Origin: Streptomyces sp. NBC_00490
GTDB lineage: Bacteria; Actinomycetota; Actinomycetes; Streptomycetales; Streptomycetaceae
Assembly: GCF_036013645.1 (NCBI RefSeq)
Contig: NZ_CP107869.1
Location: 2,480,001 to 2,544,000 of the forward strand
Direction: 5' to 3'
DNA: 64,000 nt
Shown: positions 1 to 64,000 of the stretch, piece by piece
Layout of the letters: every line of letters starts with the position of its first letter
How positions within the stretch are numbered: position 1 is the first letter of the stretch
Translations under genes and position numbers: made by a program
Notes under the pieces: model-generated
The model's database searches: none
The model's input: only the letters and a program-made list of their open reading frames with translations
What the model was told of the DNA's origin: nothing

Positions 1-728
1 CAGGGATCGTGCTGCTGCTGTCGCTCAAACCGGGGTCGGACCCGGCCTCGGCGTCCGCGGCAGGCGGTGCGGCCCCGCAGCAGACCGCGGCGGCACAGGA
101 GTCCGCGCAGGGCGGCGCCCAGGCGGCCACCGGCACGGCGACCGGCGACGCCACGCAGACCCAGTACGGCCCGGTCCAGGTCCGTATCACGTTCGTCAAC
201 AACAAGATCACCAAAGCCGAGGCGGTCCAGGCACCGCAGGGCGGAACCAGCACCCAGAAGACCGAACTGGCCGTGCCCAAGCTCAACGCGGCGGTCGTCG
301 CCAAGCAGAGCGCGGACATCGACGCGGTCTCCGGGGCGACCTACACGAGCGCCGGGTACAAGAAGTCGCTCCAGTCGGCGATCGACAAGGCCAACGCGGC
401 CGCACCCGCGCCCGCGGCACCCTCCGAGAGCGCGGGTGGCGCCCAGGCCGCCGCCCCCAAGGTCGTCACCGGCACCGTCTCCCAGACCCAGTACGGCCCC
501 GTCCAGGTCCGTGTCACCGTCACCAACGGCAAGATCACCAAGGCCGAGGCGGTCCAGCAGCCCAAGGGCGGCCAGAGCGACCAGGTCAACGGCAACGCCA
601 TCCCGAAGCTCAACCAGGCGGCGGTCGCCGCGGGCAACGCCGACATCGACGCGGTCTCGGGCGCGACCTACACGAGCGCCGGCTACAAGCAGTCCCTGCA
701 GTCGGCGCTGGACCAGGCCGGTGGCTGA
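1..728 (+). CDS. FMN-binding domain protein, two tandem domains (5' partial)
   Basis: The reading frame is open to the left window edge, so the true start is outside. The first visible residues (GIVLLLSL) look like the end of a membrane anchor or signal peptide. An Ala/Gln/Gly-rich linker follows, then two FMN_bind domains of about 80 residues each, similar enough to be a recent duplication. Each ends in SGATYTS (near bases 330-350 and 656-676), the motif in which a Thr receives FMN through a phosphoester bond in this family. The protein is probably an extracytoplasmic redox carrier. The adjoining apbE gene, which overlaps its stop codon, would attach the cofactor. The electron-transfer partner is unknown; a ferredoxin reductase-like membrane protein upstream would be typical but is not visible. 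Confidence 0.88.
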   Translation, partial: GIVLLLSLKPGSDPASASAAGGAAPQQTAAAQESAQGGAQAATGTATGDATQTQYGPVQVRITFVNNKITKAEAVQAPQGGTSTQKTELAVPKLNAAVVAKQSADIDAVSGATYTSAGYKKSLQSAIDKANAAAPAPAAPSESAGGAQAAAPKVVTGTVSQTQYGPVQVRVTVTNGKITKAEAVQQPKGGQSDQVNGNAIPKLNQAAVAAGNADIDAVSGATYTSAGYKQSLQSALDQAGG

Positions 729-1521
729 CACGGTGGCCGAACCGGCAGAAGCTCCCGCCGCGGTACGTCATACGGAGGAGGTCATGGGGACCGTCTTCTC
801 CTTCGACGTCCGCGGCGGGGAACCGGCCGCCGTCGAGGCGGCCCTGGCGAAGGCGGTAGCGGGTCTGCACCGCGCCGACGCCGTCTTCAGCACCTACCGC
901 GACGACAGCCAGATCTCCCGGCTGGCCCGCGGTGAGCTGACGGTCGACGACTGCGACCCCGAGGTCGCCGCGGTCCTGGCCCTGGGCGCCGAGGCGGAGG
1001 AAGCGAGCGACGGCTGGTTCAGCCTGCGCTACGAGGGCCGCCTGGACCCGACGGGCATCGTCAAGGGCTGGGCCGTCGAACGCGCGGCACGCGCCCTCGC
1101 CGAGGCCGGGGCGACCGGGGTGAGCCTCAACGGCGGCGGCGACGTACAGCTGTTGGGGACACCGGGTCCGCAGCGGCCGTGGCGGGTGGGGGTGGCGGAT
1201 CCGCTGCGGCCGGGGGGCCTGGCGGCGGTGGTGTCGGCGGCGGGGACGACCGAGCTGGCCGTGGCGACTTCCGGTACGGCCGAGCGCGGCGCCCACATCG
1301 TCGACCCCCGCACCGGCCGCTCGGCGGTCACGGACCTGGTCGCGGTGACCGTGGTGACCCCCAGCGTGACCTGGGCGGACTGCTGGGCGACGGCGGCGTT
1401 CGCGATGGGGTCGCGGGAGGGCTTGCGGTGGCTGGAGTCGCTGCCGGACGTGGAGGCACTGCTGATCACGGCGGGCGACGAGGTGAGGTGCACAGGGGGC
1501 CTGGCGTCTCGACTCGGATGA
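721..1521 (+). CDS. apbE: FAD:protein FMN transferase (ApbE)
   Basis: ApbE family, about 266 residues. It cleaves FAD and transfers FMN to a Thr in the SGAT motif of a target protein, here most likely the upstream double FMN-binding protein. Family signatures in order: VMGTVFSFDVR near the N-terminus, DAVFSTYRDDSQISRL, LDPTGIVKGWAVERA, LNGGGDVQL, ATSGTAERGAHIVDPRTG, and VTWADCWATAAFAMG. The GTG at 721 overlaps the preceding stop by 8 bases, indicating translational coupling. An in-frame ATG at 784 has a good upstream GGAGGAGG, but starting there would remove the residues before the conserved MGT motif, so 721 is preferred. The gene converges on argR. Confidence 0.93.
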   Translation: MADTVAEPAEAPAAVRHTEEVMGTVFSFDVRGGEPAAVEAALAKAVAGLHRADAVFSTYRDDSQISRLARGELTVDDCDPEVAAVLALGAEAEEASDGWFSLRYEGRLDPTGIVKGWAVERAARALAEAGATGVSLNGGGDVQLLGTPGPQRPWRVGVADPLRPGGLAAVVSAAGTTELAVATSGTAERGAHIVDPRTGRSAVTDLVAVTVVTPSVTWADCWATAAFAMGSREGLRWLESLPDVEALLITAGDEVRCTGGLASRLG

Positions 1522-1532
1522 CTGTCTGCACC

Positions 1533-1583
1533 TCAGGGGCGCGGGGAACTGCGCGACAAGCCACGAAGCACCCGCACCCGGCA
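1533..1583. repeat. Streptomyces intergenic repeat-like sequence
   Basis: The 82-base gap between convergent apbE and argR contains CAGGGGCGCGGGGAACTGCG followed by a CACCCGCACC-type tail. This resembles a short, partly self-complementary sequence that I recall as frequent between Streptomyces genes. It can fold weakly (GCGC pairs around GGGGAACT) and may act as a bidirectional terminator. Its copy number in this genome cannot be judged from one window. Confidence 0.45.
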
Positions 1584-1603
1584 CACCTCGGACGCCACCC
1601 CAC

Positions 1604-2143
1604 TCAGTGGCCGTTCTGTGCCAACCGCAACAGATGCTCGGCCAGTGCCTGACCCCCCACCGGATCCCGGCTGATCAACATCAACGTGTCGTCACCCGCG
1701 ATCGTCCCGAGAATGTCCTGCAGCTCGGCCTGATCGATCGCCGACGCCAGGAACTGCGCGGCACCCGGCGGCGTCCGCAGAACGACAAGGTTCGCGGACG
1801 CCTCCGCGGAGATCAGCAGCTCCTGGGAGAGCCGCCGCATCCGCTCCTCCTTGGCTGACTCCCCCAGCGGCGCACGAGGAGTACGGAACCCGCCCTCACT
1901 CGGCACCGCGTAGATCAGGTCACCGTCGTTGTTGCGGATCTTCACCGCGTTCAGCTCGTCCAGATCCCGGGAGAGCGTCGCCTGTGTGACGCTCAGCCCG
2001 TCGTCGGACAGCAGCTTCGCCAACTGGCTCTGCGAACGCACCGGTTGCCGGTTGAGGATGTCCACGATCCGGCGGTGCCGTGCGGTGCGGGTCTGCGGTA
2101 CGGCAGGCCCGTGGGTCTGCTCGTGATCCTGCGCCTGGCTCAT
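1604..2143 (-). CDS. argR: arginine repressor ArgR
   Basis: ArgR, 179 residues. It has an N-terminal winged HTH ([20 protein letters not shown] through [13 protein letters not shown], residues about 22-70) and a C-terminal arginine-binding and hexamerisation domain with [12 protein letters not shown]. It represses the arg operon by binding ARG boxes when arginine is abundant, so its place at the end of the operon makes it autoregulated. The start MSQAQDHEQ fits the usual Streptomyces N-terminus. An alternative ATG at 2167 would overlap the argD stop and add eight residues. Confidence 0.95.
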
Positions 2144-2163
2144 CGACGTCTCATCTCTCCGGC

Positions 2164-3360
2164 TCATCCATCCCCGTTGGCCACGTCCAGGATGCCGGGC
2201 AGTGCCTGGAGCAGCGCCGCCACCTCGTCGTCGCCGAGGTTCAGCGGCGGCATCAGCCGTACGACATCGGGGGCGGGCGCGTTCACCAGGAAACCGGCGT
2301 CCTGAGCCGCCTGCTGCGCCTGGGGCGCGAGCGGCTCGGTGAGCACGATACCCAGGAGGAGGCCGGAGCCCCGGACGTGGGAGATCAGCGGGTGCCCCAG
2401 GGCCTCGATTCCGTCGGACAGCGCGGCGCTCTGACGCTTGACGTTGTCGAGCAGCCCCTCGCCCGCGATGGTGTCGAGCACGGCGAGCCCGGCGGCGCAG
2501 GCGACCGGGTTGCCGCCGAAGGTCGTGCCGTGGTGGCCGGGCTGGAGCAGCTCGGCGGCCCGGCCGAAGGCCACGGTCGCGCCGAGCGGCAGGCCGCCGC
2601 CGAGCTGCTTGGCGAGGGTGACGACGTCCGGCAGGACGCCCTCGTGGGCCTGGTACTCGAACCAGTGGCCGGTCCGGCCGATGCCGGTCTGCACCTCGTC
2701 CAGGACCAGCAGCGCGCCCTTGGCCGCCGTGATCGCCCGGGCCGCCTTCAGATAGCCGGCGGGCGGCACGATCACACCGTTCTCGCCCTGGATCGGCTCG
2801 ATGACGACGAGGGCGGTCTCCTCGGTGACCGCGGCGGCCAGCGCCTGCGCGTCGCCGAACGGTACGTGCGTGACGTCGCCGGGCAGCGGCAGGAAGGGTT
2901 CCTGCTTGGCGGGCTGGCCGGTGAGGGCGAGGGCGCCCATGGTCCGGCCGTGGAAGCCGCCGCTGGTGGCGACCATGTGGGTCCGCCCGGTCAGCCGGCC
3001 GAGCTTGAAGGCGGCCTCGTTGGCCTCGGCGCCGGAGTTGCAGAAGAAGACCTTGCCGTCCCGCCCGAAGTGCTGGAGGAGGCGTTCGGCGAGGGCGACG
3101 GTGGGCTCGGCCATGAAGAAGTTGGAGATGTGGCCGAGGGAGGCGATCTGCTTGCTGACGGCCTCGACGATCGCCGGGTGGGCGTGGCCGAGCGCGTTGG
3201 TGGCGATGCCGCCGACGAAGTCGTAGTACTGCCTGCCCTCGGTGTCCCAGACCTTGAGGCCCGCACCGCGGACGAGGGGCAGCCGGGGGGTGCCGTAGTT
3301 GTTCATGAGCGAGCCCTGCCACCGCTGGGTGAGCTCTGCGTTGGTCGCGGTACCGGTCAT
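2164..3360 (-). CDS. argD: acetylornithine aminotransferase ArgD
   Basis: Class III PLP aminotransferase, 398 residues, converting N-acetylglutamate semialdehyde to N-acetylornithine with glutamate as amino donor. Visible signatures: [16 protein letters not shown] near the N-terminus, [18 protein letters not shown] (PLP phosphate region), [15 protein letters not shown] (PLP-ring Asp), and [14 protein letters not shown] with the Schiff-base Lys. The ATG overlaps the argB stop by 3 bases. No truncation or missing key residue is seen. Confidence 0.96.
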
Positions 3361-4261
3361 TCCCCATCCCCCTCTTCGGCATCCGCCACGACCATCGTGC
3401 CGATGCCTTCGTCGGTGAAGATCTCCAGCAGGATCGAGTGCTGGACCCGCCCGTCGATGACCCGGGCCGTGTTGACGCCGCCTCGCACGGCGTGCAGGCA
3501 GCCCTCCATCTTCGGGACCATGCCGGAGCTCAACTCCGGCAGCAGCTTCTCCAGTTGGGAAGCCGTGAGGCGGCTGATCACCTCGTCGCTGTTGGGCCAG
3601 TCCTCGTAGAGACCCTCGACGTCCGTGAGGACCATGAGGGTTTCGGCGCCCAGAGCAGCAGCGAGTGCCGCAGCCGCCGTATCAGCATTGACGTTGTAGA
3701 CATGTCCGTCGTCCTGGCTACGGGCGATCGACGAGACGACCGGGATCCGGCCGTCGGCGAGCAGTGCCTCGATCGCGCCCGTGTCGATCGCGGTGATCTC
3801 GCCCACCCGTCCGATGTCGACCAACTCGCCGTCGATCTCGGGCTGGTGCTTGGTGGCGGTGATGGTGTGCGCGTCCTCGCCGGTGAGTCCCACGGCGAGC
3901 GGTCCGTGCTGGTTGAGGAGCCCGACCAGCTCGCGCTGCACGTGCCCGGCCAGCACCATGCGTACGACGTCCATGGCGTCCTCGGTGGTGACCCGCAGGC
4001 CGGCCTTGAACTCGCTGACGATGCCGGCCTGGTCGAGGGCGGCGCTGATCTGCGGGCCGCCGCCGTGCACGACGACCGGCTTGAGGCCGGCGTGGTGCAG
4101 GAAGACGACGTCCTGGGCGAAGGCGGCCTTCAGGCCCTCGTCGATCATGGCGTTGCCGCCGAACTTGATGACGACCGTCTTGCCGTTGTGCCGGACCAGC
4201 CAGGGCAGTGCCTCGATGAGGATCTGGGCCTTCGGCAGGGCGGTGTGCTTACGAGTGGTGC

Positions 4262-4265
<4 letters not shown>
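3357..4265 (-). CDS. argB: acetylglutamate kinase ArgB
   Basis: Amino-acid kinase family, 302 residues, phosphorylating N-acetylglutamate in the second committed step of arginine synthesis. It shows the N-terminal nucleotide-binding motif [10 protein letters not shown], the substrate region [14 protein letters not shown], and the C-terminal ATP-site residues [12 protein letters not shown] and [10 protein letters not shown]. The ATG overlaps the argJ stop as ATGA, and the stop overlaps the argD start, so the gene is fully embedded in the operon. Confidence 0.96.
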
Positions 4266-6492
<2,227 letters not shown>

Positions 6493-6647
6493 CCATGCGC
6501 GGTCCGGAGCGATCTTCGCCTGCGACGGAGAATTTTAGTTGGCACATGGAGAACGCTGGTTGGCGAATCTTGGTCCCGTCACGCTGTGTTGCGGGCAGTA
6601 CCGGCGAAACGCCCCCGTCGCCGGTCGAGTGGTGCTTCTCTGGATGA

Positions 6648-7469
6648 GTGGGCGAGGCAGCGAGAGCGAAGATCCCGTCGGATTCAAGTCAGCTGGACCA
6701 CCTTGTCACGGCGTACGACGGGGACGCCGGACTGCGGGATCGGCTGCGGCTCGGGGACGACTGGCCGCGTCGGTGGAGTTCGACGTGGCAGGTGGGCGCC
6801 GACGAGGTCTGCTGGCCGGTCCAGGACATGGCTCACGTACCGGTGATGTCATCCCGGCCGATGCGGGGGTTCACGTGGCGGGCGAAGCAGCGGCACCGCC
6901 CCGGCCTGGAGGCGATGGCGTCAGCGGGCGGGAAGCATGGCTTCGAGTCGCTGAAGGAAGTGAGCCTGCTGGTCGCGCTGGACTTCTTGAGGGCATCGGA
7001 AGTGCTGTCGCAGCCGTTCCGGCTGGACTTCGAGCATGCGGGCGGGCATGCCTGGCACATCCCGGACTTCTTGGCCGTGATCGGCGGTGGGATGTGGTTG
7101 CTGGACGTCCGCCCGATGGAGCTGATCAAGGAAGAGGACGCGCTGAAGTTCGCGGCGGCCAGGGAAGTGGCGGTTGCCTGCGGCTGGCGGTACTCGGTGG
7201 TCGCGGGCTGGCGACCGCATGTCTGGAGCGTCCTTGACCACCTGTCCTCGCGCCGGCGGCCGGCGAGGGACCTTCTCGGCATGCGCGAGCAGCTGCTCAC
7301 CGCTATCAGCGGGCAGCAGGGGCAGGCGATGACGTTCTCCGACCTGGCGGAGGCGACCAGCGTGCCTTCCGTTGGCCGGGCGAACATCGTCCGGCTGCTC
7401 TGGCACCGCGAGCTCGGCGTTGACCTGGGCAGTCCCTTGCGCCACAGCTCACTGATCTGGGCGGTGTGA
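6648..7469 (+). CDS. tnsA: TnsA-like transposon endonuclease
   Basis: Predicted TnsA endonuclease, 273 residues. In Tn7-like elements it makes the 5' strand cuts and works as a heteromer with TnsB. A restriction-endonuclease-like core is visible: KHGFESLKEV (Glu100), HAWHIPDFLAV (Asp140) and WLLDVRPMEL (Asp153-x-Arg155). In classical TnsA the last motif ends in Lys, so Arg155 is a substitution at the usual catalytic lysine. The C-terminal part resembles the TnsC-contacting winged-helix region. The GTG start has a modest ribosome site; the stop overlaps the tnsB start. Confidence 0.8.
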   Translation: MGEAARAKIPSDSSQLDHLVTAYDGDAGLRDRLRLGDDWPRRWSSTWQVGADEVCWPVQDMAHVPVMSSRPMRGFTWRAKQRHRPGLEAMASAGGKHGFESLKEVSLLVALDFLRASEVLSQPFRLDFEHAGGHAWHIPDFLAVIGGGMWLLDVRPMELIKEEDALKFAAAREVAVACGWRYSVVAGWRPHVWSVLDHLSSRRRPARDLLGMREQLLTAISGQQGQAMTFSDLAEATSVPSVGRANIVRLLWHRELGVDLGSPLRHSSLIWAV

Positions 7470-9754
7470 TGGCAGCGAGGGGGTTCTTGCAGATCGCGCC
7501 AGGTAGGCGGGTCGCGCTCAATGGCGTCGAGTGGACGGTTGACGACGTCCACGGCCAACTCGGCCGGCTCGTCCTCGTGGATGACGACGGCCGCGCGGAG
7601 ACCCGCTCGTTCCGTTGGCTCATCAACCATGCTGACCTGCGGCTTCTTCCGGCAGTCGAGTCGGGGCGCCCGCCGCCGGTCGCCCGGCAGCCGAGGACCC
7701 TGGCCGACCTGACCAAGGACCAGTTAGAGCGGGCACGGCTGCGGGCTGCGCACGTACTGGAAGCCGAGACGGGGTTCCGGGAGGGCCACCCGGCTCGGGC
7801 CCTGCCGGGTGAGCCCCGGCCGGCCTACGACCCGGACCGCACGACGTTGACTCAGCGTCGTTACGCAAAGGCTGCGGAGATAGAGGCGATGCCCCGTCCG
7901 GAGGCGGTCCGGTGCGGTCTGCAGCACCTCAGCTACCGGACGCTGGTACGCCTGTCGGGACTGGCGGGCGACAGTCTTCTGCTGGCCTGTGCGGACGGGC
8001 GCTGGACACGGCGACGCGGCGGGCACCGCACCATCACGAAGGAGGTCCGGGAGGCGATCTTCGCAGTGAAGGCCGAGTGCGGCCCCCGCGCCCGCCTGAG
8101 CCAGGGTGCCAAGCACCGGTTGGTGCACCAGTACATGCGTGAGCGGTTCCCGACGTTTCCCACTGAGAAGATCCCTTCCCGGTGGACACTCGCGGCCGTC
8201 TGGAAGGAGTGGTTCGGGCCCGGCGGAGCCCGGCCGCGTTACGGGCGGACGGCGGAGGCGGCCGCGGAGGCCGGGGCCTCCGGCCGGATGGTGGTCCACC
8301 GGCCGGGCCAGGTTCTGGTGCTGGACTCGACCCCGATGCCGGTAAAGCTGCGCGAGACCGTGTTCGGCGACGCGATCACCGCGACGCTGACCCTCGCACT
8401 CGATCTCTACACGCACGGGCTGCCGGCCTTCCGGCTTACGCTCCAGTCCGACACCTCGGTCGACATCGCGATGCTGCTGCGGGACGTGATGCTGCCGCTT
8501 CCGATGCGGGACGGCTGGGGCGAGGACATGGAATGGCCCTACGCAGGGGTGCCGGCCGAGGTGATCGCCGAGTTCACCGGGCACCGGGTCGCCGCTCTGC
8601 CGTTCTTCGCCCCGGAGACGGTCACCACCGATCACGGCGGCCCCTACAAGAATCACGACCTGGTGGAAGCCGAAACGGAGATCGGCTGCCGGATCCTGCC
8701 TGCTCGCGTCCTGCGGCAGACCGACAAGTTCGCGGTCGAGCGCCAGTTCCTCACCATCCAGACCATGCTCTTCGAGCACCTGCTGGGATTCACCGGCGGT
8801 GACGTCGCGGACCGCGGGGCCGACCCGGAACGCGATGCGAGCCTCACGCTCGCGCAAGCCGAGCACATCATCGCGACCTGGATCGTCCAGATCTGGCAGA
8901 ACCGTAAACTAGGCGAATACGCCCCGAGTTGGGCGCCGGGTGAAGACCACAGCCCCAACACCCTGTTCGCTGCCGCGATGGAGCAGGGCGGCTTCGACCT
9001 GGACTTCCCCGAACCGAGCTTCTACTACAAGGTCCTGCGCAAACACCACGTGAAGATCCATCCTCGTCGCGGGGTGAAGATCCTCGGGCTCTGGTATCAC
9101 CACCCGGTCTTCGACGAGCCTCGCTTCCAGCAGCCCTCCGCCCGGGGCGGCAAGCACGCGGGCAAGTGGGTTGTCCGCAGTGACCGGAGGGACCGCCGGC
9201 AGGTGTTCTTCCAGGACCCTGCAGACCACGAGACCTGGCACATTCTGCGCTGGAGAGGGCTGCCGCCCGAAGGTGAGATCCCTGCGTTCTCGGACAAGAC
9301 TGCCGACGCCCTGCTGACACACGTGAGGGCGAACAAGATCAGGATCCATTCCGAGAGCGAGCTCCTGGAACATCTACTCGGGATCCTCGGCTCGGTCACC
9401 CCAGTCGACCAATGGCCCAGCCAGGCCAAGAGGAAGGCCGGAAAAAAGCAGCGCGTCGCCCAAGCCCGCGAGCTCACCCGCGCACAGGCTGCGGCCGCTG
9501 ACCGCCCCGCCGCACCCGCCATCGCGGGTGAGCTAGCTCCGGCTGAGATGCCCGCGGCCTGGGCCGAGCACGCCCGCACGATCGACCACGCGGTCGACGC
9601 CGACCGCCGTCGACGACGCGAAGAAGCCCTCGCCGACGTCAAGCCCGTGGCCCCGGCAACGCTGCACGAGGCCCTGAACCGGCGTCCCATGTTCAGGCTT
9701 CCGCCCCCCGACGACTCGGAAGCCGATACACCTGTCCAGGAGGACGACACGTGA
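7469..9754 (+). CDS. tnsB: TnsB-like DDE transposase
   Basis: Mu/TnsB/TniA-type transposase of about 761 residues. It has an N-terminal beta-barrel-like region, HTH segments (about 125-250), and an RNase H-fold core with an intact catalytic triad: QVLVLDSTPMPV (Asp286), ETVTTDHGGPYKNH (Asp388), TDKFAVERQF (Glu424). A C-terminal beta-barrel and a charged helical tail follow (from about residue 620), the part that contacts TnsC in relatives. The ATG at 7469 overlaps the tnsA stop (TGATG); a GTG lies one codon upstream. A TTA leucine codon at 7724-7726 implies need for the bldA tRNA. Confidence 0.88.
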   Translation: MAARGFLQIAPGRRVALNGVEWTVDDVHGQLGRLVLVDDDGRAETRSFRWLINHADLRLLPAVESGRPPPVARQPRTLADLTKDQLERARLRAAHVLEAETGFREGHPARALPGEPRPAYDPDRTTLTQRRYAKAAEIEAMPRPEAVRCGLQHLSYRTLVRLSGLAGDSLLLACADGRWTRRRGGHRTITKEVREAIFAVKAECGPRARLSQGAKHRLVHQYMRERFPTFPTEKIPSRWTLAAVWKEWFGPGGARPRYGRTAEAAAEAGASGRMVVHRPGQVLVLDSTPMPVKLRETVFGDAITATLTLALDLYTHGLPAFRLTLQSDTSVDIAMLLRDVMLPLPMRDGWGEDMEWPYAGVPAEVIAEFTGHRVAALPFFAPETVTTDHGGPYKNHDLVEAETEIGCRILPARVLRQTDKFAVERQFLTIQTMLFEHLLGFTGGDVADRGADPERDASLTLAQAEHIIATWIVQIWQNRKLGEYAPSWAPGEDHSPNTLFAAAMEQGGFDLDFPEPSFYYKVLRKHHVKIHPRRGVKILGLWYHHPVFDEPRFQQPSARGGKHAGKWVVRSDRRDRRQVFFQDPADHETWHILRWRGLPPEGEIPAFSDKTADALLTHVRANKIRIHSESELLEHLLGILGSVTPVDQWPSQAKRKAGKKQRVAQARELTRAQAAAADRPAAPAIAGELAPAEMPAAWAEHARTIDHAVDADRRRRREEALADVKPVAPATLHEALNRRPMFRLPPPDDSEADTPVQEDDT

Positions 9755-11034
9755 CCCGAGCCCTCTCTCACGATGGTCCGCTGGACGGTCTGCCTTCACG
9801 AACCAGGATCGCCGAGCTGATCCTGGGCAGCCGCCCGCCCCTCGACACCTACGTCGGCTGGCAGCACTACCGCACCCACTACGACCTACTCGTCCCCGCT
9901 CCGACAATCTCCCCGCAGCGGTGGTCGATGCTCCCTGAGGGCCGCAAGTACGACTACGACCTCTACCGGGAGCTGACGAACGCGAACCTCCCGCTGCAGG
10001 ACACCCCCATGCACGACAAGGTCGGCAAGCTGATCCGGCGCCGGTTGAGCGGCAACACGAGGAAGAAGAACGACCCGACCCGCGCCGGCGTCATGATCAG
10101 CGGCTGGGGCAACTACGGCAAGACCGCGTCTGTCTGCTCAGCCGGGGCCGTCTTCGAAAAGCAGTGGCTGGAACTCCACAGCCACCTCAACCCCCAGGCT
10201 CTGCCGGGCACCCGCGATCTCCACGCACCGGTCGTCTATGTCTCGACCCCGGTGACGGCAACCCCGAAAAGCCTTTGCACGTCGATCTTAGGCTTCTTCC
10301 GGGCCCCGACCCGCAAGTCGGCCACGCTGCCGGAACTGGTACGGCAGGTCGCCGACTCCCTTTATGACCATGGCGTCAAAGCTCTGATTCTGGACGACAT
10401 CAGCCGGCTGCGGATGCACAGAGCCGACGACCAGGACGTCCTCGACCTGATGCGGGCCTTTATGAGCCTGGACGTCACTCTGATCCTGACGGGCGTCAAC
10501 ATCTCCGGCATCGGGCTGCTGCGTGAGGCCAAGTGGAACAAGAAGACCCGGCAATGGGAGATGCCACCGCTGGAGTCGACCCGCATCCACGGTTTGGAGG
10601 TCACCCAGACGGAACACCGCTTCGAGCTCATCGAGATCGACCGGTTCCGCTACACCACCCCGAAACAGATCGCGGCCTTCGTCAATCACCTGAAGGGAAT
10701 CGAGAAGCACCTGCGGCTGATGAACGCGACGCAGGGCATGCTCACCGGCGGCGGTATGCCGGAGTACTTGATGCGTCGCACCGGCGGTGTCATCGGCCTG
10801 CTGGGACGCCTGCTCGAAGACGGCGCCCAGGAAGCCATGGAGTCCGGGAAGGAAATGATCGACGAGAGCCTGCTGAACGAGATCGTGCTCCGGCGGGACG
10901 AGCCCGAGCAGCCGCCGGACGAGCCCATCATCCCGGCCGCCCCGCGGACCGCCGTCAAGAAGGCCACGCAGGCGAAACGACCCCGGAACACCGTTTTCGA
11001 TGACCCTGGCCCGTCTGCCCGCGCGGGCGCCTGA
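9751..11034 (+). CDS. tnsC: TnsC-like AAA+ ATPase, transposition regulator
   Basis: AAA+ ATPase of 427 residues. Walker A is GWGNYGKT (residues 118-125) and Walker B is ALILDDIS (Asp215, Asp216), followed by a sensor-like LILTGVNISG. In Tn7-type elements TnsC couples target selection by the TniQ/TnsD protein to the TnsAB transposase. The C-terminal 50 residues are Pro/Arg-rich. The GTG start overlaps the tnsB stop as GTGA. An in-frame TTA codon at 10288-10290 (residue 180) again suggests bldA dependence. Confidence 0.85.
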   Translation: MTRALSHDGPLDGLPSRTRIAELILGSRPPLDTYVGWQHYRTHYDLLVPAPTISPQRWSMLPEGRKYDYDLYRELTNANLPLQDTPMHDKVGKLIRRRLSGNTRKKNDPTRAGVMISGWGNYGKTASVCSAGAVFEKQWLELHSHLNPQALPGTRDLHAPVVYVSTPVTATPKSLCTSILGFFRAPTRKSATLPELVRQVADSLYDHGVKALILDDISRLRMHRADDQDVLDLMRAFMSLDVTLILTGVNISGIGLLREAKWNKKTRQWEMPPLESTRIHGLEVTQTEHRFELIEIDRFRYTTPKQIAAFVNHLKGIEKHLRLMNATQGMLTGGGMPEYLMRRTGGVIGLLGRLLEDGAQEAMESGKEMIDESLLNEIVLRRDEPEQPPDEPIIPAAPRTAVKKATQAKRPRNTVFDDPGPSARAGA

Positions 11035-11045
11035 CGGATGGAGCC

Positions 11046-12878
11046 GTGATGCATCCACTGCCCCGGAGTCTCGAACCTGCCTCAGGAGAGTCCCTTGTCA
11101 GCTACCTGCTTCGGCTAGGGCATCGCCTCAGCCTCCCGCCTCTGCAACTGATCCGTGCGGCGGGCTGGACCGATCGCGTCCAAGCTACTCACATCCCAGG
11201 CAGTCTGCTGCTGAATCTCACCGGGCCGGAGGCCCAAGGATTCACCCGACTGACCCGCCAGACAGCCGAGGAAGTGTCGGCACTGACACTGAAACAGTGG
11301 CGAGACCGGTATCCCCCCATCGCCTGGTCATCCGTGCCCGGACCGAGACCGAAGAGGCCGGACCCATGGCTTTTCGTCGGCTCCCCGCGGTATTGCCCCT
11401 CCTGCCTGGCGGGCGACGGCACCCCGGCCCAGCAACTCCACGGCGGCCCCTGGCACAAGCTCTGGCACCTACCCTTTGTCTTCAGCTGCGTAGAACACCA
11501 GACCTATCTGGAAGCAAGCTGCCCGCACTGCGGGCAGCCGCGCGCCATATCAGGGCGCCTGATTGAGCGGGCCAACGATCACACCCTGCACCCAGCGCAA
11601 TGCCGGTGGACGATCGACACCTCAACGCAGAAACGAAAGTCGCGCGCCTGCGGCGGCAGACTCGATCAGCGAGGTACTACGGATCCCTGCCATCGGCCAC
11701 ACCCAACACCAGGCATCCTCCGCTTCCAGCAGTCCCTGCTTGCCCGCCTGGAGCCGCCGACTCAGGCCACGGACGCATCCGAGTACTTCACGGATCTCCG
11801 GCTGGCCACCGCACTGATCGCCACTACTTGGCCAGTAGGGCAGCATCTTCTCGACACCACCCTCGCCGGGCATGTGACCGCGTACGTCCACTCCACTTCA
11901 GGGAATTCGAGTACCAGCAACGGTCTGCAGCACAATCGCTTGCGCGATGTACCGCCCCGTGACCCGATCGCCTGTGCCGGACTCCTACGCGCCGCACACT
12001 CCTTGCTCGAAGCAGACGATCTGTCCGAGCACCTTTCCCAACTCGTCCACACCCCCGGAGAACGGCCGACACGCACGCCCTGGGTGCGCATCTACGCCCG
12101 CCATGAAGAATCATGCTCTCGACGATTCCGAGACGCGGCAGAGCCATCGACACGCACCTACCGCAAAATCGGCGGCCCGCAAGGACTGCGAGCACCGCTG
12201 CGGGACGACTACCGACCAGAACACATCCCGGCATACCTGGAGCCGGACTGGTATGAAAGATACTTCGCACCCATTGCCGGAATCGCCCCGAAGGTCTTGC
12301 GTCGAACCGCTGCAGTCCGGCTCGTCCAGTGGGCCATAGGCGGACCCCTCGATGAGGCCGCGACCTACCTCGGCATCGCCCCGGACCGCGTGCGGTTCAG
12401 ATCCAACACCGACTTCCAACGCTGGGAGCGCGCAGGACGCAACCCGGCCGAGTTCGAACGAGTCCTCCGCGACCTCAGCGCCGAACTCCGAGCACCCCAC
12501 CGACCACTCATCGACTACCAGCGCCGCCGTGAGGCACTCAGGGACTGGGCTCTGCCTCCTGACGAATGGGACGCCTTGGTCAGCGAGTTACCACCCATCC
12601 CCGGCCCCATTCGGCCGGCAGTCGGCGACCGCAAACGTCAGGACGCCTCCGTATTCATCTGGGTACAGGTCACACAAGGCGAGCACCTCTTCGCCCCGCG
12701 CCCCATTGAGGCCGAACAGCCTCAAGACGTCCAACGCGAATGGGCTCTTCGCCGCAACACCACCTGGTACAACCTCGTCCGGCCAGATACCTTTCGGCAC
12801 TACGCCGACCTACGGAAACTCCTCGCCGAATATGCCCAACAGCTCGCCCGGGACATCGACTCGGGTGCAGGCAGATAA
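11046..12878 (+). CDS. tniQ: TniQ/TnsD-like target-selection protein
   Basis: TniQ family, 610 residues. The N-terminus matches the family pattern PxxxESLxSYLLRL, followed by a zinc-binding region (CPSC about 40 residues before FSCVEH, then CPHCGQ). The length and long C-terminal region (HTH-like segments near 420-520) are closer to TnsD, which binds a fixed attachment site, than to the short TniQ of CRISPR-associated elements. It follows tnsC by 11 bases. TTA codon at 12588-12590. The target site it recognises is not evident from the window. Confidence 0.78.
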   Translation: MMHPLPRSLEPASGESLVSYLLRLGHRLSLPPLQLIRAAGWTDRVQATHIPGSLLLNLTGPEAQGFTRLTRQTAEEVSALTLKQWRDRYPPIAWSSVPGPRPKRPDPWLFVGSPRYCPSCLAGDGTPAQQLHGGPWHKLWHLPFVFSCVEHQTYLEASCPHCGQPRAISGRLIERANDHTLHPAQCRWTIDTSTQKRKSRACGGRLDQRGTTDPCHRPHPTPGILRFQQSLLARLEPPTQATDASEYFTDLRLATALIATTWPVGQHLLDTTLAGHVTAYVHSTSGNSSTSNGLQHNRLRDVPPRDPIACAGLLRAAHSLLEADDLSEHLSQLVHTPGERPTRTPWVRIYARHEESCSRRFRDAAEPSTRTYRKIGGPQGLRAPLRDDYRPEHIPAYLEPDWYERYFAPIAGIAPKVLRRTAAVRLVQWAIGGPLDEAATYLGIAPDRVRFRSNTDFQRWERAGRNPAEFERVLRDLSAELRAPHRPLIDYQRRREALRDWALPPDEWDALVSELPPIPGPIRPAVGDRKRQDASVFIWVQVTQGEHLFAPRPIEAEQPQDVQREWALRRNTTWYNLVRPDTFRHYADLRKLLAEYAQQLARDIDSGAGR

Positions 12879-12900
12879 CCAACGGTCATCCAGTCGGGTG

Positions 12901-12925
12901 GCCCGAGGGGATCTCACCCTCGGGC
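12901..12925 (+). terminator. stem-loop after tniQ
   Basis: GCCCGAGGG, a 7-base loop, then CCCTCGGGC: a perfect 9-base-pair hairpin 22 bases after the tniQ stop. No T-run follows, which is usual for actinobacterial terminators. It plausibly ends the tnsA-tniQ transcript. Confidence 0.6.
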
Positions 12926-12939
12926 TCCAGAGATCCGGG

Positions 12940-13220
12940 ACGCCGGCCCGCGCGGCCAGGATGGCTGCCGCGGCGGCCAGCTGCGGCTTGGTGCGGGAGC
13001 CCGGGTCGCTGCGCTTCTTGGGGAAGTGGTGGGCAGGGCTGTAGAGCAGCGCGTGCAGCGGGTAGTACGGGCGCTCGTCCGCCCACAGCGTGGTGACCGT
13101 CACGATGCCGTTGTCGGTCTTGCCCAGCCGGCCCAGCCACTGCTGGCCGGTGAAGGCGGTCCTGGTGCCGTCCTTGCGGCTGCCGGAGTCGTCCACGACC
13201 AGCACTCCGTGGGCGGCGTC
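12940..13220 (-). pseudogene. IS701-type transposase remnant
   Basis: A roughly 90-residue internal segment of an IS701-family transposase is readable on the minus strand: VLVVDDSGSRKDG (first catalytic Asp region), QQWLGRLGKTDNGIVTVTT, ADERPYYPLHA and RSDPGSRTK. No start, N-terminal part or C-terminal catalytic residues remain, and similarity stops abruptly at about 12940. This is a dead fragment left between tniQ and the first defence gene, a sign that the junction has seen earlier insertions. The rest of the 12879-13228 gap holds only the tniQ hairpin. Confidence 0.75.
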
Positions 13221-13228
13221 TCATCCCC

Positions 13229-16200
13229 TCAGCTCACATTGCCAGTCAGGGCATCGAGGAGTGCGATGGCCTCGCGGCGGCTCAGCAGCTCGTGGAAGCG
13301 CTCGTTGCGGAAGTTCCGCAGGCACGCGTAGCAGCTGCTCTCCGGGCCGCACTCGCAGGCCGCCACCCGGGCAAGCGCGGCAGAGACAACCGGTTCGAGC
13401 CGCTCGCCCATGGACACGGCATTGCCCGCGCCCCCCGGAGTGGTGTCGAAGAGCAGCAGGGACGGCATGCCGTCGGTGCCGGTGTGAACCGTGCCGTCGA
13501 TGTCATCGCGACTGATCTCCAGGTGCGCCGCGGCGCCTTCGAGCAGCGCGTACAGGCCGGAACGCAGACGGGCCGCGGTGGCGGTCAAGGCTGTGAGCGG
13601 GTCCAGATGGATCTGGAGGAAGTCGGTCTGGTACCGATGAGCGAGGGAGACGACACGGAGGGGGCCCGTGCACTGGGTGTCCTTCAGCAGGTGCGGGTGG
13701 CCGCCGCGCGGAGATCCGGCCTGGGCGTTCGGACGGCCCCAGCCGCACCAGTCGCAGATCTGGTATCCGGCGCCGGCCGGTCCCTCGGAGACAACCACCA
13801 TCTCTCCCCGGGTGCCCGCCGACCAGGGCGTGGTGTGGCCGGAGACGAAGGTGGTCGCGCCTTCCTGGAGGTCGGCAGTGTCGGTGGACATGTGGACGTC
13901 GCCGTACCAGGACCGTCGTGGCGGGGTCTGCCCCGGGCGGCGCTGTGGGCCACGCGCGGCGACGAAACCGTAGACCGGTTCGACGTAGCGGCGTTGCGCG
14001 GCCGCGGACTGGGTGCTGCAGGCGGCGCAGACGGGGTCCACGAGTGCGGTGGCCTCCCGATAGCGGCCGCAGGCCGCGCACACGGCGTAGTGGCGGCTGA
14101 CCAGTTCGCGGTCCGGCAGCCGATAGACGCCGGCGGACGCCCACAGATGGCCGCCCGCCACGATCTCGGCCCCCGGGGCGTACTCGTGGACGGCGGCGCT
14201 CAGGTCGCGGGTGAGTTCGAGTTGCCCCGAGACGGCGCCGCCCTCCTGGGGGATGCGCAGTTCGACGGTGTCCACAGGGAAGCCGTACTTGGGCAGCACG
14301 TTGCGGTTGGCGAGAACGCCGAGCAGTTCGCGTTGGGTAAGGTTGCGGATGACCTTCTCGTACATCTCCGCCTGCCGGTACTTGCGGGCGGCGGCGGCCT
14401 GGTCGCGGCGTTCGCTGTACGAGGTGACGTCCTGGTCGAGGATCTGCTGTGCGGCCCGCAGGAGACGGTCCAGTTCAACGACCCAGTCGCCGGAGTCGAG
14501 GCCGATCTCCTTCTGCACCTTGTTGGGGAGAACCCTGCGCAGGGAGGCCATGACGCTCTCCGGGACGGGGGTCAGCCAGTCGCGCACCGTGTGGGCGGCG
14601 ATCTCGCCGGTGGTGTCGTCGGGAAGGAAGAACTCTCCCGCCTTGCGCCAGATCCGGCCCCGCTCGTCCTTCATGGCACGGAGGAAGGCGGCGAGCGCGA
14701 TGGAGTGGGCGTGGCGGCGGTCGATCCGGACGTTGTCGACGGGGACGATCGGGGCCCGTACCTCCCCGGCGATCATCCGCTCGGGCTCCGCGAACCGGGC
14801 GAGGTCGTGGGGCCGCCGCTGCGCGTAGGTGAGGACCAGCGCAGCCGAGTCGGCGCGGCGGCCGGCGCGGCCGGCGCGCTGGACGTAGTTGGCGGTGGAG
14901 GGCGGCATGTTGCGCAGGACGACGGCCTGGAGTTCACCGACGTCGACGCCGAGTTCGAAGGTGGTGGAGCAGGACAGGGCGTTGACCTGCCCTCGGACGA
15001 ACTCCCCCTGGATCTCGGCGGCCTTCTCCCCGGTCCACTGCGCGGTGTGCTCCTGGGCGCGCAGGGGAACGGGGTCGAACGTCAGGTAGAGGCGCCGCAG
15101 GTGCTCGTCCGTCTCGGGCGACGGATTGAAGTCCTCCAGGCGTCCTGTACAGCGCAGCGTCGGGCACACACCGCGCACGGACAGCGCGGTGATACGGCGG
15201 CAGCGGTCGCAGACGTACAGCGGACCGCTGTCCGCCGTCACCGGCCGCACCCGCAGCCAGGCGTGGTCGAGTCGGCGGACGACGCCGATCCCCGGTTGGC
15301 TTTCGGACGGCAGCCAGTTGGCGAGGTGACCTGTCGTGAGGTCGGTCCACAGGCGGTTCAGGACATCGAGGGCGGTGGCCCGTCGTTCGCCCTGGTGGCC
15401 GAGGACGTCGAGTACGCGTACGAGGTAGTCGACGCGCCGGTTCGAGGCGCTCGCGGCGCTGGGCAGCCAGCTGATCACCCTGCGCTTGGCCTCAGAGCCC
15501 TGGGAGCGAACCCAGATGGGCCCCTTGCGTGGGGCGAACGCCTCGTCGCCCGCGTCGACGTCCTCAGGCATGGTGAGCGCGCCCTGGTTGCGCAGGGTGC
15601 GCAGGAGTTCCTGCAGCAGCAGCCATGCCTCGTCGTCCGTGAGGCCGAGTGAGGTGAGGGCGGCGGGCGGTTGCCAGAACGGCTCGCGGTCGATGTCGAT
15701 CCGGAGCAGGCCGAGGCCTTCGAGTGACTGGCGGTCGTCGAGGCTGAGCACTTCCTGCATCACCCACAGGGCCACTTCGCGCTGCTTGGCCTGGCGGGAG
15801 TCGTTGCGGCGGAAGACTCCGGCGCGGTCGGCGGCGCGGATGGTGTGGGCGACGAGGTCGTCGATGTGCAGGGGCTCGTCGGGGTCGGGGCAGCCCTGCC
15901 GGACGGCCTGGGTGATCAGGCGCCGGTGCTGGATGCGGGTGTAGGAGTCCTCCAGGTAGGGCGCGAAGTACGCGGCGGCCTGTCGGCTGTCGCTGAAGAA
16001 CAGCAGCTTGCGGCCCTGTCCGGGCAGTGCGGCGGCCGGGCCGTCGGTCGCCGGCGGCAGCGCCTGGTAGAGGGCGGTGCTGAGGACGGCGGCCGAAGCC
16101 TCGTTACCCGCCTCGAACAGGCGGATCATGCCGTGACCGCGCGCTCCGCAGGCGAGGCATGCGGCCGGGGTGCCCTCGTGGGTGTCGAGCTGGTGGACGC

Positions 16201-17923
16201 GGCGCAGTTCGGTGCCATTGCATCCGGGAGCGGTGCAGGATGCCGTGGCCGCGGGGTGCACGGCCGCGCAGCGGGTGCACAGTCTGCGTTCCTTGAGGCC
16301 GCCCTTGGCGCTGTCGCCGAGTGTCTCGTCGTCCTCGTCGGCACCGGTGTCCGAGCCGTCCCCGTCGAGGAGCAGCCAGGTGTGGGGGCTGTCGGGAGAT
16401 TTGCGGTGTGTGAGGCGGGCTTGTGCCCCCTTGCCGGTGAAGGTGCCGTGCAGGTGTACGGCACCGCAGCGGCGGCAGGCGCCCAGCTCGAAGGAGGGGC
16501 GGGCACACCGCGCGCAGGTCTCGTGGCGGGCCAGGTCGAGGTGGAGACCTGCCGGGTCGAGGCAGGTGAAGGCGCCTTCCGTGGCGCGTGCGAAGAGGTG
16601 GTAGCGGGCGGAGAGCACGGGAGCGCCGTCGGTGTCGGTCACCTGGCTGGCGAGTTGGATGAGCGCGGTGACCGCCGCGGGTCCGACGGGGTCACCGGGG
16701 AAGACGTCGCGGGCGATCTCGTTCACGGGCCGGGGTCCGTCGGCGAGGGCCCGGCGCAGAGCTGCGGTTCCGGCCTCGGCTGCGAGGGCGGTGGCCGCGG
16801 TCGTGCCGGCGGGCAGGCCGTGCATGCGCGCTGCCGACACGATCTCCGGCTCCGGGTCGGCGGTCGTGGCCAGGCGCAGGTACTCGGTGGTCGCCAGCGG
16901 CCCCCAGTGCGGGCCGTCGGGTGTGGCGACCCGGGTCGCGGTGACCAGGTCCTGGGCGGCCGGATCGCTCGCGTCCCAGCGGAAGGGGACGTCGAAGAGG
17001 GCCTGGGCGAAGGCGGTGACGGCGGCCGGGTTCTCCTCCGCGCCGACGGTTGCACTGGTGGCGATGGCCTGGATCTCCCGCCCCTGCCCCACACGGTCCT
17101 TCAAGCGGCGCAGCAGCATGGCGAGTTCCGCGCCGCGCGCTCCGTCGTAGACATGGGCCTCGTCGACGACGACGAACCGCCAGGAACCGGCCTGCTCTCC
17201 CTCGAAGAGGTCCATGTCCTGGGGGCGGAGCAGCAGGTACTCCAGCATGGCGTAGTTGGTGAGCAGGATGTGGGGCGGTGTGGCGCGCATCTCGCGTCGG
17301 CTGAGCAGTTCGTTGGGCAGGCGCGGTTCGCCGGGGTTGAGCTGCTCGAAGGTGTCGGCGGCGCGCTGCGGATCGTCCTTGGTGTCGCCGGTGTAGCGGC
17401 CGAAGGTGATGTGGGGGGCGTCGGCCAGCAGTCGGCGCAGTCGCTTCATCTGGTCGTTGGCCAGGGCGTTCATCGGGTAGAGCAGCAGGGCGCGGATGCC
17501 AGGTCCGAGGGTGCCGCGGGCGTGTTCGGCGGCAAGGGCGTTGAGGACGGGCAGGAGGAAGCTCTCGGTCTTACCGGAGCCGGTGCCGGTGGCCACGACG
17601 AGGTTGCGTCCGGCGACGGCCTTGCGCAGCGCCTGTTCCTGATGCCGGTACAGGGGACGATCGGCGGGCAGCGCAGGGCCGGTCAGCTGCCGGAACGCTG
17701 GGTCGAGTACCCCCTCTGCGACGAGCTCGTTCAGGGTGGCGCCCGGCGCGTAGGCGGGGGTGGCCTCCAGCAGCGGCCCCTTGGTGAGCAGCGGGCTGGT
17801 GTCGATGGCATGGGCGAGGGCCTCGGCCAGGCGGGGCTCGCGCAGGGGCAGCAGGGAACGCAGGTAGCGGCGGTAGGTGTCGCTGATCATGCGGGAGGTG
17901 GCGAGCGGGTCGAGGCTGTGCAC
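13229..17923 (-). CDS. DEAD/DEAH-box helicase with DUF1998 (MZB) domain, Druantia DruE-like
   Basis: SF2 helicase of 1564 residues. Motif I GTGSGKTES (about 113), DEAH in VVVDEAHVYDG (about 253), SATVG, then helicase C with ELGVDVGELQAVVLRN and the arginine-finger motif QRAGRAGRR. Several Cys pairs between the lobes and after them (CARC, CRRC, CTRC, CDRC, CAAC) suggest zinc ribbons. A terminal Cys cluster CECGPESSCYAC (about 1520-1532) marks the DUF1998/MZB domain. The GTG start has GGAG six bases upstream. It lies 81 bases downstream of a large unknown gene on the same strand; large DUF1998 helicase plus unknown partner is the layout of Druantia type III. MrfA-like repair helicases share the domains but are shorter. 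Confidence 0.82.
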   Translation of the reverse strand: MHSLDPLATSRMISDTYRRYLRSLLPLREPRLAEALAHAIDTSPLLTKGPLLEATPAYAPGATLNELVAEGVLDPAFRQLTGPALPADRPLYRHQEQALRKAVAGRNLVVATGTGSGKTESFLLPVLNALAAEHARGTLGPGIRALLLYPMNALANDQMKRLRRLLADAPHITFGRYTGDTKDDPQRAADTFEQLNPGEPRLPNELLSRREMRATPPHILLTNYAMLEYLLLRPQDMDLFEGEQAGSWRFVVVDEAHVYDGARGAELAMLLRRLKDRVGQGREIQAIATSATVGAEENPAAVTAFAQALFDVPFRWDASDPAAQDLVTATRVATPDGPHWGPLATTEYLRLATTADPEPEIVSAARMHGLPAGTTAATALAAEAGTAALRRALADGPRPVNEIARDVFPGDPVGPAAVTALIQLASQVTDTDGAPVLSARYHLFARATEGAFTCLDPAGLHLDLARHETCARCARPSFELGACRRCGAVHLHGTFTGKGAQARLTHRKSPDSPHTWLLLDGDGSDTGADEDDETLGDSAKGGLKERRLCTRCAAVHPAATASCTAPGCNGTELRRVHQLDTHEGTPAACLACGARGHGMIRLFEAGNEASAAVLSTALYQALPPATDGPAAALPGQGRKLLFFSDSRQAAAYFAPYLEDSYTRIQHRRLITQAVRQGCPDPDEPLHIDDLVAHTIRAADRAGVFRRNDSRQAKQREVALWVMQEVLSLDDRQSLEGLGLLRIDIDREPFWQPPAALTSLGLTDDEAWLLLQELLRTLRNQGALTMPEDVDAGDEAFAPRKGPIWVRSQGSEAKRRVISWLPSAASASNRRVDYLVRVLDVLGHQGERRATALDVLNRLWTDLTTGHLANWLPSESQPGIGVVRRLDHAWLRVRPVTADSGPLYVCDRCRRITALSVRGVCPTLRCTGRLEDFNPSPETDEHLRRLYLTFDPVPLRAQEHTAQWTGEKAAEIQGEFVRGQVNALSCSTTFELGVDVGELQAVVLRNMPPSTANYVQRAGRAGRRADSAALVLTYAQRRPHDLARFAEPERMIAGEVRAPIVPVDNVRIDRRHAHSIALAAFLRAMKDERGRIWRKAGEFFLPDDTTGEIAAHTVRDWLTPVPESVMASLRRVLPNKVQKEIGLDSGDWVVELDRLLRAAQQILDQDVTSYSERRDQAAAARKYRQAEMYEKVIRNLTQRELLGVLANRNVLPKYGFPVDTVELRIPQEGGAVSGQLELTRDLSAAVHEYAPGAEIVAGGHLWASAGVYRLPDRELVSRHYAVCAACGRYREATALVDPVCAACSTQSAAAQRRYVEPVYGFVAARGPQRRPGQTPPRRSWYGDVHMSTDTADLQEGATTFVSGHTTPWSAGTRGEMVVVSEGPAGAGYQICDWCGWGRPNAQAGSPRGGHPHLLKDTQCTGPLRVVSLAHRYQTDFLQIHLDPLTALTATAARLRSGLYALLEGAAAHLEISRDDIDGTVHTGTDGMPSLLLFDTTPGGAGNAVSMGERLEPVVSAALARVAACECGPESSCYACLRNFRNERFHELLSRREAIALLDALTGNVS

Positions 17924-18004
17924 GGGGGGCTCCGATGTGACGGTCGGCTTCGGACGAGCGGTGGGGCGGTAACGCTGCGGTACGGGCTGGACGGGAATCG
18001 GTGG

Positions 18005-20998
18005 TCAGCCGGTGCTGTGCACGGCCTCCGCGGTGACCAGGCATTCCGCGAGGGCGATGTCGACGGCGGTGAGATCCGGTGCGTGGGAGGCGACGGGCGT
18101 CCACAGGTGGCGAAGTCCCCGTTCCAGGCCGGCGGCACGGGCGTCACCGGCGGCGGCGAGCCTCGCGATCAGCGCGCATCCCAGAGACAGGTGAGGGAAC
18201 CGCATCCAGGCTTCGCCCGGCCCGTGCAACCGGCCTGGGTCCCGTCCGCGGAAGGCCTGGGCCAGGTCGGGGTGTCCGTCGTCCAGGAAGATTGATACGG
18301 CGTCGAGTGCTTCGGAGAACTCCTCACGCGTGGCGTGGTACTGGAGGTCCTTGCGGGCACGGAACGCCTGCCAGGCGGCGTCGGCACGGGTGTCGGGGTC
18401 CAGAAGGCCCCGAGGGACGACACGGGCGCTGCGCCACACGGCCTGCTGCTGGAGTTCGGGGAGCTGGTCGAGGGCACGGGTCTGGGCGTCGAACCGGCCG
18501 ACAGCGCCGCTCGGATCCGCCTGCCCGGCCAGCAACGCCGCGCTGGCGTCGCCCAGAAACTGGCCGACCTCGCCGAGGAGTTCCGTCTCCTCCGGGTAGA
18601 GCTCGCCGACGTCATAAGCGGGGTGACCGGAGAGATACGGCAGCAACGGGGCCGTGAGCAGTAGCGCACACAAAGGAGCCTGCCGCCAGACGCGACGTAC
18701 GGTGGCAGGGTCCGCCACCTCCCGTACCCGCAGGGCGGCGAGACCGCTGCCCGCGAGCACGGAGGCGAGTTCGCCGGAGCGCAGTGCGCTGTCGGCCGCT
18801 CCCGTGAGGGCGGTGGGCCCGGCGTCCGCGAGGGCGCTGCGGCATTCCGCCGGTGCCGTCTCTCTGGCTCCGCATGCCTGCAGGTCGGGTCCGCGGGCGG
18901 CCACGATCCACTGGTAGGGGATCGCGTCGGTGTCGCGCGGCAGCGCGCCGCGCCCAGCCAGGTACTCCGAGATCCTGGCGCCGGATCCGCGGCCGGCGGC
19001 GGAGGTCCACGGGGAGCGGCGCAGCACGAGGGTGTCGCGATCGCGCAGGTGGAGCCATCCGGGAGCTGTGGGTGTGGGGGCGCCCGCCTTCAGGTGCACG
19101 ATCAGGGGGCCGAGCGACCGCCAGGCCGCTGGCAGCGGGATACGGCCGCTCTGGTCGACGGTGGCCGTCAACGGCTGTTCCCACGGGGCGAAGACGGCGT
19201 ACAGGCGGGCGGTCAGTTCGCCCGGGTGGCTCAGCCCCCGCAGCAGCAGTCCGCCGCCGTCGGGTACGACGTTTTCCGCGATGGGCTGGGTGCGCACGGT
19301 CGCGACATGGACGCTCTCCCCCGCGACCAGCAGCCGTATCTCGGCTTTCGCGCAGTCGCGCACAGTGTCCGCCAGGGCCGCCAGTGAGTACCGGAGGTCT
19401 CCTCTGCGCGTGCGAGTGCGGCGTTCTGGACGCAGCGTGAGCAGGGTCGTCCCTTCGACGACCAGTGCCAGCAAGGGTGTCACCGCCACCGCCTGTTCCG
19501 GCAGGCGGACGGTCAGGGCGCTCTCGCCAGCCAGGTCAGCTGCGTCGATGTCGAGCGGCCGGATGGACCAGGTCAGGGGGTGACCGCCGAGTTCGAGGCG
19601 GACCTCGGAGTGCGGAATGCACATCTCGACGGTGAACTGACGGATCCCGTCGCCCAGCACCAGCCCCTTGGTGATCTCGTACGGGGAGAACGCGACGACG
19701 CGCTCGGAGGCGGTGACCGGTCCGCCGGCGCCGAGAGTCAGCCGAGCGGGGGCCAGGCCTCCGTGCGGGGCAAGCAGACGCCACTCAGCGGTCGGTTCGG
19801 CTGTGATGCCCTCGGCGAGGAAGGCCGCCAGTCGGCGCCTGCGCCGGGAGCCGACGCGGTGGACGAGAATCTCATACGGTCCCAGAAGCGGGCGGGGTAC
19901 GTCCTTCCAGGGATCGAGGAGCTCCCCGGGAGCACCGGTCTGACGGGCGAGAGGCTCCTCGTGGCCGCGGCGGCGCACTTCGGCCTGCCAGAGTCGCGCG
20001 TCCGGCTCACCGGCGCGCCGCGGAAGCCGGAGAGCGGGCGGGCGGTGCCACACGGGTGCCCCGTCGTCGCCCTCGATCCAGGGCAGCGTCGCACCGCCCT
20101 CCCACCCGAGCGGCCGTCCGGCGGCTACGTCCAGCCAGTTTTCCGGAACCGCGGCGGCGGCCCGCACCCGCGTCACCCCGGTCAGTGACACCCTGCTCAG
20201 CGTCCAGCCGTTCCAGCCGTACGGGGTGGGCAGTTCCACGATGCCGGGGTCGGCGCCCTCGGTCTGCAGGGTGCCGGCGTGGAGAAGGCAGATCTCGGCG
20301 GCGGGCAGGGGCTCGTCCGGGGGGATGCGGTGACCGTCGACGCCGAAGGCCAGCAGGGCGTTGTCCGGGTCCACGATCGCCGAGACATGAGTGGTTCCCG
20401 TCGGGTCTGTCGCCTCGACACGGCGCACGGGGCCCGGCAATACCCAGTAGGGCGGCAGGGCCGCGAAAACCTCACCGTCGGCGGACAGTTGCCAGTCCCC
20501 CGCGTCTGGCTCGCCTGGCAGGGTCAGGAGCACGCTGCCCGCGCCGGGCCCGAGACGGACCTCGGGAGCGGAGGTAGCGCCGCGGGACGGGGTGACCGAA
20601 CCGTCCGCCGCGGTCGGCACGCGCCATGTCCAGCCCAGCGAGCGGGCGGCCTCCTGCGCGGCGCGACTCCATTCGTCGGCGCTCTCCGGGGCGGCTCCGT
20701 GTGACCCCAGGTCGGGGCGCGCCGCGAGCACGCGCGCGCGGGCTTTAGCTACCAGGCGCGGGAGTTCCGGGCCGTCGGCCAGCGCCACGGTGTGGACCGC
20801 GCAGGCGGGCCAGCGTGCGAAGACCGTGTCGCGCGGGAGGTCGGAGTGGTCCGCGAGCAGCCGGTACGCCACCAGCGCTTCCAGGACGAGCGCGGTCCGT
20901 ACGGCAGCGACCGGCTCAACCGCGCCGGCAGACGGCTCCCCCGCCTCGCGCCAGGCCCGCTCGCAGTCGTCCAGCAACTGCGTGGGATCGACCAGCAT
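18005..20998 (-). CDS. large protein of unknown function, partner of the DUF1998 helicase
   Basis: 997 residues with no catalytic motif I can recognise. The first 120 residues are helical; the middle (about 150-650) is rich in short strand patterns with repeated Pro/Gly turns, consistent with several beta-sandwich modules; the last 250 residues are helical again. There is no signal peptide, membrane segment or Walker motif. The ATG follows a strong GGGGAGGGG ribosome site; upstream in-frame starts lack one. The helicase gene lies 81 bases downstream and is probably co-transcribed. By position and size it could correspond to DruH of Druantia type III, but this is inference from gene order only. 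Confidence 0.7.
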   Translation of the reverse strand: MLVDPTQLLDDCERAWREAGEPSAGAVEPVAAVRTALVLEALVAYRLLADHSDLPRDTVFARWPACAVHTVALADGPELPRLVAKARARVLAARPDLGSHGAAPESADEWSRAAQEAARSLGWTWRVPTAADGSVTPSRGATSAPEVRLGPGAGSVLLTLPGEPDAGDWQLSADGEVFAALPPYWVLPGPVRRVEATDPTGTTHVSAIVDPDNALLAFGVDGHRIPPDEPLPAAEICLLHAGTLQTEGADPGIVELPTPYGWNGWTLSRVSLTGVTRVRAAAAVPENWLDVAAGRPLGWEGGATLPWIEGDDGAPVWHRPPALRLPRRAGEPDARLWQAEVRRRGHEEPLARQTGAPGELLDPWKDVPRPLLGPYEILVHRVGSRRRRRLAAFLAEGITAEPTAEWRLLAPHGGLAPARLTLGAGGPVTASERVVAFSPYEITKGLVLGDGIRQFTVEMCIPHSEVRLELGGHPLTWSIRPLDIDAADLAGESALTVRLPEQAVAVTPLLALVVEGTTLLTLRPERRTRTRRGDLRYSLAALADTVRDCAKAEIRLLVAGESVHVATVRTQPIAENVVPDGGGLLLRGLSHPGELTARLYAVFAPWEQPLTATVDQSGRIPLPAAWRSLGPLIVHLKAGAPTPTAPGWLHLRDRDTLVLRRSPWTSAAGRGSGARISEYLAGRGALPRDTDAIPYQWIVAARGPDLQACGARETAPAECRSALADAGPTALTGAADSALRSGELASVLAGSGLAALRVREVADPATVRRVWRQAPLCALLLTAPLLPYLSGHPAYDVGELYPEETELLGEVGQFLGDASAALLAGQADPSGAVGRFDAQTRALDQLPELQQQAVWRSARVVPRGLLDPDTRADAAWQAFRARKDLQYHATREEFSEALDAVSIFLDDGHPDLAQAFRGRDPGRLHGPGEAWMRFPHLSLGCALIARLAAAGDARAAGLERGLRHLWTPVASHAPDLTAVDIALAECLVTAEAVHSTG

Positions 20999-21200
20999 GC
21001 CCCGCCCCTCCCCGTCTCGGACGTACCGATCTCGCCCGGGACCGACCATCGTTGTACGTTCTACCATTCCTTCACATAAGGAGCATGGGGAATCCGCAGG
21101 TGAACGGTGCGTTCTCCCCGGGGCGTGACTGATTGTCAGTGGTGGGTGGTGCAATGCGAGAGGCTCGTCGCACCGCAGTACGGCACATGGGGGCACGCTG

Positions 21201-22958
21201 ATGACGACGGAAACCGAGGCCGGGACGCCGGCCGTGCTGCATGAGGCGCTGGTGACTGCCGCGGGGCCACAGCGAGCCCTGACCCCGGTGGCCTTGCGGG
21301 GACTGCTGGTCGGCGTGGATACCGCGGTGGTGGCCGAGGTGCTGGGCCGGGTGATGGCGGAGGGGGTCGCACTGCCTCCGGCCGCGGTGGCCGCGTTCGG
21401 TCTGGGAGGCGGTTCGGCGGCCCCGGCCGCGCCAGAGCTTCCCACGACGGCCGAGCCGTTGCGCGACACCCAGGATGAACGCAGCGTTCCGGCGGGGCCG
21501 GAGCCGGAACCACACCGACCACCGTGCTTCACCCTTGAGCTGCAGCAGGACAGCAGGCTGGACCTTTCCGCGTTGACCGTGCAAGCGCTCGGTCCCGGCG
21601 TTCCCTCCGCGTCCCGGCCGCCCCTGCGGGCCGAGAAGCCGTACGAGACGCCCGCCGGTCCTACCACCGCACTCACCGTGCCGCCTTTGCCACGCCCCCG
21701 CCCCGAGCCCGTCGCCGAGTCCCCGGAGGAGGACGCTTCCCCACGTCAGGCCGTGGGCGACTCTTTCACGCACTACCGCAAGGAGATCAGCAGGTTCCCG
21801 CTGCTCTCCCGGCAACAGGAGACGGAACTGGCCCAGGCCATCGAGGCGGGACTGCTGGCTCGCGAGAAGTTGGACGAGGCTGGCCGGAAGATCGCTCCTA
21901 AGCTGCGGCGTGAGCTGGAACAGCTGGTCCGGCTCGGGGAACTGGCGTTCACGGACTTCGCCCAGGCGAACCTCCGGCTGGTGGTCAGCATGGCCACCTG
22001 GTACACAGGCCGCGGGCTGGACCTCATGGATCTGATCCAGGAGGGCAACCTCGGTCTGCTGCACGCGATCGAGAAGTTCGACCACCTCAAGGGGCACAAG
22101 TTCTCGACGTATGCCGTCCCGTGGATCCGACAGGCGATCACAAGGGCCCTGGCGGACAAAGGCCGCACGATTCGGATCCCCGTCCACGCGTACGGAACCC
22201 TGGCCGCGCTACGGAAGGCGGCACGGGAGTTGGGGCACGAGTCACCCACCGACGCTCTCCCCACGGTGGCCGCCCGCGCGGGTGTCACCGTTGACGAGGC
22301 GCACGTTCTACTGGCCCGGGTCCGCCGAACACTCCCCCTGGAAGACCTGACCGAGTCCGTCGGTGACGACGCCTTGCACGAGGAAGCGGACCGGAGCATT
22401 CACGGACCGCACTGGACCGAACCAGACTTCTACTACGGTGACCTGTCCCCGGAAGAAGTCCGTGATCTGTTCAGCTGCCTCTCTGAAAGAGAGCGCCAGG
22501 TGATGACCCTCCGGCTCGGACTCGACGACGGCCCCGAGCTCACCCTCGACGCAATCGGAGCGGAGCTGAACCGCACCCGGGAACGGATCCGCCAGATCGA
22601 GTCCAAGGCCATGGGCAAGCTGCGGGGGCAGTTCGACGAGAACCGCATCCGCGCCGCCCGTCCGGTCAGCGACCCGTCGCGCGCCGTACCGAGCGACGTG
22701 GACGGGCATCCCAGCGACGTGGCCGTGCCTCCCACCGAGTTCGCTTCCGACGCCCCCTGTGTGCATCGAAAGGTCTACCAGCCCGGGATCATCGTGGTCG
22801 GCCATCAGACGATCCACGTGGGCCTGCAGTGGCACGCGAAAACCGTCACCGTCCTGGTGGCGGACGAGTGGTTCCGAGTGGTGCACGACGGGCGCGAGAT
22901 CACGACTGTCCGTCGCCAACGCACGGGAGTCGGCAAGATCCATGGGGCTCCGGACTGA
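21201..22958 (+). CDS. sigma-70 family sigma factor with transposase-like C-terminal tail
   Basis: 585 residues. After a Pro/Ala-rich N-terminal 185 residues come sigma region 1.2 (HYRKEISRFPLLSRQQETEL), region 2 (FAQANLRLVVSMA, GLDLMDLIQEGNLGLLHA, FSTYAVPWIRQAI; about 253-330), region 3, and region 4 (LSERERQVMTLRLG and RTRERIRQIESKAM; about 425-475). Residues 520-585 do not belong to sigma factors: TIHVGLQWHAKTVTVLVADE and WFRVVHDGREITTVRR resemble the C-terminal beta-barrel of IS481/Mu-type integrases. It would direct RNA polymerase to a dedicated promoter set. Divergent from the Druantia-like pair with a 202-base intergenic region that shows no clear operator. Confidence 0.85.
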   Translation: MTTETEAGTPAVLHEALVTAAGPQRALTPVALRGLLVGVDTAVVAEVLGRVMAEGVALPPAAVAAFGLGGGSAAPAAPELPTTAEPLRDTQDERSVPAGPEPEPHRPPCFTLELQQDSRLDLSALTVQALGPGVPSASRPPLRAEKPYETPAGPTTALTVPPLPRPRPEPVAESPEEDASPRQAVGDSFTHYRKEISRFPLLSRQQETELAQAIEAGLLAREKLDEAGRKIAPKLRRELEQLVRLGELAFTDFAQANLRLVVSMATWYTGRGLDLMDLIQEGNLGLLHAIEKFDHLKGHKFSTYAVPWIRQAITRALADKGRTIRIPVHAYGTLAALRKAARELGHESPTDALPTVAARAGVTVDEAHVLLARVRRTLPLEDLTESVGDDALHEEADRSIHGPHWTEPDFYYGDLSPEEVRDLFSCLSERERQVMTLRLGLDDGPELTLDAIGAELNRTRERIRQIESKAMGKLRGQFDENRIRAARPVSDPSRAVPSDVDGHPSDVAVPPTEFASDAPCVHRKVYQPGIIVVGHQTIHVGLQWHAKTVTVLVADEWFRVVHDGREITTVRRQRTGVGKIHGAPD

Positions 22959-22984
22959 GGCGGTGCCGGAGCCCACACTCGGCA

Positions 22985-25141
22985 TCACGCCGCGAGGAAC
23001 TCACTGGCCCGACCGCTGTACGACACATACAGCGCCTCCCGCGCCCTCGTGCAGGCGACGAACAGCAGGCATCGCTCGGCGGCCAGGTCGGTGGTGTGCT
23101 GGATGCGGTCCACCTCGGCCGGGGTGACGGCCGGCGCGAACGGGAAGGCGGAGCGGGTGACCCCGGCGACGGCGACGCACCGGTACTCCAGGCCCTTCAT
23201 GCTGTGCAGCGTCGACACCCGTACCCCGACCGCGCTCTCCGGTTCCCCGTCCCGCACCCGCACCACGGGGATGCCGGCCGCGGCGAGGCGGTCGCCGAGC
23301 TTGCCCGCGAGGGTGTTGAAGCGGGCGCAGACGGCGATGTCCGAGGGCGCGACCCCGGCATCCATCCAGTCGCGCACTCGGCGCACGACCGCGTCGGCCT
23401 CCTCCTTCTCACTCCCGTGCCCCTCGCACACGGGCTGTGCGCCGTGCAGCAGGGAGCGGTATCCGGTGAGGGTGTCGGGGGCGTCGCCGGTCAGGTCGGC
23501 GACGGGTTCGCTGTCGAGCAGGCCGCGGGCCCAGCGCAGGATCTCCTCGGTGGAGCGGTAGTTGACGCGCAGTCGTCCGCTGCGTCCCGCGACGGAGATG
23601 CCGAGGGAGCGCAGCGAGACCCGGGCGTCGTAGATCCGCTGGTGCGGGTCGCCGGTGACGAACAGGTCGTCGGGGCCTTCGGCCGCCAGGACGCGCAGCA
23701 GGCGCCATTGCGCCGGGTGCAGGTCCTGCGCCTCGTCCACGACGACATGGTCGTACGCCGGTCCCGCACCCGGCTTGTCGCGCAGCAGCCGGGTGGCCTC
23801 GGCGCAGACCTGGAGCCAGGTGTGCGCCCGGTCACGGGTCAGGCCGTCCTCGAACAGGGTCACGGCCTGCCAGACGCGCCGCCGCTGGGTCTGCCCGAGC
23901 GCGCTGCCGCGTCCACGCCGTTCGCACGCCAGGTACTCCTCCTCGCTCCGCAGGTCCTGGGCGAGGACCACGTGCCGGTACTCCTGGGACAGGAACGCCT
24001 CGTTCCACGACAGTTCGAGGCGGCGGGCCACGCGCTGCCAACGGGTGCGCTCGTCCCGGTCGCCGAGCGCGGTCCCCGGGTTGCCGCGCAGTTGCCGTAC
24101 GACGCGGTGGGCGACGGCGTCGACGGTGGTGACGTCGACACGGGCGAGCAGCGCCGGGTCGTGGTCGAGCAGCAGGGCGAGGCTGCTCTGCAGGGAGCGG
24201 GCCAGGGCTCCGGTGTAGGTGGTGAGGAGAACGCGCGTGTCGGGTGCCCGGTCCAGGAGGTGCTTGACCCGGTGCAGGGCGACGACCGTCTTTCCGGTGC
24301 CGGGGCCGCCGGTGATCTGGGCGGGACCGGCATAGCCGGGCCGGTAGGCGATGCGCCGCTGGGTGGGGTGGAGGAAGATCCGCCAGGCGGCGAAGGGCTT
24401 GGTCAGGATGTCGGCGAGTTCGTCGGGGCCGGTGACAAGCGCGATGCGGCTGCGGGTGCGGGTGACGGCGGCGGCCAGGTCGTCCCCGGCGGTGTCCTTC
24501 GCCGCCGTGCTCTCGGCGACGGTCGTCTTCTGGCGTACGGCGACGAGGTCCCGGTAGATGTCGTCGGGGTCGAGGCCCTCGGCGAGCAGCCACAGCGCCT
24601 CGTACTGGTCCTCCGGCATCAGCGACCCGAACGCCTCCAACTGCGCCTTGCCCGTGACGGTGCGTGCGGCGCGCAGGGTGACGTCGTCGACGCCGAGGTG
24701 TCGCAGGACGGTGTCCGACCAGGGGGCGAACAGGAGTTGGGGGGCCGCGGCGGCCTCCTGAGCGAAGAGCGGGGTGATCTGCTCCATGGCGGTCAGGTCG
24801 CGTACTTCGAGGCAGCGGGTCACGGAGTTCACCGTGTAGAGCCGTCGGCGGGCCCAGGAGTAGGCCTTGTCGTGGGGGACGACGTGGACGAAGACGAAGA
24901 CGTCGCTGCCGTCGTCGGGCGCGAGCAGCACGATCCGCAGCCCGTCGTCGACGCGGATGGTCCGCATCCGCGGGTCACGCGAGCTGACCACCGACTCCAG
25001 GTGCAGCCCCTTGTCCGCGTGGAGTTGCGGGACCGTCAACTGCTGGAACTTGGCCATCGCCTTGTGAACGCGGGCGCGGGCCGGTTTGTCCAGCCGGTCG
25101 ACGCCCTCCCAGAACGTGTTGGTGATCGCGATCTGCGGCAT
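22985..25141 (-). CDS. UvrD/Rep-type helicase with N-terminal ParE/RelE-like domain
   Basis: 718 residues. Residues 1-100 (ITNTFWEGVDRLDKPARARV, VRKIRVDDGLRIVLL-like core, FVFVHVVPHDKAYSWA) resemble the RelE/ParE toxin fold. From about 240 on it is an SF1 helicase: GGPGTGKTVVALHR (about 274), VVVDEAQDLHPAQWRLL (about 468), TGDPHQRIY, RVNYRSTEEI, STLHSMKGLEYR and FVACTRAREALYVS, all intact. The ATG at 25141 has GGGTGGGG before it; a GTG three codons upstream is possible. It converges on the sigma gene and is divergent from the 25270 gene across a shared promoter region. The family occurs in Streptomyces; its role is unproven. Confidence 0.83.
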   Translation of the reverse strand: MPQIAITNTFWEGVDRLDKPARARVHKAMAKFQQLTVPQLHADKGLHLESVVSSRDPRMRTIRVDDGLRIVLLAPDDGSDVFVFVHVVPHDKAYSWARRRLYTVNSVTRCLEVRDLTAMEQITPLFAQEAAAAPQLLFAPWSDTVLRHLGVDDVTLRAARTVTGKAQLEAFGSLMPEDQYEALWLLAEGLDPDDIYRDLVAVRQKTTVAESTAAKDTAGDDLAAAVTRTRSRIALVTGPDELADILTKPFAAWRIFLHPTQRRIAYRPGYAGPAQITGGPGTGKTVVALHRVKHLLDRAPDTRVLLTTYTGALARSLQSSLALLLDHDPALLARVDVTTVDAVAHRVVRQLRGNPGTALGDRDERTRWQRVARRLELSWNEAFLSQEYRHVVLAQDLRSEEEYLACERRGRGSALGQTQRRRVWQAVTLFEDGLTRDRAHTWLQVCAEATRLLRDKPGAGPAYDHVVVDEAQDLHPAQWRLLRVLAAEGPDDLFVTGDPHQRIYDARVSLRSLGISVAGRSGRLRVNYRSTEEILRWARGLLDSEPVADLTGDAPDTLTGYRSLLHGAQPVCEGHGSEKEEADAVVRRVRDWMDAGVAPSDIAVCARFNTLAGKLGDRLAAAGIPVVRVRDGEPESAVGVRVSTLHSMKGLEYRCVAVAGVTRSAFPFAPAVTPAEVDRIQHTTDLAAERCLLFVACTRAREALYVSYSGRASEFLAA

Positions 25142-25181
25142 GTTCCCCACCCTTCGACAACACCGACCGACAGAGTATCTG

Positions 25182-25210
25182 TTGACTCAGTTCACGAAAA
25201 CCTCCATGAT
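25182..25210 (+). promoter_or_regulatory. promoter with island motif TTGACTCAGTTCAC, copy A
   Basis: TTGACT at 25182-25187, a 17-base spacer and CATGAT at 25205-25210 form a plausible sigma-70 promoter reading toward the 25270 gene. TTGACT continues into CAGTTCAC, the same 14-base element found before three other defence units. Because it lies between divergent genes it may also affect the UvrD-type gene. Confidence 0.6.
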
Positions 25211-25269
25211 TCGTCGCAGGAGTTGCCGCACGGTACAGGGGCATCGCGAGCGCGGGGGTTGTTGGGGAG

Positions 25270-25968
25270 ATGACACTGCTGGAACCGGATACGGACGGCC
25301 AACTCGCCCTGGAAGACGCCTGCGTGGACCTCTTCGATCTGGCCGGTGACCCTCTGGACGCGGCCATGGCCCGGCTGAAGGCGGGCGTGAAGCCGACGGC
25401 CGAGGACATCGCCCTGCTCACCGAGGCGGCCCGCACCGCGCAGCGCGCCTTCGAGGAGGTCGGCGCGGCGAACGACGTACTGGACGACGCCTCGGACCTG
25501 GGCGAGGACCTGACGACCGCACTCGCGGAGACCCTGCGGCGCCGGGCCCGGGCCGAGGTCCCGGCACTGCTCGGCGCCCTGCGGGCCCAGGCGGCGCGTG
25601 TGGAACGCTCCGAGGCCGTCCGCACGATCGCCAACCGCATCCTCGGCAACGGCGGACCTGACGACCCGGCCGCCCTGGACTCCGTCCCCGCCCTCACCGC
25701 CGACCTGCTGCCCCGCGTGCCGTCCGTGTACGACGACGAGGAGGAACCGGGCGCGAGCCTCGCCGACCTGTGGGAGCGTCAGGAACGCCTGGAGCGGGTT
25801 CAGGACCGGGTGCGCGGGGAGCGGGTGGAGCACGTCGCGGCACACTTGGTCGCGCTCGCGGAGCGGATCGTCGACAGGGCCTTCATGGACGCCCGGTTCA
25901 CCCGGGCGGCACTGGACGAGATGGACCGGGCCTACGCGCTGTGGTGTGCGTGCCTGGACGAGGGCTGA
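25270..25968 (+). CDS. hypothetical helical protein
   Basis: 232 residues, acidic, Ala/Leu/Arg-rich and predicted almost wholly helical with a possible coiled coil around ERQERLERVQDRVRGERVEH (about 177-196). No catalytic or metal-binding motif is visible and there is no signal peptide. The ATG has GGGGAG seven bases upstream. It is first in a likely operon with the DUF262/DUF1524 gene 79 bases downstream, and it is divergent from the ParE/UvrD fusion gene. An adaptor or regulatory role with either neighbour is a guess. Confidence 0.7.
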   Translation: MTLLEPDTDGQLALEDACVDLFDLAGDPLDAAMARLKAGVKPTAEDIALLTEAARTAQRAFEEVGAANDVLDDASDLGEDLTTALAETLRRRARAEVPALLGALRAQAARVERSEAVRTIANRILGNGGPDDPAALDSVPALTADLLPRVPSVYDDEEEPGASLADLWERQERLERVQDRVRGERVEHVAAHLVALAERIVDRAFMDARFTRAALDEMDRAYALWCACLDEG

Positions 25969-26047
25969 AGCGTCCCTGACTGTCAGCGGGAAGCCCTAAG
26001 GTCGTTGCCACGCGCTACGACCGGACCGATCACCGAGGGGGGACGCC

Positions 26048-28651
26048 GTGCAGGCGAAGGAGACGCTGTTCGCGGATCTCGTCCAGGGCAGGGCCCAGCA
26101 GTTCCAGGTGCCGCTCTATCAGCGGACGTACTCCTGGACGGAGAAGCAGCTCAGACAGTTGTGGGGCGACATCCTGGAGCAGGCCGAGCTGCTGGAGCGC
26201 GGGGAGAAGGCGAGTACGCACTTCCTGGGGTCCGTGGTGCTCGCGCCGTCGCCGCAGAACGAGGCGACGTTTCCCCGATGGCTCGTGGTCGACGGTCAGC
26301 AGCGGCTGACCACGCTCTCGCTCGCCCTGGCCGCGATCCGCGACCACATAGCGGACGTCGAGCCGGACGAGGCCGAGCGCATCGACGAGGAATACCTCAT
26401 CAACAAGCGCAAGAACGGCAGCGATCGCTTCCGGCTACTGCCGACCCAGGCTGACCGGGCGCAGTTCGCGGCATACGTTCGCGGGCCGCTCTCGGAGCAG
26501 GCCGCCGGCGGAGCCGTCGCCGCCGCCTACGGCTTCTTCCGCCGCAAGCTCGTCGAGGCCGCCGATCCGGCCGCCCCGCAGGACGTGCTCCGCATCGAGG
26601 AGGCCATCACCTCCCGGCTCACGCTGGTGGCGGTGACAGCCGAGCGCGCGGACAACGTGCACCGCATCTTCGAGTCCCTCAACAACACCGGCCTCAAGCT
26701 GAGCCAGGCCGACCTGCTGCGCAACTACCTGTTCATGCGGCTGCCCACCCGCGGTGAGCGCATCTACGAGACCTACTGGCTTCCGCTGCAGGACAGTCTG
26801 AGCAACGACGAGCTGGAACAGCTCATGTGGCTTCAGTTGGTGCTCGACGGGGACGACCGGGTCCGCCGCCAGGACCTGTACGCGGCTCAGCAGCAGCGCT
26901 TCGAGCGGGGTGAGGTCAGCGAGGCGGAGATCGAGGCGTACATCAGGGAGTTGTACCGGCGCGGCGCCCTCTTCCGTCGGCTGCTCCACCCCGAGGAGGA
27001 GACGAACGAAGCGGTCCGCGCCCATCTGCACCGGCTGGACACCTGGCAGGCCCAGGTCACCTATCCCGCGCTGATGCTGCTGCTCGACCGGCGCGAGCGC
27101 GGGGAGCTTGACTCCACGGACACGGCCCGCGCGATGTCGTACGTCGAGAGCTTCCTGGTGCGCCGGATGATGTGCCGGGTGCCGACGAACAACCTGAACA
27201 GGATCTTCCAGGCAGTGCCCGGGCAGCTCCCGCTGGACGTGGCTGTCGCCGACGGGCTGCACCAGCTCCTCTCCGCCGAGAACCGCTTCTGGCCCGATGA
27301 CGACGAGCTGCGTGAGAAGGTCCGGACGGCGCCCTTCTACAAGTTCGGCCGCGGGCACCAGCGCAAGATGGTGCTCCAGCGGTTGGAGGAGAGTTACGAG
27401 CATCCCGAACCGGTCGACTTCGCCACCGCGCAGCTCACCATCGAGCACGTCATGCCGCAGTCGCCGGGCGACGAGTGGCTCCGGATGTTGAGCGAGGACG
27501 TGGTCGACGGCGAGAGCGCGAAGGACCTGCACTCCCGGCTCCAGCACACGCTCGGGAACCTGACGCTCACCGCGGTCAACGCGGAGTTGTCCAATCATCC
27601 CTTCGAGCGCAAGCAGGGCCTGCTCCAGGGCAGCCACCTGGAGATGAACCGCCGCATCGCCACCACAGAGCGGTGGGGCGCGGACGAGATCCGCGCCCGT
27701 GCCGACGAACTCGCCGACCGCGCGCTCGCGCTGTGGCCGGCCCCGCTGCGCGGAGTCGGCCGAGCGGAGCGGAGCCGGGACTGGAACTTGGCCCACCAGG
27801 TGCTCGCGGCACTCCCCCACGGCACCTGGACGTCGTACGGCGATCTCGCGGCGTTCATCGGCTCCGGCGCCCAGGCCGTGGGCAACCATCTGGCCAATAC
27901 GCCGGGGGTGGCCAACGCGTACCGGGTGCTCACTTCCGAGGGCAAGGTCTCCGAAGGCTTCCGCTGGACGCCTCAGGACGTGGGAGGAGACGTCCGCGCC
28001 CGGCTGAGCGCCGACGGTGTGCGCTTCACGGCCAACGGGGCAGCCGATCCGGCGCAGCGCCTCTCCGCCGACGAGCTTGCCTCGCTGGTCGGGGAAGCCG
28101 ACGGCGAGGAGGACGCTACGCAGCGCGCCCCGGAGAGTCAGGGTGAGGAGACGCGCGCCGACCGGTTCTACGCTCAGCTCGTGGCGGAGAACTCCGACGA
28201 GAGGCGGTTCTTCCGGCGGCTCGCGACGCACGACTCCCCCGAGACCGTGGAAGCGGTGCGCGCGCTCTTCGCCCACTGGGAGGAACTCGGCGGCTCAATC
28301 CACTGGGTAGGAAACGACACCATGAGCAGCGCCTTCCTCGCGCTGGGTGAGACGATCGCCCCGGGCCGCTTGATCGCGCCGATGAGCCTCATGCCGGGCG
28401 CCGGGTGGGCTGGCTGGGCCCACGTCGACGTCCAGATTCTGGCCGCACACAAGCCTTTCACCGACCACGCCCTGCGTACCGAATTTCTCAGGCGCCTCAA
28501 CGAACTTGAAGGTGTCGACCTCCAGGAGAGAAAGCCGGGGCCGGACCCCAGATTCCAGTTGTCCGTGCTGGAGAAGCACCGCAACCGTGAGCTGCTCGTC
28601 GAGACTCTGACGTGGTTCCGGGACCGCTGGGAGAGTCGGGGCACGGACTGA
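26048..28651 (+). CDS. DUF262-DUF1524 nuclease with alkyltransferase-like DNA-binding domain (type IV restriction-like)
   Basis: 867 residues. DUF262: VPLYQRTYSWTEKQL and the NTPase signature VVDGQQRLTTL (82-90). DUF1524: LTIEHVMPQ (His about 466) and HTLGNLTLTA (Asn about 503), an HNH-like nuclease. Both together are the GmrSD/SspE/BrxU type of modification-dependent restriction enzyme. Residues about 577-640 (GTWTSYGDLAAFIGSGAQAV and NAYRVLTSEGKVS) match the winged-helix domain of O6-alkylguanine transferases, but the PCHR active-site Cys is absent, as in alkyltransferase-like sensors. An unassigned 170-residue domain follows. The GTG start has GAGGGGGG seven bases upstream. A hairpin at 28712-28730 probably terminates it. 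Confidence 0.88.
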   Translation: MQAKETLFADLVQGRAQQFQVPLYQRTYSWTEKQLRQLWGDILEQAELLERGEKASTHFLGSVVLAPSPQNEATFPRWLVVDGQQRLTTLSLALAAIRDHIADVEPDEAERIDEEYLINKRKNGSDRFRLLPTQADRAQFAAYVRGPLSEQAAGGAVAAAYGFFRRKLVEAADPAAPQDVLRIEEAITSRLTLVAVTAERADNVHRIFESLNNTGLKLSQADLLRNYLFMRLPTRGERIYETYWLPLQDSLSNDELEQLMWLQLVLDGDDRVRRQDLYAAQQQRFERGEVSEAEIEAYIRELYRRGALFRRLLHPEEETNEAVRAHLHRLDTWQAQVTYPALMLLLDRRERGELDSTDTARAMSYVESFLVRRMMCRVPTNNLNRIFQAVPGQLPLDVAVADGLHQLLSAENRFWPDDDELREKVRTAPFYKFGRGHQRKMVLQRLEESYEHPEPVDFATAQLTIEHVMPQSPGDEWLRMLSEDVVDGESAKDLHSRLQHTLGNLTLTAVNAELSNHPFERKQGLLQGSHLEMNRRIATTERWGADEIRARADELADRALALWPAPLRGVGRAERSRDWNLAHQVLAALPHGTWTSYGDLAAFIGSGAQAVGNHLANTPGVANAYRVLTSEGKVSEGFRWTPQDVGGDVRARLSADGVRFTANGAADPAQRLSADELASLVGEADGEEDATQRAPESQGEETRADRFYAQLVAENSDERRFFRRLATHDSPETVEAVRALFAHWEELGGSIHWVGNDTMSSAFLALGETIAPGRLIAPMSLMPGAGWAGWAHVDVQILAAHKPFTDHALRTEFLRRLNELEGVDLQERKPGPDPRFQLSVLEKHRNRELLVETLTWFRDRWESRGTD

Positions 28652-28711
28652 GGCAGGGACTCAGGGGGCCCAGGTTGATCGTCACGAGTCGAACAGTGCC
28701 CCCTGGCGGTC

Positions 28712-28730
28712 CGCCCCTCGCCAAGGGGCG
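28712..28730. terminator. hairpin between convergent genes
   Basis: CGCCCCT, a 5-base loop, AGGGGCG: a perfect 7-base-pair GC hairpin in the 98-base gap between the DUF262 gene and the minus-strand ParA operon. It could serve both directions. Confidence 0.5.
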
Positions 28731-28749
28731 CGACCAAGGACGAGACCCC

Positions 28750-28923
28750 TTACCTCAGCCGCGCCCGCCCGCGTAACAGGCGGGCGACGGCCGGCATCTG
28801 CCGGCCGGTGGTGAACAGGTCGTCGAAGAGGAGGATGGTGCGGTCCTCGACACGGCGCTCGATGCGGATGGCCTTGGCACGGGCGGCGGCCGCGAGGCGT
28901 TTGGCTCGTCGCGCCCGGCTCAT
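28750..28923 (-). CDS. short phosphoribosyltransferase-like protein or remnant
   Basis: 57 residues. A basic N-terminal half (MSRARRAKRLAAAARAKA) is followed by TILLFDDLFTTGRQMPAVAR, which matches the PRPP-binding motif of ComF-type phosphoribosyltransferases (hydrophobic run, two acids, TTG). The rest of that fold is missing. The ATG begins one base after the preceding stop (TGAGATG), so it is probably translated with the ParA operon. It may be a decayed gene end or a real small protein. Confidence 0.5.
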   Translation of the reverse strand: MSRARRAKRLAAAARAKAIRIERRVEDRTILLFDDLFTTGRQMPAVARLLRGRARLR

Positions 28924-28924
28924 C

Positions 28925-29473
28925 TCACGTCGACGAGTCCTCGGCCGCCGGGCCGACAGCCTCATCGTGCCGCAGAGCGGGCTGTTCCGGCCGTCCCCGG
29001 AAGGCGGCTCCCTTGGCTGTCCGCGATTCGACGCGTTCCACGATGCGGTCGATGACCCGTTGAGGGTCCTTCCACTTCAGCGCCAGCCGGTCGTGGTCCA
29101 TCCCGTGCTCGGAGACGATGTCCCGCAGTTGTTCGAGGCCGAGCTCGCTCAAGCTCGAACGGAGTCCCGTCTCGCCGGATTCGGCGAGCACCGCGAACGG
29201 GTCGATCACTCCCGGAGCTCGTCGGCTACGCCTCGGGCGTTCTGCCGGCCGAGGTGCGGTCTGCGCATCGGGAGGCGTCAGCGCCTTGGCCAGTGCTCGG
29301 GCGAAGCGTGTCGTGCGTGCGGCTTCGGACGCCACCACGCCGAGGACACGTGCGAGCGTCGCCGCGAGCTCCGGGTCGGAGGCGCCGAGCTTGGTCAGGG
29401 CTTCTTCGGCCTCCCGCACCTGGGCGTTCAGGAGACCGCTGTCGTCGGGCCGACTGTCGCTCTGCTCAATCAC
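28925..29473 (-). CDS. ParA-operon partner protein
   Basis: 182 residues. The N-terminal 60 residues form helices (REAEEALTKLGASDPELAAT), a Pro/Arg-rich basic linker follows (about 70-90), and a C-terminal helical module (LSELGLEQLRDIVSEHGMD and WKDPQRVIDRIVERVESRT) resembles SAP/Rho-N-like nucleic-acid binding helices. The GTG start overlaps the parA stop as GTGA, so it is translationally coupled and is the likely DNA-binding (ParB-role) partner. It has no ParB/Srx nuclease motif. Confidence 0.72.
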   Translation of the reverse strand: MIEQSDSRPDDSGLLNAQVREAEEALTKLGASDPELAATLARVLGVVASEAARTTRFARALAKALTPPDAQTAPRPAERPRRSRRAPGVIDPFAVLAESGETGLRSSLSELGLEQLRDIVSEHGMDHDRLALKWKDPQRVIDRIVERVESRTAKGAAFRGRPEQPALRHDEAVGPAAEDSST

Positions 29474-30540
29474 GCCTTCTCCTCGACCAGTTCGATGAAC
29501 TCCTGCGTCATGCCACGGAAAGCGTCGAACCCGCCCTGGTAGCCGTACTTCTGCCGCAGGGTACCGCGACCGACGAACTCCGCCGAACCGGCGATGTCGT
29601 TCTTCTCGGGGATGAAGGTCGGCAGCACGGCGGGGAGCTTCTTGTCGCCCTGAAGTCGCCTGACGGTGTTCCAGTGGACCGTCGAATTGGCCTTGTATTT
29701 CGTGATGACGATGCCGATCTCCTTGATGGTCTCCCCCAGGTCGTCCGCGAAGGCCCGCACCCGCCGCTGGATCTGGGGGATGCCGTAGGTGGACAGGACG
29801 TCGGGAATGGTCGGGATGATGTATCCCTCGGAGATGCGTAGACCGTTCAAAGTGACGATGCCGAGGTTGGGAGGGCAGTCGACGAGCACGTAGTCATAGT
29901 CATCAATGATCTTCCGGATCGCCTTGCGCAGGAGATCGGTGGGGTTGTTGGCGTGGAAACGCCCCCTGGGCATGGACGCCAGGCGGTCCTGGACGTCGAT
30001 GAGGTCCAGCGAGGAAGGCAGGAGGTCCACCTTCGTCACCGCGTCCACGGAAGAGACATTGCGCTGGAGTGTTTTCTCCAGGTCGAACTCCAGAGGCTCG
30101 TCCTCGGGCCGGAGGGCATCCTTGAACAGGGTCGCCAGGGTGTATCCCTCGTCGTTGAGTTCCTCCCACCTCTCCTCCCCGATCAGGACCGTGGTCAGAT
30201 TGGTCTGCGGGTCGAGATCGACCACCAGGACCCGCTTACGGAACTCCGCGGAGAGGAACTCCGCGAGTCCGGCCGTGGTCGTGGTCTTCCCGACTCCGCC
30301 CTTCAGATTGATGGTCGAGATGACATGGGCTTTGGGTGCCATGTGCTTCTTCCTCCGTTTGAGGTAGCGCTGAATCTGACTCGCCCGGAAGACCGGACCG
30401 CTCCGCAGGTCCGCGACGGGAGCGGGGAAGTGTTTGTCACGAGCGCGCCAATTCGCTACGACCGTCCGGCCGACCCCCGCCATCTCCGCCACTTCGAACA
30501 GTCCGACGAGTTGGTCTTCCGCCTCGGGCGTGCCTGCCAT
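29470..30540 (-). CDS. parA: ParA-like ATPase with N-terminal MerR-like HTH
   Basis: 356 residues. Residues 10-65 form an excisionase/MerR-like winged HTH (LVGLFEVAEMAGVGRTVVAN, FRASQIQRYLKRRK). The rest is a Walker-type partition ATPase: deviant Walker A NLKGGVGKTTTTAGL, VLVVDLDPQTNLT, and Walker B DYDYVLVDCPPNLG. The ATG has GGGGAGATGTC immediately upstream. HTH-ParA fusions repress their own operon in plasmid partition loci; two palindromic sites just upstream fit that. This looks like the partition cassette of a former plasmid or integrative element. Confidence 0.87.
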   Translation of the reverse strand: MAGTPEAEDQLVGLFEVAEMAGVGRTVVANWRARDKHFPAPVADLRSGPVFRASQIQRYLKRRKKHMAPKAHVISTINLKGGVGKTTTTAGLAEFLSAEFRKRVLVVDLDPQTNLTTVLIGEERWEELNDEGYTLATLFKDALRPEDEPLEFDLEKTLQRNVSSVDAVTKVDLLPSSLDLIDVQDRLASMPRGRFHANNPTDLLRKAIRKIIDDYDYVLVDCPPNLGIVTLNGLRISEGYIIPTIPDVLSTYGIPQIQRRVRAFADDLGETIKEIGIVITKYKANSTVHWNTVRRLQGDKKLPAVLPTFIPEKNDIAGSAEFVGRGTLRQKYGYQGGFDAFRGMTQEFIELVEEKA

Positions 30541-30551
30541 GACATCTCCCC

Positions 30552-30596
30552 GTGAACGGCCTTCACGATTACCCGTTAAGCGTGAAGGCCGTTCAC
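30552..30596. promoter_or_regulatory. paired palindromic operator or parS-like site before parA
   Basis: GTGAACGGCCTTCACG (30552-30567) and its exact reverse complement CGTGAAGGCCGTTCAC (30581-30596), separated by 13 bases. Each arm is itself a palindrome of the form GTGAA-N5-TTCAC. They sit directly before the parA ribosome site, as expected for an autoregulatory operator or centromere bound by the ParA HTH or its partner protein. Confidence 0.7.
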
Positions 30597-30642
30597 AACC
30601 ACCGTCAATCCCCAACTTCGTTGGTTGGGAGCACAGTTGAGC

Positions 30643-31116
30643 TCACGCGCCCCCCTTGCGCGCGGGTCTGCGCTGGGCGCATTCCGCCCACACCGTCTTC
30701 CCTCCGGGGTGGTGGGGCTCGCAGCCCCAGGCGTCGGCGAGCGAGGCGACGAGGAGCAGACCACGTCCGGACTCGCCGTCCGCGTCAGGCGTCGGGGCGG
30801 GGAGACGCTCGCCTCGGGCGTCCGTGACCTCGATGCGCAGGGTGCCGGCTGTGAGGGTCAGGGCGAGGCGGGCGTGGCGGCCCCGTACACGGCCGTGCAG
30901 GGCGGCGTTCGCGGTGAGTTCCGCGATGAGGAGGGAGGCCGTGGCCGTGCCCTCGTCGCCGGCCGCGACCTCCGGGCAGTCCTGCTGGTCGGCGAGCCAG
31001 CGTTCGGCGGCGTGGCGGGCGGTGTGGGCGCCGTGTCTGCTGGTGGGGAACGTGAGGCGGAAGTGGTGGGTGGTGGCGGTCGGTTCACCGGTGACGGTGA
31101 CGGTTTGCTGGATCAC
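30643..31116 (-). CDS. HATPase_c anti-sigma-type ATP-binding protein
   Basis: 157 residues, GHKL/SpoIIAB-like. N-box ELTANAALHG, G1 box EVTDARGE and G2 region GRGLLLVASLADAWG are present; there is no His-phosphotransfer domain. Such small proteins act as anti-sigma or anti-anti-sigma partner kinases in actinobacteria and often sit beside XRE/DUF5753 and DUF397 genes, as here. Start at a GTG; the exact start is uncertain because no clear ribosome site precedes it. Confidence 0.85.
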   Translation of the reverse strand: MIQQTVTVTGEPTATTHHFRLTFPTSRHGAHTARHAAERWLADQQDCPEVAAGDEGTATASLLIAELTANAALHGRVRGRHARLALTLTAGTLRIEVTDARGERLPAPTPDADGESGRGLLLVASLADAWGCEPHHPGGKTVWAECAQRRPARKGGA

Positions 31117-31279
31117 CTCACCGAGAGTGACGGAGTGCTTCTACTGTGTGGAGGGTGCGGGGCGGTACGGAGGGTGACTGTCCCGGGGCGGAGGGCGGGA
31201 TGTACGGGCGTACGGCCGTGACCTGGCCGGGCGTTCGGCGGTTCGCTCCTGGTGCGACGGAAGTGGGCGGTGGTACGGG

Positions 31280-32155
31280 ATGGCGGCACAGGCGGGCGGT
31301 TCGGGGGTTCCCACCGGCGGTGAGGCGGACGGCACGGACGAGGTCGCCGACCTGTTCCGGGCGCTCGGGCGGCAGATCAAGGTCGCGCGGGTACGGGCCG
31401 GGATGAGCCAGAAGGAGCTGGGCTAACGGCTCGGGTACAGCGAGGAGACGATCTCCTCCGTAGAGCGGGGGCGGCGGACTCCTCAGCCTGATCTGCTGAT
31501 CGCCGTCGATGAGTTGCTGGGGTGTGGGGGGCTGTTGGCGGCTGCGGCGGAGGATGTGGAGCGGGGGCTGGCGAGGAGGAGGGTGCGGCATCCGGAGTGG
31601 TTCAGGGATTATGCGCGGTTGGAGGCGGAGGCGGTTGAGCTGCATTACTACGGCGCTCTGTCGTTGCCGGGGCTGCTTCAGACCGAGGGGCACGCGCGCG
31701 CTGTCTTCATCGCCCGCAGGCCATTGCTCGACGAGGAGACCATCGAGCAACGAGTGACCGCCCGGCTGGCCCGGCAGGAGATCCTGACCCGCTGGCCACC
31801 GCCGCTCGTGACGTTCACGATCGAGGAGTCCGTGCTGCAACGGCCCATCGGAAGCCGGGACGTGCACAGGGAACAGCTGCAGCGGCTGCTGAAGGTGGCC
31901 CCACTGCGCAACGTGGAGCTTCAGGTGATGCCCACCGACCGGTCGGACCACCCGAGCCTGGGCGGCCCCTTCACGCTGCTCACGCCAAAGGGGAAGCCTC
32001 AAGTCGGCTACCTGGAGGTGCAGAACACCAGCAGGCTGGTGACCGACGTCGAAGAGGTCCGTATGCTTGCCGCGCGCTACGGCAGCATCCGCGCCCAGGC
32101 ACTCACTCCACGAGAGTCCCTGGCTCTGATCGAAAAGTTGCTGGGAGATCGATGA
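31280..32155 (+). pseudogene. XRE-DUF5753 regulator with an in-frame stop
   Basis: Reading from the ATG at 31280 gives the start of an XRE helix-turn-helix (FRALGRQIKVARVRAGMSQ, KELG), then a TAA at 31424-31426, then the same frame continues with RLGYSEETISSVERGRRTP and a complete DUF5753 domain (WFRDYARLEAEA, YYGALSLPGLLQTEGHAR, to the TGA at 32155). The stop falls inside the HTH where relatives have an ordinary residue. Either the gene is dead, or a DUF5753-only product is made from an internal TTG/GTG. A sequencing error is possible but needs checking. Confidence 0.8.
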
Positions 32156-32352
32156 GCACCGAACAGCCCGCACAGCTCAGTTGGTTCAAGAGCAGCTATA
32201 GCAGTGGCGAAGGCGGCGAGTGCGTCGAGGTCGCCGCCGACGGGACCGCCGTCCGCGTAAGGGACTCAAAAGAACTGGGCGGTCCGCAGCTCGCGTTCGC
32301 GCGGGGTGCGTGGGCCGGGTTCGTCGCAGACCTCGGGCGGGACGGGTTCTGA
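32152..32352 (+). CDS. DUF397 protein
   Basis: 66 residues, full-length DUF397 with the signature WFKSSYSSGEGGECVEVA and VRVRDSKELGGP. Its ATG overlaps the stop of the DUF5753 gene. In Streptomyces these pairs are regulator and small effector or antitoxin-like partner (BldB-related XRE/DUF397 systems). With its HTH partner interrupted, regulation of this copy may be lost. Confidence 0.9.
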   Translation: MSTEQPAQLSWFKSSYSSGEGGECVEVAADGTAVRVRDSKELGGPQLAFARGAWAGFVADLGRDGF

Positions 32353-32376
32353 CCGACCGACCCGGGGTCGTTGCAC

Positions 32377-35300
32377 TCAGACCTCGTGACGCGATCCCTT
32401 GCCCGGCGGCGGGTCCAGCACGGTTCGGTACTCGTCGCCGGTTACCCGGGCCTCTTCCATGCGGTCGTAGATGCCGACGATGAGGTCCTTGGTGCGGTAC
32501 GTCCCGTGGGCGGCCTCGTCCCGCTTCCTGACCGTGGGGAACGTGTCCATCACGTAGTCCACGTCCGCCTGGCTGAATCCGTAGGCGTGGAACAGGGCCG
32601 CGTCCAGCTCTGCGCGGAGGAGTTCACGGCGCGCGCCGTCCCATCGGAAGGGGGCTCCCTCGTCTCCGTGGTCCTTGGCGAAGGGGGTCATGTCTTTTGA
32701 GGTGTACGAGAGTTCCAGCACCCGCGGTGTCAGCCAATCTGCCAGGCGCTCTCTGCCCGAGGCGCTGAACGGCAGCTCCGCGTCCGGCGATGGCACCGGG
32801 AACTGCATGACGTACCCGTAGGTCATCGAGGTGCCGGCGACCTTCTGCCGGACCACGTAGTCGAAGGCGAACGAGGCCAGCACTCCGCTCAGCGCGGCGG
32901 CGTCCGCTTCCACGAACATCAGCGGGAACTTGTGGCCGACGCCGTAAGCAGGGAGAGGCGTCCCGATCATGGTGCGGGTGTCTGTAGAGCGGGCCACGTC
33001 CCGCCACCCCATCAGCCATCCGCTCCACCACTCCCGCTCCGCCAACCGCGTCTCAACCCCGGGCCACATGATCCGGTTGCCCTTCTTGTCCCGCTTCCCC
33101 GAGTCCACATCGAACTCCGGCACCCAGTACCGAGGTAGCGGCACGAAGTCGGGGTCGTCGTGCTGTTCCGGCGTCACGCGCGGGAGAGTGCCGACGTTGG
33201 CCTGAGCCTGGGTCTGGCCCTCGTACGTGCCGAGGCGGTGGTCGAAGTGGTGGAGCATCTTCGCCTCGTACAGCGGGAGATAGCGGCGCGTCTTCCCCTC
33301 TTCGTCGATGCGCGTGAAGACGTTGCCGGTCAACTGCCAGCCCCCGTTCTCCAGTTCCTGCTTACCCCGGAACAGGTGGGAGTCGGAGGCCATGTTGAAC
33401 AGGCCCTGCCGGAAGGTCAGCCCCCACGGATTGCCGCCGCCCCTGCCGTACTCGTCCGGCTCCTTGAGCAGAACCGGGACTCGGCTGTAGACGCCGAAGG
33501 TGATCTCCGCGTCGCGCCGGGACTCGAAGACCGGGAGGTTCCCGGTGTTCGGGTTGACCAGTAGGATCTCCTCCAACGGCATGGCGAACCGGCGCGCAGG
33601 CAGATCCTCCATGTACCAGGTTCCGAACGCGAAGGATGCCTCCCGGACCTGCTCCTCCCGGCCAGTGACCGTGAGCAGACAGAAGCGCGTCGAATGGTGC
33701 ACGTCACGGCTCAGCACCCACGCTTCGTTCTTGAAGTCCAAGAACGACACCAGCCGCTTCGACCGCACCAGATCGGAGAAGAACGGCGCCGTCGTGGCGT
33801 CCGTGGCGATGCCCGTCTGCAGGACCAGCCCGAACCGCCCTCGCGGCGCGATCCCGTGCGACGCCGCCTCCGCGAACAGCGGGTACGTGTTCAGCTTGCC
33901 ACGCGCGGCCAGCGGGAACCGGGCCGACCAGCGCGCGAGATGGGAGAAGCCGTCGGACAGCCGCTTGTCAGCGATGTATTCGGCGTGCAGTTCCCGATCG
34001 GCCTCGTCCTCGCTCTCCGCGAGCTCGTCGATCAGGACCTGACGTGCCGCCTGGTTCGCAGCCTTGGCGATCTTCGGGGCGGCAGTGGCGAAGTACTCCT
34101 CGGTCTTGAACTCAAGGGTCTCCCACGGCGGGTTCCCCAGCACGCAGCTGAAGCCGCCCTTCCACCCGGTCCGCTCGTCCACCCCCGGCGCCTCCGCATC
34201 CGCCGGGACCCGGAACACCTCCGGGAACTCCAGATGCCAGTGGAAGAACCGGTACTCCTCACGCAGCCGCACGACCTCCTCCACCGTGCCGTTCGGCAGG
34301 CTCGCACCGCCGTCCTCGGAGTGCAGCGCCAGCAGCGACTTGGTGGTCAGCGCAGGCGGAGTCGCCGTCTTCGTCTTCTCCCAGACGAACGCCGCGCACC
34401 AGGCGTCGGCCAGCTCCAGAGCCCGGATGTAGTCCGGGGAGGTGGTCAGTTCGCGGTACGCCTTGGCCTGGTTCCGGACGTCCTCCAGTTCCTGCGAGTC
34501 CGTCCCGGTGATCGCCGAGACCGTCTCGCCGAACGCCGAGTTGGACTCAGCCAGCACCTCCTCCTCCGCGAACAGGGCGTCCTGGTTCGCCCCGTGGCGC
34601 AGCGCGATCTTCCACGCGGTCCGCTCCGCCGCGTTGCGCTTCTTCAGGTCGGTGACGTGCTTCGACTCGTCGCCCTCCAGCGGCTTGAACGCGTCGTCGG
34701 GCAGGCCCTCGGCCAGCAGCTTCGGCGTCGTGCCCAGCAGCCCGTTGCCGTGTTTGATGTGGGCGTCGAGGAAGGTGAGCGGCCGGCCCGGCCTCATCGC
34801 CTCGATCCACAGCGACACCTTGGCCAGCTCCACTGCCATCTCGTTGAGGTCGACGCCGTACACGCACCGCGCGATGACGTCGCGCAGCGCGTGCCGTACG
34901 TCCTCCGCGCTCGGCTCGGGGTCGTCGGTGCGGATCTCGGCGAGGCGGCGGGCGATGCGGCGGGCGGCGGCGACCAGGAAGTGGCCGGAGCCGCAGGCGG
35001 GGTCGCACACCGTCAGGGCGAGCAGGGCGTCCTCGCGCTCCTTCTGTGTCGTACCGGACTTGACGGCCTGGTCGATGACCGGGACGAGGGTGGAGTCGAG
35101 GAGGCAGTCGATGAGAGGGGACGGGGTGTAGTAGGAGCCGGAGGTCTTGCGGTCGTTGCCGTCCAGCTTGGCCAGGACGTACTCGTTGCCCTCGCCGAGG
35201 CGCGGCTCCAGTTCGAGCAGGGACTCGTAGACCGAGCCGAGTTCGTCGGCGCCGAGGTGGCGGTAGTCGACCTTGCGGGGGCGGCCCAGCTTGGCGTCGT

Positions 35301-36540
35301 ACACCTCGGACAGGGCGCGTACGGCCTCGTACAGGGACTGGTTGGACAGGCTGAGGCCGTCCAGGATCGCGTCCGTGGCGGTGGGCTCGAACAGGCCGCC
35401 CAGCGCGGGGAGTCCGAGTTCGGGGCGGCCGCCGGGGGTACCGAGGCCCTCGATGACCAGCCGCAGCGCCTGCCACTGGTCGCCGTGGAGGGTGCCGGTG
35501 CGGCGGGCGACGCGGCGCAGGCGGGCCGTGGAGAAGTACTTCTCGTACGTGTCGCGGGCCTGCTCGGTGGCCTCGGGGTGCAGGAGGAGGTCGCGGTCCT
35601 CGGTGACGAAGAGGAACAGCAGGCGGTAGGCGAGGCGGAGCAGGGCGGGGTGGAGGTCGTCGCGGACGTTCTTGTCGCGGGTGGTGCGCAGGGCGTCGCG
35701 CAGGTCGGCGTTGTCGGGGTGGGCGATCAGGCCCGTGCCGATCACGGTCAGGGCCTTCTCGACGCCCTTGCGGAGTTCCTTCAGCGCGCGGGTGCCGCTG
35801 TCGATGGCCTCGGTGCGCCACTTCTCCAGCGGGCAGGTCGCGGCCGGCTCGCCCTCGGCGCGGGGCTCGAAGCGGGTGCGGTGCAGCAGGCGCCACAGGA
35901 GGACGAAGTCGTCGGAGCGGTCGCCGTCGAAGATCGCGCGCAGGTCGAACTCGATGAACGCGGCGCCGGTGAGGGAGGCGGACTCGCGCAGCAGGCGCAG
36001 CTGGCGGCCGTTGGAGAGGACACCCCAGAGGGTGGAGTCCGCCGAGCGGTTGAGGTACTCCTGCACCATCGACTGGGGGGCCTGCTTGGCCAGTTCGGTG
36101 GTGCGCGTGTCGAGGGGGACGTTCCAGCCGGTGAGGTGGACGGGGACGTGCGCCCAGTGGTGACTGACCTCGAAGTCCTTCTCGCCGTCGTGGGAGGGCA
36201 GGCCGGGCGCGGGGACGGGGGTGAGGGCGCCGAAGCCGAGCTGCTCGAAGAGGGGCAGCAGCCAGCGTTCGGTGGTGACGCCGACCGCGTGCACGCCGGG
36301 GTCGGCGTCGGCGCCGTCGCGGGCCAGGGCGTCCTGGTAGGAGGCCCACACGCCGCGCAGGTAGCCCCAGGAGCGCTCGGCGGCGTCCCGTACCGAGTCG
36401 CCCTTGGCGTACAGGCGGTAGTCGGCGGGCTTGGAGCCGGTCTGCTCCTTGCCCTCCTTGATGCGGACCAGGAGGTCGTAGGGCAGGAGGCCGCCGACGG
36501 TGGCGACGGTGTCGGTGACGGAGGTCCTGGCGGTGCTCAT
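32377..36540 (-). CDS. Eco57I-type adenine methyltransferase, DISARM DrmMI-like
   Basis: 1387 residues. An N-terminal region of about 450 residues without clear motifs is followed by the methylase core: SGSYYTPSPLIDCLLD, SAM motif I CDPACGSGHFLVAAARR (about 511), VYGVDLNEMAVELAKVSLW, and the catalytic NPPW in VLGNPPWETLEF (about 801). The C-terminal 400 residues would hold target recognition. No endonuclease motif is obvious. The ATG overlaps the SNF2 gene stop (ATGA), so it is the third gene of a helicase-SNF2-methylase operon. In DISARM class 1 a methylase of this type marks host DNA; in BREX the similar PglX does so. Confidence 0.85.
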   Translation of the reverse strand: MSTARTSVTDTVATVGGLLPYDLLVRIKEGKEQTGSKPADYRLYAKGDSVRDAAERSWGYLRGVWASYQDALARDGADADPGVHAVGVTTERWLLPLFEQLGFGALTPVPAPGLPSHDGEKDFEVSHHWAHVPVHLTGWNVPLDTRTTELAKQAPQSMVQEYLNRSADSTLWGVLSNGRQLRLLRESASLTGAAFIEFDLRAIFDGDRSDDFVLLWRLLHRTRFEPRAEGEPAATCPLEKWRTEAIDSGTRALKELRKGVEKALTVIGTGLIAHPDNADLRDALRTTRDKNVRDDLHPALLRLAYRLLFLFVTEDRDLLLHPEATEQARDTYEKYFSTARLRRVARRTGTLHGDQWQALRLVIEGLGTPGGRPELGLPALGGLFEPTATDAILDGLSLSNQSLYEAVRALSEVYDAKLGRPRKVDYRHLGADELGSVYESLLELEPRLGEGNEYVLAKLDGNDRKTSGSYYTPSPLIDCLLDSTLVPVIDQAVKSGTTQKEREDALLALTVCDPACGSGHFLVAAARRIARRLAEIRTDDPEPSAEDVRHALRDVIARCVYGVDLNEMAVELAKVSLWIEAMRPGRPLTFLDAHIKHGNGLLGTTPKLLAEGLPDDAFKPLEGDESKHVTDLKKRNAAERTAWKIALRHGANQDALFAEEEVLAESNSAFGETVSAITGTDSQELEDVRNQAKAYRELTTSPDYIRALELADAWCAAFVWEKTKTATPPALTTKSLLALHSEDGGASLPNGTVEEVVRLREEYRFFHWHLEFPEVFRVPADAEAPGVDERTGWKGGFSCVLGNPPWETLEFKTEEYFATAAPKIAKAANQAARQVLIDELAESEDEADRELHAEYIADKRLSDGFSHLARWSARFPLAARGKLNTYPLFAEAASHGIAPRGRFGLVLQTGIATDATTAPFFSDLVRSKRLVSFLDFKNEAWVLSRDVHHSTRFCLLTVTGREEQVREASFAFGTWYMEDLPARRFAMPLEEILLVNPNTGNLPVFESRRDAEITFGVYSRVPVLLKEPDEYGRGGGNPWGLTFRQGLFNMASDSHLFRGKQELENGGWQLTGNVFTRIDEEGKTRRYLPLYEAKMLHHFDHRLGTYEGQTQAQANVGTLPRVTPEQHDDPDFVPLPRYWVPEFDVDSGKRDKKGNRIMWPGVETRLAEREWWSGWLMGWRDVARSTDTRTMIGTPLPAYGVGHKFPLMFVEADAAALSGVLASFAFDYVVRQKVAGTSMTYGYVMQFPVPSPDAELPFSASGRERLADWLTPRVLELSYTSKDMTPFAKDHGDEGAPFRWDGARRELLRAELDAALFHAYGFSQADVDYVMDTFPTVRKRDEAAHGTYRTKDLIVGIYDRMEEARVTGDEYRTVLDPPPGKGSRHEV

Positions 36541-39503
36541 GCGCCCACTCCCTGGGGAAACGTCGGGGCCGGGCGGTAGTGGTACACGCCCAGGATGTCC
36601 GGGTCGCCCTGCGGGACGACCTTCAGGCCCGCGAGGCGGGCGCGGGAGGCGGTGCGGACCCGGCGGTGCGAGGCTTCCAGGGTGCGACCCAATTCGGCCG
36701 ACTGGTCCCGCAGTTCGGGCATGATCGCGGGCAGCGTGGCCAGGATCTCGGCGATGTGCTCGGCGGCGAACTTGGGGTCGGTGTTCTGCGTCGCGCGGGC
36801 TTCGAGGAGGGCCACGGCCTCGTCCTCCGGCAGCCACTCGGGCGTGTCGGGCCTGCCGCGGTAGGCGACCACGCGGGCGTCCTCGGCGAGTTGCTCGCGC
36901 ACCGAGCCGTCGCGGGCGGGCAGGTTCAACTGGAAGCGGTGGCGCACCAGCAGGAGCGTGGTGTTCCGCTCCACGGCCTTCGTACGGACGACTCCGCAGC
37001 GGCGGGCCGGGCGCTGCCACTCCGGGACCTTGCCGGCGTCGTCGAGGGCCGCGTCGAGGACGAAGCGGGCGACGGCGGCGACCACCGGGTCGGTGCGGGT
37101 GAGGGCGGCCTCGCCGCGCGGGGCACTGGGGGCGTCGTGGAAGACGACCGGGCGGGGGTGGCGGGGGCCGAGCGCGTGCGAGACGGTGTCGCGCAGGCCC
37201 TGCGGGAGGGCATCGGTGTGCGCGGTGAAGCCGCCCTGCTTCGTGGGGGCAGGCATACCGCGCAGGGCGCCCAGGGCGCGGCGGGTGAAGTCCCGTACCT
37301 CCTCGCCGGTACCGAGCGCGGCACGAACCTCGTCGACCTCGGCGGCGACCTCGTCCTTCTTGATGGTGAGCTGGGCGTAGCGGGAGCGGTAGCGCTTCTC
37401 CCGCTCGGCGGAGGACTGCCAGGCGATCTCCAGCTGCTCGGCCACCTCCTCCTGCGCGAACAGCCCCTCCTGCTCGTACGCCGACCGCTCGCCGCGCAGG
37501 ATCAGGCCCTCGAACACGGCCTGCATGGCGCTCTCGGACTCCTGCGGCACGGGCACGGAGATGCCTGTGACGCGGCGGATGCGCTCGTGCTTGCGGAGCA
37601 GGACGTTGAGGACGATGCCGTCGACGGGGTTGTCGGCGCCGTACAGGGTGAGCGCCTTGACGACGTCGGTGCGCTGGCCGAAGCGGTCGACGCGGCCCTC
37701 GCGCTGCTCGTGGCGGGTCGGGTTCCAGGCGAGGTCGTAGTGGACGACGGCGTCGAAGGACTCCTGGAGGTTGACGCCCTCGGAGAGGCAGTCGGTGGCG
37801 ACTAGGACGCGGCGCTCGGGCGCGGGGTTGCCCTCCTCATCGGTGCCGGTCAGCTCGGCGATGCGGGTGACGCGCTGGTCGGGCGAGAGTTCGCCAGTCA
37901 CGGAGGCGACCGCGACCGGGTGCTCGGCGCCCTTCTTGTTGAGGATTTTCTTGAGGTGGTTGGCCACGTAGTCGGCTGTCGCGATATAGCGGCAGAAGAC
38001 GATGGGCCGGTAGCCCTTGTCGAGGAGGTCGGAGACGGTGGTGATCAGCTTCTTCAGCTTGGCGTCGCGGGTGGGGCCGTAGAGCTTCTTGGCCGATTCG
38101 GCCATCGCGACCAGGCGGGCCTTCTCCTCGTCGTCGGCCTCGTCGTCGATCTCGGTGCTGGTGGCCTCGGCGCCGGTGGCCGTGGGGAGGCGGGTGCCCG
38201 GTACGGCGTCCGCGGACTCGGGGGTCTCGCTGTCGGCCGGGTCGGAGACGGTGCGCTCCCCGGTGCGGTCCGCCTCGGCCGGGGTGTCCGCCTCCTCGAC
38301 GCCGGCGCGGGTGTTCAGGGACTGCACGGCGGCGGCCGGGGAGGAGGACAGGGTGCGCAGCAGGGCGAGCGTGGACCACCAGCGCTGGCGCTGCTGGAGG
38401 GCGCCGTCGGCCGCGCGTACCGTCTCGCGGGCGTACGACAGGACCTCGTCGAGGAGCTTCTTGTAGTCGCGGTGCAGGGTGTAGGCGGTCTCGGCGGTGT
38501 CCCGGGAGGACGGGAAGTGCGCGCCGTCCTGGAAGTCCTCGCGGATGTCGGCGCGGCGGCGCTGCACGAAGAACTCGGCGAGCAGCCTACGGCCCGCGTC
38601 GGTGTCGAAGGGGACGGCGGCCAGACGGTCGTCGAGCAAGCCGATCAGGCGGCGGAACGGCTCCTCCTTGCCGCTGTGCGGAGTAGCCGTCACGAGGATG
38701 AGGTGACGGTCGGTCCGGTCGGCGAGGGCGCGCAGAAGCGCGTACCGCTGCTGGGAGGAGCGGGCGGACGCGCCGACCGTGGCGTCGGAGACGCAGGAGT
38801 GCGCCTCGTCGACGATCACTAGGTCGGGGCAGTTGCGCAGGAAGTCCTCCCGGTGGCGGGGGGACTTGATGAAGTCGGTGGAGACGACGTACGCGCCGTC
38901 AGGGCGGAACACCGACTGGCCGTACGGAGTCTCGCGCTCCAGACGGCCGATCGTGGACGGCAGCACGAGGCGGGCGTCGACGCCGAACTTGCCGTACAGC
39001 TCGGCCCGCCACTGCTCGGCCAGGGCCGGCGAGCACAGCACGACCAGGCCGCGGGCGTCGCCCTGTGCCAGCAACTCGGCGGCGATCAGCCCGGCCTCCA
39101 CCGTCTTGCCGATGCCGACGTCGTCGGCGATCAGCAGCCGGACGGTGTCCTGGCGCAGCGCCATCAGCAGCGGGACCAGCTGGTACGGGCGGGGGTCGAC
39201 GGCGATCGAGGCGAGCGACCGGAAGGGGCCCGCGCCGGAGCGGAAGCCGATGCGCAGGGCGGTGCGCAGCAGCCCGGCCGCCTGCTGATCGCCCAGGTCG
39301 GAGGGGGTGGGCGGGGCGAAGGTGGCGGGGACCACGGTCTCCAGGCCCGGCAGTACGCCCGCGATGTCGTCGTCGGCGCCGCCGAGCGGGCGCAGGACCA
39401 GCAGGTCGGGTGTGGAGTCGGGCAGCACGACCCACTCACGGCCCCGGGCGTGGACGAGGGAGCCGACAGCATACTGCCGGATCGGCTGGGCGGCGGTGGT
39501 CAT
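36537..39503 (-). CDS. SNF2/RapA-like helicase, DISARM DrmD-like
   Basis: 988 residues. SF2 motifs: LIADDVGIGKTVEAGL (motif I, about 128), LVIVDEAHSCV (about 232), LVTATPHSGKEE, RRVLVATDCLSEGVNLQ and QREGRVDRFGQ. An acidic Thr/Pro-rich insert of about 70 residues divides the lobes (about 405-475). Start MTTAAQPIR has GGAAGG upstream; an earlier in-frame start would add an unlikely Pro/Arg-rich stretch. Downstream overlap with an Eco57I-type methylase and an upstream DUF1998 helicase match the DISARM class 1 set (DrmD with DrmMI and DrmAB), but gene order and fusion differ. Confidence 0.83.
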   Translation of the reverse strand: MTTAAQPIRQYAVGSLVHARGREWVVLPDSTPDLLVLRPLGGADDDIAGVLPGLETVVPATFAPPTPSDLGDQQAAGLLRTALRIGFRSGAGPFRSLASIAVDPRPYQLVPLLMALRQDTVRLLIADDVGIGKTVEAGLIAAELLAQGDARGLVVLCSPALAEQWRAELYGKFGVDARLVLPSTIGRLERETPYGQSVFRPDGAYVVSTDFIKSPRHREDFLRNCPDLVIVDEAHSCVSDATVGASARSSQQRYALLRALADRTDRHLILVTATPHSGKEEPFRRLIGLLDDRLAAVPFDTDAGRRLLAEFFVQRRRADIREDFQDGAHFPSSRDTAETAYTLHRDYKKLLDEVLSYARETVRAADGALQQRQRWWSTLALLRTLSSSPAAAVQSLNTRAGVEEADTPAEADRTGERTVSDPADSETPESADAVPGTRLPTATGAEATSTEIDDEADDEEKARLVAMAESAKKLYGPTRDAKLKKLITTVSDLLDKGYRPIVFCRYIATADYVANHLKKILNKKGAEHPVAVASVTGELSPDQRVTRIAELTGTDEEGNPAPERRVLVATDCLSEGVNLQESFDAVVHYDLAWNPTRHEQREGRVDRFGQRTDVVKALTLYGADNPVDGIVLNVLLRKHERIRRVTGISVPVPQESESAMQAVFEGLILRGERSAYEQEGLFAQEEVAEQLEIAWQSSAEREKRYRSRYAQLTIKKDEVAAEVDEVRAALGTGEEVRDFTRRALGALRGMPAPTKQGGFTAHTDALPQGLRDTVSHALGPRHPRPVVFHDAPSAPRGEAALTRTDPVVAAVARFVLDAALDDAGKVPEWQRPARRCGVVRTKAVERNTTLLLVRHRFQLNLPARDGSVREQLAEDARVVAYRGRPDTPEWLPEDEAVALLEARATQNTDPKFAAEHIAEILATLPAIMPELRDQSAELGRTLEASHRRVRTASRARLAGLKVVPQGDPDILGVYHYRPAPTFPQGVGA

Positions 39504-39644
39504 GCGGGCCTTCCGGGGTCGGGGCGGGCAAGCGTGGATCGAGGGCAAGAGTGGTCGGGCGTGCGAACCGGGGCGGTGACCGGAAGGCTTGTCGGCGGGC
39601 CATGGGGCGGGGGTGGGCCTATGCGGTCCGCCCCCGCCCCGAGG

Positions 39645-42600
39645 TCAGCGGCGCGCCTCGCCGAACACCGAAGGGTAGTCGGCCACGGCCTTCGACCAGT
39701 CGTCGTCGTAGCGGATGCGGACGACCTCCCAGCCGATCTCCTTCAGCCGCTCGGCGGCCTCCTCGTCGCGCAGCGTCGTCTCGGCGTGGTCGTGGTGCGG
39801 GCCGTCGACGAAGACCGCGACCGGGCCGAAGGAGGTGTCGTACACGAAGTCCGGCTTGGACAGGGCCGCGCTCAGCCTGACCTGCTGGTGGTCGGGCAGG
39901 CGGTGGCCGTGGGTCGTGAGGTAGGCGACGAACCGCTCCTCCAGGGAGGAGTCGGCGCCCTCGATGAGCGCGTCGGCGTGCTCGTCGCGGGTGCGGCCCG
40001 CGTGGCTGGAGCCGACCTCGCCGCCCGCGAAGTCCATCAGCAGCTGCTTCACCAGGGTGCGGTCGATCATCCGGTGGTGGCGCTGGTTGCCGAAGGAGAG
40101 CAGGCAGTCGTAGCAGCCCTTCTCGCACGGGTCGCCCTTGCGCTTCTCGGCTCCCCGGTCGCGCCCGACCTGGTCGAAGTGCGCGATCTCCAGGGCCCGG
40201 CGGGCGGCGCGGGCGAGCGCGTCGGGCTCCGCCTGGAGGCGGCGCAGGACGCCCGCGCCGCCCTCGGCGCTCTCGATGAACAGCAGCCGCTCGCGGGGAC
40301 CGTCGTGCGGCGGCAGCTCCTCGGTGTCCAGCTCGGAGTCCTCCAGCTGGAACTCGGCCTCGATGCCCCGCTCCAGCGCGTACTGAAGGGTGATCGCGGT
40401 GTCCTTGTCGACGGGGGCCGCGAGCTTGAGGACGAGGATGTTGCGGGTGTCCTGGACGTACGGGATGACGGGGATCTTGCGCACAACCTTCTCCGCGTCG
40501 GCGAGGCCCTCGTCCTCCACCGGGGTCTCCCGGCCGGGCGCGCTCGCGCTCGGCCTGCCGGTGGAGCCGGCCAGCCACTGGCCGGTGACCGGGTCGAGCC
40601 AGAAGCCGATGTCGCCCTTGGCGACCGAGCGGCGGTAGCCCAGGTTGGTGAGCCGGACGGTGGCGCTGTCGCCGTAGACCAGTTCGGCGAGGAGGCGGCC
40701 GGCCGCGGCCTTCGCCTCGGCGCGCAGCGAACCGTCCCGGCCGCCCTCGTGCTGCTTGAAACGGTAGGAGATCTCCACCGCGTAGCCCGTGCGCTGGCGC
40801 TCCTCCTCGTCGGAGGAGATACGGTCGCGGCGGTGGGTGAAGACGGTGTGCAGGTGCAGCAGCCCGGTGCGGGGGTCGCCGTACGAGCTGTTGCAGCCCA
40901 GGCAGGTGTCCTCGCGCAGTTCCTCGGGGGACAGATAGCCGCAGCCCTGGCACACCTTGGCGCTCTCGGTGGTCAGTTCGCCGCTGGTGTCCGGGGGCAG
41001 CTGCACCCGGTCCACCTTGAACCGGCTGCCCTCGTGATAGATCAGCGCGCCCGGCCCGAACTCGCGGATCGCGATGAACCGGGACCGCTGGAGGTAGTCG
41101 CCGTCGTAGCCGCGGCTGGTGCGGCCCGTGCCGGGGATGTAGGCGGCGAGCGGCAGCCGGGGGAAGGAGTAGCCGGGCAGGAAGCCCTCGGAGGCGAAGT
41201 AGCGGTACGGGTAGAAGTCGGACAGCACCGTGCGCTCGCCTCCCTGCCTGTTCTCCAGGAGGGCGATCTGGTTCTCCGCCTGGGCGCGGCGGCGGACGGC
41301 CTGGGCCTGGGAGCGGCCGGTCGCCGTGCGGTTGCGGATGTTGTCGTGCTGGATCTCCCGCTCCTCCAGGGCCTTGCGGTAGAGGTTCCGCCAGCGTCCG
41401 CACTTCTCGTCGAAACGCCCGGGGGCCTTGGCGACGGTGTCCTCCAGCCACTGCTCGTGCCACCAGGACGTCTCGCGCAGGGCGTCGACGCAGCCCGCGA
41501 GGACGGTGCGGGCCCGGACGAGGGCGCGCTGCCGGGCAGCCGGCCCGTCGATCTGCTCCCGCACCTCGGGCAGCAGCTCCAGCGAGGGGGTCTTGCCGTC
41601 GGTGTCGAGGATCCTGGTCATGGTGCGGCCGAGTTCCAGGCGGGTCTCGGCGAGCCAGATGGCGTGCACGTGCGAGGCGAGCAGGTCCTCGTTGGCCAGG
41701 TCGAGGCGGGGCGCGGCGACGGTGCCCGCGACCATCTGGTCGGAGCGGGTGAAGTAGTACTGGTCATGGCTGTTGCCGGTCGCGCAGTACGTGGTGACCA
41801 GCGCGGGCTGGCCCGAGCGGCCCGCGCGGCCCGAGCGCTGGGCATAGTTCGCGGGGGTCGGCGGGACGTTGCGGAGGTTGACGGCGTTGAGGCTGGCGAT
41901 GTCGACGCCGAGCTCCATCGTGGGCGAGCAGTACAGCAGGGGCAGCGGCAGCCCCTTGCTGAACAGCTTCTCCCGCTCCTCGCGGACGTCGGGGTGGACC
42001 TGGGCGGTGTGCTCTGCGGCGTGCAGTCCGGCGAAGGTGGACGCGACCTCCTTGTAGAGACCCTTGAAGAAGGCGTTGACGCGGGGGCCCCGGCCGGTGC
42101 GGTAGGTGCGGCGCAGCCGGTCCACCGCGCCGTGCTCGTCGTCGCGGGCGTGCCAGCGGATCACCGGGTGGTGGATCTGGTAGCCGGGGTCCTCGCCCCG
42201 GCCCTGGGTGATCCGGCTCAGGACACCGCCGTCGGCGAGGACCTCCAGCAGGTCGCGGATCACGTCCTGGACGTCGTCGAGGGAGAGGTCGTGGCCCCAG
42301 CCCGGGAAGGTCTCCGGCTTGCGGACGTGGCGGCCGAAGGCGGTGCGGCCGGTGAGGTTCAGCTCGCTGCGGGTGCGCCCGGAGCGGCCCGGCCGGCCGG
42401 AGCGGGCCACCGCGACGCCGGGCGCGGGGGGCGCGGACTCGGTCTCGGCGATGGCCCAGGCGTCGTTGAGCTTGGCGGACTCCTTGCCCAGTTCGTTGAA
42501 TTTGGCCTCGGTGAAGTACGGGGTGTCCACGGCGCGCTGGCGCCGCAGCTCGTCCATGAGGACGCGGGCCAGGTCGAGCCGGGTCGCCGGAGTGGCGGTG

Positions 42601-44924
42601 CGCAGCGGCCCGGCGGCGCGCTGCCAGCGCTCCTCGTCCTGGGCGATCTGGTCGAGCCCCGCGTACTCCAGGCCCAGCAGACCGGTCTGCTCCAGGTTGG
42701 GCATGGTGATCCGCCAGCCACGCTCCAGGTCGAGGAAGAGCCGGTACTCCGCCACCTGGGCCAAGGCGCTCAGCGTCTCCTCGGCGAGTGCCTCCACCTC
42801 GGTGGGGTTGTTGGCGTACTCGTGACGGGCCAGCCCCATGGCGGCCACGACCTCTTCGCCCAGCCGCTTCCAGCGCAGGCCCGCCTCTCCCGCCTTCAGC
42901 ATGGCGCGGTAGAGGGCGCCGCGCAGCTGCGTGACCATGACGAAGTCGTTGAAGTGCCCCGCCTGCAGGCTGGCGTCCTGACGGTTGTCGACGAACGTGA
43001 GCAACTTGCGTGCGTCGTCGTCGAGTTCGTCCGCGGGCAGGCTCTTGAGGTGGCGGACGATGGAGGCGCTGACGACGGAGGTGGCGGTGGAGCGGCCTTC
43101 CTGGTCGAGCGTCATCAGCTTGGCGAAGTCGCGCTCCCTGACCTGCTCGTAGCTGACCCCGCACTCCAGGCAGAACAAGAACGGGGCGGGCAGGTAGGTG
43201 GCGTACAGGCCGTCTGCGTCCTTGTTCACCGCCGTGCCGTCGGGCCTCACCCACACGGGCTGCGGGGCGCGCTTCTTGCGGCTCGCGGTGAGGACGGGCG
43301 TGCCCTTCTTCGGATCGAGGGTGAGCCAACTGTCGGGGAAGCGGCGCTGGTCGATCGCGTCCGTGACACGTTCGGGCCACGGGTTGGCGGCCGAGAGGTA
43401 GAGGTAGCCCTGCTCGTCGTCCGCGTCCTCACGGGTGCGGAAGGCGAGCGTGCCGTCGTCGCTCTGCTCGCGGGCCACGGTGAGGTACTCCTGGCCGCAC
43501 TCGCGACAGAAGGACAGCGGCAGCAGGAGCTTCTCCGGCTCTCCGGGCACCCGCTGCTGGTAGGTACGGGTGATGTGGCGGCTGTCTGCCGGCTCCAAGG
43601 AGACGTACGCCGAGCCGCCCTTGGAGAGGAACTGGTGGAGGCGGAACGCGAACAGTGCGCGGTCGTCGGCGTCGCGGACCTGCGTACCGGCCCGGAGCGT
43701 GGACCGGATCGCCTTGGTGCAGGCGGTGTACTGCGCGTCCTCGGGTGCGTCGCGCGGGATGTCGAAGGCGTCCTCGCGCAGGACTCGCGCGGCGAGCTCC
43801 ACGGTGGTGGGCTTGGCGCGCACCAGCAGACGAGTGTCGTCCTCGTCGGTGGTCTCGGTGAGGCCGAAGGCGGTCTCGACCCAGCGGGCCAGCGGGTCGG
43901 CCTTGAGTGCGTCGTACTCCAGCGGAGGGTTGTTCTCCCTTACCCGGGCGGCGAGTTCGGCCCGCGTGGGTGTCGTGTCGCCGGTCGCGCGGACCAGGGT
44001 CTCGCCCACCACCCGGTCCGGGGAGATCTCCGTGTCGAACAGCGTGGAGGCGACCTCGGCGACCTCAATGCGGCGGGCGGCGGGGGTGCCCTTGGTGGAC
44101 ATGGTGGCGGAGGTGCCGACGCACTGCAGGGCGGGCGACTCGCACGCCTCGCGCACACGCCGGACCAGCAGGGCGACGTCGGCGCCCTGACGGCCGCGGT
44201 AGGTGTGCAGTTCGTCCAGGACGAGGAAGCGCAGGCCCTTGGCCCGGCCGATGAGCCGCTTGCGCTCCTCGGGGCGGGTGAGCATCAGCTCCAGCATCAC
44301 GTAGTTGGTGAGCAGGATGTCCGGGGGGGTGTCGAGGACCGCGTCCTTCTCGGACTGCTTCTCCTGGCCGGTGTAACGGGCGTATGTGACGGGCTCGTTG
44401 CCCTCGCCGTATCCGGCGGTGAGGAACTTTCTCAGCTCGCCCCGCTGGCTGTTGGCCAGCGCGTTCATCGGGTAGACGATGATCGCCTTGATGCTCGGGG
44501 GGTCTCCGGGCCGCTTCTCGCTCAGGATCCGGCTGACGATGGGCACGATGTAGCCGAGGCTCTTTCCGGAGCCGGTGCCGGTCGTCAGGACGTACGAGTC
44601 CTTCGAGTCGGCGGCCTCGATGGCGTCGCGCTGGTGCCGGTGGAAGCGGATGGGACGGATCGTCGCACCCCGCTTGTCCTTGCCGGTGCGGAAGATCCGC
44701 TTGCACTCGGGGTGGAGGAGGCCGAGGTCGTCGGCGAGGTGGTCGACAGTGCCGCCGCTCGCGAAGCTCGGGTTGAGCGAGAGCCAGGGGTCGGGCCACT
44801 GGTCGCCGTCGGCAAGGGACTTGGTCACCTTCTCGCCGATCCGCGGGTCGTCGATCACCACCGATCCGGACGTGTACTCCTTGTAGTCCCGGATGAGCCG
44901 GCGGTGCACCTCGAAGACGTCCAC
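39645..44924 (-). CDS. helicase-DUF1998 protein with C-terminal Vsr/DUF559-like nuclease
   Basis: About 1759 residues. SF2 helicase motifs [11 protein letters not shown] (about 115), [11 protein letters not shown] (DELH instead of DEAH) and [10 protein letters not shown]-lobe [19 protein letters not shown] and [10 protein letters not shown]. Zinc-like pairs CREC, CLEC and CQGC. The DUF1998/MZB cluster [18 protein letters not shown] is near 1597. The last 110 residues add a PD-(D/E)XK fold: [20 protein letters not shown], a His pair, and [20 protein letters not shown], typical of Vsr/DUF559 nucleases. The GTG at 44924 has GAGGATCAC before it; another GTG at 44981 lacks a ribosome site. First gene of the operon with the SNF2 helicase and methylase. 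Likely combines the DrmA, DrmB and nuclease roles. Confidence 0.84.
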
Positions 44925-45007
44925 GTGATCCTCACTAGCTCCCGACGTGATCCACGCCCCACCGTAGTGGGTGAGGCGCACGGGACGAACCGCCCCGCCT
45001 TCACCCC

Positions 45008-45037
45008 ATTAGAGCAAGAGCATGTGAACTCAGTCAA
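45008..45037 (-). promoter_or_regulatory. promoter with island motif, copy B
   Basis: On the minus strand TTGACT (45037-45032), an 18-base spacer and TCTAAT (45013-45008) form a good promoter for the DISARM-like operon. TTGACT is followed by GAGTTCAC, giving the shared element TTGACTnnGTTCAC (45024-45037 as its complement). Confidence 0.65.
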
Positions 45038-45147
45038 CGAATAAAGCGTCGCGCGGACGGCATTCGAAGCACCACCGTGTCACACTCTCCCTGACACCAG
45101 CCCGGGCAGGGCGCGGCAGGGCACGGAGGGGACGGGCCGCAGCGCAA

Positions 45148-46161
45148 ATGGACACCGGAACACTGATCGCCGGTCGCTACCGGATCAAGCGCCTCATCGG
45201 CCGGGGCGGCATGGGAGTCGTCTGGCTCGCCCACGACGAGAACCTGGGCCGCGACGTGGCGCTGAAGACCATGAACGTCGATTTAGGACTCACCGAGGAG
45301 CAGCGCGCCCGCGACGCCGAAAGGTTCCGCCGGGAGGCGCAGGCCGTCGCGCGACTCGACCATGCGGGCCTCGCCACCGTCTACGACCTCGGCGAGGAGA
45401 ACGGCACCCGCTTTCTGGTCATGCAGTACGTGATCGGGCCCCCGCTCGACGACCGGATCATCGAGGAGGGCCCGCTCTCCATCGAGGAGACCGCGTCGAT
45501 CGGCGTCCAGATCGCCTCCGTTCTGGGCTCGGTGCACGCCCGCGAGGTCGTACACCGCGACCTCAAGGGCAGCAACGTCGTGATCCGCACGGACGGCGTG
45601 GTCAAGGTCCTGGACTTCGGCGTCGCCGCCTTCCTCGACCCGGACACCACAGGCCTCACCACGACCGGTGAGCGCCCCGGCAGCCTGGAGTGCATGGCGC
45701 CGGAACAGGTGCGGGGCAAGCCGGTCGACCCCCGCACCGATCTGTACGCGCTGGGCTGTCTGCTGTACGCGATGCTGACGGGCGAGCCGGTCTTCACGCA
45801 CGAGTCCGAACTGATGCTGCCCGGCATGATCCTTGAGCAGCCGCCCGTACCGCCCGGAAGGCTCCGCGCGGGCATCCCCTCCGAACTGGAGGACCTGGTG
45901 CTCCAGTTGCTGGCCAAGGACCCCGACGAACGCCCCGCCCACGCCGGCGAGGTGTGGCGGCGCCTCGCCGTGTGGCTGCCCGAGCGCCGCACCCCCGAAC
46001 AGGCACTCGTCCCGTGGGCCGAGGTCGACCCGCTTCGGCCCTTCACCCACCCGATGGGACCCGAAGCGCGGCCGGTGCGGGCATGGGCGGCATCGGGGCG
46101 GAACGGCCGACCGGGGCGGACGGGGGCGGCGTCAGGGCGGCACGGCCGGCCATCGCGCTGA
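45148..46161 (+). CDS. soluble Hanks-type Ser/Thr protein kinase
   Basis: 337 residues. Complete kinase domain: glycine loop LIGRGGMGVVW, Lys40 in VALK, HRDLKGSNVV (Asp139), LDFGV (157-159), MAPEQVRG, and DPDERP near its end. The last 60 residues are a Pro/Arg/Gly-rich disordered tail. There is no transmembrane segment or PASTA sensor, so it is cytosolic. TTA codon at 45283-45285, unusual among its neighbours. The gene is divergent from the DISARM-like operon and precedes a methylase gene by 179 bases. The ribosome site is distant and weak. Confidence 0.9.
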   Translation: MDTGTLIAGRYRIKRLIGRGGMGVVWLAHDENLGRDVALKTMNVDLGLTEEQRARDAERFRREAQAVARLDHAGLATVYDLGEENGTRFLVMQYVIGPPLDDRIIEEGPLSIEETASIGVQIASVLGSVHAREVVHRDLKGSNVVIRTDGVVKVLDFGVAAFLDPDTTGLTTTGERPGSLECMAPEQVRGKPVDPRTDLYALGCLLYAMLTGEPVFTHESELMLPGMILEQPPVPPGRLRAGIPSELEDLVLQLLAKDPDERPAHAGEVWRRLAVWLPERRTPEQALVPWAEVDPLRPFTHPMGPEARPVRAWAASGRNGRPGRTGAASGRHGRPSR

Positions 46162-46220
46162 CCCGCGCGCCTCGCCGACCGGAACGCGACGCACGCCCCC
46201 AAACCCGCCATGACGCATCT

Positions 46221-46234
46221 GTGAACAAAGTCAA
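46221..46234. promoter_or_regulatory. island motif, copy C, before the methylase gene
   Basis: GTGAACAAAGTCAA, the reverse complement of TTGACTTTGTTCAC, lies 107 bases before the methylase start. Here the TTGACT face points away from the gene, so the element is more likely an operator than simply a -35 box. Confidence 0.5.
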
Positions 46235-46340
46235 TGGTCATGTACGCTGACGGATGCAGTTCGGAGGAAGGGTGGCTTGATCACACACCCATGACCGAGG
46301 GAAAAGTCCTCCCTCCACCAGAAATGCCCTGGGAGTGCAG

Positions 46341-48392
46341 ATGTCCACGTCGCGCGCCGTACCGGTGACCTTGGCCGAAATCGCCCGCCTTGCGGGTGTG
46401 GGACGAGCCGCGGTGAGCAACTGGCGGCGGCGGCATCCGTCCTTCCCCGAGCGGATCGCCGGCACCGACACCAACCCGCAGTTCTCCTTGACCGACATCG
46501 AGGACTGGCTGCGCGACAATAAGAAGTTGAAGAAGTCCGCCGAGAGGGAATGGCTCTGGCCCGGTTTCGAGGCGCTCGGCGGGCGGGACGAGACCGGGGC
46601 CGCGATCGCCGAGGTAGGACAGCTCCTCTCAGGGCGGGTGAGCGCCGAAGGCGAAGAGATCCGTGCCGACACACGGGAGTTGATCGAACGGGCCGTGGAT
46701 CTCGGCCAGCGTGAGGGAGGCACGGAAACGTTCGCGTTTCTGCTGCGCCGCTGGCTCGACGTCCATGTGCGCCAAATCGCCACGACTCCCGAACCGCTGG
46801 CATCCCTCATGGCGCAACTCGCCCTCAGGGCGGCCAACGGCCTGGCGGGCGACAGCCCGGGCGGCTCCGGCGGCACCACGGTCATGGACCCTGCTTGCGG
46901 CCCCGGGCATCTACTCCTGGCCGCGGCCGACGCCGCGAGGGCATCCGGCGCCGAGGCACTCACGCTGCTCGGCAGTGACCGGGACGCCGTCCTCGCCTCG
47001 CTGGCGGACTCCCGCATGGCCCTCGCCGAGAACGACGGCCACAGGGAGAAGGAGTGGGCGCAGGTCTCCGTACGGGCTGCTGACTCCCTACGCGACGACC
47101 CGTTCTCCGGCACCCCCGCCAACATCGTCCTGTGCAACCCGCCCTTCAACGAACGGGACTGGGGATACGAGGAGTTGGCCACCGACGCCCGCTGGAGCCA
47201 CGGCCTTCCCCCGCGCACCGAGCCCGAACTCGCCTGGGTCCAGCACTGCCTGGCCCAGCTGCGGCCCGGCGGCGCCGCGGTACTGCTGCTGCCGCCCGCC
47301 GTCGCGGCCAGGAAGGCCGGCCGCCGCATCCGCGGCTCGCTGCTGCGCACCGGGCAACTGCGGGCCGTCGTCGCGTTGCCGCCGGGCTGCGCTGCACCGC
47401 ACAGCGTCTCCCTGCACCTGTGGGTGCTGCGGATGCCCGTCCACGGGGAAGGCACACCGGTGGGCGATCGGCTGCTGGTCGCCGACGCGGCCTCGCGCTT
47501 CCCCCGGGACCCGGAGGAGAAGTGGACCCCCGACTGGGCGGCGATCAGCGCTTTCGTGCGCGAGGCCGTCGAAGAGGCGGACTCCCCACAGGCCCCTGCC
47601 TACGTACGACAGGTGCCCGTCATCGAACTGCTCAACGACGAGGTCGACCTCACCCCTGGACGCCACATTGCCCCGCCCCCGGCGGACACGGCACTCCGAC
47701 TGGCCGAATCCTGGCGGGAGTTCACCGGGCTCACCGCGAACGTGAACAAGTCGGCCAGGCTGCTCGCGGCGCTCGACCTCGCCACGGCCGAGGCGGAAAC
47801 ACCGACGGCAACCACAGTCGCCGAGCTCGCCCGGGCCGGGGCGCTCACCCTGCGCGGCGGCCAGCAGCCGCCGGAGGAATCTATCCACGCCGGCCCGCCG
47901 TCCGACGACGGCATCCCCCTCCTCACCGTCCCCGATCTTCTGGTGGACGGCGAACCCCGCAGCTGGCTCGCTCCCGGCACCGCGGCGGCCGGCGAGGCCG
48001 TCATCGCCGAACCCGGGGACATCGTGGTGGTGGGCGTCGCCCGTGCCTTCTCCGCCTGGGTCCACGAGGGGCCGCCGACCGCCCTCGGCCCCCAACTGCA
48101 TGCCGTGCGAGTACAGCCCGAACAGCTCGACGCCTGGTTCCTCGCCGGTTCACTGCGGGCTCCCGCCAATGCCCGGCAGGCCGGCACCCACACCACGAAC
48201 TCCTCCCGCATCGACGTCCGCCGTCTTCAGATCCGCCAGGTTCCCCTCGGAGAACAACGGCGCTACGGAGAGGCGTTCCGCGAACTCACCGCCTTCGAAC
48301 GGCTGCTGCGCCGCGCGGCCGACCTCGGCACCAGCCTTGCCCGCGACCTTGGCGACGAACTGGCGGCCGGACGCCTGGCCAACCAGGCGTAG
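46341..48392 (+). CDS. N6-adenine DNA methylase with N-terminal HTH and specificity-like C-terminus
   Basis: 683 residues. Residues 8-57 are a MerR-like HTH (TLAEIARLAGVGRAAVSNW, FSLTDIEDWLRD). Methylase motif I VMDPACGPGHLLLAA (182-194), LGSDRD, and catalytic NPPF in VLCNPPFNERDWG (266-269). From about 490, VAELARAGALTLRGG, GDIVVVGV, and an AWFLAGSLR stretch with long helices resemble a type I HsdS target-recognition half. It appears to be a self-contained M-S fusion without an R subunit next to it. ATG with GGGAG seven bases upstream. It may protect host DNA from one of the neighbouring nucleases. Confidence 0.86.
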   Translation: MSTSRAVPVTLAEIARLAGVGRAAVSNWRRRHPSFPERIAGTDTNPQFSLTDIEDWLRDNKKLKKSAEREWLWPGFEALGGRDETGAAIAEVGQLLSGRVSAEGEEIRADTRELIERAVDLGQREGGTETFAFLLRRWLDVHVRQIATTPEPLASLMAQLALRAANGLAGDSPGGSGGTTVMDPACGPGHLLLAAADAARASGAEALTLLGSDRDAVLASLADSRMALAENDGHREKEWAQVSVRAADSLRDDPFSGTPANIVLCNPPFNERDWGYEELATDARWSHGLPPRTEPELAWVQHCLAQLRPGGAAVLLLPPAVAARKAGRRIRGSLLRTGQLRAVVALPPGCAAPHSVSLHLWVLRMPVHGEGTPVGDRLLVADAASRFPRDPEEKWTPDWAAISAFVREAVEEADSPQAPAYVRQVPVIELLNDEVDLTPGRHIAPPPADTALRLAESWREFTGLTANVNKSARLLAALDLATAEAETPTATTVAELARAGALTLRGGQQPPEESIHAGPPSDDGIPLLTVPDLLVDGEPRSWLAPGTAAAGEAVIAEPGDIVVVGVARAFSAWVHEGPPTALGPQLHAVRVQPEQLDAWFLAGSLRAPANARQAGTHTTNSSRIDVRRLQIRQVPLGEQRRYGEAFRELTAFERLLRRAADLGTSLARDLGDELAAGRLANQA

Positions 48393-48420
48393 CACATCGG
48401 CTCACCCGCAACGCCTGGCG

Positions 48421-49905
48421 TCACGCCTCCCCGCGTCTGGGCTCGGCCAGGCGGGCCGTGAGCTGGGCGTCGACCGCGTGGCGTACGGCCTCGACACGAG
48501 CCGCGAGTTCCGGTGGCAGTCCGGCGGCGGTGCGGCCCGCCGTGTCAACCGCCGCGATGGCCGCCTCCAGTTCACCGAACGTGAGCCGGCACTCGGCCGT
48601 GCGCAGCCGGATCAGCGCGCGATCGGCCCGCTCGGCCGGGCCGTCCCCGTGAATGAGATCGTTGTCGACGGCCTGGTAGAGGCGGGCCGCAGCGCCGAAG
48701 TTGCCGGAGAGGCGGAATCCGTCCGCAGCCCCCTGCCACACGCGACGCACCAGAGGGCGCCGATCACCCCACTCCTTGCGAACCCGTTCTGTCAGACCGT
48801 GCAGCCGGTCGGTCGCGTCGCCCGGCTCACCGGACGCGATCTCCGACTCGGCCTGCGCGCAGAGCTGTTCCACCACGCGGGCGTCCAGCCACTCGTCGGC
48901 CGGTGCGGACGCGACAGGCAGCGTGAGAGCGACCGGACGCGGACGAACAGCCCGGTCCCGCGGCCGACGCAGGGGGGCGGTGGGGTCGGGGTGGGTGCGG
49001 GGCCTGGGTTCGGGATCGCCGATCCCCGGGGCGAACGGGTCGAGGACCTCCAGGACCTCGTCAACGGCCGGGCGCTGCTCGGGCTTCTTGGCGAGCATCC
49101 GCAGTAGGAGATCGTCGATCGGCTCCGGGATGCCAGCGGCGTACGTGCTCGGTGGCAGCGGCTCCTCGTTGAGGTGCTTGTCGGTCAGGCCGGACTCCGC
49201 GCCGAGCGGGAACGGGGGCCGCCCGGTGAGGAGTTCGTAGAAGATGCAGCCGAAGCAGTAGACATCCGTGCGCGTGGTGGGCTCGCGCTCCAGGAGCTGC
49301 TCCGGCGCCAGATAACCGCGGGTGCCAAGCGTCGAACCGTGTGCCGTGTAACGGGTGGCGTCGGCGTGCAGCGGCTTGGCGATGCCGAAGTCGATGAGGA
49401 CGGCCCACCCCTCTTCATCGATCATGATGTTCGCGGGCTTGAGGTCCCGGTGTACGACCGGGAGCGTGTGTGCGCAGGCCAACGCCCCTGCCACCTGGAT
49501 GGCGACAGCAACCGCCGTGGCCAGAGGCAGGGGGCTGTGCTCGTCGAGGAAGGTCCTCAGACTCACTCCGGTCACCAGGCGCATGGCGATGTAGGGGACG
49601 CCCCGGTGCGATCCGCTCCCGTAGAGTTCGGTGATTCCCGGATGATCGAGCGTGCCCAGGAGGTTGGCCTCGCGCCGGAACCGGGCGTTCCTGACGGTGA
49701 GTTCGACATCCCGCTCGTACGGGTCGAGGCAGTACAGGGCCTCGGAGTCGTGGCGCAGGAACTTCACCGCCACCTCCCGCCCCCCGGACACCTCTCGGGC
49801 CCGCCAGACCTGGGCCATCCCGCCCTTGCCCAGAGGGTCCTTCAACTCGTAGCGCCCGTCGACCAGATCACTCACGCCGGGCTTGTACGTATCCGCGTCC
49901 ACCAC
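48421..49905 (-). CDS. Ser/Thr protein kinase with C-terminal helical repeats
   Basis: 494 residues. Kinase domain: LGKGGMAQVWRA, Lys48 in VAVKFL, VHRDLKPANI (Asp154), IDFGIAK (172-174), GTRGYLAPEQ and PEQRPAVDEV. After a Pro/Arg linker (about 296-330) the C-terminal 150 residues are helical with TPR-like spacing (FGAAARLYQAVDN, FGELEAAIAAVDTAGRT). No membrane segment. The GTG at 49905 has GAAGGGGC upstream; a GTG at 49920 has none. It converges on the methylase and is divergent from the pPIWI-RE operon, sharing its promoter region. Confidence 0.88.
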   Translation of the reverse strand: MVDADTYKPGVSDLVDGRYELKDPLGKGGMAQVWRAREVSGGREVAVKFLRHDSEALYCLDPYERDVELTVRNARFRREANLLGTLDHPGITELYGSGSHRGVPYIAMRLVTGVSLRTFLDEHSPLPLATAVAVAIQVAGALACAHTLPVVHRDLKPANIMIDEEGWAVLIDFGIAKPLHADATRYTAHGSTLGTRGYLAPEQLLEREPTTRTDVYCFGCIFYELLTGRPPFPLGAESGLTDKHLNEEPLPPSTYAAGIPEPIDDLLLRMLAKKPEQRPAVDEVLEVLDPFAPGIGDPEPRPRTHPDPTAPLRRPRDRAVRPRPVALTLPVASAPADEWLDARVVEQLCAQAESEIASGEPGDATDRLHGLTERVRKEWGDRRPLVRRVWQGAADGFRLSGNFGAAARLYQAVDNDLIHGDGPAERADRALIRLRTAECRLTFGELEAAIAAVDTAGRTAAGLPPELAARVEAVRHAVDAQLTARLAEPRRGEA

Positions 49906-49976
49906 TGTGCCCCTTCGCACCGCTGCGCATCAGACCCACCAGCGTAGCGTGAAAGATTCTGGACACGAGACGTCCA

Positions 49977-50006
49977 TGGACTCAGTTCACAGACTTATGC
50001 CATGCT
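49977..50006 (+). promoter_or_regulatory. promoter with island motif TGGACTCAGTTCAC, copy D
   Basis: TGGACTCAGTTCAC at 49977-49990 differs by one base from copy A. With TGGACT as -35, CATGCT at 50001-50006 is an acceptable -10 at 18 bases, giving a leader of about 70 bases before the nuclease start. The divergent kinase start is 71 bases on the other side. Confidence 0.6.
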
Positions 50007-50083
50007 CTAGTGGCGCCCGGACGTCCTCGGACTCCCGTTGCTCTGGGCACCTCCTGCCCATACCGCCTGTCACGGGGGTCACC

Positions 50084-51829
50084 ATGCAGAACCCACCCGG
50101 CGTCGTCGGCCACGACTGGTTGATCAGGGCGAGCCCCCGGATGGCCCGGCCCGACGACGCGGCCTGTCCCACCCACCGACGCACCGCGATGCGGCCTCTG
50201 CTCGTCGCCGACCCGGCCGTGCCGTTCCGGCGGCCACCCCGCGAGGAGTTCGGGTTCGGCCCGCTGTTCACCGCCCTCGACCTGCTGGAATACGACGGAT
50301 GGTCCGTGGAGCGGGTACGCGAGGAACTCCGGGGCACCCGCGGTCCCTTCCGGGGATGGGGCGCCCCGGTCCACCCCGCCCACCTGGCCTGGACCGCCCA
50401 CGCCCTGGAGCGCTACGTGGCCGCCCGTACCCGCGAACAGGCAGCCGCCGTCGAGGCCGGGCTGCCTGAGACCAAGCCGGTGAAGCAGCCATGGACGTGG
50501 CGCACTTCCCGCACGGACGCTCCCGACGCGCGTGGCGCCCGGCAGTACGAGCACACCCTCTGGGGCCGCATGTACACCTCCTCCGACGGAAGGGTGCGCG
50601 ACCTGTGGCTGCCTTCCATGGGCCGGGCCAAGACCCACCGCCCCGACGCGGAACTCGGGGCCGTGGCACAGGTGATGGCCTTCGGCGCGCCCACGCCTCG
50701 CCGCAAGCAACGCGCCCAACCTCCGCCCACCGCGACCGAGAGCACCTGCTTGCCCCAAGTGGTCCGCGTCTTCGACGTCGGGTGCGCCGACGGGTCCGTG
50801 GAGAAGCTGCTCTCCGAAGACCCCGCCAAGGCGAGTCAGCGGTTCAGGGACGACGCTGTGCCTGCCTTCGTCACGGCTGCCACCGAACTCGGCGTGCAGC
50901 CCGGGGAGAGCTGTGTCGACTGCAAGGCCATCGCCGGCTGCACGGATCTGAAACGCACCCCGCGGCTGTGGGGCGGGCACCCTCCGGCTCTCGCACGCCC
51001 ACGCCGCTCTGTCTCCGTCTGGGACCTGCGGCTGCACGCCGAGTGCCCCGCCCAGTACCACCTGGTGCGGCGACTGCACCTCAACGACCTCTCGGCCGAG
51101 GACCGGGGGGCACGGCGCGGCAGAGCCGTCGATGCCTGGCTCGACGCAGAGCACGCCGAACGCCCGGTGCGCGGCTGCCGGGACCGCGAGATCCCCGAGC
51201 CGACGGCGATACGGGCCAGGGCCGGACTCGACGACACCTCCGCACGCGAGGCTGCCGGGATGCTCGCGGAACACCGGCTCCTGTGCCCCCTCAACGGACT
51301 TGACGCCGACGAGCAGGTGCTCGTACAACATCGGGTCACGGCCTACGTGCCCGAACTCGACATCGTCGTCCTCGCCGTACCCGACCTGGTGTACACCCAC
51401 CGCGGCCGGTGGATCTGGCGCGAGACCAAGACGTCGGCCCGCCCGCTGTGGGAACGCGATTCCCTGCTCCACACCTATCCCCAACTCGCCCTCGGTGTCC
51501 TGCTGTTCCACGCGGGCGCGCTGGGCGACGACCCGCGCCGCTCCTGGGTCGAACTGGAGCACCTACGTGAGGGCCACGGGGAGAGTCGGCTCGAACCCAT
51601 CGACCCCGGCCGCGACGAGAACGTCGACGAAGCCCGGGCCGTCATCACCGAACTCGCCCAGCCACTCCTGGACGACACCACCTACGAACCGAGGACCGGA
51701 CGCCACTGCCACGGCTGTCAGGCCCGGACCTGGTGTCGGCCCGGCACCGCTTACGTCACCGACCATCCGCGCCCGCCGAGCCCCGACACGCAGACCTCGC
51801 CACGAGGAGACGCCACGCCCCATGCCTGA
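50084..51829 (+). CDS. Cas4/AddB-like Fe-S PD-(D/E)XK nuclease
   Basis: 581 residues. A 300-residue N-terminal region has its own Cys cluster (CVDCKAIAGC, about 277-286). A RecB-type nuclease follows: AECPAQYHLVRR (Cys321), AVPDLVYTH (Asp434), WRETKTS (Glu447, Lys449), YPQLALGV, and terminal HCHGCQARTWC (Cys542, 545, 551). The spacing C-n-C-x2-C-x5-C is that of Cas4/AddB [4Fe-4S] nucleases. ATG with GGGGGTCACC upstream. It heads a run of four same-strand genes and overlaps the next start by 8 bases (ATGCCTGA), so it is probably part of the pPIWI-RE operon although it is not in the basic three-gene set. Confidence 0.83.
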   Translation: MQNPPGVVGHDWLIRASPRMARPDDAACPTHRRTAMRPLLVADPAVPFRRPPREEFGFGPLFTALDLLEYDGWSVERVREELRGTRGPFRGWGAPVHPAHLAWTAHALERYVAARTREQAAAVEAGLPETKPVKQPWTWRTSRTDAPDARGARQYEHTLWGRMYTSSDGRVRDLWLPSMGRAKTHRPDAELGAVAQVMAFGAPTPRRKQRAQPPPTATESTCLPQVVRVFDVGCADGSVEKLLSEDPAKASQRFRDDAVPAFVTAATELGVQPGESCVDCKAIAGCTDLKRTPRLWGGHPPALARPRRSVSVWDLRLHAECPAQYHLVRRLHLNDLSAEDRGARRGRAVDAWLDAEHAERPVRGCRDREIPEPTAIRARAGLDDTSAREAAGMLAEHRLLCPLNGLDADEQVLVQHRVTAYVPELDIVVLAVPDLVYTHRGRWIWRETKTSARPLWERDSLLHTYPQLALGVLLFHAGALGDDPRRSWVELEHLREGHGESRLEPIDPGRDENVDEARAVITELAQPLLDDTTYEPRTGRHCHGCQARTWCRPGTAYVTDHPRPPSPDTQTSPRGDATPHA

Positions 51830-53090
51830 CCAACAGCTCGTACCGGACTGGCTGTCCAACCCCGATGTCGTCCTCCTGCGGGACGTGGCCACCGCCGTAC
51901 TGCACCTGGCGGCCGTCGACCGCCTTGACTCCTTCACTCTGCCCTACCCGGCCGGCGCGCAGCGGGCCCTGGATGCTCTGGTACTCCAGTGCCTGCGCAA
52001 CGGCGCCAAGCCCCCGGCCGGGGTGCCCGAGATGATGCGCTGGGCCCGCGCCCGCCCCTTGGGCAGCTGGCCCCTCGACCGGCTGCCCGCGGACCTGTTC
52101 GACACCGCGGACCGGCTGATCGACGAGGATTCCGGAGAGCCCGCGCAGCTCTGCCACGAGCTCGCCGTGCAGGGGTATGGCGACAGCACCGGACGGCAGT
52201 ACGACCGCCTGGTGATCCACGAGGCCCTGCGCGCCTGCCGGGCCGTGTCGTCACCCGAGTCGTACACGGCCTTCCGTCGCCTCCTGGTAAATCGGCCTGT
52301 CCTCACCGAGGCGGACTGGACCGAGGTGAGCACCGACCTCTTCCTCGACCCCGTGCGCTTTCTCATCGAGGAGATCTACGCCCCCGTCCCCCTCGGGTTC
52401 CGCCGGGACGGCGCGTGCCTGTGCTGTCACCGCTGCCTGACCCTGCTCCATCCGGTGTCCGACACCGAGTGGTGGTGCGAGCGCGACCAGTGCCGGCACC
52501 AAGGTCCCCCACCGCGCGGTCGGCAACTCGTCGCGTCCGAGGTGGGCGAGCTGCGTCAACTGCGGAAACCTTTGCGGCAGTTCGTCACCGGCCCTGGACG
52601 CGCCGAGGTCTTTCTGGAGGGCGAGCTACGCGCCCTGGGCCTCACCGTCGAGATGTGGCCCGGCTTCGACGCGTACGACCTTCGCATCACCTTCCCCGAC
52701 GGTCACGTATGGGCTGTCGACGTCAAGGACTGGGCACACCCCGCCTTCCTCGGACGCGCCGCCACCGCCGTCCGCCCCGAGCCCCCGTACGACGAAGCCT
52801 GTTGGGTGGTGCCCGCATTCCGGGTGCGTGCCCGCCGTGACTACCTGGCCATGTACGCCAGGGAGCGGGGCGCGGGGGCGGGCGGTCTGCGGCTGCTGAC
52901 GGACGATCAGCTGAAACGGACCGCGCGGCTGCGGCTGTCCGGCGAACGCGGGCCGGACGCGTCCATCGCGCCCCTGCACACAGTGCCTCCGGCCAGGGAG
53001 CACGGCGGGGCACGCACAGCGTCGTCCCGGTCCGGAAACCAGACGGCGGCGACCGACGGCGCCGGGAAGAAGGGACCAGACCATGCGTGA
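51822..53090 (+). CDS. pPIWI-RE-associated restriction endonuclease-fold protein
   Basis: 422 residues. The N-terminal 190 residues are helical; a zinc-ribbon-like segment follows (CHRC at 202-205, Cys219, Cys224), then a PD-(D/E)XK core: FLEGELRALG (Glu268), YDLRITF (Asp286) and WAVDVKDW (Asp300, Lys302). The Ser/Gly/Ala-rich C-terminus looks disordered. Size, zinc ribbon and position directly before a DinG-type helicase and a PIWI-RE protein match the REase of the three-gene pPIWI-RE islands described by Burroughs, Iyer and Aravind. Both ends overlap neighbouring genes by 8 bases. Confidence 0.82.
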   Translation: MPDQQLVPDWLSNPDVVLLRDVATAVLHLAAVDRLDSFTLPYPAGAQRALDALVLQCLRNGAKPPAGVPEMMRWARARPLGSWPLDRLPADLFDTADRLIDEDSGEPAQLCHELAVQGYGDSTGRQYDRLVIHEALRACRAVSSPESYTAFRRLLVNRPVLTEADWTEVSTDLFLDPVRFLIEEIYAPVPLGFRRDGACLCCHRCLTLLHPVSDTEWWCERDQCRHQGPPPRGRQLVASEVGELRQLRKPLRQFVTGPGRAEVFLEGELRALGLTVEMWPGFDAYDLRITFPDGHVWAVDVKDWAHPAFLGRAATAVRPEPPYDEACWVVPAFRVRARRDYLAMYARERGAGAGGLRLLTDDQLKRTARLRLSGERGPDASIAPLHTVPPAREHGGARTASSRSGNQTAATDGAGKKGPDHA

Positions 53091-56000
53091 CCGTAGCAGC
53101 TGGTACCAGCCGGTCGTCGCCGCACTGAGGCCTTGGCCCGAAGAACACGCCGGGACCCGGCCCGCTCTGCTCTGCCAGGTCGAGCTCGCTCTGCGGCTGA
53201 TGGAGACCGTGGCGCCCGGTCACGCTGCCGACGGGGCGTGGACGCTCCTCGGCGGCTACGGCCTCGCCTTCGCGCGGGCCTCGAAGCTCCCCACTGGCAC
53301 CACCGAACAGGTCGCGCTGGCCGCGGCCCGGCACCTGCTCTGGCCGATGCGCCGCGGCCGGATGTGGCAGCAGAGCCTGGACGCCTACCTGGAACTGCCC
53401 GAACGGCTGCGCGCGTACCGCGTCCCGGCGGCGGGGGAGCCCGCCCATCGGGTCCCCCTCAAGGTGGCGGCCGACCGCTTCACCACCTACGACGACGCGC
53501 TCGCGAACCTCCCCGGCTTCGCCACGAAGGTGCTTCCCCCGGCGGAGGCGGGCGAACACCGCTTCATGGACCGCCGCCACCGGCGCACTTCCGTCACGGT
53601 CCCCGCCGATCTCGTGCGGGACCCCTTCCCCGGCCACCCCCTCACCGCCGAACGCCCGGCCACCGCAGGCCCCCTCGACGTGCCACTCGACGAACTCGCC
53701 GACGTCGCACGATGGATGGACGCGGAGGAGCAGCGGCGCGGGCTCAAGGCGGGGAACTGGGAGCAGCGTCTCGCCCAACTCGACCTCGACACCCGTACCC
53801 CGGACGGGACAGACTTCGAGGCGGCGTCCGCGCTGCCGCTCCACCGGCTCACCCACCTCGTCGGCATGGTCGGCGCCGGTAAGTCGACCTTGATGACCCT
53901 GCTCGCCGTCTGGGCGTACCACAACGGCCTGCGCATCACTCTCGTCGTCGGCGACGTGGCCGAACAGCTGACGCTGACCGAGCTGTTCCGCACGCTCGGC
54001 CTGAGCGCCGCCCTGGTGCAGGGGGGCACGACGCGGCTCCAGCACACCCAGCGGCTGCACCGCAGACTCGCCGCACGGGGAGAACACTCCCTACTGGCTC
54101 ACACCGGACCCGTCTTCGCCCACCTCAGCACCGCCTGCCCGCTGGACGCCCTGCGCGCACTCGACACGTCCGAGCCCTTGCGCTACACCGACGCACCGTG
54201 CGGTGCCCTTCACCCCGCTCGGCGCCAGGAGACCGCCGAGGAGCCCGCGGCCGAGCGCGCGGTACGCGAGCTCGAACGAGCCCGAGGCGCCGTCGACAGG
54301 CAGGGCGCCACGGACGACAACGATACCGACGAGGAGGACCTGGGCACCCCGCACGCCTGCCCGCTGTGGAGCGTCTGCCCCCGACACTCCGCCGCGCGTG
54401 ACCTCGTGGACGCGCTGATCTGGGTGGCCAACCCGGCCAGTCTCGTCCAGACGGCGGTTCCGCGTCAGCTCAACGCCGAGCGCCTGCGCTATCTGGAGCT
54501 GGCCTGCCTGCGCAGCGACATCGTCGTCGTCGACGAGGCCGACCGCGTACAGATGCAGCTCGACCAGATGTTCGCCCCGTCGGCCACGCTCGTCACCACC
54601 GGTGTCTCCGACTCCTGGCTCGACCAGCTGCAGACCCACGAGATCGCCGAACTCGCCCGGCAGGGACGGCTCCAGCTCTCCGACCAGGACGTGGAACGGT
54701 GGTCCGCCGCCCTGGACGTCGTTGGTTCTGCCGCGGACCGGCTGTACGCCATGCTCATCGACGACGGAGCGCTGCGGGACTGGGCGCAGATCGACTACTT
54801 CAGTGCGTGGACCCTCCAGGAGAAGCTGCTGCACGCCTGGTACCCGCTGACGCGAGGCCAGGCCGCCGGGCGACCGGACAGCACGAGCGAAGGGGACGTC
54901 GAAGACGAGAGCGCACTCTACGAGGACGAAGACGGGCTTGGGGCCGATGGCGACTCCCCTGTCCCCGACGCTCCCTGGGCGCAGCGACGCACGGATATTA
55001 CCGGGTTCTTCGACACGTTCCGCGACGATCCGCTCGGCGGACGCGGCCCCTATGGAACCCCCGCCGACGAGCTCACCGCCCTCGCCCACGACGTGCTGCA
55101 CACCCTCGACGAGAAACAGACACGGCGCCGTGTCCGCACGCTCCTCGACTCCCTCCTTGTCGGAGCGCCGGGCCCGGAACAGCGCCCCATGCCCGCCGCC
55201 GAGCGAGGCAAGGAGTCTGCCCCCGAGGACGTACCACTCACCGAGGAGTGGCGTGAACTCAACGCACGGCGGCTGGAGTTCACACTCGTCCTCGCCGCCC
55301 TGCACCAACGCCTGGACCGGGTGACGTTCCTGTGGCCTCAAGTGGAGGCAGCGCTACGGCTGGACTCCGCGGCCCACGAGCTGACCCGCCGCCCGCCCCT
55401 CGACTACGCGCCACTGCTGCCCGAAGCGCCCATGGGCAACGTCCTGGGCTTCCAGTACCTGGTGGACGAACGGGCCGCCGCCCGCAACAAGGACGGGCAC
55501 CGCACCGGCACCCTGCGCTTCTTCCGTTGCGCGGGCGTGGGCCGGGAACTGCTCCTGGGTCTTCACCAGCTCGGCGCCGACCCAGGCCTCGGCAAGGCAG
55601 GCCCACACGTGCTGCTGATGTCGGGCACCAGTTGGGCCGGCACCTCTACCCGGGCCCACGTCCTCGCCCCCGTCCGCGCCGTACTGAAACCGCAGCGCAA
55701 GGCTCTCGATGCTATCCGGAAGACCATGTTCCGCACCGAGTTCCTCTACGACGCCGCAGGACAGCCGATCCGGCTCTCCGGCCAGGACCCCGACCAGCGC
55801 GAGGACGTCCTGCGCCTGATGATCGACCGGCTCGCCCGGTCCCGGAGCGACGGCAACTCCTCCCCTCTCCAGAGCGAACTCGCCCAGATCCCCGACCAGC
55901 GCCGCAAGCGTGCCCTGCTTCTGGTGGGCAGCTACGCGGAAGCCAAGGTGGCCGCCACCGCCCTGAACGAGATCCCGCGCTGGCGTGGCCGGGTACGCGT

Positions 56001-56847
56001 CCTGGCCGCCGACGACGCCGAACTGGAGGCCGCCGTCGACGGGACGGCGCCGACGGGGAGCCAGGCGCCGGGCACGGGATCAGGTGCAGGAGCGGTCCGG
56101 CGTGGGGACCTCGCGTCCTTCGCCGACGACCCGGACGCCGAACTGCTCGTGGCGCCCCTCCTCGCCGTGGAGCGAGGACACAACATCCTCACCGCCCCCC
56201 AACGGCCCGGCGAGGAGAAGGTGGCGGCGTTCGGGACGGTGTTCTTCCTTGTCCGCCCGCACCCCCGCCCCGACGACCTCTCCCTGGCGGTCTTCGCCAT
56301 CAACGACTGGGCGACGCGGTTCGTACGCGGTCAACTGAAGCTGCCGGACGAAGGGACGTTCTGCGACATGGTCACCCAGGCGGGGGACCTCAACGCGGCA
56401 GGCAGCGCTTTCAGGACCACCGCACGCGGCGTGTGGCGGCACGTACTGTCACGGCCCTACATCTACTCCTCGCTCTCCGATGACGAGAAGAAGTCCTTCG
56501 TCTGGGACCAGCTCGTCACCATCTGGCAGGTCATCGGGCGCCTCGTCCGCGGTGGCGTACCCGCCCGCGTCGTGTTCGTCGACGCGGCCTTCGCACCGCA
56601 ACTCGCTGCGGCACAGACCCCCTTCACCGGCCAGGGCCGGCGTCCACGCCGCCCAGGCGACCCGGGGCTGCTCGTCCGACTGCGGGACGTCCTGGCGCCG
56701 TACTTCGCCCAGAGCGACACCGACACCGTCGCGTACGGCGCGTGCACCGACCCCGCCGACGCCGCACTCGTCGAGCTGCTCTACCGCCCGCTGTACGAAG
56801 CACTGTGTGCCATGGGGACGTCACCCGGCCCGCGATCGGTCGACTGA
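53083..56847 (+). CDS. DinG-type helicase of pPIWI-RE system
   Basis: 1254 residues. After a 250-residue N-terminal region comes Walker A GMVGAGKST (261-269), a DEAD motif in IVVVDEADR (about 484), and between them four cysteines (Cys352, Cys373, Cys426, Cys432) placed as in the Fe-S domain of DinG/XPD helicases. C-terminal helicase regions include LVAPLLAVERGHNIL and WQVIGRLVRGG (motif VI). An acidic insert lies near 620-640. The ATG overlaps the REase stop (ATGCGTGA). The third core gene follows after 82 bases. Predicted to unwind or remodel DNA for the PIWI-RE protein and nuclease. Confidence 0.85.
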   Translation: MRDRSSWYQPVVAALRPWPEEHAGTRPALLCQVELALRLMETVAPGHAADGAWTLLGGYGLAFARASKLPTGTTEQVALAAARHLLWPMRRGRMWQQSLDAYLELPERLRAYRVPAAGEPAHRVPLKVAADRFTTYDDALANLPGFATKVLPPAEAGEHRFMDRRHRRTSVTVPADLVRDPFPGHPLTAERPATAGPLDVPLDELADVARWMDAEEQRRGLKAGNWEQRLAQLDLDTRTPDGTDFEAASALPLHRLTHLVGMVGAGKSTLMTLLAVWAYHNGLRITLVVGDVAEQLTLTELFRTLGLSAALVQGGTTRLQHTQRLHRRLAARGEHSLLAHTGPVFAHLSTACPLDALRALDTSEPLRYTDAPCGALHPARRQETAEEPAAERAVRELERARGAVDRQGATDDNDTDEEDLGTPHACPLWSVCPRHSAARDLVDALIWVANPASLVQTAVPRQLNAERLRYLELACLRSDIVVVDEADRVQMQLDQMFAPSATLVTTGVSDSWLDQLQTHEIAELARQGRLQLSDQDVERWSAALDVVGSAADRLYAMLIDDGALRDWAQIDYFSAWTLQEKLLHAWYPLTRGQAAGRPDSTSEGDVEDESALYEDEDGLGADGDSPVPDAPWAQRRTDITGFFDTFRDDPLGGRGPYGTPADELTALAHDVLHTLDEKQTRRRVRTLLDSLLVGAPGPEQRPMPAAERGKESAPEDVPLTEEWRELNARRLEFTLVLAALHQRLDRVTFLWPQVEAALRLDSAAHELTRRPPLDYAPLLPEAPMGNVLGFQYLVDERAAARNKDGHRTGTLRFFRCAGVGRELLLGLHQLGADPGLGKAGPHVLLMSGTSWAGTSTRAHVLAPVRAVLKPQRKALDAIRKTMFRTEFLYDAAGQPIRLSGQDPDQREDVLRLMIDRLARSRSDGNSSPLQSELAQIPDQRRKRALLLVGSYAEAKVAATALNEIPRWRGRVRVLAADDAELEAAVDGTAPTGSQAPGTGSGAGAVRRGDLASFADDPDAELLVAPLLAVERGHNILTAPQRPGEEKVAAFGTVFFLVRPHPRPDDLSLAVFAINDWATRFVRGQLKLPDEGTFCDMVTQAGDLNAAGSAFRTTARGVWRHVLSRPYIYSSLSDDEKKSFVWDQLVTIWQVIGRLVRGGVPARVVFVDAAFAPQLAAAQTPFTGQGRRPRRPGDPGLLVRLRDVLAPYFAQSDTDTVAYGACTDPADAALVELLYRPLYEALCAMGTSPGPRSVD

Positions 56848-56929
56848 AACACGCCAACAACCACCCTGGGCAGCACTGTCGGCGGGCAACCGCACCAGTT
56901 CACGTACGGACATCGCAGGGAGAACCGAC

Positions 56930-59900
56930 ATGTACAAGAACATCCGCCGATCCGCGTACCACCTGGCCGAGGAGGGCACCCCCTGGACCGAGGACTTCCA
57001 CGCACTCCCATTCCCCGAACACTGGCATGCCGGGCTCCTCGAACTGCACAACCACGGGCGGGACGAGGAGAAGCGGCAGCCGACGCTGCCCACCCGCCGA
57101 CTCGACGGCGTGCTCCAGACCCTCGCCCCCGACGTGATCGTCCGCCCCCGGCCGCGGATCCCCGTGGAACCGGGGCCGCAGGCCGCCGAGGACTTCTGGA
57201 TGTATGTACCGGCCTCCGCGCCCGACCCCCTCCCGGGCCGTTCCATGCAGCAACTCCTCGACGCCTGGCTGCGTACCCTCGGTCCCAAGGACTCCGCACA
57301 GGATCCCCGGTTCCGCTCGCTGTTGCTCGCGAGCAGCACCGAGCTGAAGCAGAACCTGCCCGAGTGGCAGCCGGTCAGCGGCGTCGAACTCCTCACCACC
57401 CCGACCACCCGGGGCGGCACTGCCGCCCCGGAACCGCGCCAGTTCCAACTCGCCACCGACGCCCTGGCACGCCGCATCCTGACTCTCGCCCCCTTCCCGT
57501 TCGAGGGCGGGGAGCTGCGGTTCCGGGCGCTGCCCCGCGGACCTCGCGACCAGGGCGCGGAACTCATGTCGCAGCCCCTGTGCCGGACCGTCAAACGCAA
57601 GGAGTGGTGGTTCTCCGTCCTTCTGAACATCTCCCTGCACACCACGCCGTTCGACCCTAGGCCGCGCCTCCACCTGCACTGGGGTGTACGCCGCTGGGCG
57701 ACCCACCCCCGGACCACCACCAAACGCCTCAACCTGCCCTACCGGGAGGCCACTACGGTCTACCTGCGGCCCACCATCCCCTGGCTGCCGGGCGCACCGG
57801 CCACCGAACGCTACGCACTGGCACGCCTGCGCCGCGACCGGGCCGCCGACACCTTCGTCTGGTCGGAGAACGACACCGCCGGCATCCTGCGCGGACTCAG
57901 CCTCGCCGGCAACTTCCCCGATCCCGAACAGCTCCTCACCGAACCGGTTTCCTGGATCGGCGAGGGCCACGGCGTCCGCGCCGCCGTGGTCCACAGCACC
58001 AGAATGGGCAAGCACGAGATCGGCACCGGCTTCATGCCCAACCAGCGGGCCCAGCTCACCGAATGGGCCGAGCAGGCCCTCCCTGAAACACTGGCCCGGG
58101 TACCCGACCTCACGCGCGGACGCGGCAAGGGCATCGGCGCTCCGGAGAACCGGCGGCCCAAGCCCAGGACCGACGAGGCCAAGAAGACCGAGCTGCTGCG
58201 TGAGACCCGGGCACGGCGCGTGGCACTCGCGGCACAAGCCCGGATCGCCTCCCACGGCCCGGAACAGGCCGACCCGCCCGTGGTGGAGGCCCGGCTGCTG
58301 TGGCAGTCGCCCGAGGTACGCAGCGAGGCAGTGGAACAGTTCGCCAAGGCCCTGGGCCTCGACGGCGACGGCGGCGCCAGTGCCGCCCACGTCACGGACC
58401 GGGACTTCGACGAGGCCACGCCCGGAGCACCGGTCGTCCTGGAGTGGCGGACGGCGGAGGTCACACTCCGGCTGCGCTGCCTGCCCCTCGCCGACGGACT
58501 GGGCGACCGGCTCGTGCCCGACCCGGCCGTCAAGGGCAAAGGCGCGGCGCTCGCGGCTGCCGTCGCCGGACGGCGCCGCGCCCTGCGCGCATGGCTCCGC
58601 ACGGACGGCGCGGACCCCTTCCGCCCCGAACTCGCCCTCGTGGAAGTCGCACACCGCAGCACATTCCGCCCGGCGTCGACGGACCCCAAGTTCGCCATCC
58701 GCCTCGGGTGCGCCGACGCGGGCCTGTTGACTCAGTTCGTCGTCACCCCGTCCACCGACCGGCAGATCGACAATGCGGAAAGCCTCGACCACCGCACGTG
58801 CAGCTCGTGGCTCGACGGACTGCGGCAGCTCGGCGTCCGCGTCCTGCCCCAGCACACCCTCGGTGACGATCTTCCGGACTCGCTGCAATACGCGGCGGTG
58901 TGGATGGTGAAACGTCGTAAGGACGGCCCGACCCGGTTGCCCAAGCACCTGCCTGTGGCCGTCCTCGTCACCCCGCTCCCGGCCGGGGAAGGCCTTGCAG
59001 CCGTACGCGGCTGGGATGACACCGCGGGGGAATGGGTGCCCTACCCGCAGTTCCTCCTCGGTCTGGTGAAACAGGCGGAGATCGACCCCGAAGCGTTCAC
59101 GGAACCCGGGACTCCAGACGATGACGCACGTCCCGATGCCCCTAGGGTCACCGGCAAGCAGTGGCGCAGCAACCTCGCCCAACAGCGCAGGGAGACCGCG
59201 GCATTCCTCCAACGCGTGCTGCACTCCCTCCGAGGGCAACCCACCGCACTGATCACCCACGCTCAGAACAGCCGACTGCACTGGCCCTGGCTCCAGGACG
59301 GCCAGACCGAACGCGATCTGATCAAGACCGGCCACGCCCCAGCAGGACGACTGGACGACGAACTGCGCCTCGTACGCGTGCGCGGATGCGGCGGTCGCGA
59401 GAGCGCCCAGTGGTGGGGGCTGGCCGACCCGGGCAAGCCCCACGGACAGCCGGCCGGCTTCTGGGCACAGGATCCCCAGCAGCAGTACAGGGCTTCATCG
59501 CGCGAGCGGATCTTCTACAGCACCACCGAACGCCCCGGAACCCATGCGATCTCCCCCGCACTCGACCGCCTCGCTACCCGGGTCAACGCAGCAGGCAACC
59601 TCACCTCGCAGGCGGGCACCAGCGCCTGGAACCCGACCCTGGTGGAGATCGCGGTACTGGGCTGCCACGAGGATGACGATCCGGCTGCCCCCGTACCGGA
59701 AAAGCCCGACGACCCCGAGGCGCTGGCCCTCGCCATGCACCAGCTCCGCCAGGCCCCGGACTACGCCGCTGCCCTGTCTCTCCCCCTCCCACTCCACCTC
59801 GCGGGGCTGGCCCAGGCATATGTCCTCCCGACACTCGCCGACGGCGACCGGACTTCGAACGAGGGGTCAGACACACCTGCTGGAAACCAGAGCATGGAGG

Positions 59901-59971
59901 ACCCAGATCTCGCCGAGGCGGCCGGACTGCCCACGACTGACGACGGGATCGACACCTACGCGGTGCCCTGA
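56930..59971 (+). CDS. pPIWI-RE protein (prokaryotic PIWI homologue)
   Basis: 1013 residues with ATG after GGGAG. The N-terminal half contains LHLHWGVRRWATHPR and RLNLPYREATTVYLRPTIPW, typical of the long N-terminal module of this family. The PIWI/RNase H-like part runs from about 770 to 970: TALITHAQNSRLHWPWLQDG, LVRVRG, RERIFYSTTERPGT, WNPTLVEIAVLG, and the C-terminal LPLPLHLAGLAQAYVLP, comparable to the final PIWI helix region. The DEDX catalytic tetrad of active Argonautes is not evident; the family instead keeps conserved Arg and Glu residues. A 40-residue acidic tail ends the protein. Guide type and target cannot be read from sequence. Confidence 0.84.
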   Translation: MYKNIRRSAYHLAEEGTPWTEDFHALPFPEHWHAGLLELHNHGRDEEKRQPTLPTRRLDGVLQTLAPDVIVRPRPRIPVEPGPQAAEDFWMYVPASAPDPLPGRSMQQLLDAWLRTLGPKDSAQDPRFRSLLLASSTELKQNLPEWQPVSGVELLTTPTTRGGTAAPEPRQFQLATDALARRILTLAPFPFEGGELRFRALPRGPRDQGAELMSQPLCRTVKRKEWWFSVLLNISLHTTPFDPRPRLHLHWGVRRWATHPRTTTKRLNLPYREATTVYLRPTIPWLPGAPATERYALARLRRDRAADTFVWSENDTAGILRGLSLAGNFPDPEQLLTEPVSWIGEGHGVRAAVVHSTRMGKHEIGTGFMPNQRAQLTEWAEQALPETLARVPDLTRGRGKGIGAPENRRPKPRTDEAKKTELLRETRARRVALAAQARIASHGPEQADPPVVEARLLWQSPEVRSEAVEQFAKALGLDGDGGASAAHVTDRDFDEATPGAPVVLEWRTAEVTLRLRCLPLADGLGDRLVPDPAVKGKGAALAAAVAGRRRALRAWLRTDGADPFRPELALVEVAHRSTFRPASTDPKFAIRLGCADAGLLTQFVVTPSTDRQIDNAESLDHRTCSSWLDGLRQLGVRVLPQHTLGDDLPDSLQYAAVWMVKRRKDGPTRLPKHLPVAVLVTPLPAGEGLAAVRGWDDTAGEWVPYPQFLLGLVKQAEIDPEAFTEPGTPDDDARPDAPRVTGKQWRSNLAQQRRETAAFLQRVLHSLRGQPTALITHAQNSRLHWPWLQDGQTERDLIKTGHAPAGRLDDELRLVRVRGCGGRESAQWWGLADPGKPHGQPAGFWAQDPQQQYRASSRERIFYSTTERPGTHAISPALDRLATRVNAAGNLTSQAGTSAWNPTLVEIAVLGCHEDDDPAAPVPEKPDDPEALALAMHQLRQAPDYAAALSLPLPLHLAGLAQAYVLPTLADGDRTSNEGSDTPAGNQSMEDPDLAEAAGLPTTDDGIDTYAVP

Positions 59972-60286
59972 CGACGGAGGACACCGGTATCCACAGAACC
60001 TGTGTTGTGAGAGACCGACGACAGCCCCTGCATGCACCCTTCTCTACTCGTGTGCGCGGTCAGCGGAGGAAGGCGGAACACTGGGGTGACCGTGACCAGT
60101 TCGGGTCTGGCCGCGACGTCGGTCACGTCGCCATCGGTCCCCTCGCCGCCGGCGCGGTCAGGCGTTTCCCTCGCTCATCCCGTTCCAGGGTTCGAACCCG
60201 CAACCGCTTACCCGACAGCACGTCTGACGAGCCAAGTCACCCCCGCCGGCCGTTCCCGCATCTCACGGTCGGCAAGGGGTTGCCGA
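59972..60286. other. 315-base gap, no gene seen
   Basis: Between the pPIWI-RE gene and a convergent minus-strand gene. I see no convincing reading frame, hairpin terminator or island motif. A T-arm-like string (GGTTCGAACCC, about 60191-60201) occurs but the surrounding bases do not fold as a tRNA. Confidence 0.5.
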
Positions 60287-61297
60287 TCATCGCCTCGGCG
60301 CTAGCGTCCAGTGCACGTCGCCTGAATCCGGGCAGATCCACCACCCTTCCAAAACGCCGTTCGCCGTCAGATGGCTGAGCACACCGTGGAACCCTTGATC
60401 GCGCAGGCCACAGTCACGGATGATCCGGTCGCACTCACTCAGTCCCTCCCCCGAGGACGGATCGCTGCGCGCCGCGAGATAGACGCCCGACAGTCGCAGC
60501 TGCGGCTCTGCTCCACCGATCCGGGCAGGGCACCCGGTGCGCAACGCCCAGTCGGCCGCGCGCCGCCGGTCGGGGCGGGCCGGTGACTGGGCGAGCAGCG
60601 TGGCGTCGCGAAGCTCCGCAGCCACCCCGGCCGCTCCGGGACCGTTCACGATGCTTGCCCACCGCGCCTGTTCCAACTCGCGGCAGGCCTTCACCGGATC
60701 GATACGAAGGCTGCGCAGCAGGCCCGCACGGAGTTCGACGTACAGGTACGCGTTCATGCGCAGGGCGCACTGCAGGGCGAGGAGCCTCGCCCCGGCGGAC
60801 ACGTCCGCGGGCAGGGCCGCGGCCAGGTAGCTGAGGATCTCGCTCACGCGGACACGCTCCCCCGGCCCCCGGCCGGGCCGGGGGCCGCGCGGCCGCGCGG
60901 AAGGCGGGTGGAACGGTGCGGCCAGCACGGTGTCGGGCACGACGGCGGCCTGGGCGGTTGCCGCGGCGCAGGCGCCGCAGGCGTCGGCGAGGCGCCAGAC
61001 ACGGCCGCCACGTTCGCAAGCCAGGAGCAGGCGGATGGGCCCCGCGCACCCGCGGTGACGGCGGTGCCAACGGCAGCCGCGTTCATGACACTGACAGGTA
61101 CGCAGGTGAGGAGCCCTCAGGTCACCGCGGGCATGCCGGGCGAGGTGAGCAAGGGCCGCCGAGCGCGCGGACTGCGCGGTGACCCGCCGGCCGTCCTGGG
61201 GACAGTGCTGGCACACGAGAACGAGCCCGCCGGTCTGGCATCGCAGTTCCACCGTCCAGGTCCGCGCCGCCTGTGGACACACGGTGCGCAGCCTCAT
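60287..61297 (-). CDS. hypothetical Cys/His-rich protein
   Basis: 336 residues. The first 110 residues contain several Cys/His pairs (CQTGG, CQHC, HLRTCQCHERGCRWH, CGAC) that could bind zinc. A helical middle (about 180-240) and a C-terminal segment of winged-helix character (DCGLRDQGFHGVLSHLTANG, residues about 300-320, then LEGWW) follow. Start ATG at 61297 has GGGAGGG about 12 bases upstream. Divergent from a small XRE regulator across a region with three copies of a 17-base operator, so probably under its control. Function unknown; the type is familiar from Streptomyces accessory DNA. Confidence 0.65.
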   Translation of the reverse strand: MRLRTVCPQAARTWTVELRCQTGGLVLVCQHCPQDGRRVTAQSARSAALAHLARHARGDLRAPHLRTCQCHERGCRWHRRHRGCAGPIRLLLACERGGRVWRLADACGACAAATAQAAVVPDTVLAAPFHPPSARPRGPRPGRGPGERVRVSEILSYLAAALPADVSAGARLLALQCALRMNAYLYVELRAGLLRSLRIDPVKACRELEQARWASIVNGPGAAGVAAELRDATLLAQSPARPDRRRAADWALRTGCPARIGGAEPQLRLSGVYLAARSDPSSGEGLSECDRIIRDCGLRDQGFHGVLSHLTANGVLEGWWICPDSGDVHWTLAPRR

Positions 61298-61369
61298 GGG
61301 CGTGTGTCCCTCCCTTCCCGGTCCGGCGCCAGCCCCACCGCGCGGTACGGCGGGACGGCCGACACCGTA

Positions 61370-61451
61370 GTGCAGACCCCTGCCCTCCCGCCGGTGGAGC
61401 CATCGGGAGAAATAGGGCAGAGGTCTGCACTGACAGGGCAGGGGTCTGCAC
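61370..61451. promoter_or_regulatory. three copies of a 17-base operator
   Basis: AGGGCAGAGGTCTGCAC at 61414-61430 and AGGGCAGGGGTCTGCAC at 61435-61451 are direct repeats spaced exactly 21 bases apart. GTGCAGACCCCTGCCCT at 61370-61386 is the perfect reverse complement of the third copy. All lie between the divergent genes starting at 61297 and 61466, the second of which encodes an HTH regulator, so autoregulation is likely. Confidence 0.7.
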
Positions 61452-61465
61452 CGTCGGATGGTCGG

Positions 61466-61738
61466 GTGACGATCTTGCCGCCCGATCCGGACCTCGACGC
61501 CCTCCGACTGGAGCTCGGGCGTCTGCGGGCTGAGCGCGGGTGGAGCTACGACGAGCTCGCCTCCCGCAGCGGCCTGGGCAGGCGCACTGTGATCGAGATC
61601 GAGCAGGGCCGCACCGTCGGCACCCTCAAGACATGGCACGCCCTCGCACACGCCCTGGACACACCGCTCGACGAGCTCTTCGCCACCCTCTGTCACGAGC
61701 ACGGCCTCCCCGGCACCGACGACAGCTCCGACAGCTGA
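61466..61738 (+). CDS. XRE-family helix-turn-helix regulator
   Basis: 90 residues, a single HTH_3 domain: LRAERGWSYDELASRSGLG, RRTVIEIEQGRTVGTLKTW, and LDTPLDELF. No effector domain. The GTG at 61466 is chosen because it gives a domain-only protein; upstream in-frame starts would read through the repeated operators. The likely ligand sites are the three 17-base repeats just before the gene. Confidence 0.8.
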   Translation: MTILPPDPDLDALRLELGRLRAERGWSYDELASRSGLGRRTVIEIEQGRTVGTLKTWHALAHALDTPLDELFATLCHEHGLPGTDDSSDS

Positions 61739-61876
61739 TACGGGCCCGTCCAGCGCCGGCGGCGATTCACTCGATCCGGCAACGCCCTATCGAATGCGCG
61801 AGCAAGCGTTCGCACTGTTGTCGCCCCGTTCTGCTCTGCCCGGGGGATCATCAGGGTCGCGTACCGCAGGCGGGGC

Positions 61877-62782
61877 GTGTCGGCTGGCAGGTTCGCCCGC
61901 ATGTGCCCCTCTCCTTCTCCTTCCGCGCGGCGCTGGGACGGCAGCCGCGCGAGCGCGCCCCAGCGGCGGTCCCTGCGTATCGCCCCCGACAGTGCCAGCC
62001 GGTTGCTGCGATGCGGCCAGACCACGTCCTGCCGCGAATGCGGCAATCCGGTCGAGTGCTACCTGGGGGCCGACGACCGGCTGGTGCGGCTGCGTCCGCA
62101 CGAACTGCCGGTGGCCGGGGTGCCGGAGTCCTGCCGCTGGCACGTCAGCCGCGGCATCGCCCATCCCGCGGGCGACGGGAGCATCTGGTGCCGGCTGGCA
62201 CACGACCTGCTGTGCCCAGCCCGCCCGGCTCCGACGGCCGCGCCGCAGCTGTCCGGCCTGCGCCGAGCTCTCGCCCTGCGCACCCGCCGTCTGCTGGACA
62301 CCGGAGTCCTCGCTCCACCTGCCACACTGGCAGGCGGCCCGCCGCCGGGCGAGGCCGTCTGCCGTCCGGCCCGGCCCGTCGTGCAGCTGCTGTTCGTCCG
62401 CTACCTGGCCTCCCGCCCCGTCGATGAGATCCAGTGCGTCGCCCAGACCCGGCGCCGAACCCGCTGTACGGCCGAGGTCCTCGGCCCCGGCGGGTTGCAC
62501 GGGGTGTGGACCCTGGTACCCGCGACCGTGCACCACGGTCAGCTCGCACTGCCGTCGGATGTCATGGCCGTCTACAGCCTGTCCGCACTGCCGTACCAGG
62601 AACAGCTGCGCTGGCGCACCCAACGGTGCCGGGACCATGCCACAGCGTCGACCGCCGGTGACCTCGCCGTCGCGGACTGGGAACCCTTCGACCCGCTCCG
62701 CCACCACGAGCACATCCACACCCGCCTGCCCACGCACGGGCGCCGCCCCGGCGGCCACGCACCCCGGCGGGTCTGGTCGTGA
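61877..62782 (+). CDS. DUF6083-like protein
   Basis: Up to 301 residues. A zinc-ribbon-like CRECGNPVECY, the sequence LRPHELPVAGVPESCRWHVS and the phrase GIAHPAGDGSIWCRLAHDLLCP are characteristic of the Streptomyces family annotated DUF6083. The C-terminal half has CVAQTRRRTRC. No catalytic motif. GTG at 61877 or ATG at 61901 are equally plausible starts. It overlaps the next gene by 4 bases (GTGA). Confidence 0.72.
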   Translation: MSAGRFARMCPSPSPSARRWDGSRASAPQRRSLRIAPDSASRLLRCGQTTSCRECGNPVECYLGADDRLVRLRPHELPVAGVPESCRWHVSRGIAHPAGDGSIWCRLAHDLLCPARPAPTAAPQLSGLRRALALRTRRLLDTGVLAPPATLAGGPPPGEAVCRPARPVVQLLFVRYLASRPVDEIQCVAQTRRRTRCTAEVLGPGGLHGVWTLVPATVHHGQLALPSDVMAVYSLSALPYQEQLRWRTQRCRDHATASTAGDLAVADWEPFDPLRHHEHIHTRLPTHGRRPGGHAPRRVWS

Positions 62783-63252
62783 CGCATCAGTACGCCGTCG
62801 AGATCGTCCTGACGCGGCCCGCCACCGTTCGGGAACTTCACCAGGCCCGCCACCGGGTGACGTTCGCCGCGAACGCAGACCGCACCCGGCTGATGACGGT
62901 GCACCGCGGCAAGAGCCCGGGCCGCGCCCTGCACCGCCTGCGCCGCCGCCTGGACGCGGTCCTGCCGATCGACGTGCTGGCCACGCACTATCCCGACCGC
63001 CAGGGCCATGTCCTGCTCAACGTCGCCCTCAGCCGCCGCGCCGACGCGCAGATCCGCGAGGAGGCGGCCGCGCTTGGCCAGCGCGCCGGGGACGTCCTGG
63101 CCGAACGAATCACGGCCTATCTCGCGCACGAGCAACGCCAGCGGCGTCACCGCCTCGAATCGCAGATACAGCGCCTGCTCACCCACCACCCCCTGGAAGA
63201 AGTTCTGGCCTGCGCCGCAGGCCGCCTTCTGCAGGTACATCTGCCACGCTGA
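62779..63252 (+). CDS. hypothetical protein
   Basis: 157 residues, basic and mainly helical in the second half (REEAAALGQRAGDVLAERIT). The N-terminal 90 residues have alternating strand and helix (YAVEIVLTRPATVRELHQAR, RLMTVHRGKSPGRALHRLRR). No known motif. Translationally coupled to the DUF6083-like gene and followed after 78 bases by a UvrD-like helicase gene. Confidence 0.65.
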   Translation: MTHQYAVEIVLTRPATVRELHQARHRVTFAANADRTRLMTVHRGKSPGRALHRLRRRLDAVLPIDVLATHYPDRQGHVLLNVALSRRADAQIREEAAALGQRAGDVLAERITAYLAHEQRQRRHRLESQIQRLLTHHPLEEVLACAAGRLLQVHLPR

Positions 63253-63330
63253 GCCCGCCGTCGCCTTCCCGGCCGGACGCTGCCACCCGCTGCGCCCCGT
63301 TCCGGCCGTTCCCATCCCACGGAGCCCACG

Positions 63331-64000
63331 TTGCCCACCCCCACCCACGAACAGGTCCACGCGGCGGACACTTTCCGCGCCGGACGGCACCTCGCACTGC
63401 AGGCCGGAGCCGGAACCGGGAAGACCAGCACCCTGTGCATGCTCGCCGCCGGCACCAAACGCCGGGGACGCTACCTGGCCTTCAATAAGGACATCGCGCA
63501 GGACGCCGCAGCCCGCTTCCCGTCCACGGTGCAGTGCCGGACCGCCCACGCCACCGCCTTCGCCGCACTCGGACACCGCTATGCCGACCGACTCAACAGC
63601 CCCCGCCAGCCGGCCTGGAAGACCGGACAGTCCCTCGGCATCCTCCGCCCCGTACGGATCGCCGACCACGAGATCAGCCAGAGAACCCTGTCCCACAACG
63701 TGCTGCGCACCGTCACCCGCTTCTGCCACTCCGCCGACAGCGCACTGGCCCAACACCACGTGCCGCGCCTACGCGGCCTCGACGCCCCCGCCGCCCATCG
63801 TCAGTTCGCCGAACTCGTGCTCCCCTTCGCCGCCAAGGCATGGGCGGACCTGCAGCGCCCCGACCACGGCATCGTCCGCTTCGAACACGACCACTACCTC
63901 AAGATGTGGGCGCTGACCAGGCCGAAGATCGAGGCCGACTTCCTCCTCCTCGACGAGGCCCAGGACACCAACCCGGTGCTGGAGCAGGTGTTCACCGCAC
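63331..64000 (+). CDS. UvrD/Rep-like helicase (3' partial)
   Basis: The first 223 residues of an SF1 helicase; the frame is still open at the window end. TTG start with GGAG eight bases upstream, beginning LPTPTHEQVHAADTF. Walker A is LQAGAGTGKTSTL, motif Ia YLAFNKDIAQDAA, and Walker B DFLLLDEAQDTNP. It is a different subfamily from the ParE/UvrD fusion at 25 kb. Such helicases are frequent on Streptomyces plasmids and integrative elements. Confidence 0.82.
   Translation, partial: MPTPTHEQVHAADTFRAGRHLALQAGAGTGKTSTLCMLAAGTKRRGRYLAFNKDIAQDAAARFPSTVQCRTAHATAFAALGHRYADRLNSPRQPAWKTGQSLGILRPVRIADHEISQRTLSHNVLRTVTRFCHSADSALAQHHVPRLRGLDAPAAHRQFAELVLPFAAKAWADLQRPDHGIVRFEHDHYLKMWALTRPKIEADFLLLDEAQDTNPVLEQVFTA

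Follow-up and report, generated by a model that had tools for sequence, protein, structure and literature searches.

A pPIWI-RE subtype in Streptomyces with an added nuclease, kinase and putative operator-binding HTH-methylase

The pPIWI-RE locus found in a 64,000-nucleotide stretch of DNA from Streptomyces sp. NBC_00490, the whole of which was analysed and is referred to here as the window, belongs to a subtype in which the restriction endonuclease (REase), DinG-type helicase and pPIWI-RE protein are accompanied by an Fe-S nuclease, a Ser/Thr protein kinase and a helix–turn–helix (HTH) N6-adenine methylase. In a tree of the DinG helicases from 163 loci, 91 of the 96 rows of the clade containing the window (support 100) carry nuclease, kinase, methylase and a short conserved operator; four of the five exceptions are cut by contig ends and one is truncated. 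The association of the three genes with this subtype is thus supported. It is somewhat probable, judging from domains and gene arrangement, that the six genes comprise a four-gene effector operon and a control module formed by the kinase and an operator-binding HTH-methylase. Such a subtype is a concrete testable unit, compared with the bare, methylase-less triad described before.

The relevant features of the window are the following.

45023–45037, + strand: operator TGTGAACTCAGTCAA, exact match, between a minus-strand helicase operon and KinA
45148–46161, + strand: second Ser/Thr kinase, KinA
46220–46234, + strand: operator TGTGAACAAAGTCAA, exact match, before the methylase gene
46335–48392, + strand: HTH-N6-adenine methylase (N6_Mtase, E = 2.8e-30; DPACG and NPPF motifs; C-terminal specificity-like part)
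48421–49920, − strand: Ser/Thr protein kinase KinB (Pkinase, E = 3.9e-45; catalytic Lys, HRDxKPxN and DFG conserved)
49977–49991, − strand: operator TGTGAACTGAGTCCA, exact match, before KinB, within the divergent kinase/nuclease region
50189–51829, + strand: Fe-S RecB/AdnA/Cas4-type PD-(D/E)XK nuclease (PDDEXK_1, 8.8e-19; PADLOC PprPDDEXK, 8e-223); start codon uncertain, likeliest ATG 50189
51822–53090, + strand: pPIWI-RE-associated REase (pPIWI_RE_Y and pPIWI_RE_REase; Zn ribbon, PD-(D/E)XK)
53083–56847, + strand: DinG-type helicase with Z domain (pPIWI_RE_Z; PADLOC PprDinG)
56930–59971, + strand: pPIWI-RE protein (X, MID and RNase H domains); start likely, not certain

The first-pass annotation had placed the three known components at 51822–59971, and both coordinates and domains hold: the genes follow one another in the order REase–DinG–PIWI with overlapping or closely spaced ends, and all six Pfam models for the Y/REase, Z and X/MID/RNaseH_pPIWI_RE domains score above their cut-offs. 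The nuclease, REase, DinG and PIWI proteins each match a PADLOC Ppr model. The proposed coupling of an Fe-S Cas4/AddB-like nuclease to the REase is likewise present as an 8-base overlap of stop and start (51822–51829), repeated between REase and DinG, and the kinase is indeed divergent from the nuclease and convergent with the methylase. Defence genes are abundant throughout the surrounding island.

The census covered 80 of about 145 listed PF13032 matches, chosen mainly by descending strength plus a few weaker ones, and weak matches are consequently under-sampled; a DinG match was found in 78 of the 80. The 163 tree rows correspond to 147 different rows, some genomes appearing twice, and the tree was built with FastTree only. 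The fewest changes needed on it are three each for nuclease and kinase and five for the methylase. A second collection, obtained by tblastn with the window proteins (about 35–45% identity at the lowest), comprised the best 80 of 154 loci, all actinobacterial, and 66 of these 80 named loci display the order MTase> <kinase nuclease> REase> DinG>. With profile models built from the same loci, the nuclease was found in 78 of 79 assessable loci, the kinase in 72 of 77 and the methylase in 74 of 76. Pearson correlations of pairwise identities with those of the PIWI protein, calculated with no control for the host tree, were 0.949 for the methylase, 0.960 for the kinase, 0.962 for the nuclease and 0.969 for DinG; on these values and the DinG tree, chance clustering of the genes was rejected. 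That the added genes are mere passengers of a defence island, with no functional ties to the system, could be imagined from the crowding of defence genes here and the frequency of kinases and methylases in such islands, but it is highly improbable in view of the retention of the set through a clade spanning several actinobacterial families, identity correlations of 0.94–0.97 and the same operator at both companion genes.

Homologous operons that never carry the three genes, the outcome considered adverse in the first-pass annotation, are therefore not what the neighbourhood survey found in the window clade. Other pPIWI-RE clades are devoid of the methylase, the kinase or both, and compact triads have none of nuclease, kinase and methylase (classes II–V are our own assignment, and genes beyond the window were given starts by a simple GC-frame caller of our own making). 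The methylase and the kinase each form a transcription unit of their own, and operons without them exist, so they are not required for pPIWI-RE systems generally.

The TPR tail ascribed earlier to the window kinase was not borne out, as Pfam finds no TPR there; in a paralogous chromosomal kinase, a TPR lies right at the Pfam cut-off. KinA was rejected as a component because it adjoins a DEAD/MZB helicase operon and, in loci L048, L051 and L053, lies on the opposite side of the system in the opposite orientation. Its partner is the adjacent helicase operon, not pPIWI-RE, and the placement of an operator between the helicase operon and a KinA-type kinase is repeated in five other loci.

The nuclease contains the motif series H...D...ExK...Q and a cluster of the form C + CxxCx5C, which together we take to define the Fe-S RecB/AddB/Cas4-type nucleases. 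Among 392 genomes of the window's genus, 53 of 57 nuclease matches are no more than 10 kb away from a pPIWI-RE match, according to coordinates read by eye. It is already a known component in that PADLOC has a model for it, PprPDDEXK, of which no mention was found in the available literature. For the kinase and methylase, no earlier account as pPIWI-RE companions was found in the open-access literature.

Searched against solved structures, the nuclease sequence gave a single chance-like match and its profile none. At the structural level, ACE1 (PDB entries 9iac and 9iab) is among the best matches. This Cas4/AddB/AdnA fold and the near-exclusive linkage to pPIWI-RE are what would be expected if the nuclease supplied the PIWI protein with guides or trimmed ends, much as Cas4 serves the making of CRISPR spacers. 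However, the scores of AdnA and RecE equal or exceed that of ACE1, so that end degradation fits equally well, and the RNase H domain of the PIWI protein has no Asp at the β1 and β4 positions throughout the window clade, as judged from an alignment without a catalytically proven member. The guide-making role suggested earlier is weakened accordingly and appears rather unlikely. The pPIWI-RE protein is probably a catalytically inactive, non-cutting sensor. The conserved R and E of its β-sheet extension are present (LRLVRVRG...E; the correspondence with the published residues is our own assignment), and its sequence found no match among solved structures. In the available text of the family description, the RNase H catalytic residues are kept only in a subset of pPIWI-RE proteins and do not define the family (PMC3702460).

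The N-terminal HTH of the methylase is matched by Pfam below the cut-off only (E = 0.0078), and no other part of the protein is as well conserved, its mean identity being 0.76 compared with 0.53 for the methylase core and 0.49 for the C-terminal TRD part. In searches in which three candidates were scored per genome, 23 of the best 46 methylase matches (alignment beginning at residue 1–9) lie distant from pPIWI-RE loci by coordinates read by eye, and five of ten methylase loci fetched away from pPIWI-RE adjoin a DrmD-type gene; the methylase is therefore a module that this system shares with DISARM. In L013 and L036 there is no methylase beside the kinase and a DISARM-type methylase lies downstream instead.

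These features bear on a restriction–modification reading, according to which the methylase would mark self DNA at N6-adenine, a nuclease–helicase–PIWI complex would attack unmarked DNA and the kinase would license the attack. The window methylase, with its intact SAM motif, its motif IV of the form NPPF and its specificity-like C-terminal part, is compatible with such a role and may still methylate, the methylase accompanies the effector genes across the whole clade and L013 and L036 retain one although displaced. On the other hand, only 38 of 75 methylases have motif IV in its NPPF form, the other 37 being non-canonical, with forms including YPPS, APPV and SPPT, while the HTH is conserved and the effector genes are retained; the TRD differs little from the core in conservation, unlike the fast change expected of restriction–modification specificity, and classes III–V have no methylase. 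A self-modification mark thus cannot be the general role, although the window copy may also provide one, and the restriction–modification reading as a whole is unlikely. A methylase-derived regulator wiring the defence island would fit better than a self-mark.

The presence of the same operator-like motif in both promoter regions, noted at first pass, is strongly supported. In the window, the 15-bp word TGTGAACNNAGTCMA occurs exactly at 46220–46234 (+), 49977–49991 (−) and 45023–45037 (+, before the second kinase), with a one-mismatch copy at 25182–25196 (−). A k-mer comparison of the two promoter regions recovered the shared motif, which a direct-repeat scan missed because it compares within a single region. 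Four matches at up to two mismatches against 1.05 expected, a number reached in 2 of 100 shuffles, represent by themselves a modest enrichment, and the operator is carried by its conservation across genomes rather than by the window count. At the same threshold it lies upstream of the kinase in 89 of 91 window-clade loci and upstream of the methylase in 79 of 91 (absent from two and 12 upstream regions, respectively), every best match being directed toward its gene; the 91 loci include duplicate genomes, and the distinct sites with enough flank number 73 for the kinase and 63 for the methylase. The fewest changes for the operator on the DinG tree are 11, above every gene, partly owing to chance two-mismatch matches. 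Among the class III, IV, V and plasmid triad loci examined, none has an operator at one mismatch or fewer.

Beyond these loci, 40 whole genomes yielded 64 exact sites in 23 of 26 genomes with a full-length HTH-methylase (G776, G599 and G741 being the three without a site) and none in the 14 genomes without any methylase match, an absence close to chance for so rare a word, so that only presence elsewhere is informative; the reversed pattern gave no exact match in the 40 genomes. All ten HTH-methylases fetched outside pPIWI-RE loci have the operator just upstream at one mismatch or fewer, and it accompanies most HTH-methylases, including DISARM-linked ones. It is also found upstream of four drmA genes and of helicase genes. 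Five of 20 exact sites fetched elsewhere are near no gene attributable to defence, another precedes a 792-residue gene without a family match and, in the genome of the window itself, one exact site overlaps a flavoprotein gene.

The operator could instead belong to another, unlinked regulator, with the HTH-methylase merely one of its targets. Some sites at helicase and DISARM genes with no adjoining methylase point in this direction, as does L216, which has a canonical HTH and a methylase upstream region without the operator (as have the L076 and L077 methylases). Yet the contrast between 23 of 26 and none of 14 genomes, within the limit just given, the HTH being the best conserved part and the coincidence of the HTH variant VKPTAVSNWRKR with an altered half-site, AGCCAA, in L081, L228 and L233, a covariation resting on only a handful of loci, make an unlinked regulator rather improbable.

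In the favoured six-gene model, the helicase would open DNA and the two PD-(D/E)XK nucleases would degrade it, while the pPIWI-RE protein, probably without cutting, would bind guide or RNA–DNA hybrid structures, the whole operon presumably acting in anti-phage defence. The HTH of the methylase-like protein is predicted to bind TGTGAACNNAGTCMA before its own gene and the kinase gene, autoregulating itself and setting the level of the kinase, which in turn may control defence proteins by phosphorylation. DNA methylation would be optional, window-like lineages keeping the motif and perhaps marking self DNA, and others keeping only the regulator. Within the same islands, HTH-methylases may also act at the operators of DISARM and helicase genes, which suggests that several defence systems may be connected through a single regulator. 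More tentatively, with nearly even chances, HTH-N6-methylases may stand at the centre of a defence regulon that extends over whole islands in Streptomyces and its relatives. The methylase gene itself, the kinase linked to pPIWI-RE, DISARM and helicase-based systems would then all be switched through one 15-bp operator, and roughly half of the methylases linked to pPIWI-RE would probably be dedicated regulators that keep the SAM motif without methylating; these could respond, when phages attack, to the supply of SAM or to the occupancy of methylation sites. To our knowledge, the regulation of defence islands has been little explored so far, and a single short operator word makes it testable here. 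If the HTH reads the operator, pPIWI-RE, DISARM and helicase systems would be switched jointly within one island by a modification enzyme turned defence regulator.

Methylation-associated defence systems (MADS) combine an HTH protein, an N6-methylase and a Ser/Thr kinase, as does the present locus, which gives PADLOC matches to mad1, mad2 and mad6; here, however, a single protein joins the HTH to the methylase, and PIWI-RE is the effector. Membership was rejected on NCBIfam scores (MAD2, 19 against a cut-off of 720 bits; MAD6, 158.7 against 460 bits), as were membership of BREX type 2/Pgl (PglW kinase, 85.1 against 990 bits) and a type I HsdM (hsdM equivalog, 27.1 against 242.75 bits). Class 1 DISARM resembles the control module in that sister HTH-methylases and two kinases adjoin DrmD in the five fetched loci, DrmD and DrmMI both scoring in L177, and in the operator-bearing drmA genes; no Drm model for the six pPIWI-RE genes is among the PADLOC matches listed (for the kinase, the best 25 of 35 families).

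The pPIWI-RE triad, in the portion of its description available, always has the REase first and is 'without an associated methylase gene' (Burroughs et al., 2013; PMC3702460). The window shares its REase(Y+REase)–DinG(Z)–pPIWI-RE order, overlapping ends and R and E signature, and differs in the nuclease preceding the REase and in the kinase, HTH-methylase and operator. The Ppr models of PADLOC matched here include none for the kinase or methylase, and the text of the 2021 PADLOC paper nowhere mentions PIWI. ACE1, from an Argonaute-associated Cas4 family for which the literature search found no paper, likewise joins a Cas4-family fold to a PIWI-superfamily partner, as far as its database entries tell; identity to the window nuclease is 12–13% over about 230 residues, and the partner is Argonaute, not pPIWI-RE. 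M.SsoII, in the accessible part of its description, offers a precedent for the proposed regulator, being a methylase that represses its own gene and whose N-terminal DNA-binding region targets a regulatory site of 15 bp between genes, but it is a C5-methylase of an unrelated catalytic family in a two-gene restriction–modification system, with no kinase or multi-system regulon (PMC3978073). Finally, RptR resembles the proposed arrangement, on the available text, in that a single regulator and a short conserved site control a defence island; unlike the protein described here, it is not a methylase but a small repressor dedicated to a type I restriction–modification island, with TAGCTA sites (PMC12255303).

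The window encodes a six-gene pPIWI-RE subtype with a regulator–kinase module that is common to DISARM. The first-pass annotation had proposed a pPIWI-RE system extended by a nuclease, a kinase and a methylase, and this gene set was borne out at 46335-59971, proving real, conserved and broader than had been claimed. Its features are:

46220-46234 (+), operator before the methylase
46335-59971, in order: HTH-N6-methylase, kinase (minus strand), PD-(D/E)XK nuclease, REase, DinG helicase, pPIWI-RE protein
49977-49991 (-), operator before the kinase

The nuclease, REase, helicase and pPIWI-RE genes make up a single operon in which neighbours overlap by 8 bases at two of the junctions, and PADLOC models match all four products (the nuclease as PprPDDEXK, E=8e-223); the methylase and kinase match generic families only. 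The relevant text of Burroughs et al. (2013; PMC3702460) describes the triad only and states that a methylase is absent from the system, and no published account of a six-gene subtype with a regulator–kinase module was found in searches of open-access papers. Since GC-rich DNA yields long spurious ORFs, antisense or out of frame (51132-53090 among them, and 38853-45044 (+), 2063 aa, opposite a real helicase gene), ORF length alone is misleading in the window.

A profile built from 32 REase relatives and run on 84,980 species genomes returned 154 relatives, the best 80 of which were fetched with 10 kb on either side; all 80 were actinobacterial. Searched by tblastn with the window's own proteins, 66 of these 80 loci displayed the order methylase> <kinase nuclease> REase> DinG>, with matches reaching down to about 35-45% identity; in two of the 66 the PIWI gene lies beyond the contig end. 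Among the 14 deviating loci, the methylase is on the minus strand in six (L045, L075, L076, L077, L079, L081) and downstream in two (L013, L036), where the kinase-adjacent copy is gone and the downstream methylase is of the DISARM type. Contig ends cut four (L035, L057, L058, L065), the window methylase found no tblastn match in L080, and L070 (S. violaceusniger), which begins mid-REase with everything upstream missing, is a truncated copy.

In an independent census of 392 genomes of the window's genus, the pPIWI-RE RNase H domain was present in 111, and five classes were told apart by HMM in 80 fetched regions:

Class I: gene arrangement as in the window
Class II: divergently oriented methylase and nuclease
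Class III (L173, L184, L187, L189, L194-L197, L202, L203, L229): kinase and nuclease, with a 932-aa NB-ARC/TPR protein replacing the methylase (11/11 by clustering; Pfam run on one)
Class IV (L209, L212, L214, L215, L217-L219, L221-L224): nuclease and a 371-aa gene without clear family (11/11), no kinase or methylase; an additional 296-aa gene without clear family in 9/11
Class V: compact triads, nearly all without nuclease, kinase and methylase (exceptions L230 and L236, with nuclease)

Fourteen of 30 compact triads (within L191-L243) are preceded by a 418-aa gene of no recognised kind. Nuclease, kinase and methylase are also missing from the triads on plasmids of Nostoc, Calothrix, Microvirga and Streptomyces. 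Of the 163 rows in a DinG tree, 96 (support 100) make up the window clade, and 91 of these carry nuclease, kinase, methylase and operator; the remainder are four contig-end cuts and L070. The fewest changes on this tree are three for the nuclease, three for the kinase, five for the methylase and 11 for the operator flag, which also counts chance two-mismatch matches. Pairwise identities of the six proteins, uncorrected for host phylogeny, covary at 0.92-0.97.

The operator-like motif noticed at first pass is TGTGAACNNAGTCMA. Among 91 class I loci (some genomes counted twice), it precedes the kinase in 89 and the methylase in 79 when at most two mismatches are allowed, and the best match at each site points toward the gene. 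The window's whole genome contains five exact copies, three of them in the window; the fifth overlaps a flavoprotein gene and the fourth precedes a second, chromosomal methylase:

L252 (fetched chromosomal locus) 3894-8380, HTH-methylase, motif IV HPPF; operator roughly 140 bp before it, TPR kinase two genes further along

Similar operators adjoin core methylases in other genomes. Beyond pPIWI-RE loci ten HTH-methylases were fetched, and every one has the operator immediately in front of it. Across 40 chosen genomes, 64 exact sites occurred in 23 of the 26 with a full-length HTH-methylase and none in the 14 without a methylase match; the reversed pattern, used as a control, was absent from all 40. 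Because the exact word is expected, by estimate, fewer than 0.1 times per genome, these zeros prove little and the 64 sites are informative. Twenty further sites out of the 64 were fetched:

5/20, between a KinA (second kinase) homologue and a DEAD/MZB helicase
4/20, before drmA (DrmA 913-954 bits)
2/20, before UvrD-type helicases
1/20, before an AAA_11 helicase
2/20, before HTH-methylases
1/20, before a 792-aa gene without family match
5/20 (L256, L258, L259, L260, L264), no gene nearby tied to defence

The last five may be chance occurrences or further members of the regulon.

Within the methylase, mean identity is higher in the HTH (0.76) than in the core (0.53) or the TRD part (0.49). The recognition region GVGRAAVSNWRRR is identical in the window, sister and chromosomal methylases, as is their operator, and VKPTAVSNWRKR variants accompany an altered operator half-site. 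Against this pairing of HTH and operator, L216 has no operator although its HTH is canonical, and the operator is missing in L076 and L077 too. At 39 of 73 kinase sites a -10-like TANNNT follows the start of the motif by 45 nt, which would place the operator near -57 to -43 and tentatively suit an activator. At methylase sites TANNNT occurs at +24 in 13 of 63 and at +23 in six, which would place the operator over the -35/spacer and might suit a repressor. These placements would weakly suggest the logic of M.SsoII, with the methylase repressing its own gene while promoting its partner.

Motif I is intact in all methylases examined. Motif IV reads NPPF in only 38 of 75 pPIWI-RE-linked methylases and departs from the canonical form in the rest, with NPPS (9), SPPT (6), NPPA (4) and others; it is NPPF or NPPY in all ten sister methylases fetched from elsewhere. 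Because motif IV varies in class I, methylation seems dispensable in parts of that class, and the HTH does not.

In an alignment of 26 loci, the pPIWI-RE proteins of the window clade lack Asp at the β1 and β4 positions (VAVLVTP, THAQN), so that RNase H cutting by them is unlikely; the family description indicates that only a subset keeps the catalytic residues (PMC3702460). A Pseudomonas stutzeri relative is described as performing RNA-guided DNA cutting (PMC10991935).

The six genes have as upstream neighbour an operon for a helicase, an SNF2 helicase and a methylase, placed under the third operator, and the KinA–operator–helicase arrangement recurs in five other loci. This operon and a separate helicase gene with an operator copy are:

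32377-44981 (-), helicase operon starting at operator 45023, divergent from KinA: DEAD/MZB helicase (DruE/DrmA-like); SNF2 helicase (DpdE 1052 bits, DrmD-like); 1547-aa Eco57I/DrmMI-like methylase
22988-25196 (-), UvrD-type helicase, GajB-like, one-mismatch operator about 32 bp upstream

Further defence-like genes span 13232-30540:

13232-17923, DruE-like helicase
21201-22955, sigma-70-domain gene, MzaA match
26048-28648, GmrSD fused to an MGMT-type DNA-binding domain
29473-30540, ParA-like ATPase, N-terminus matching the HTH region of the methylase family

The best 46 methylase matches fall by a pPIWI-RE match in 22 cases, elsewhere in 23 and, in one (genome G422), by a nuclease on a broken contig. 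Five of ten loci fetched from the 23 contain two kinases and a DrmD-type gene (1411 bits in L177). In seven class I loci (L018-L021, L023, L047, L067) the DrmD gene of DISARM comes with its pair of kinases and one methylase, followed by pPIWI-RE. The HTH-methylase/kinase module is thus held in common by DISARM and the six-gene pPIWI-RE subtype.
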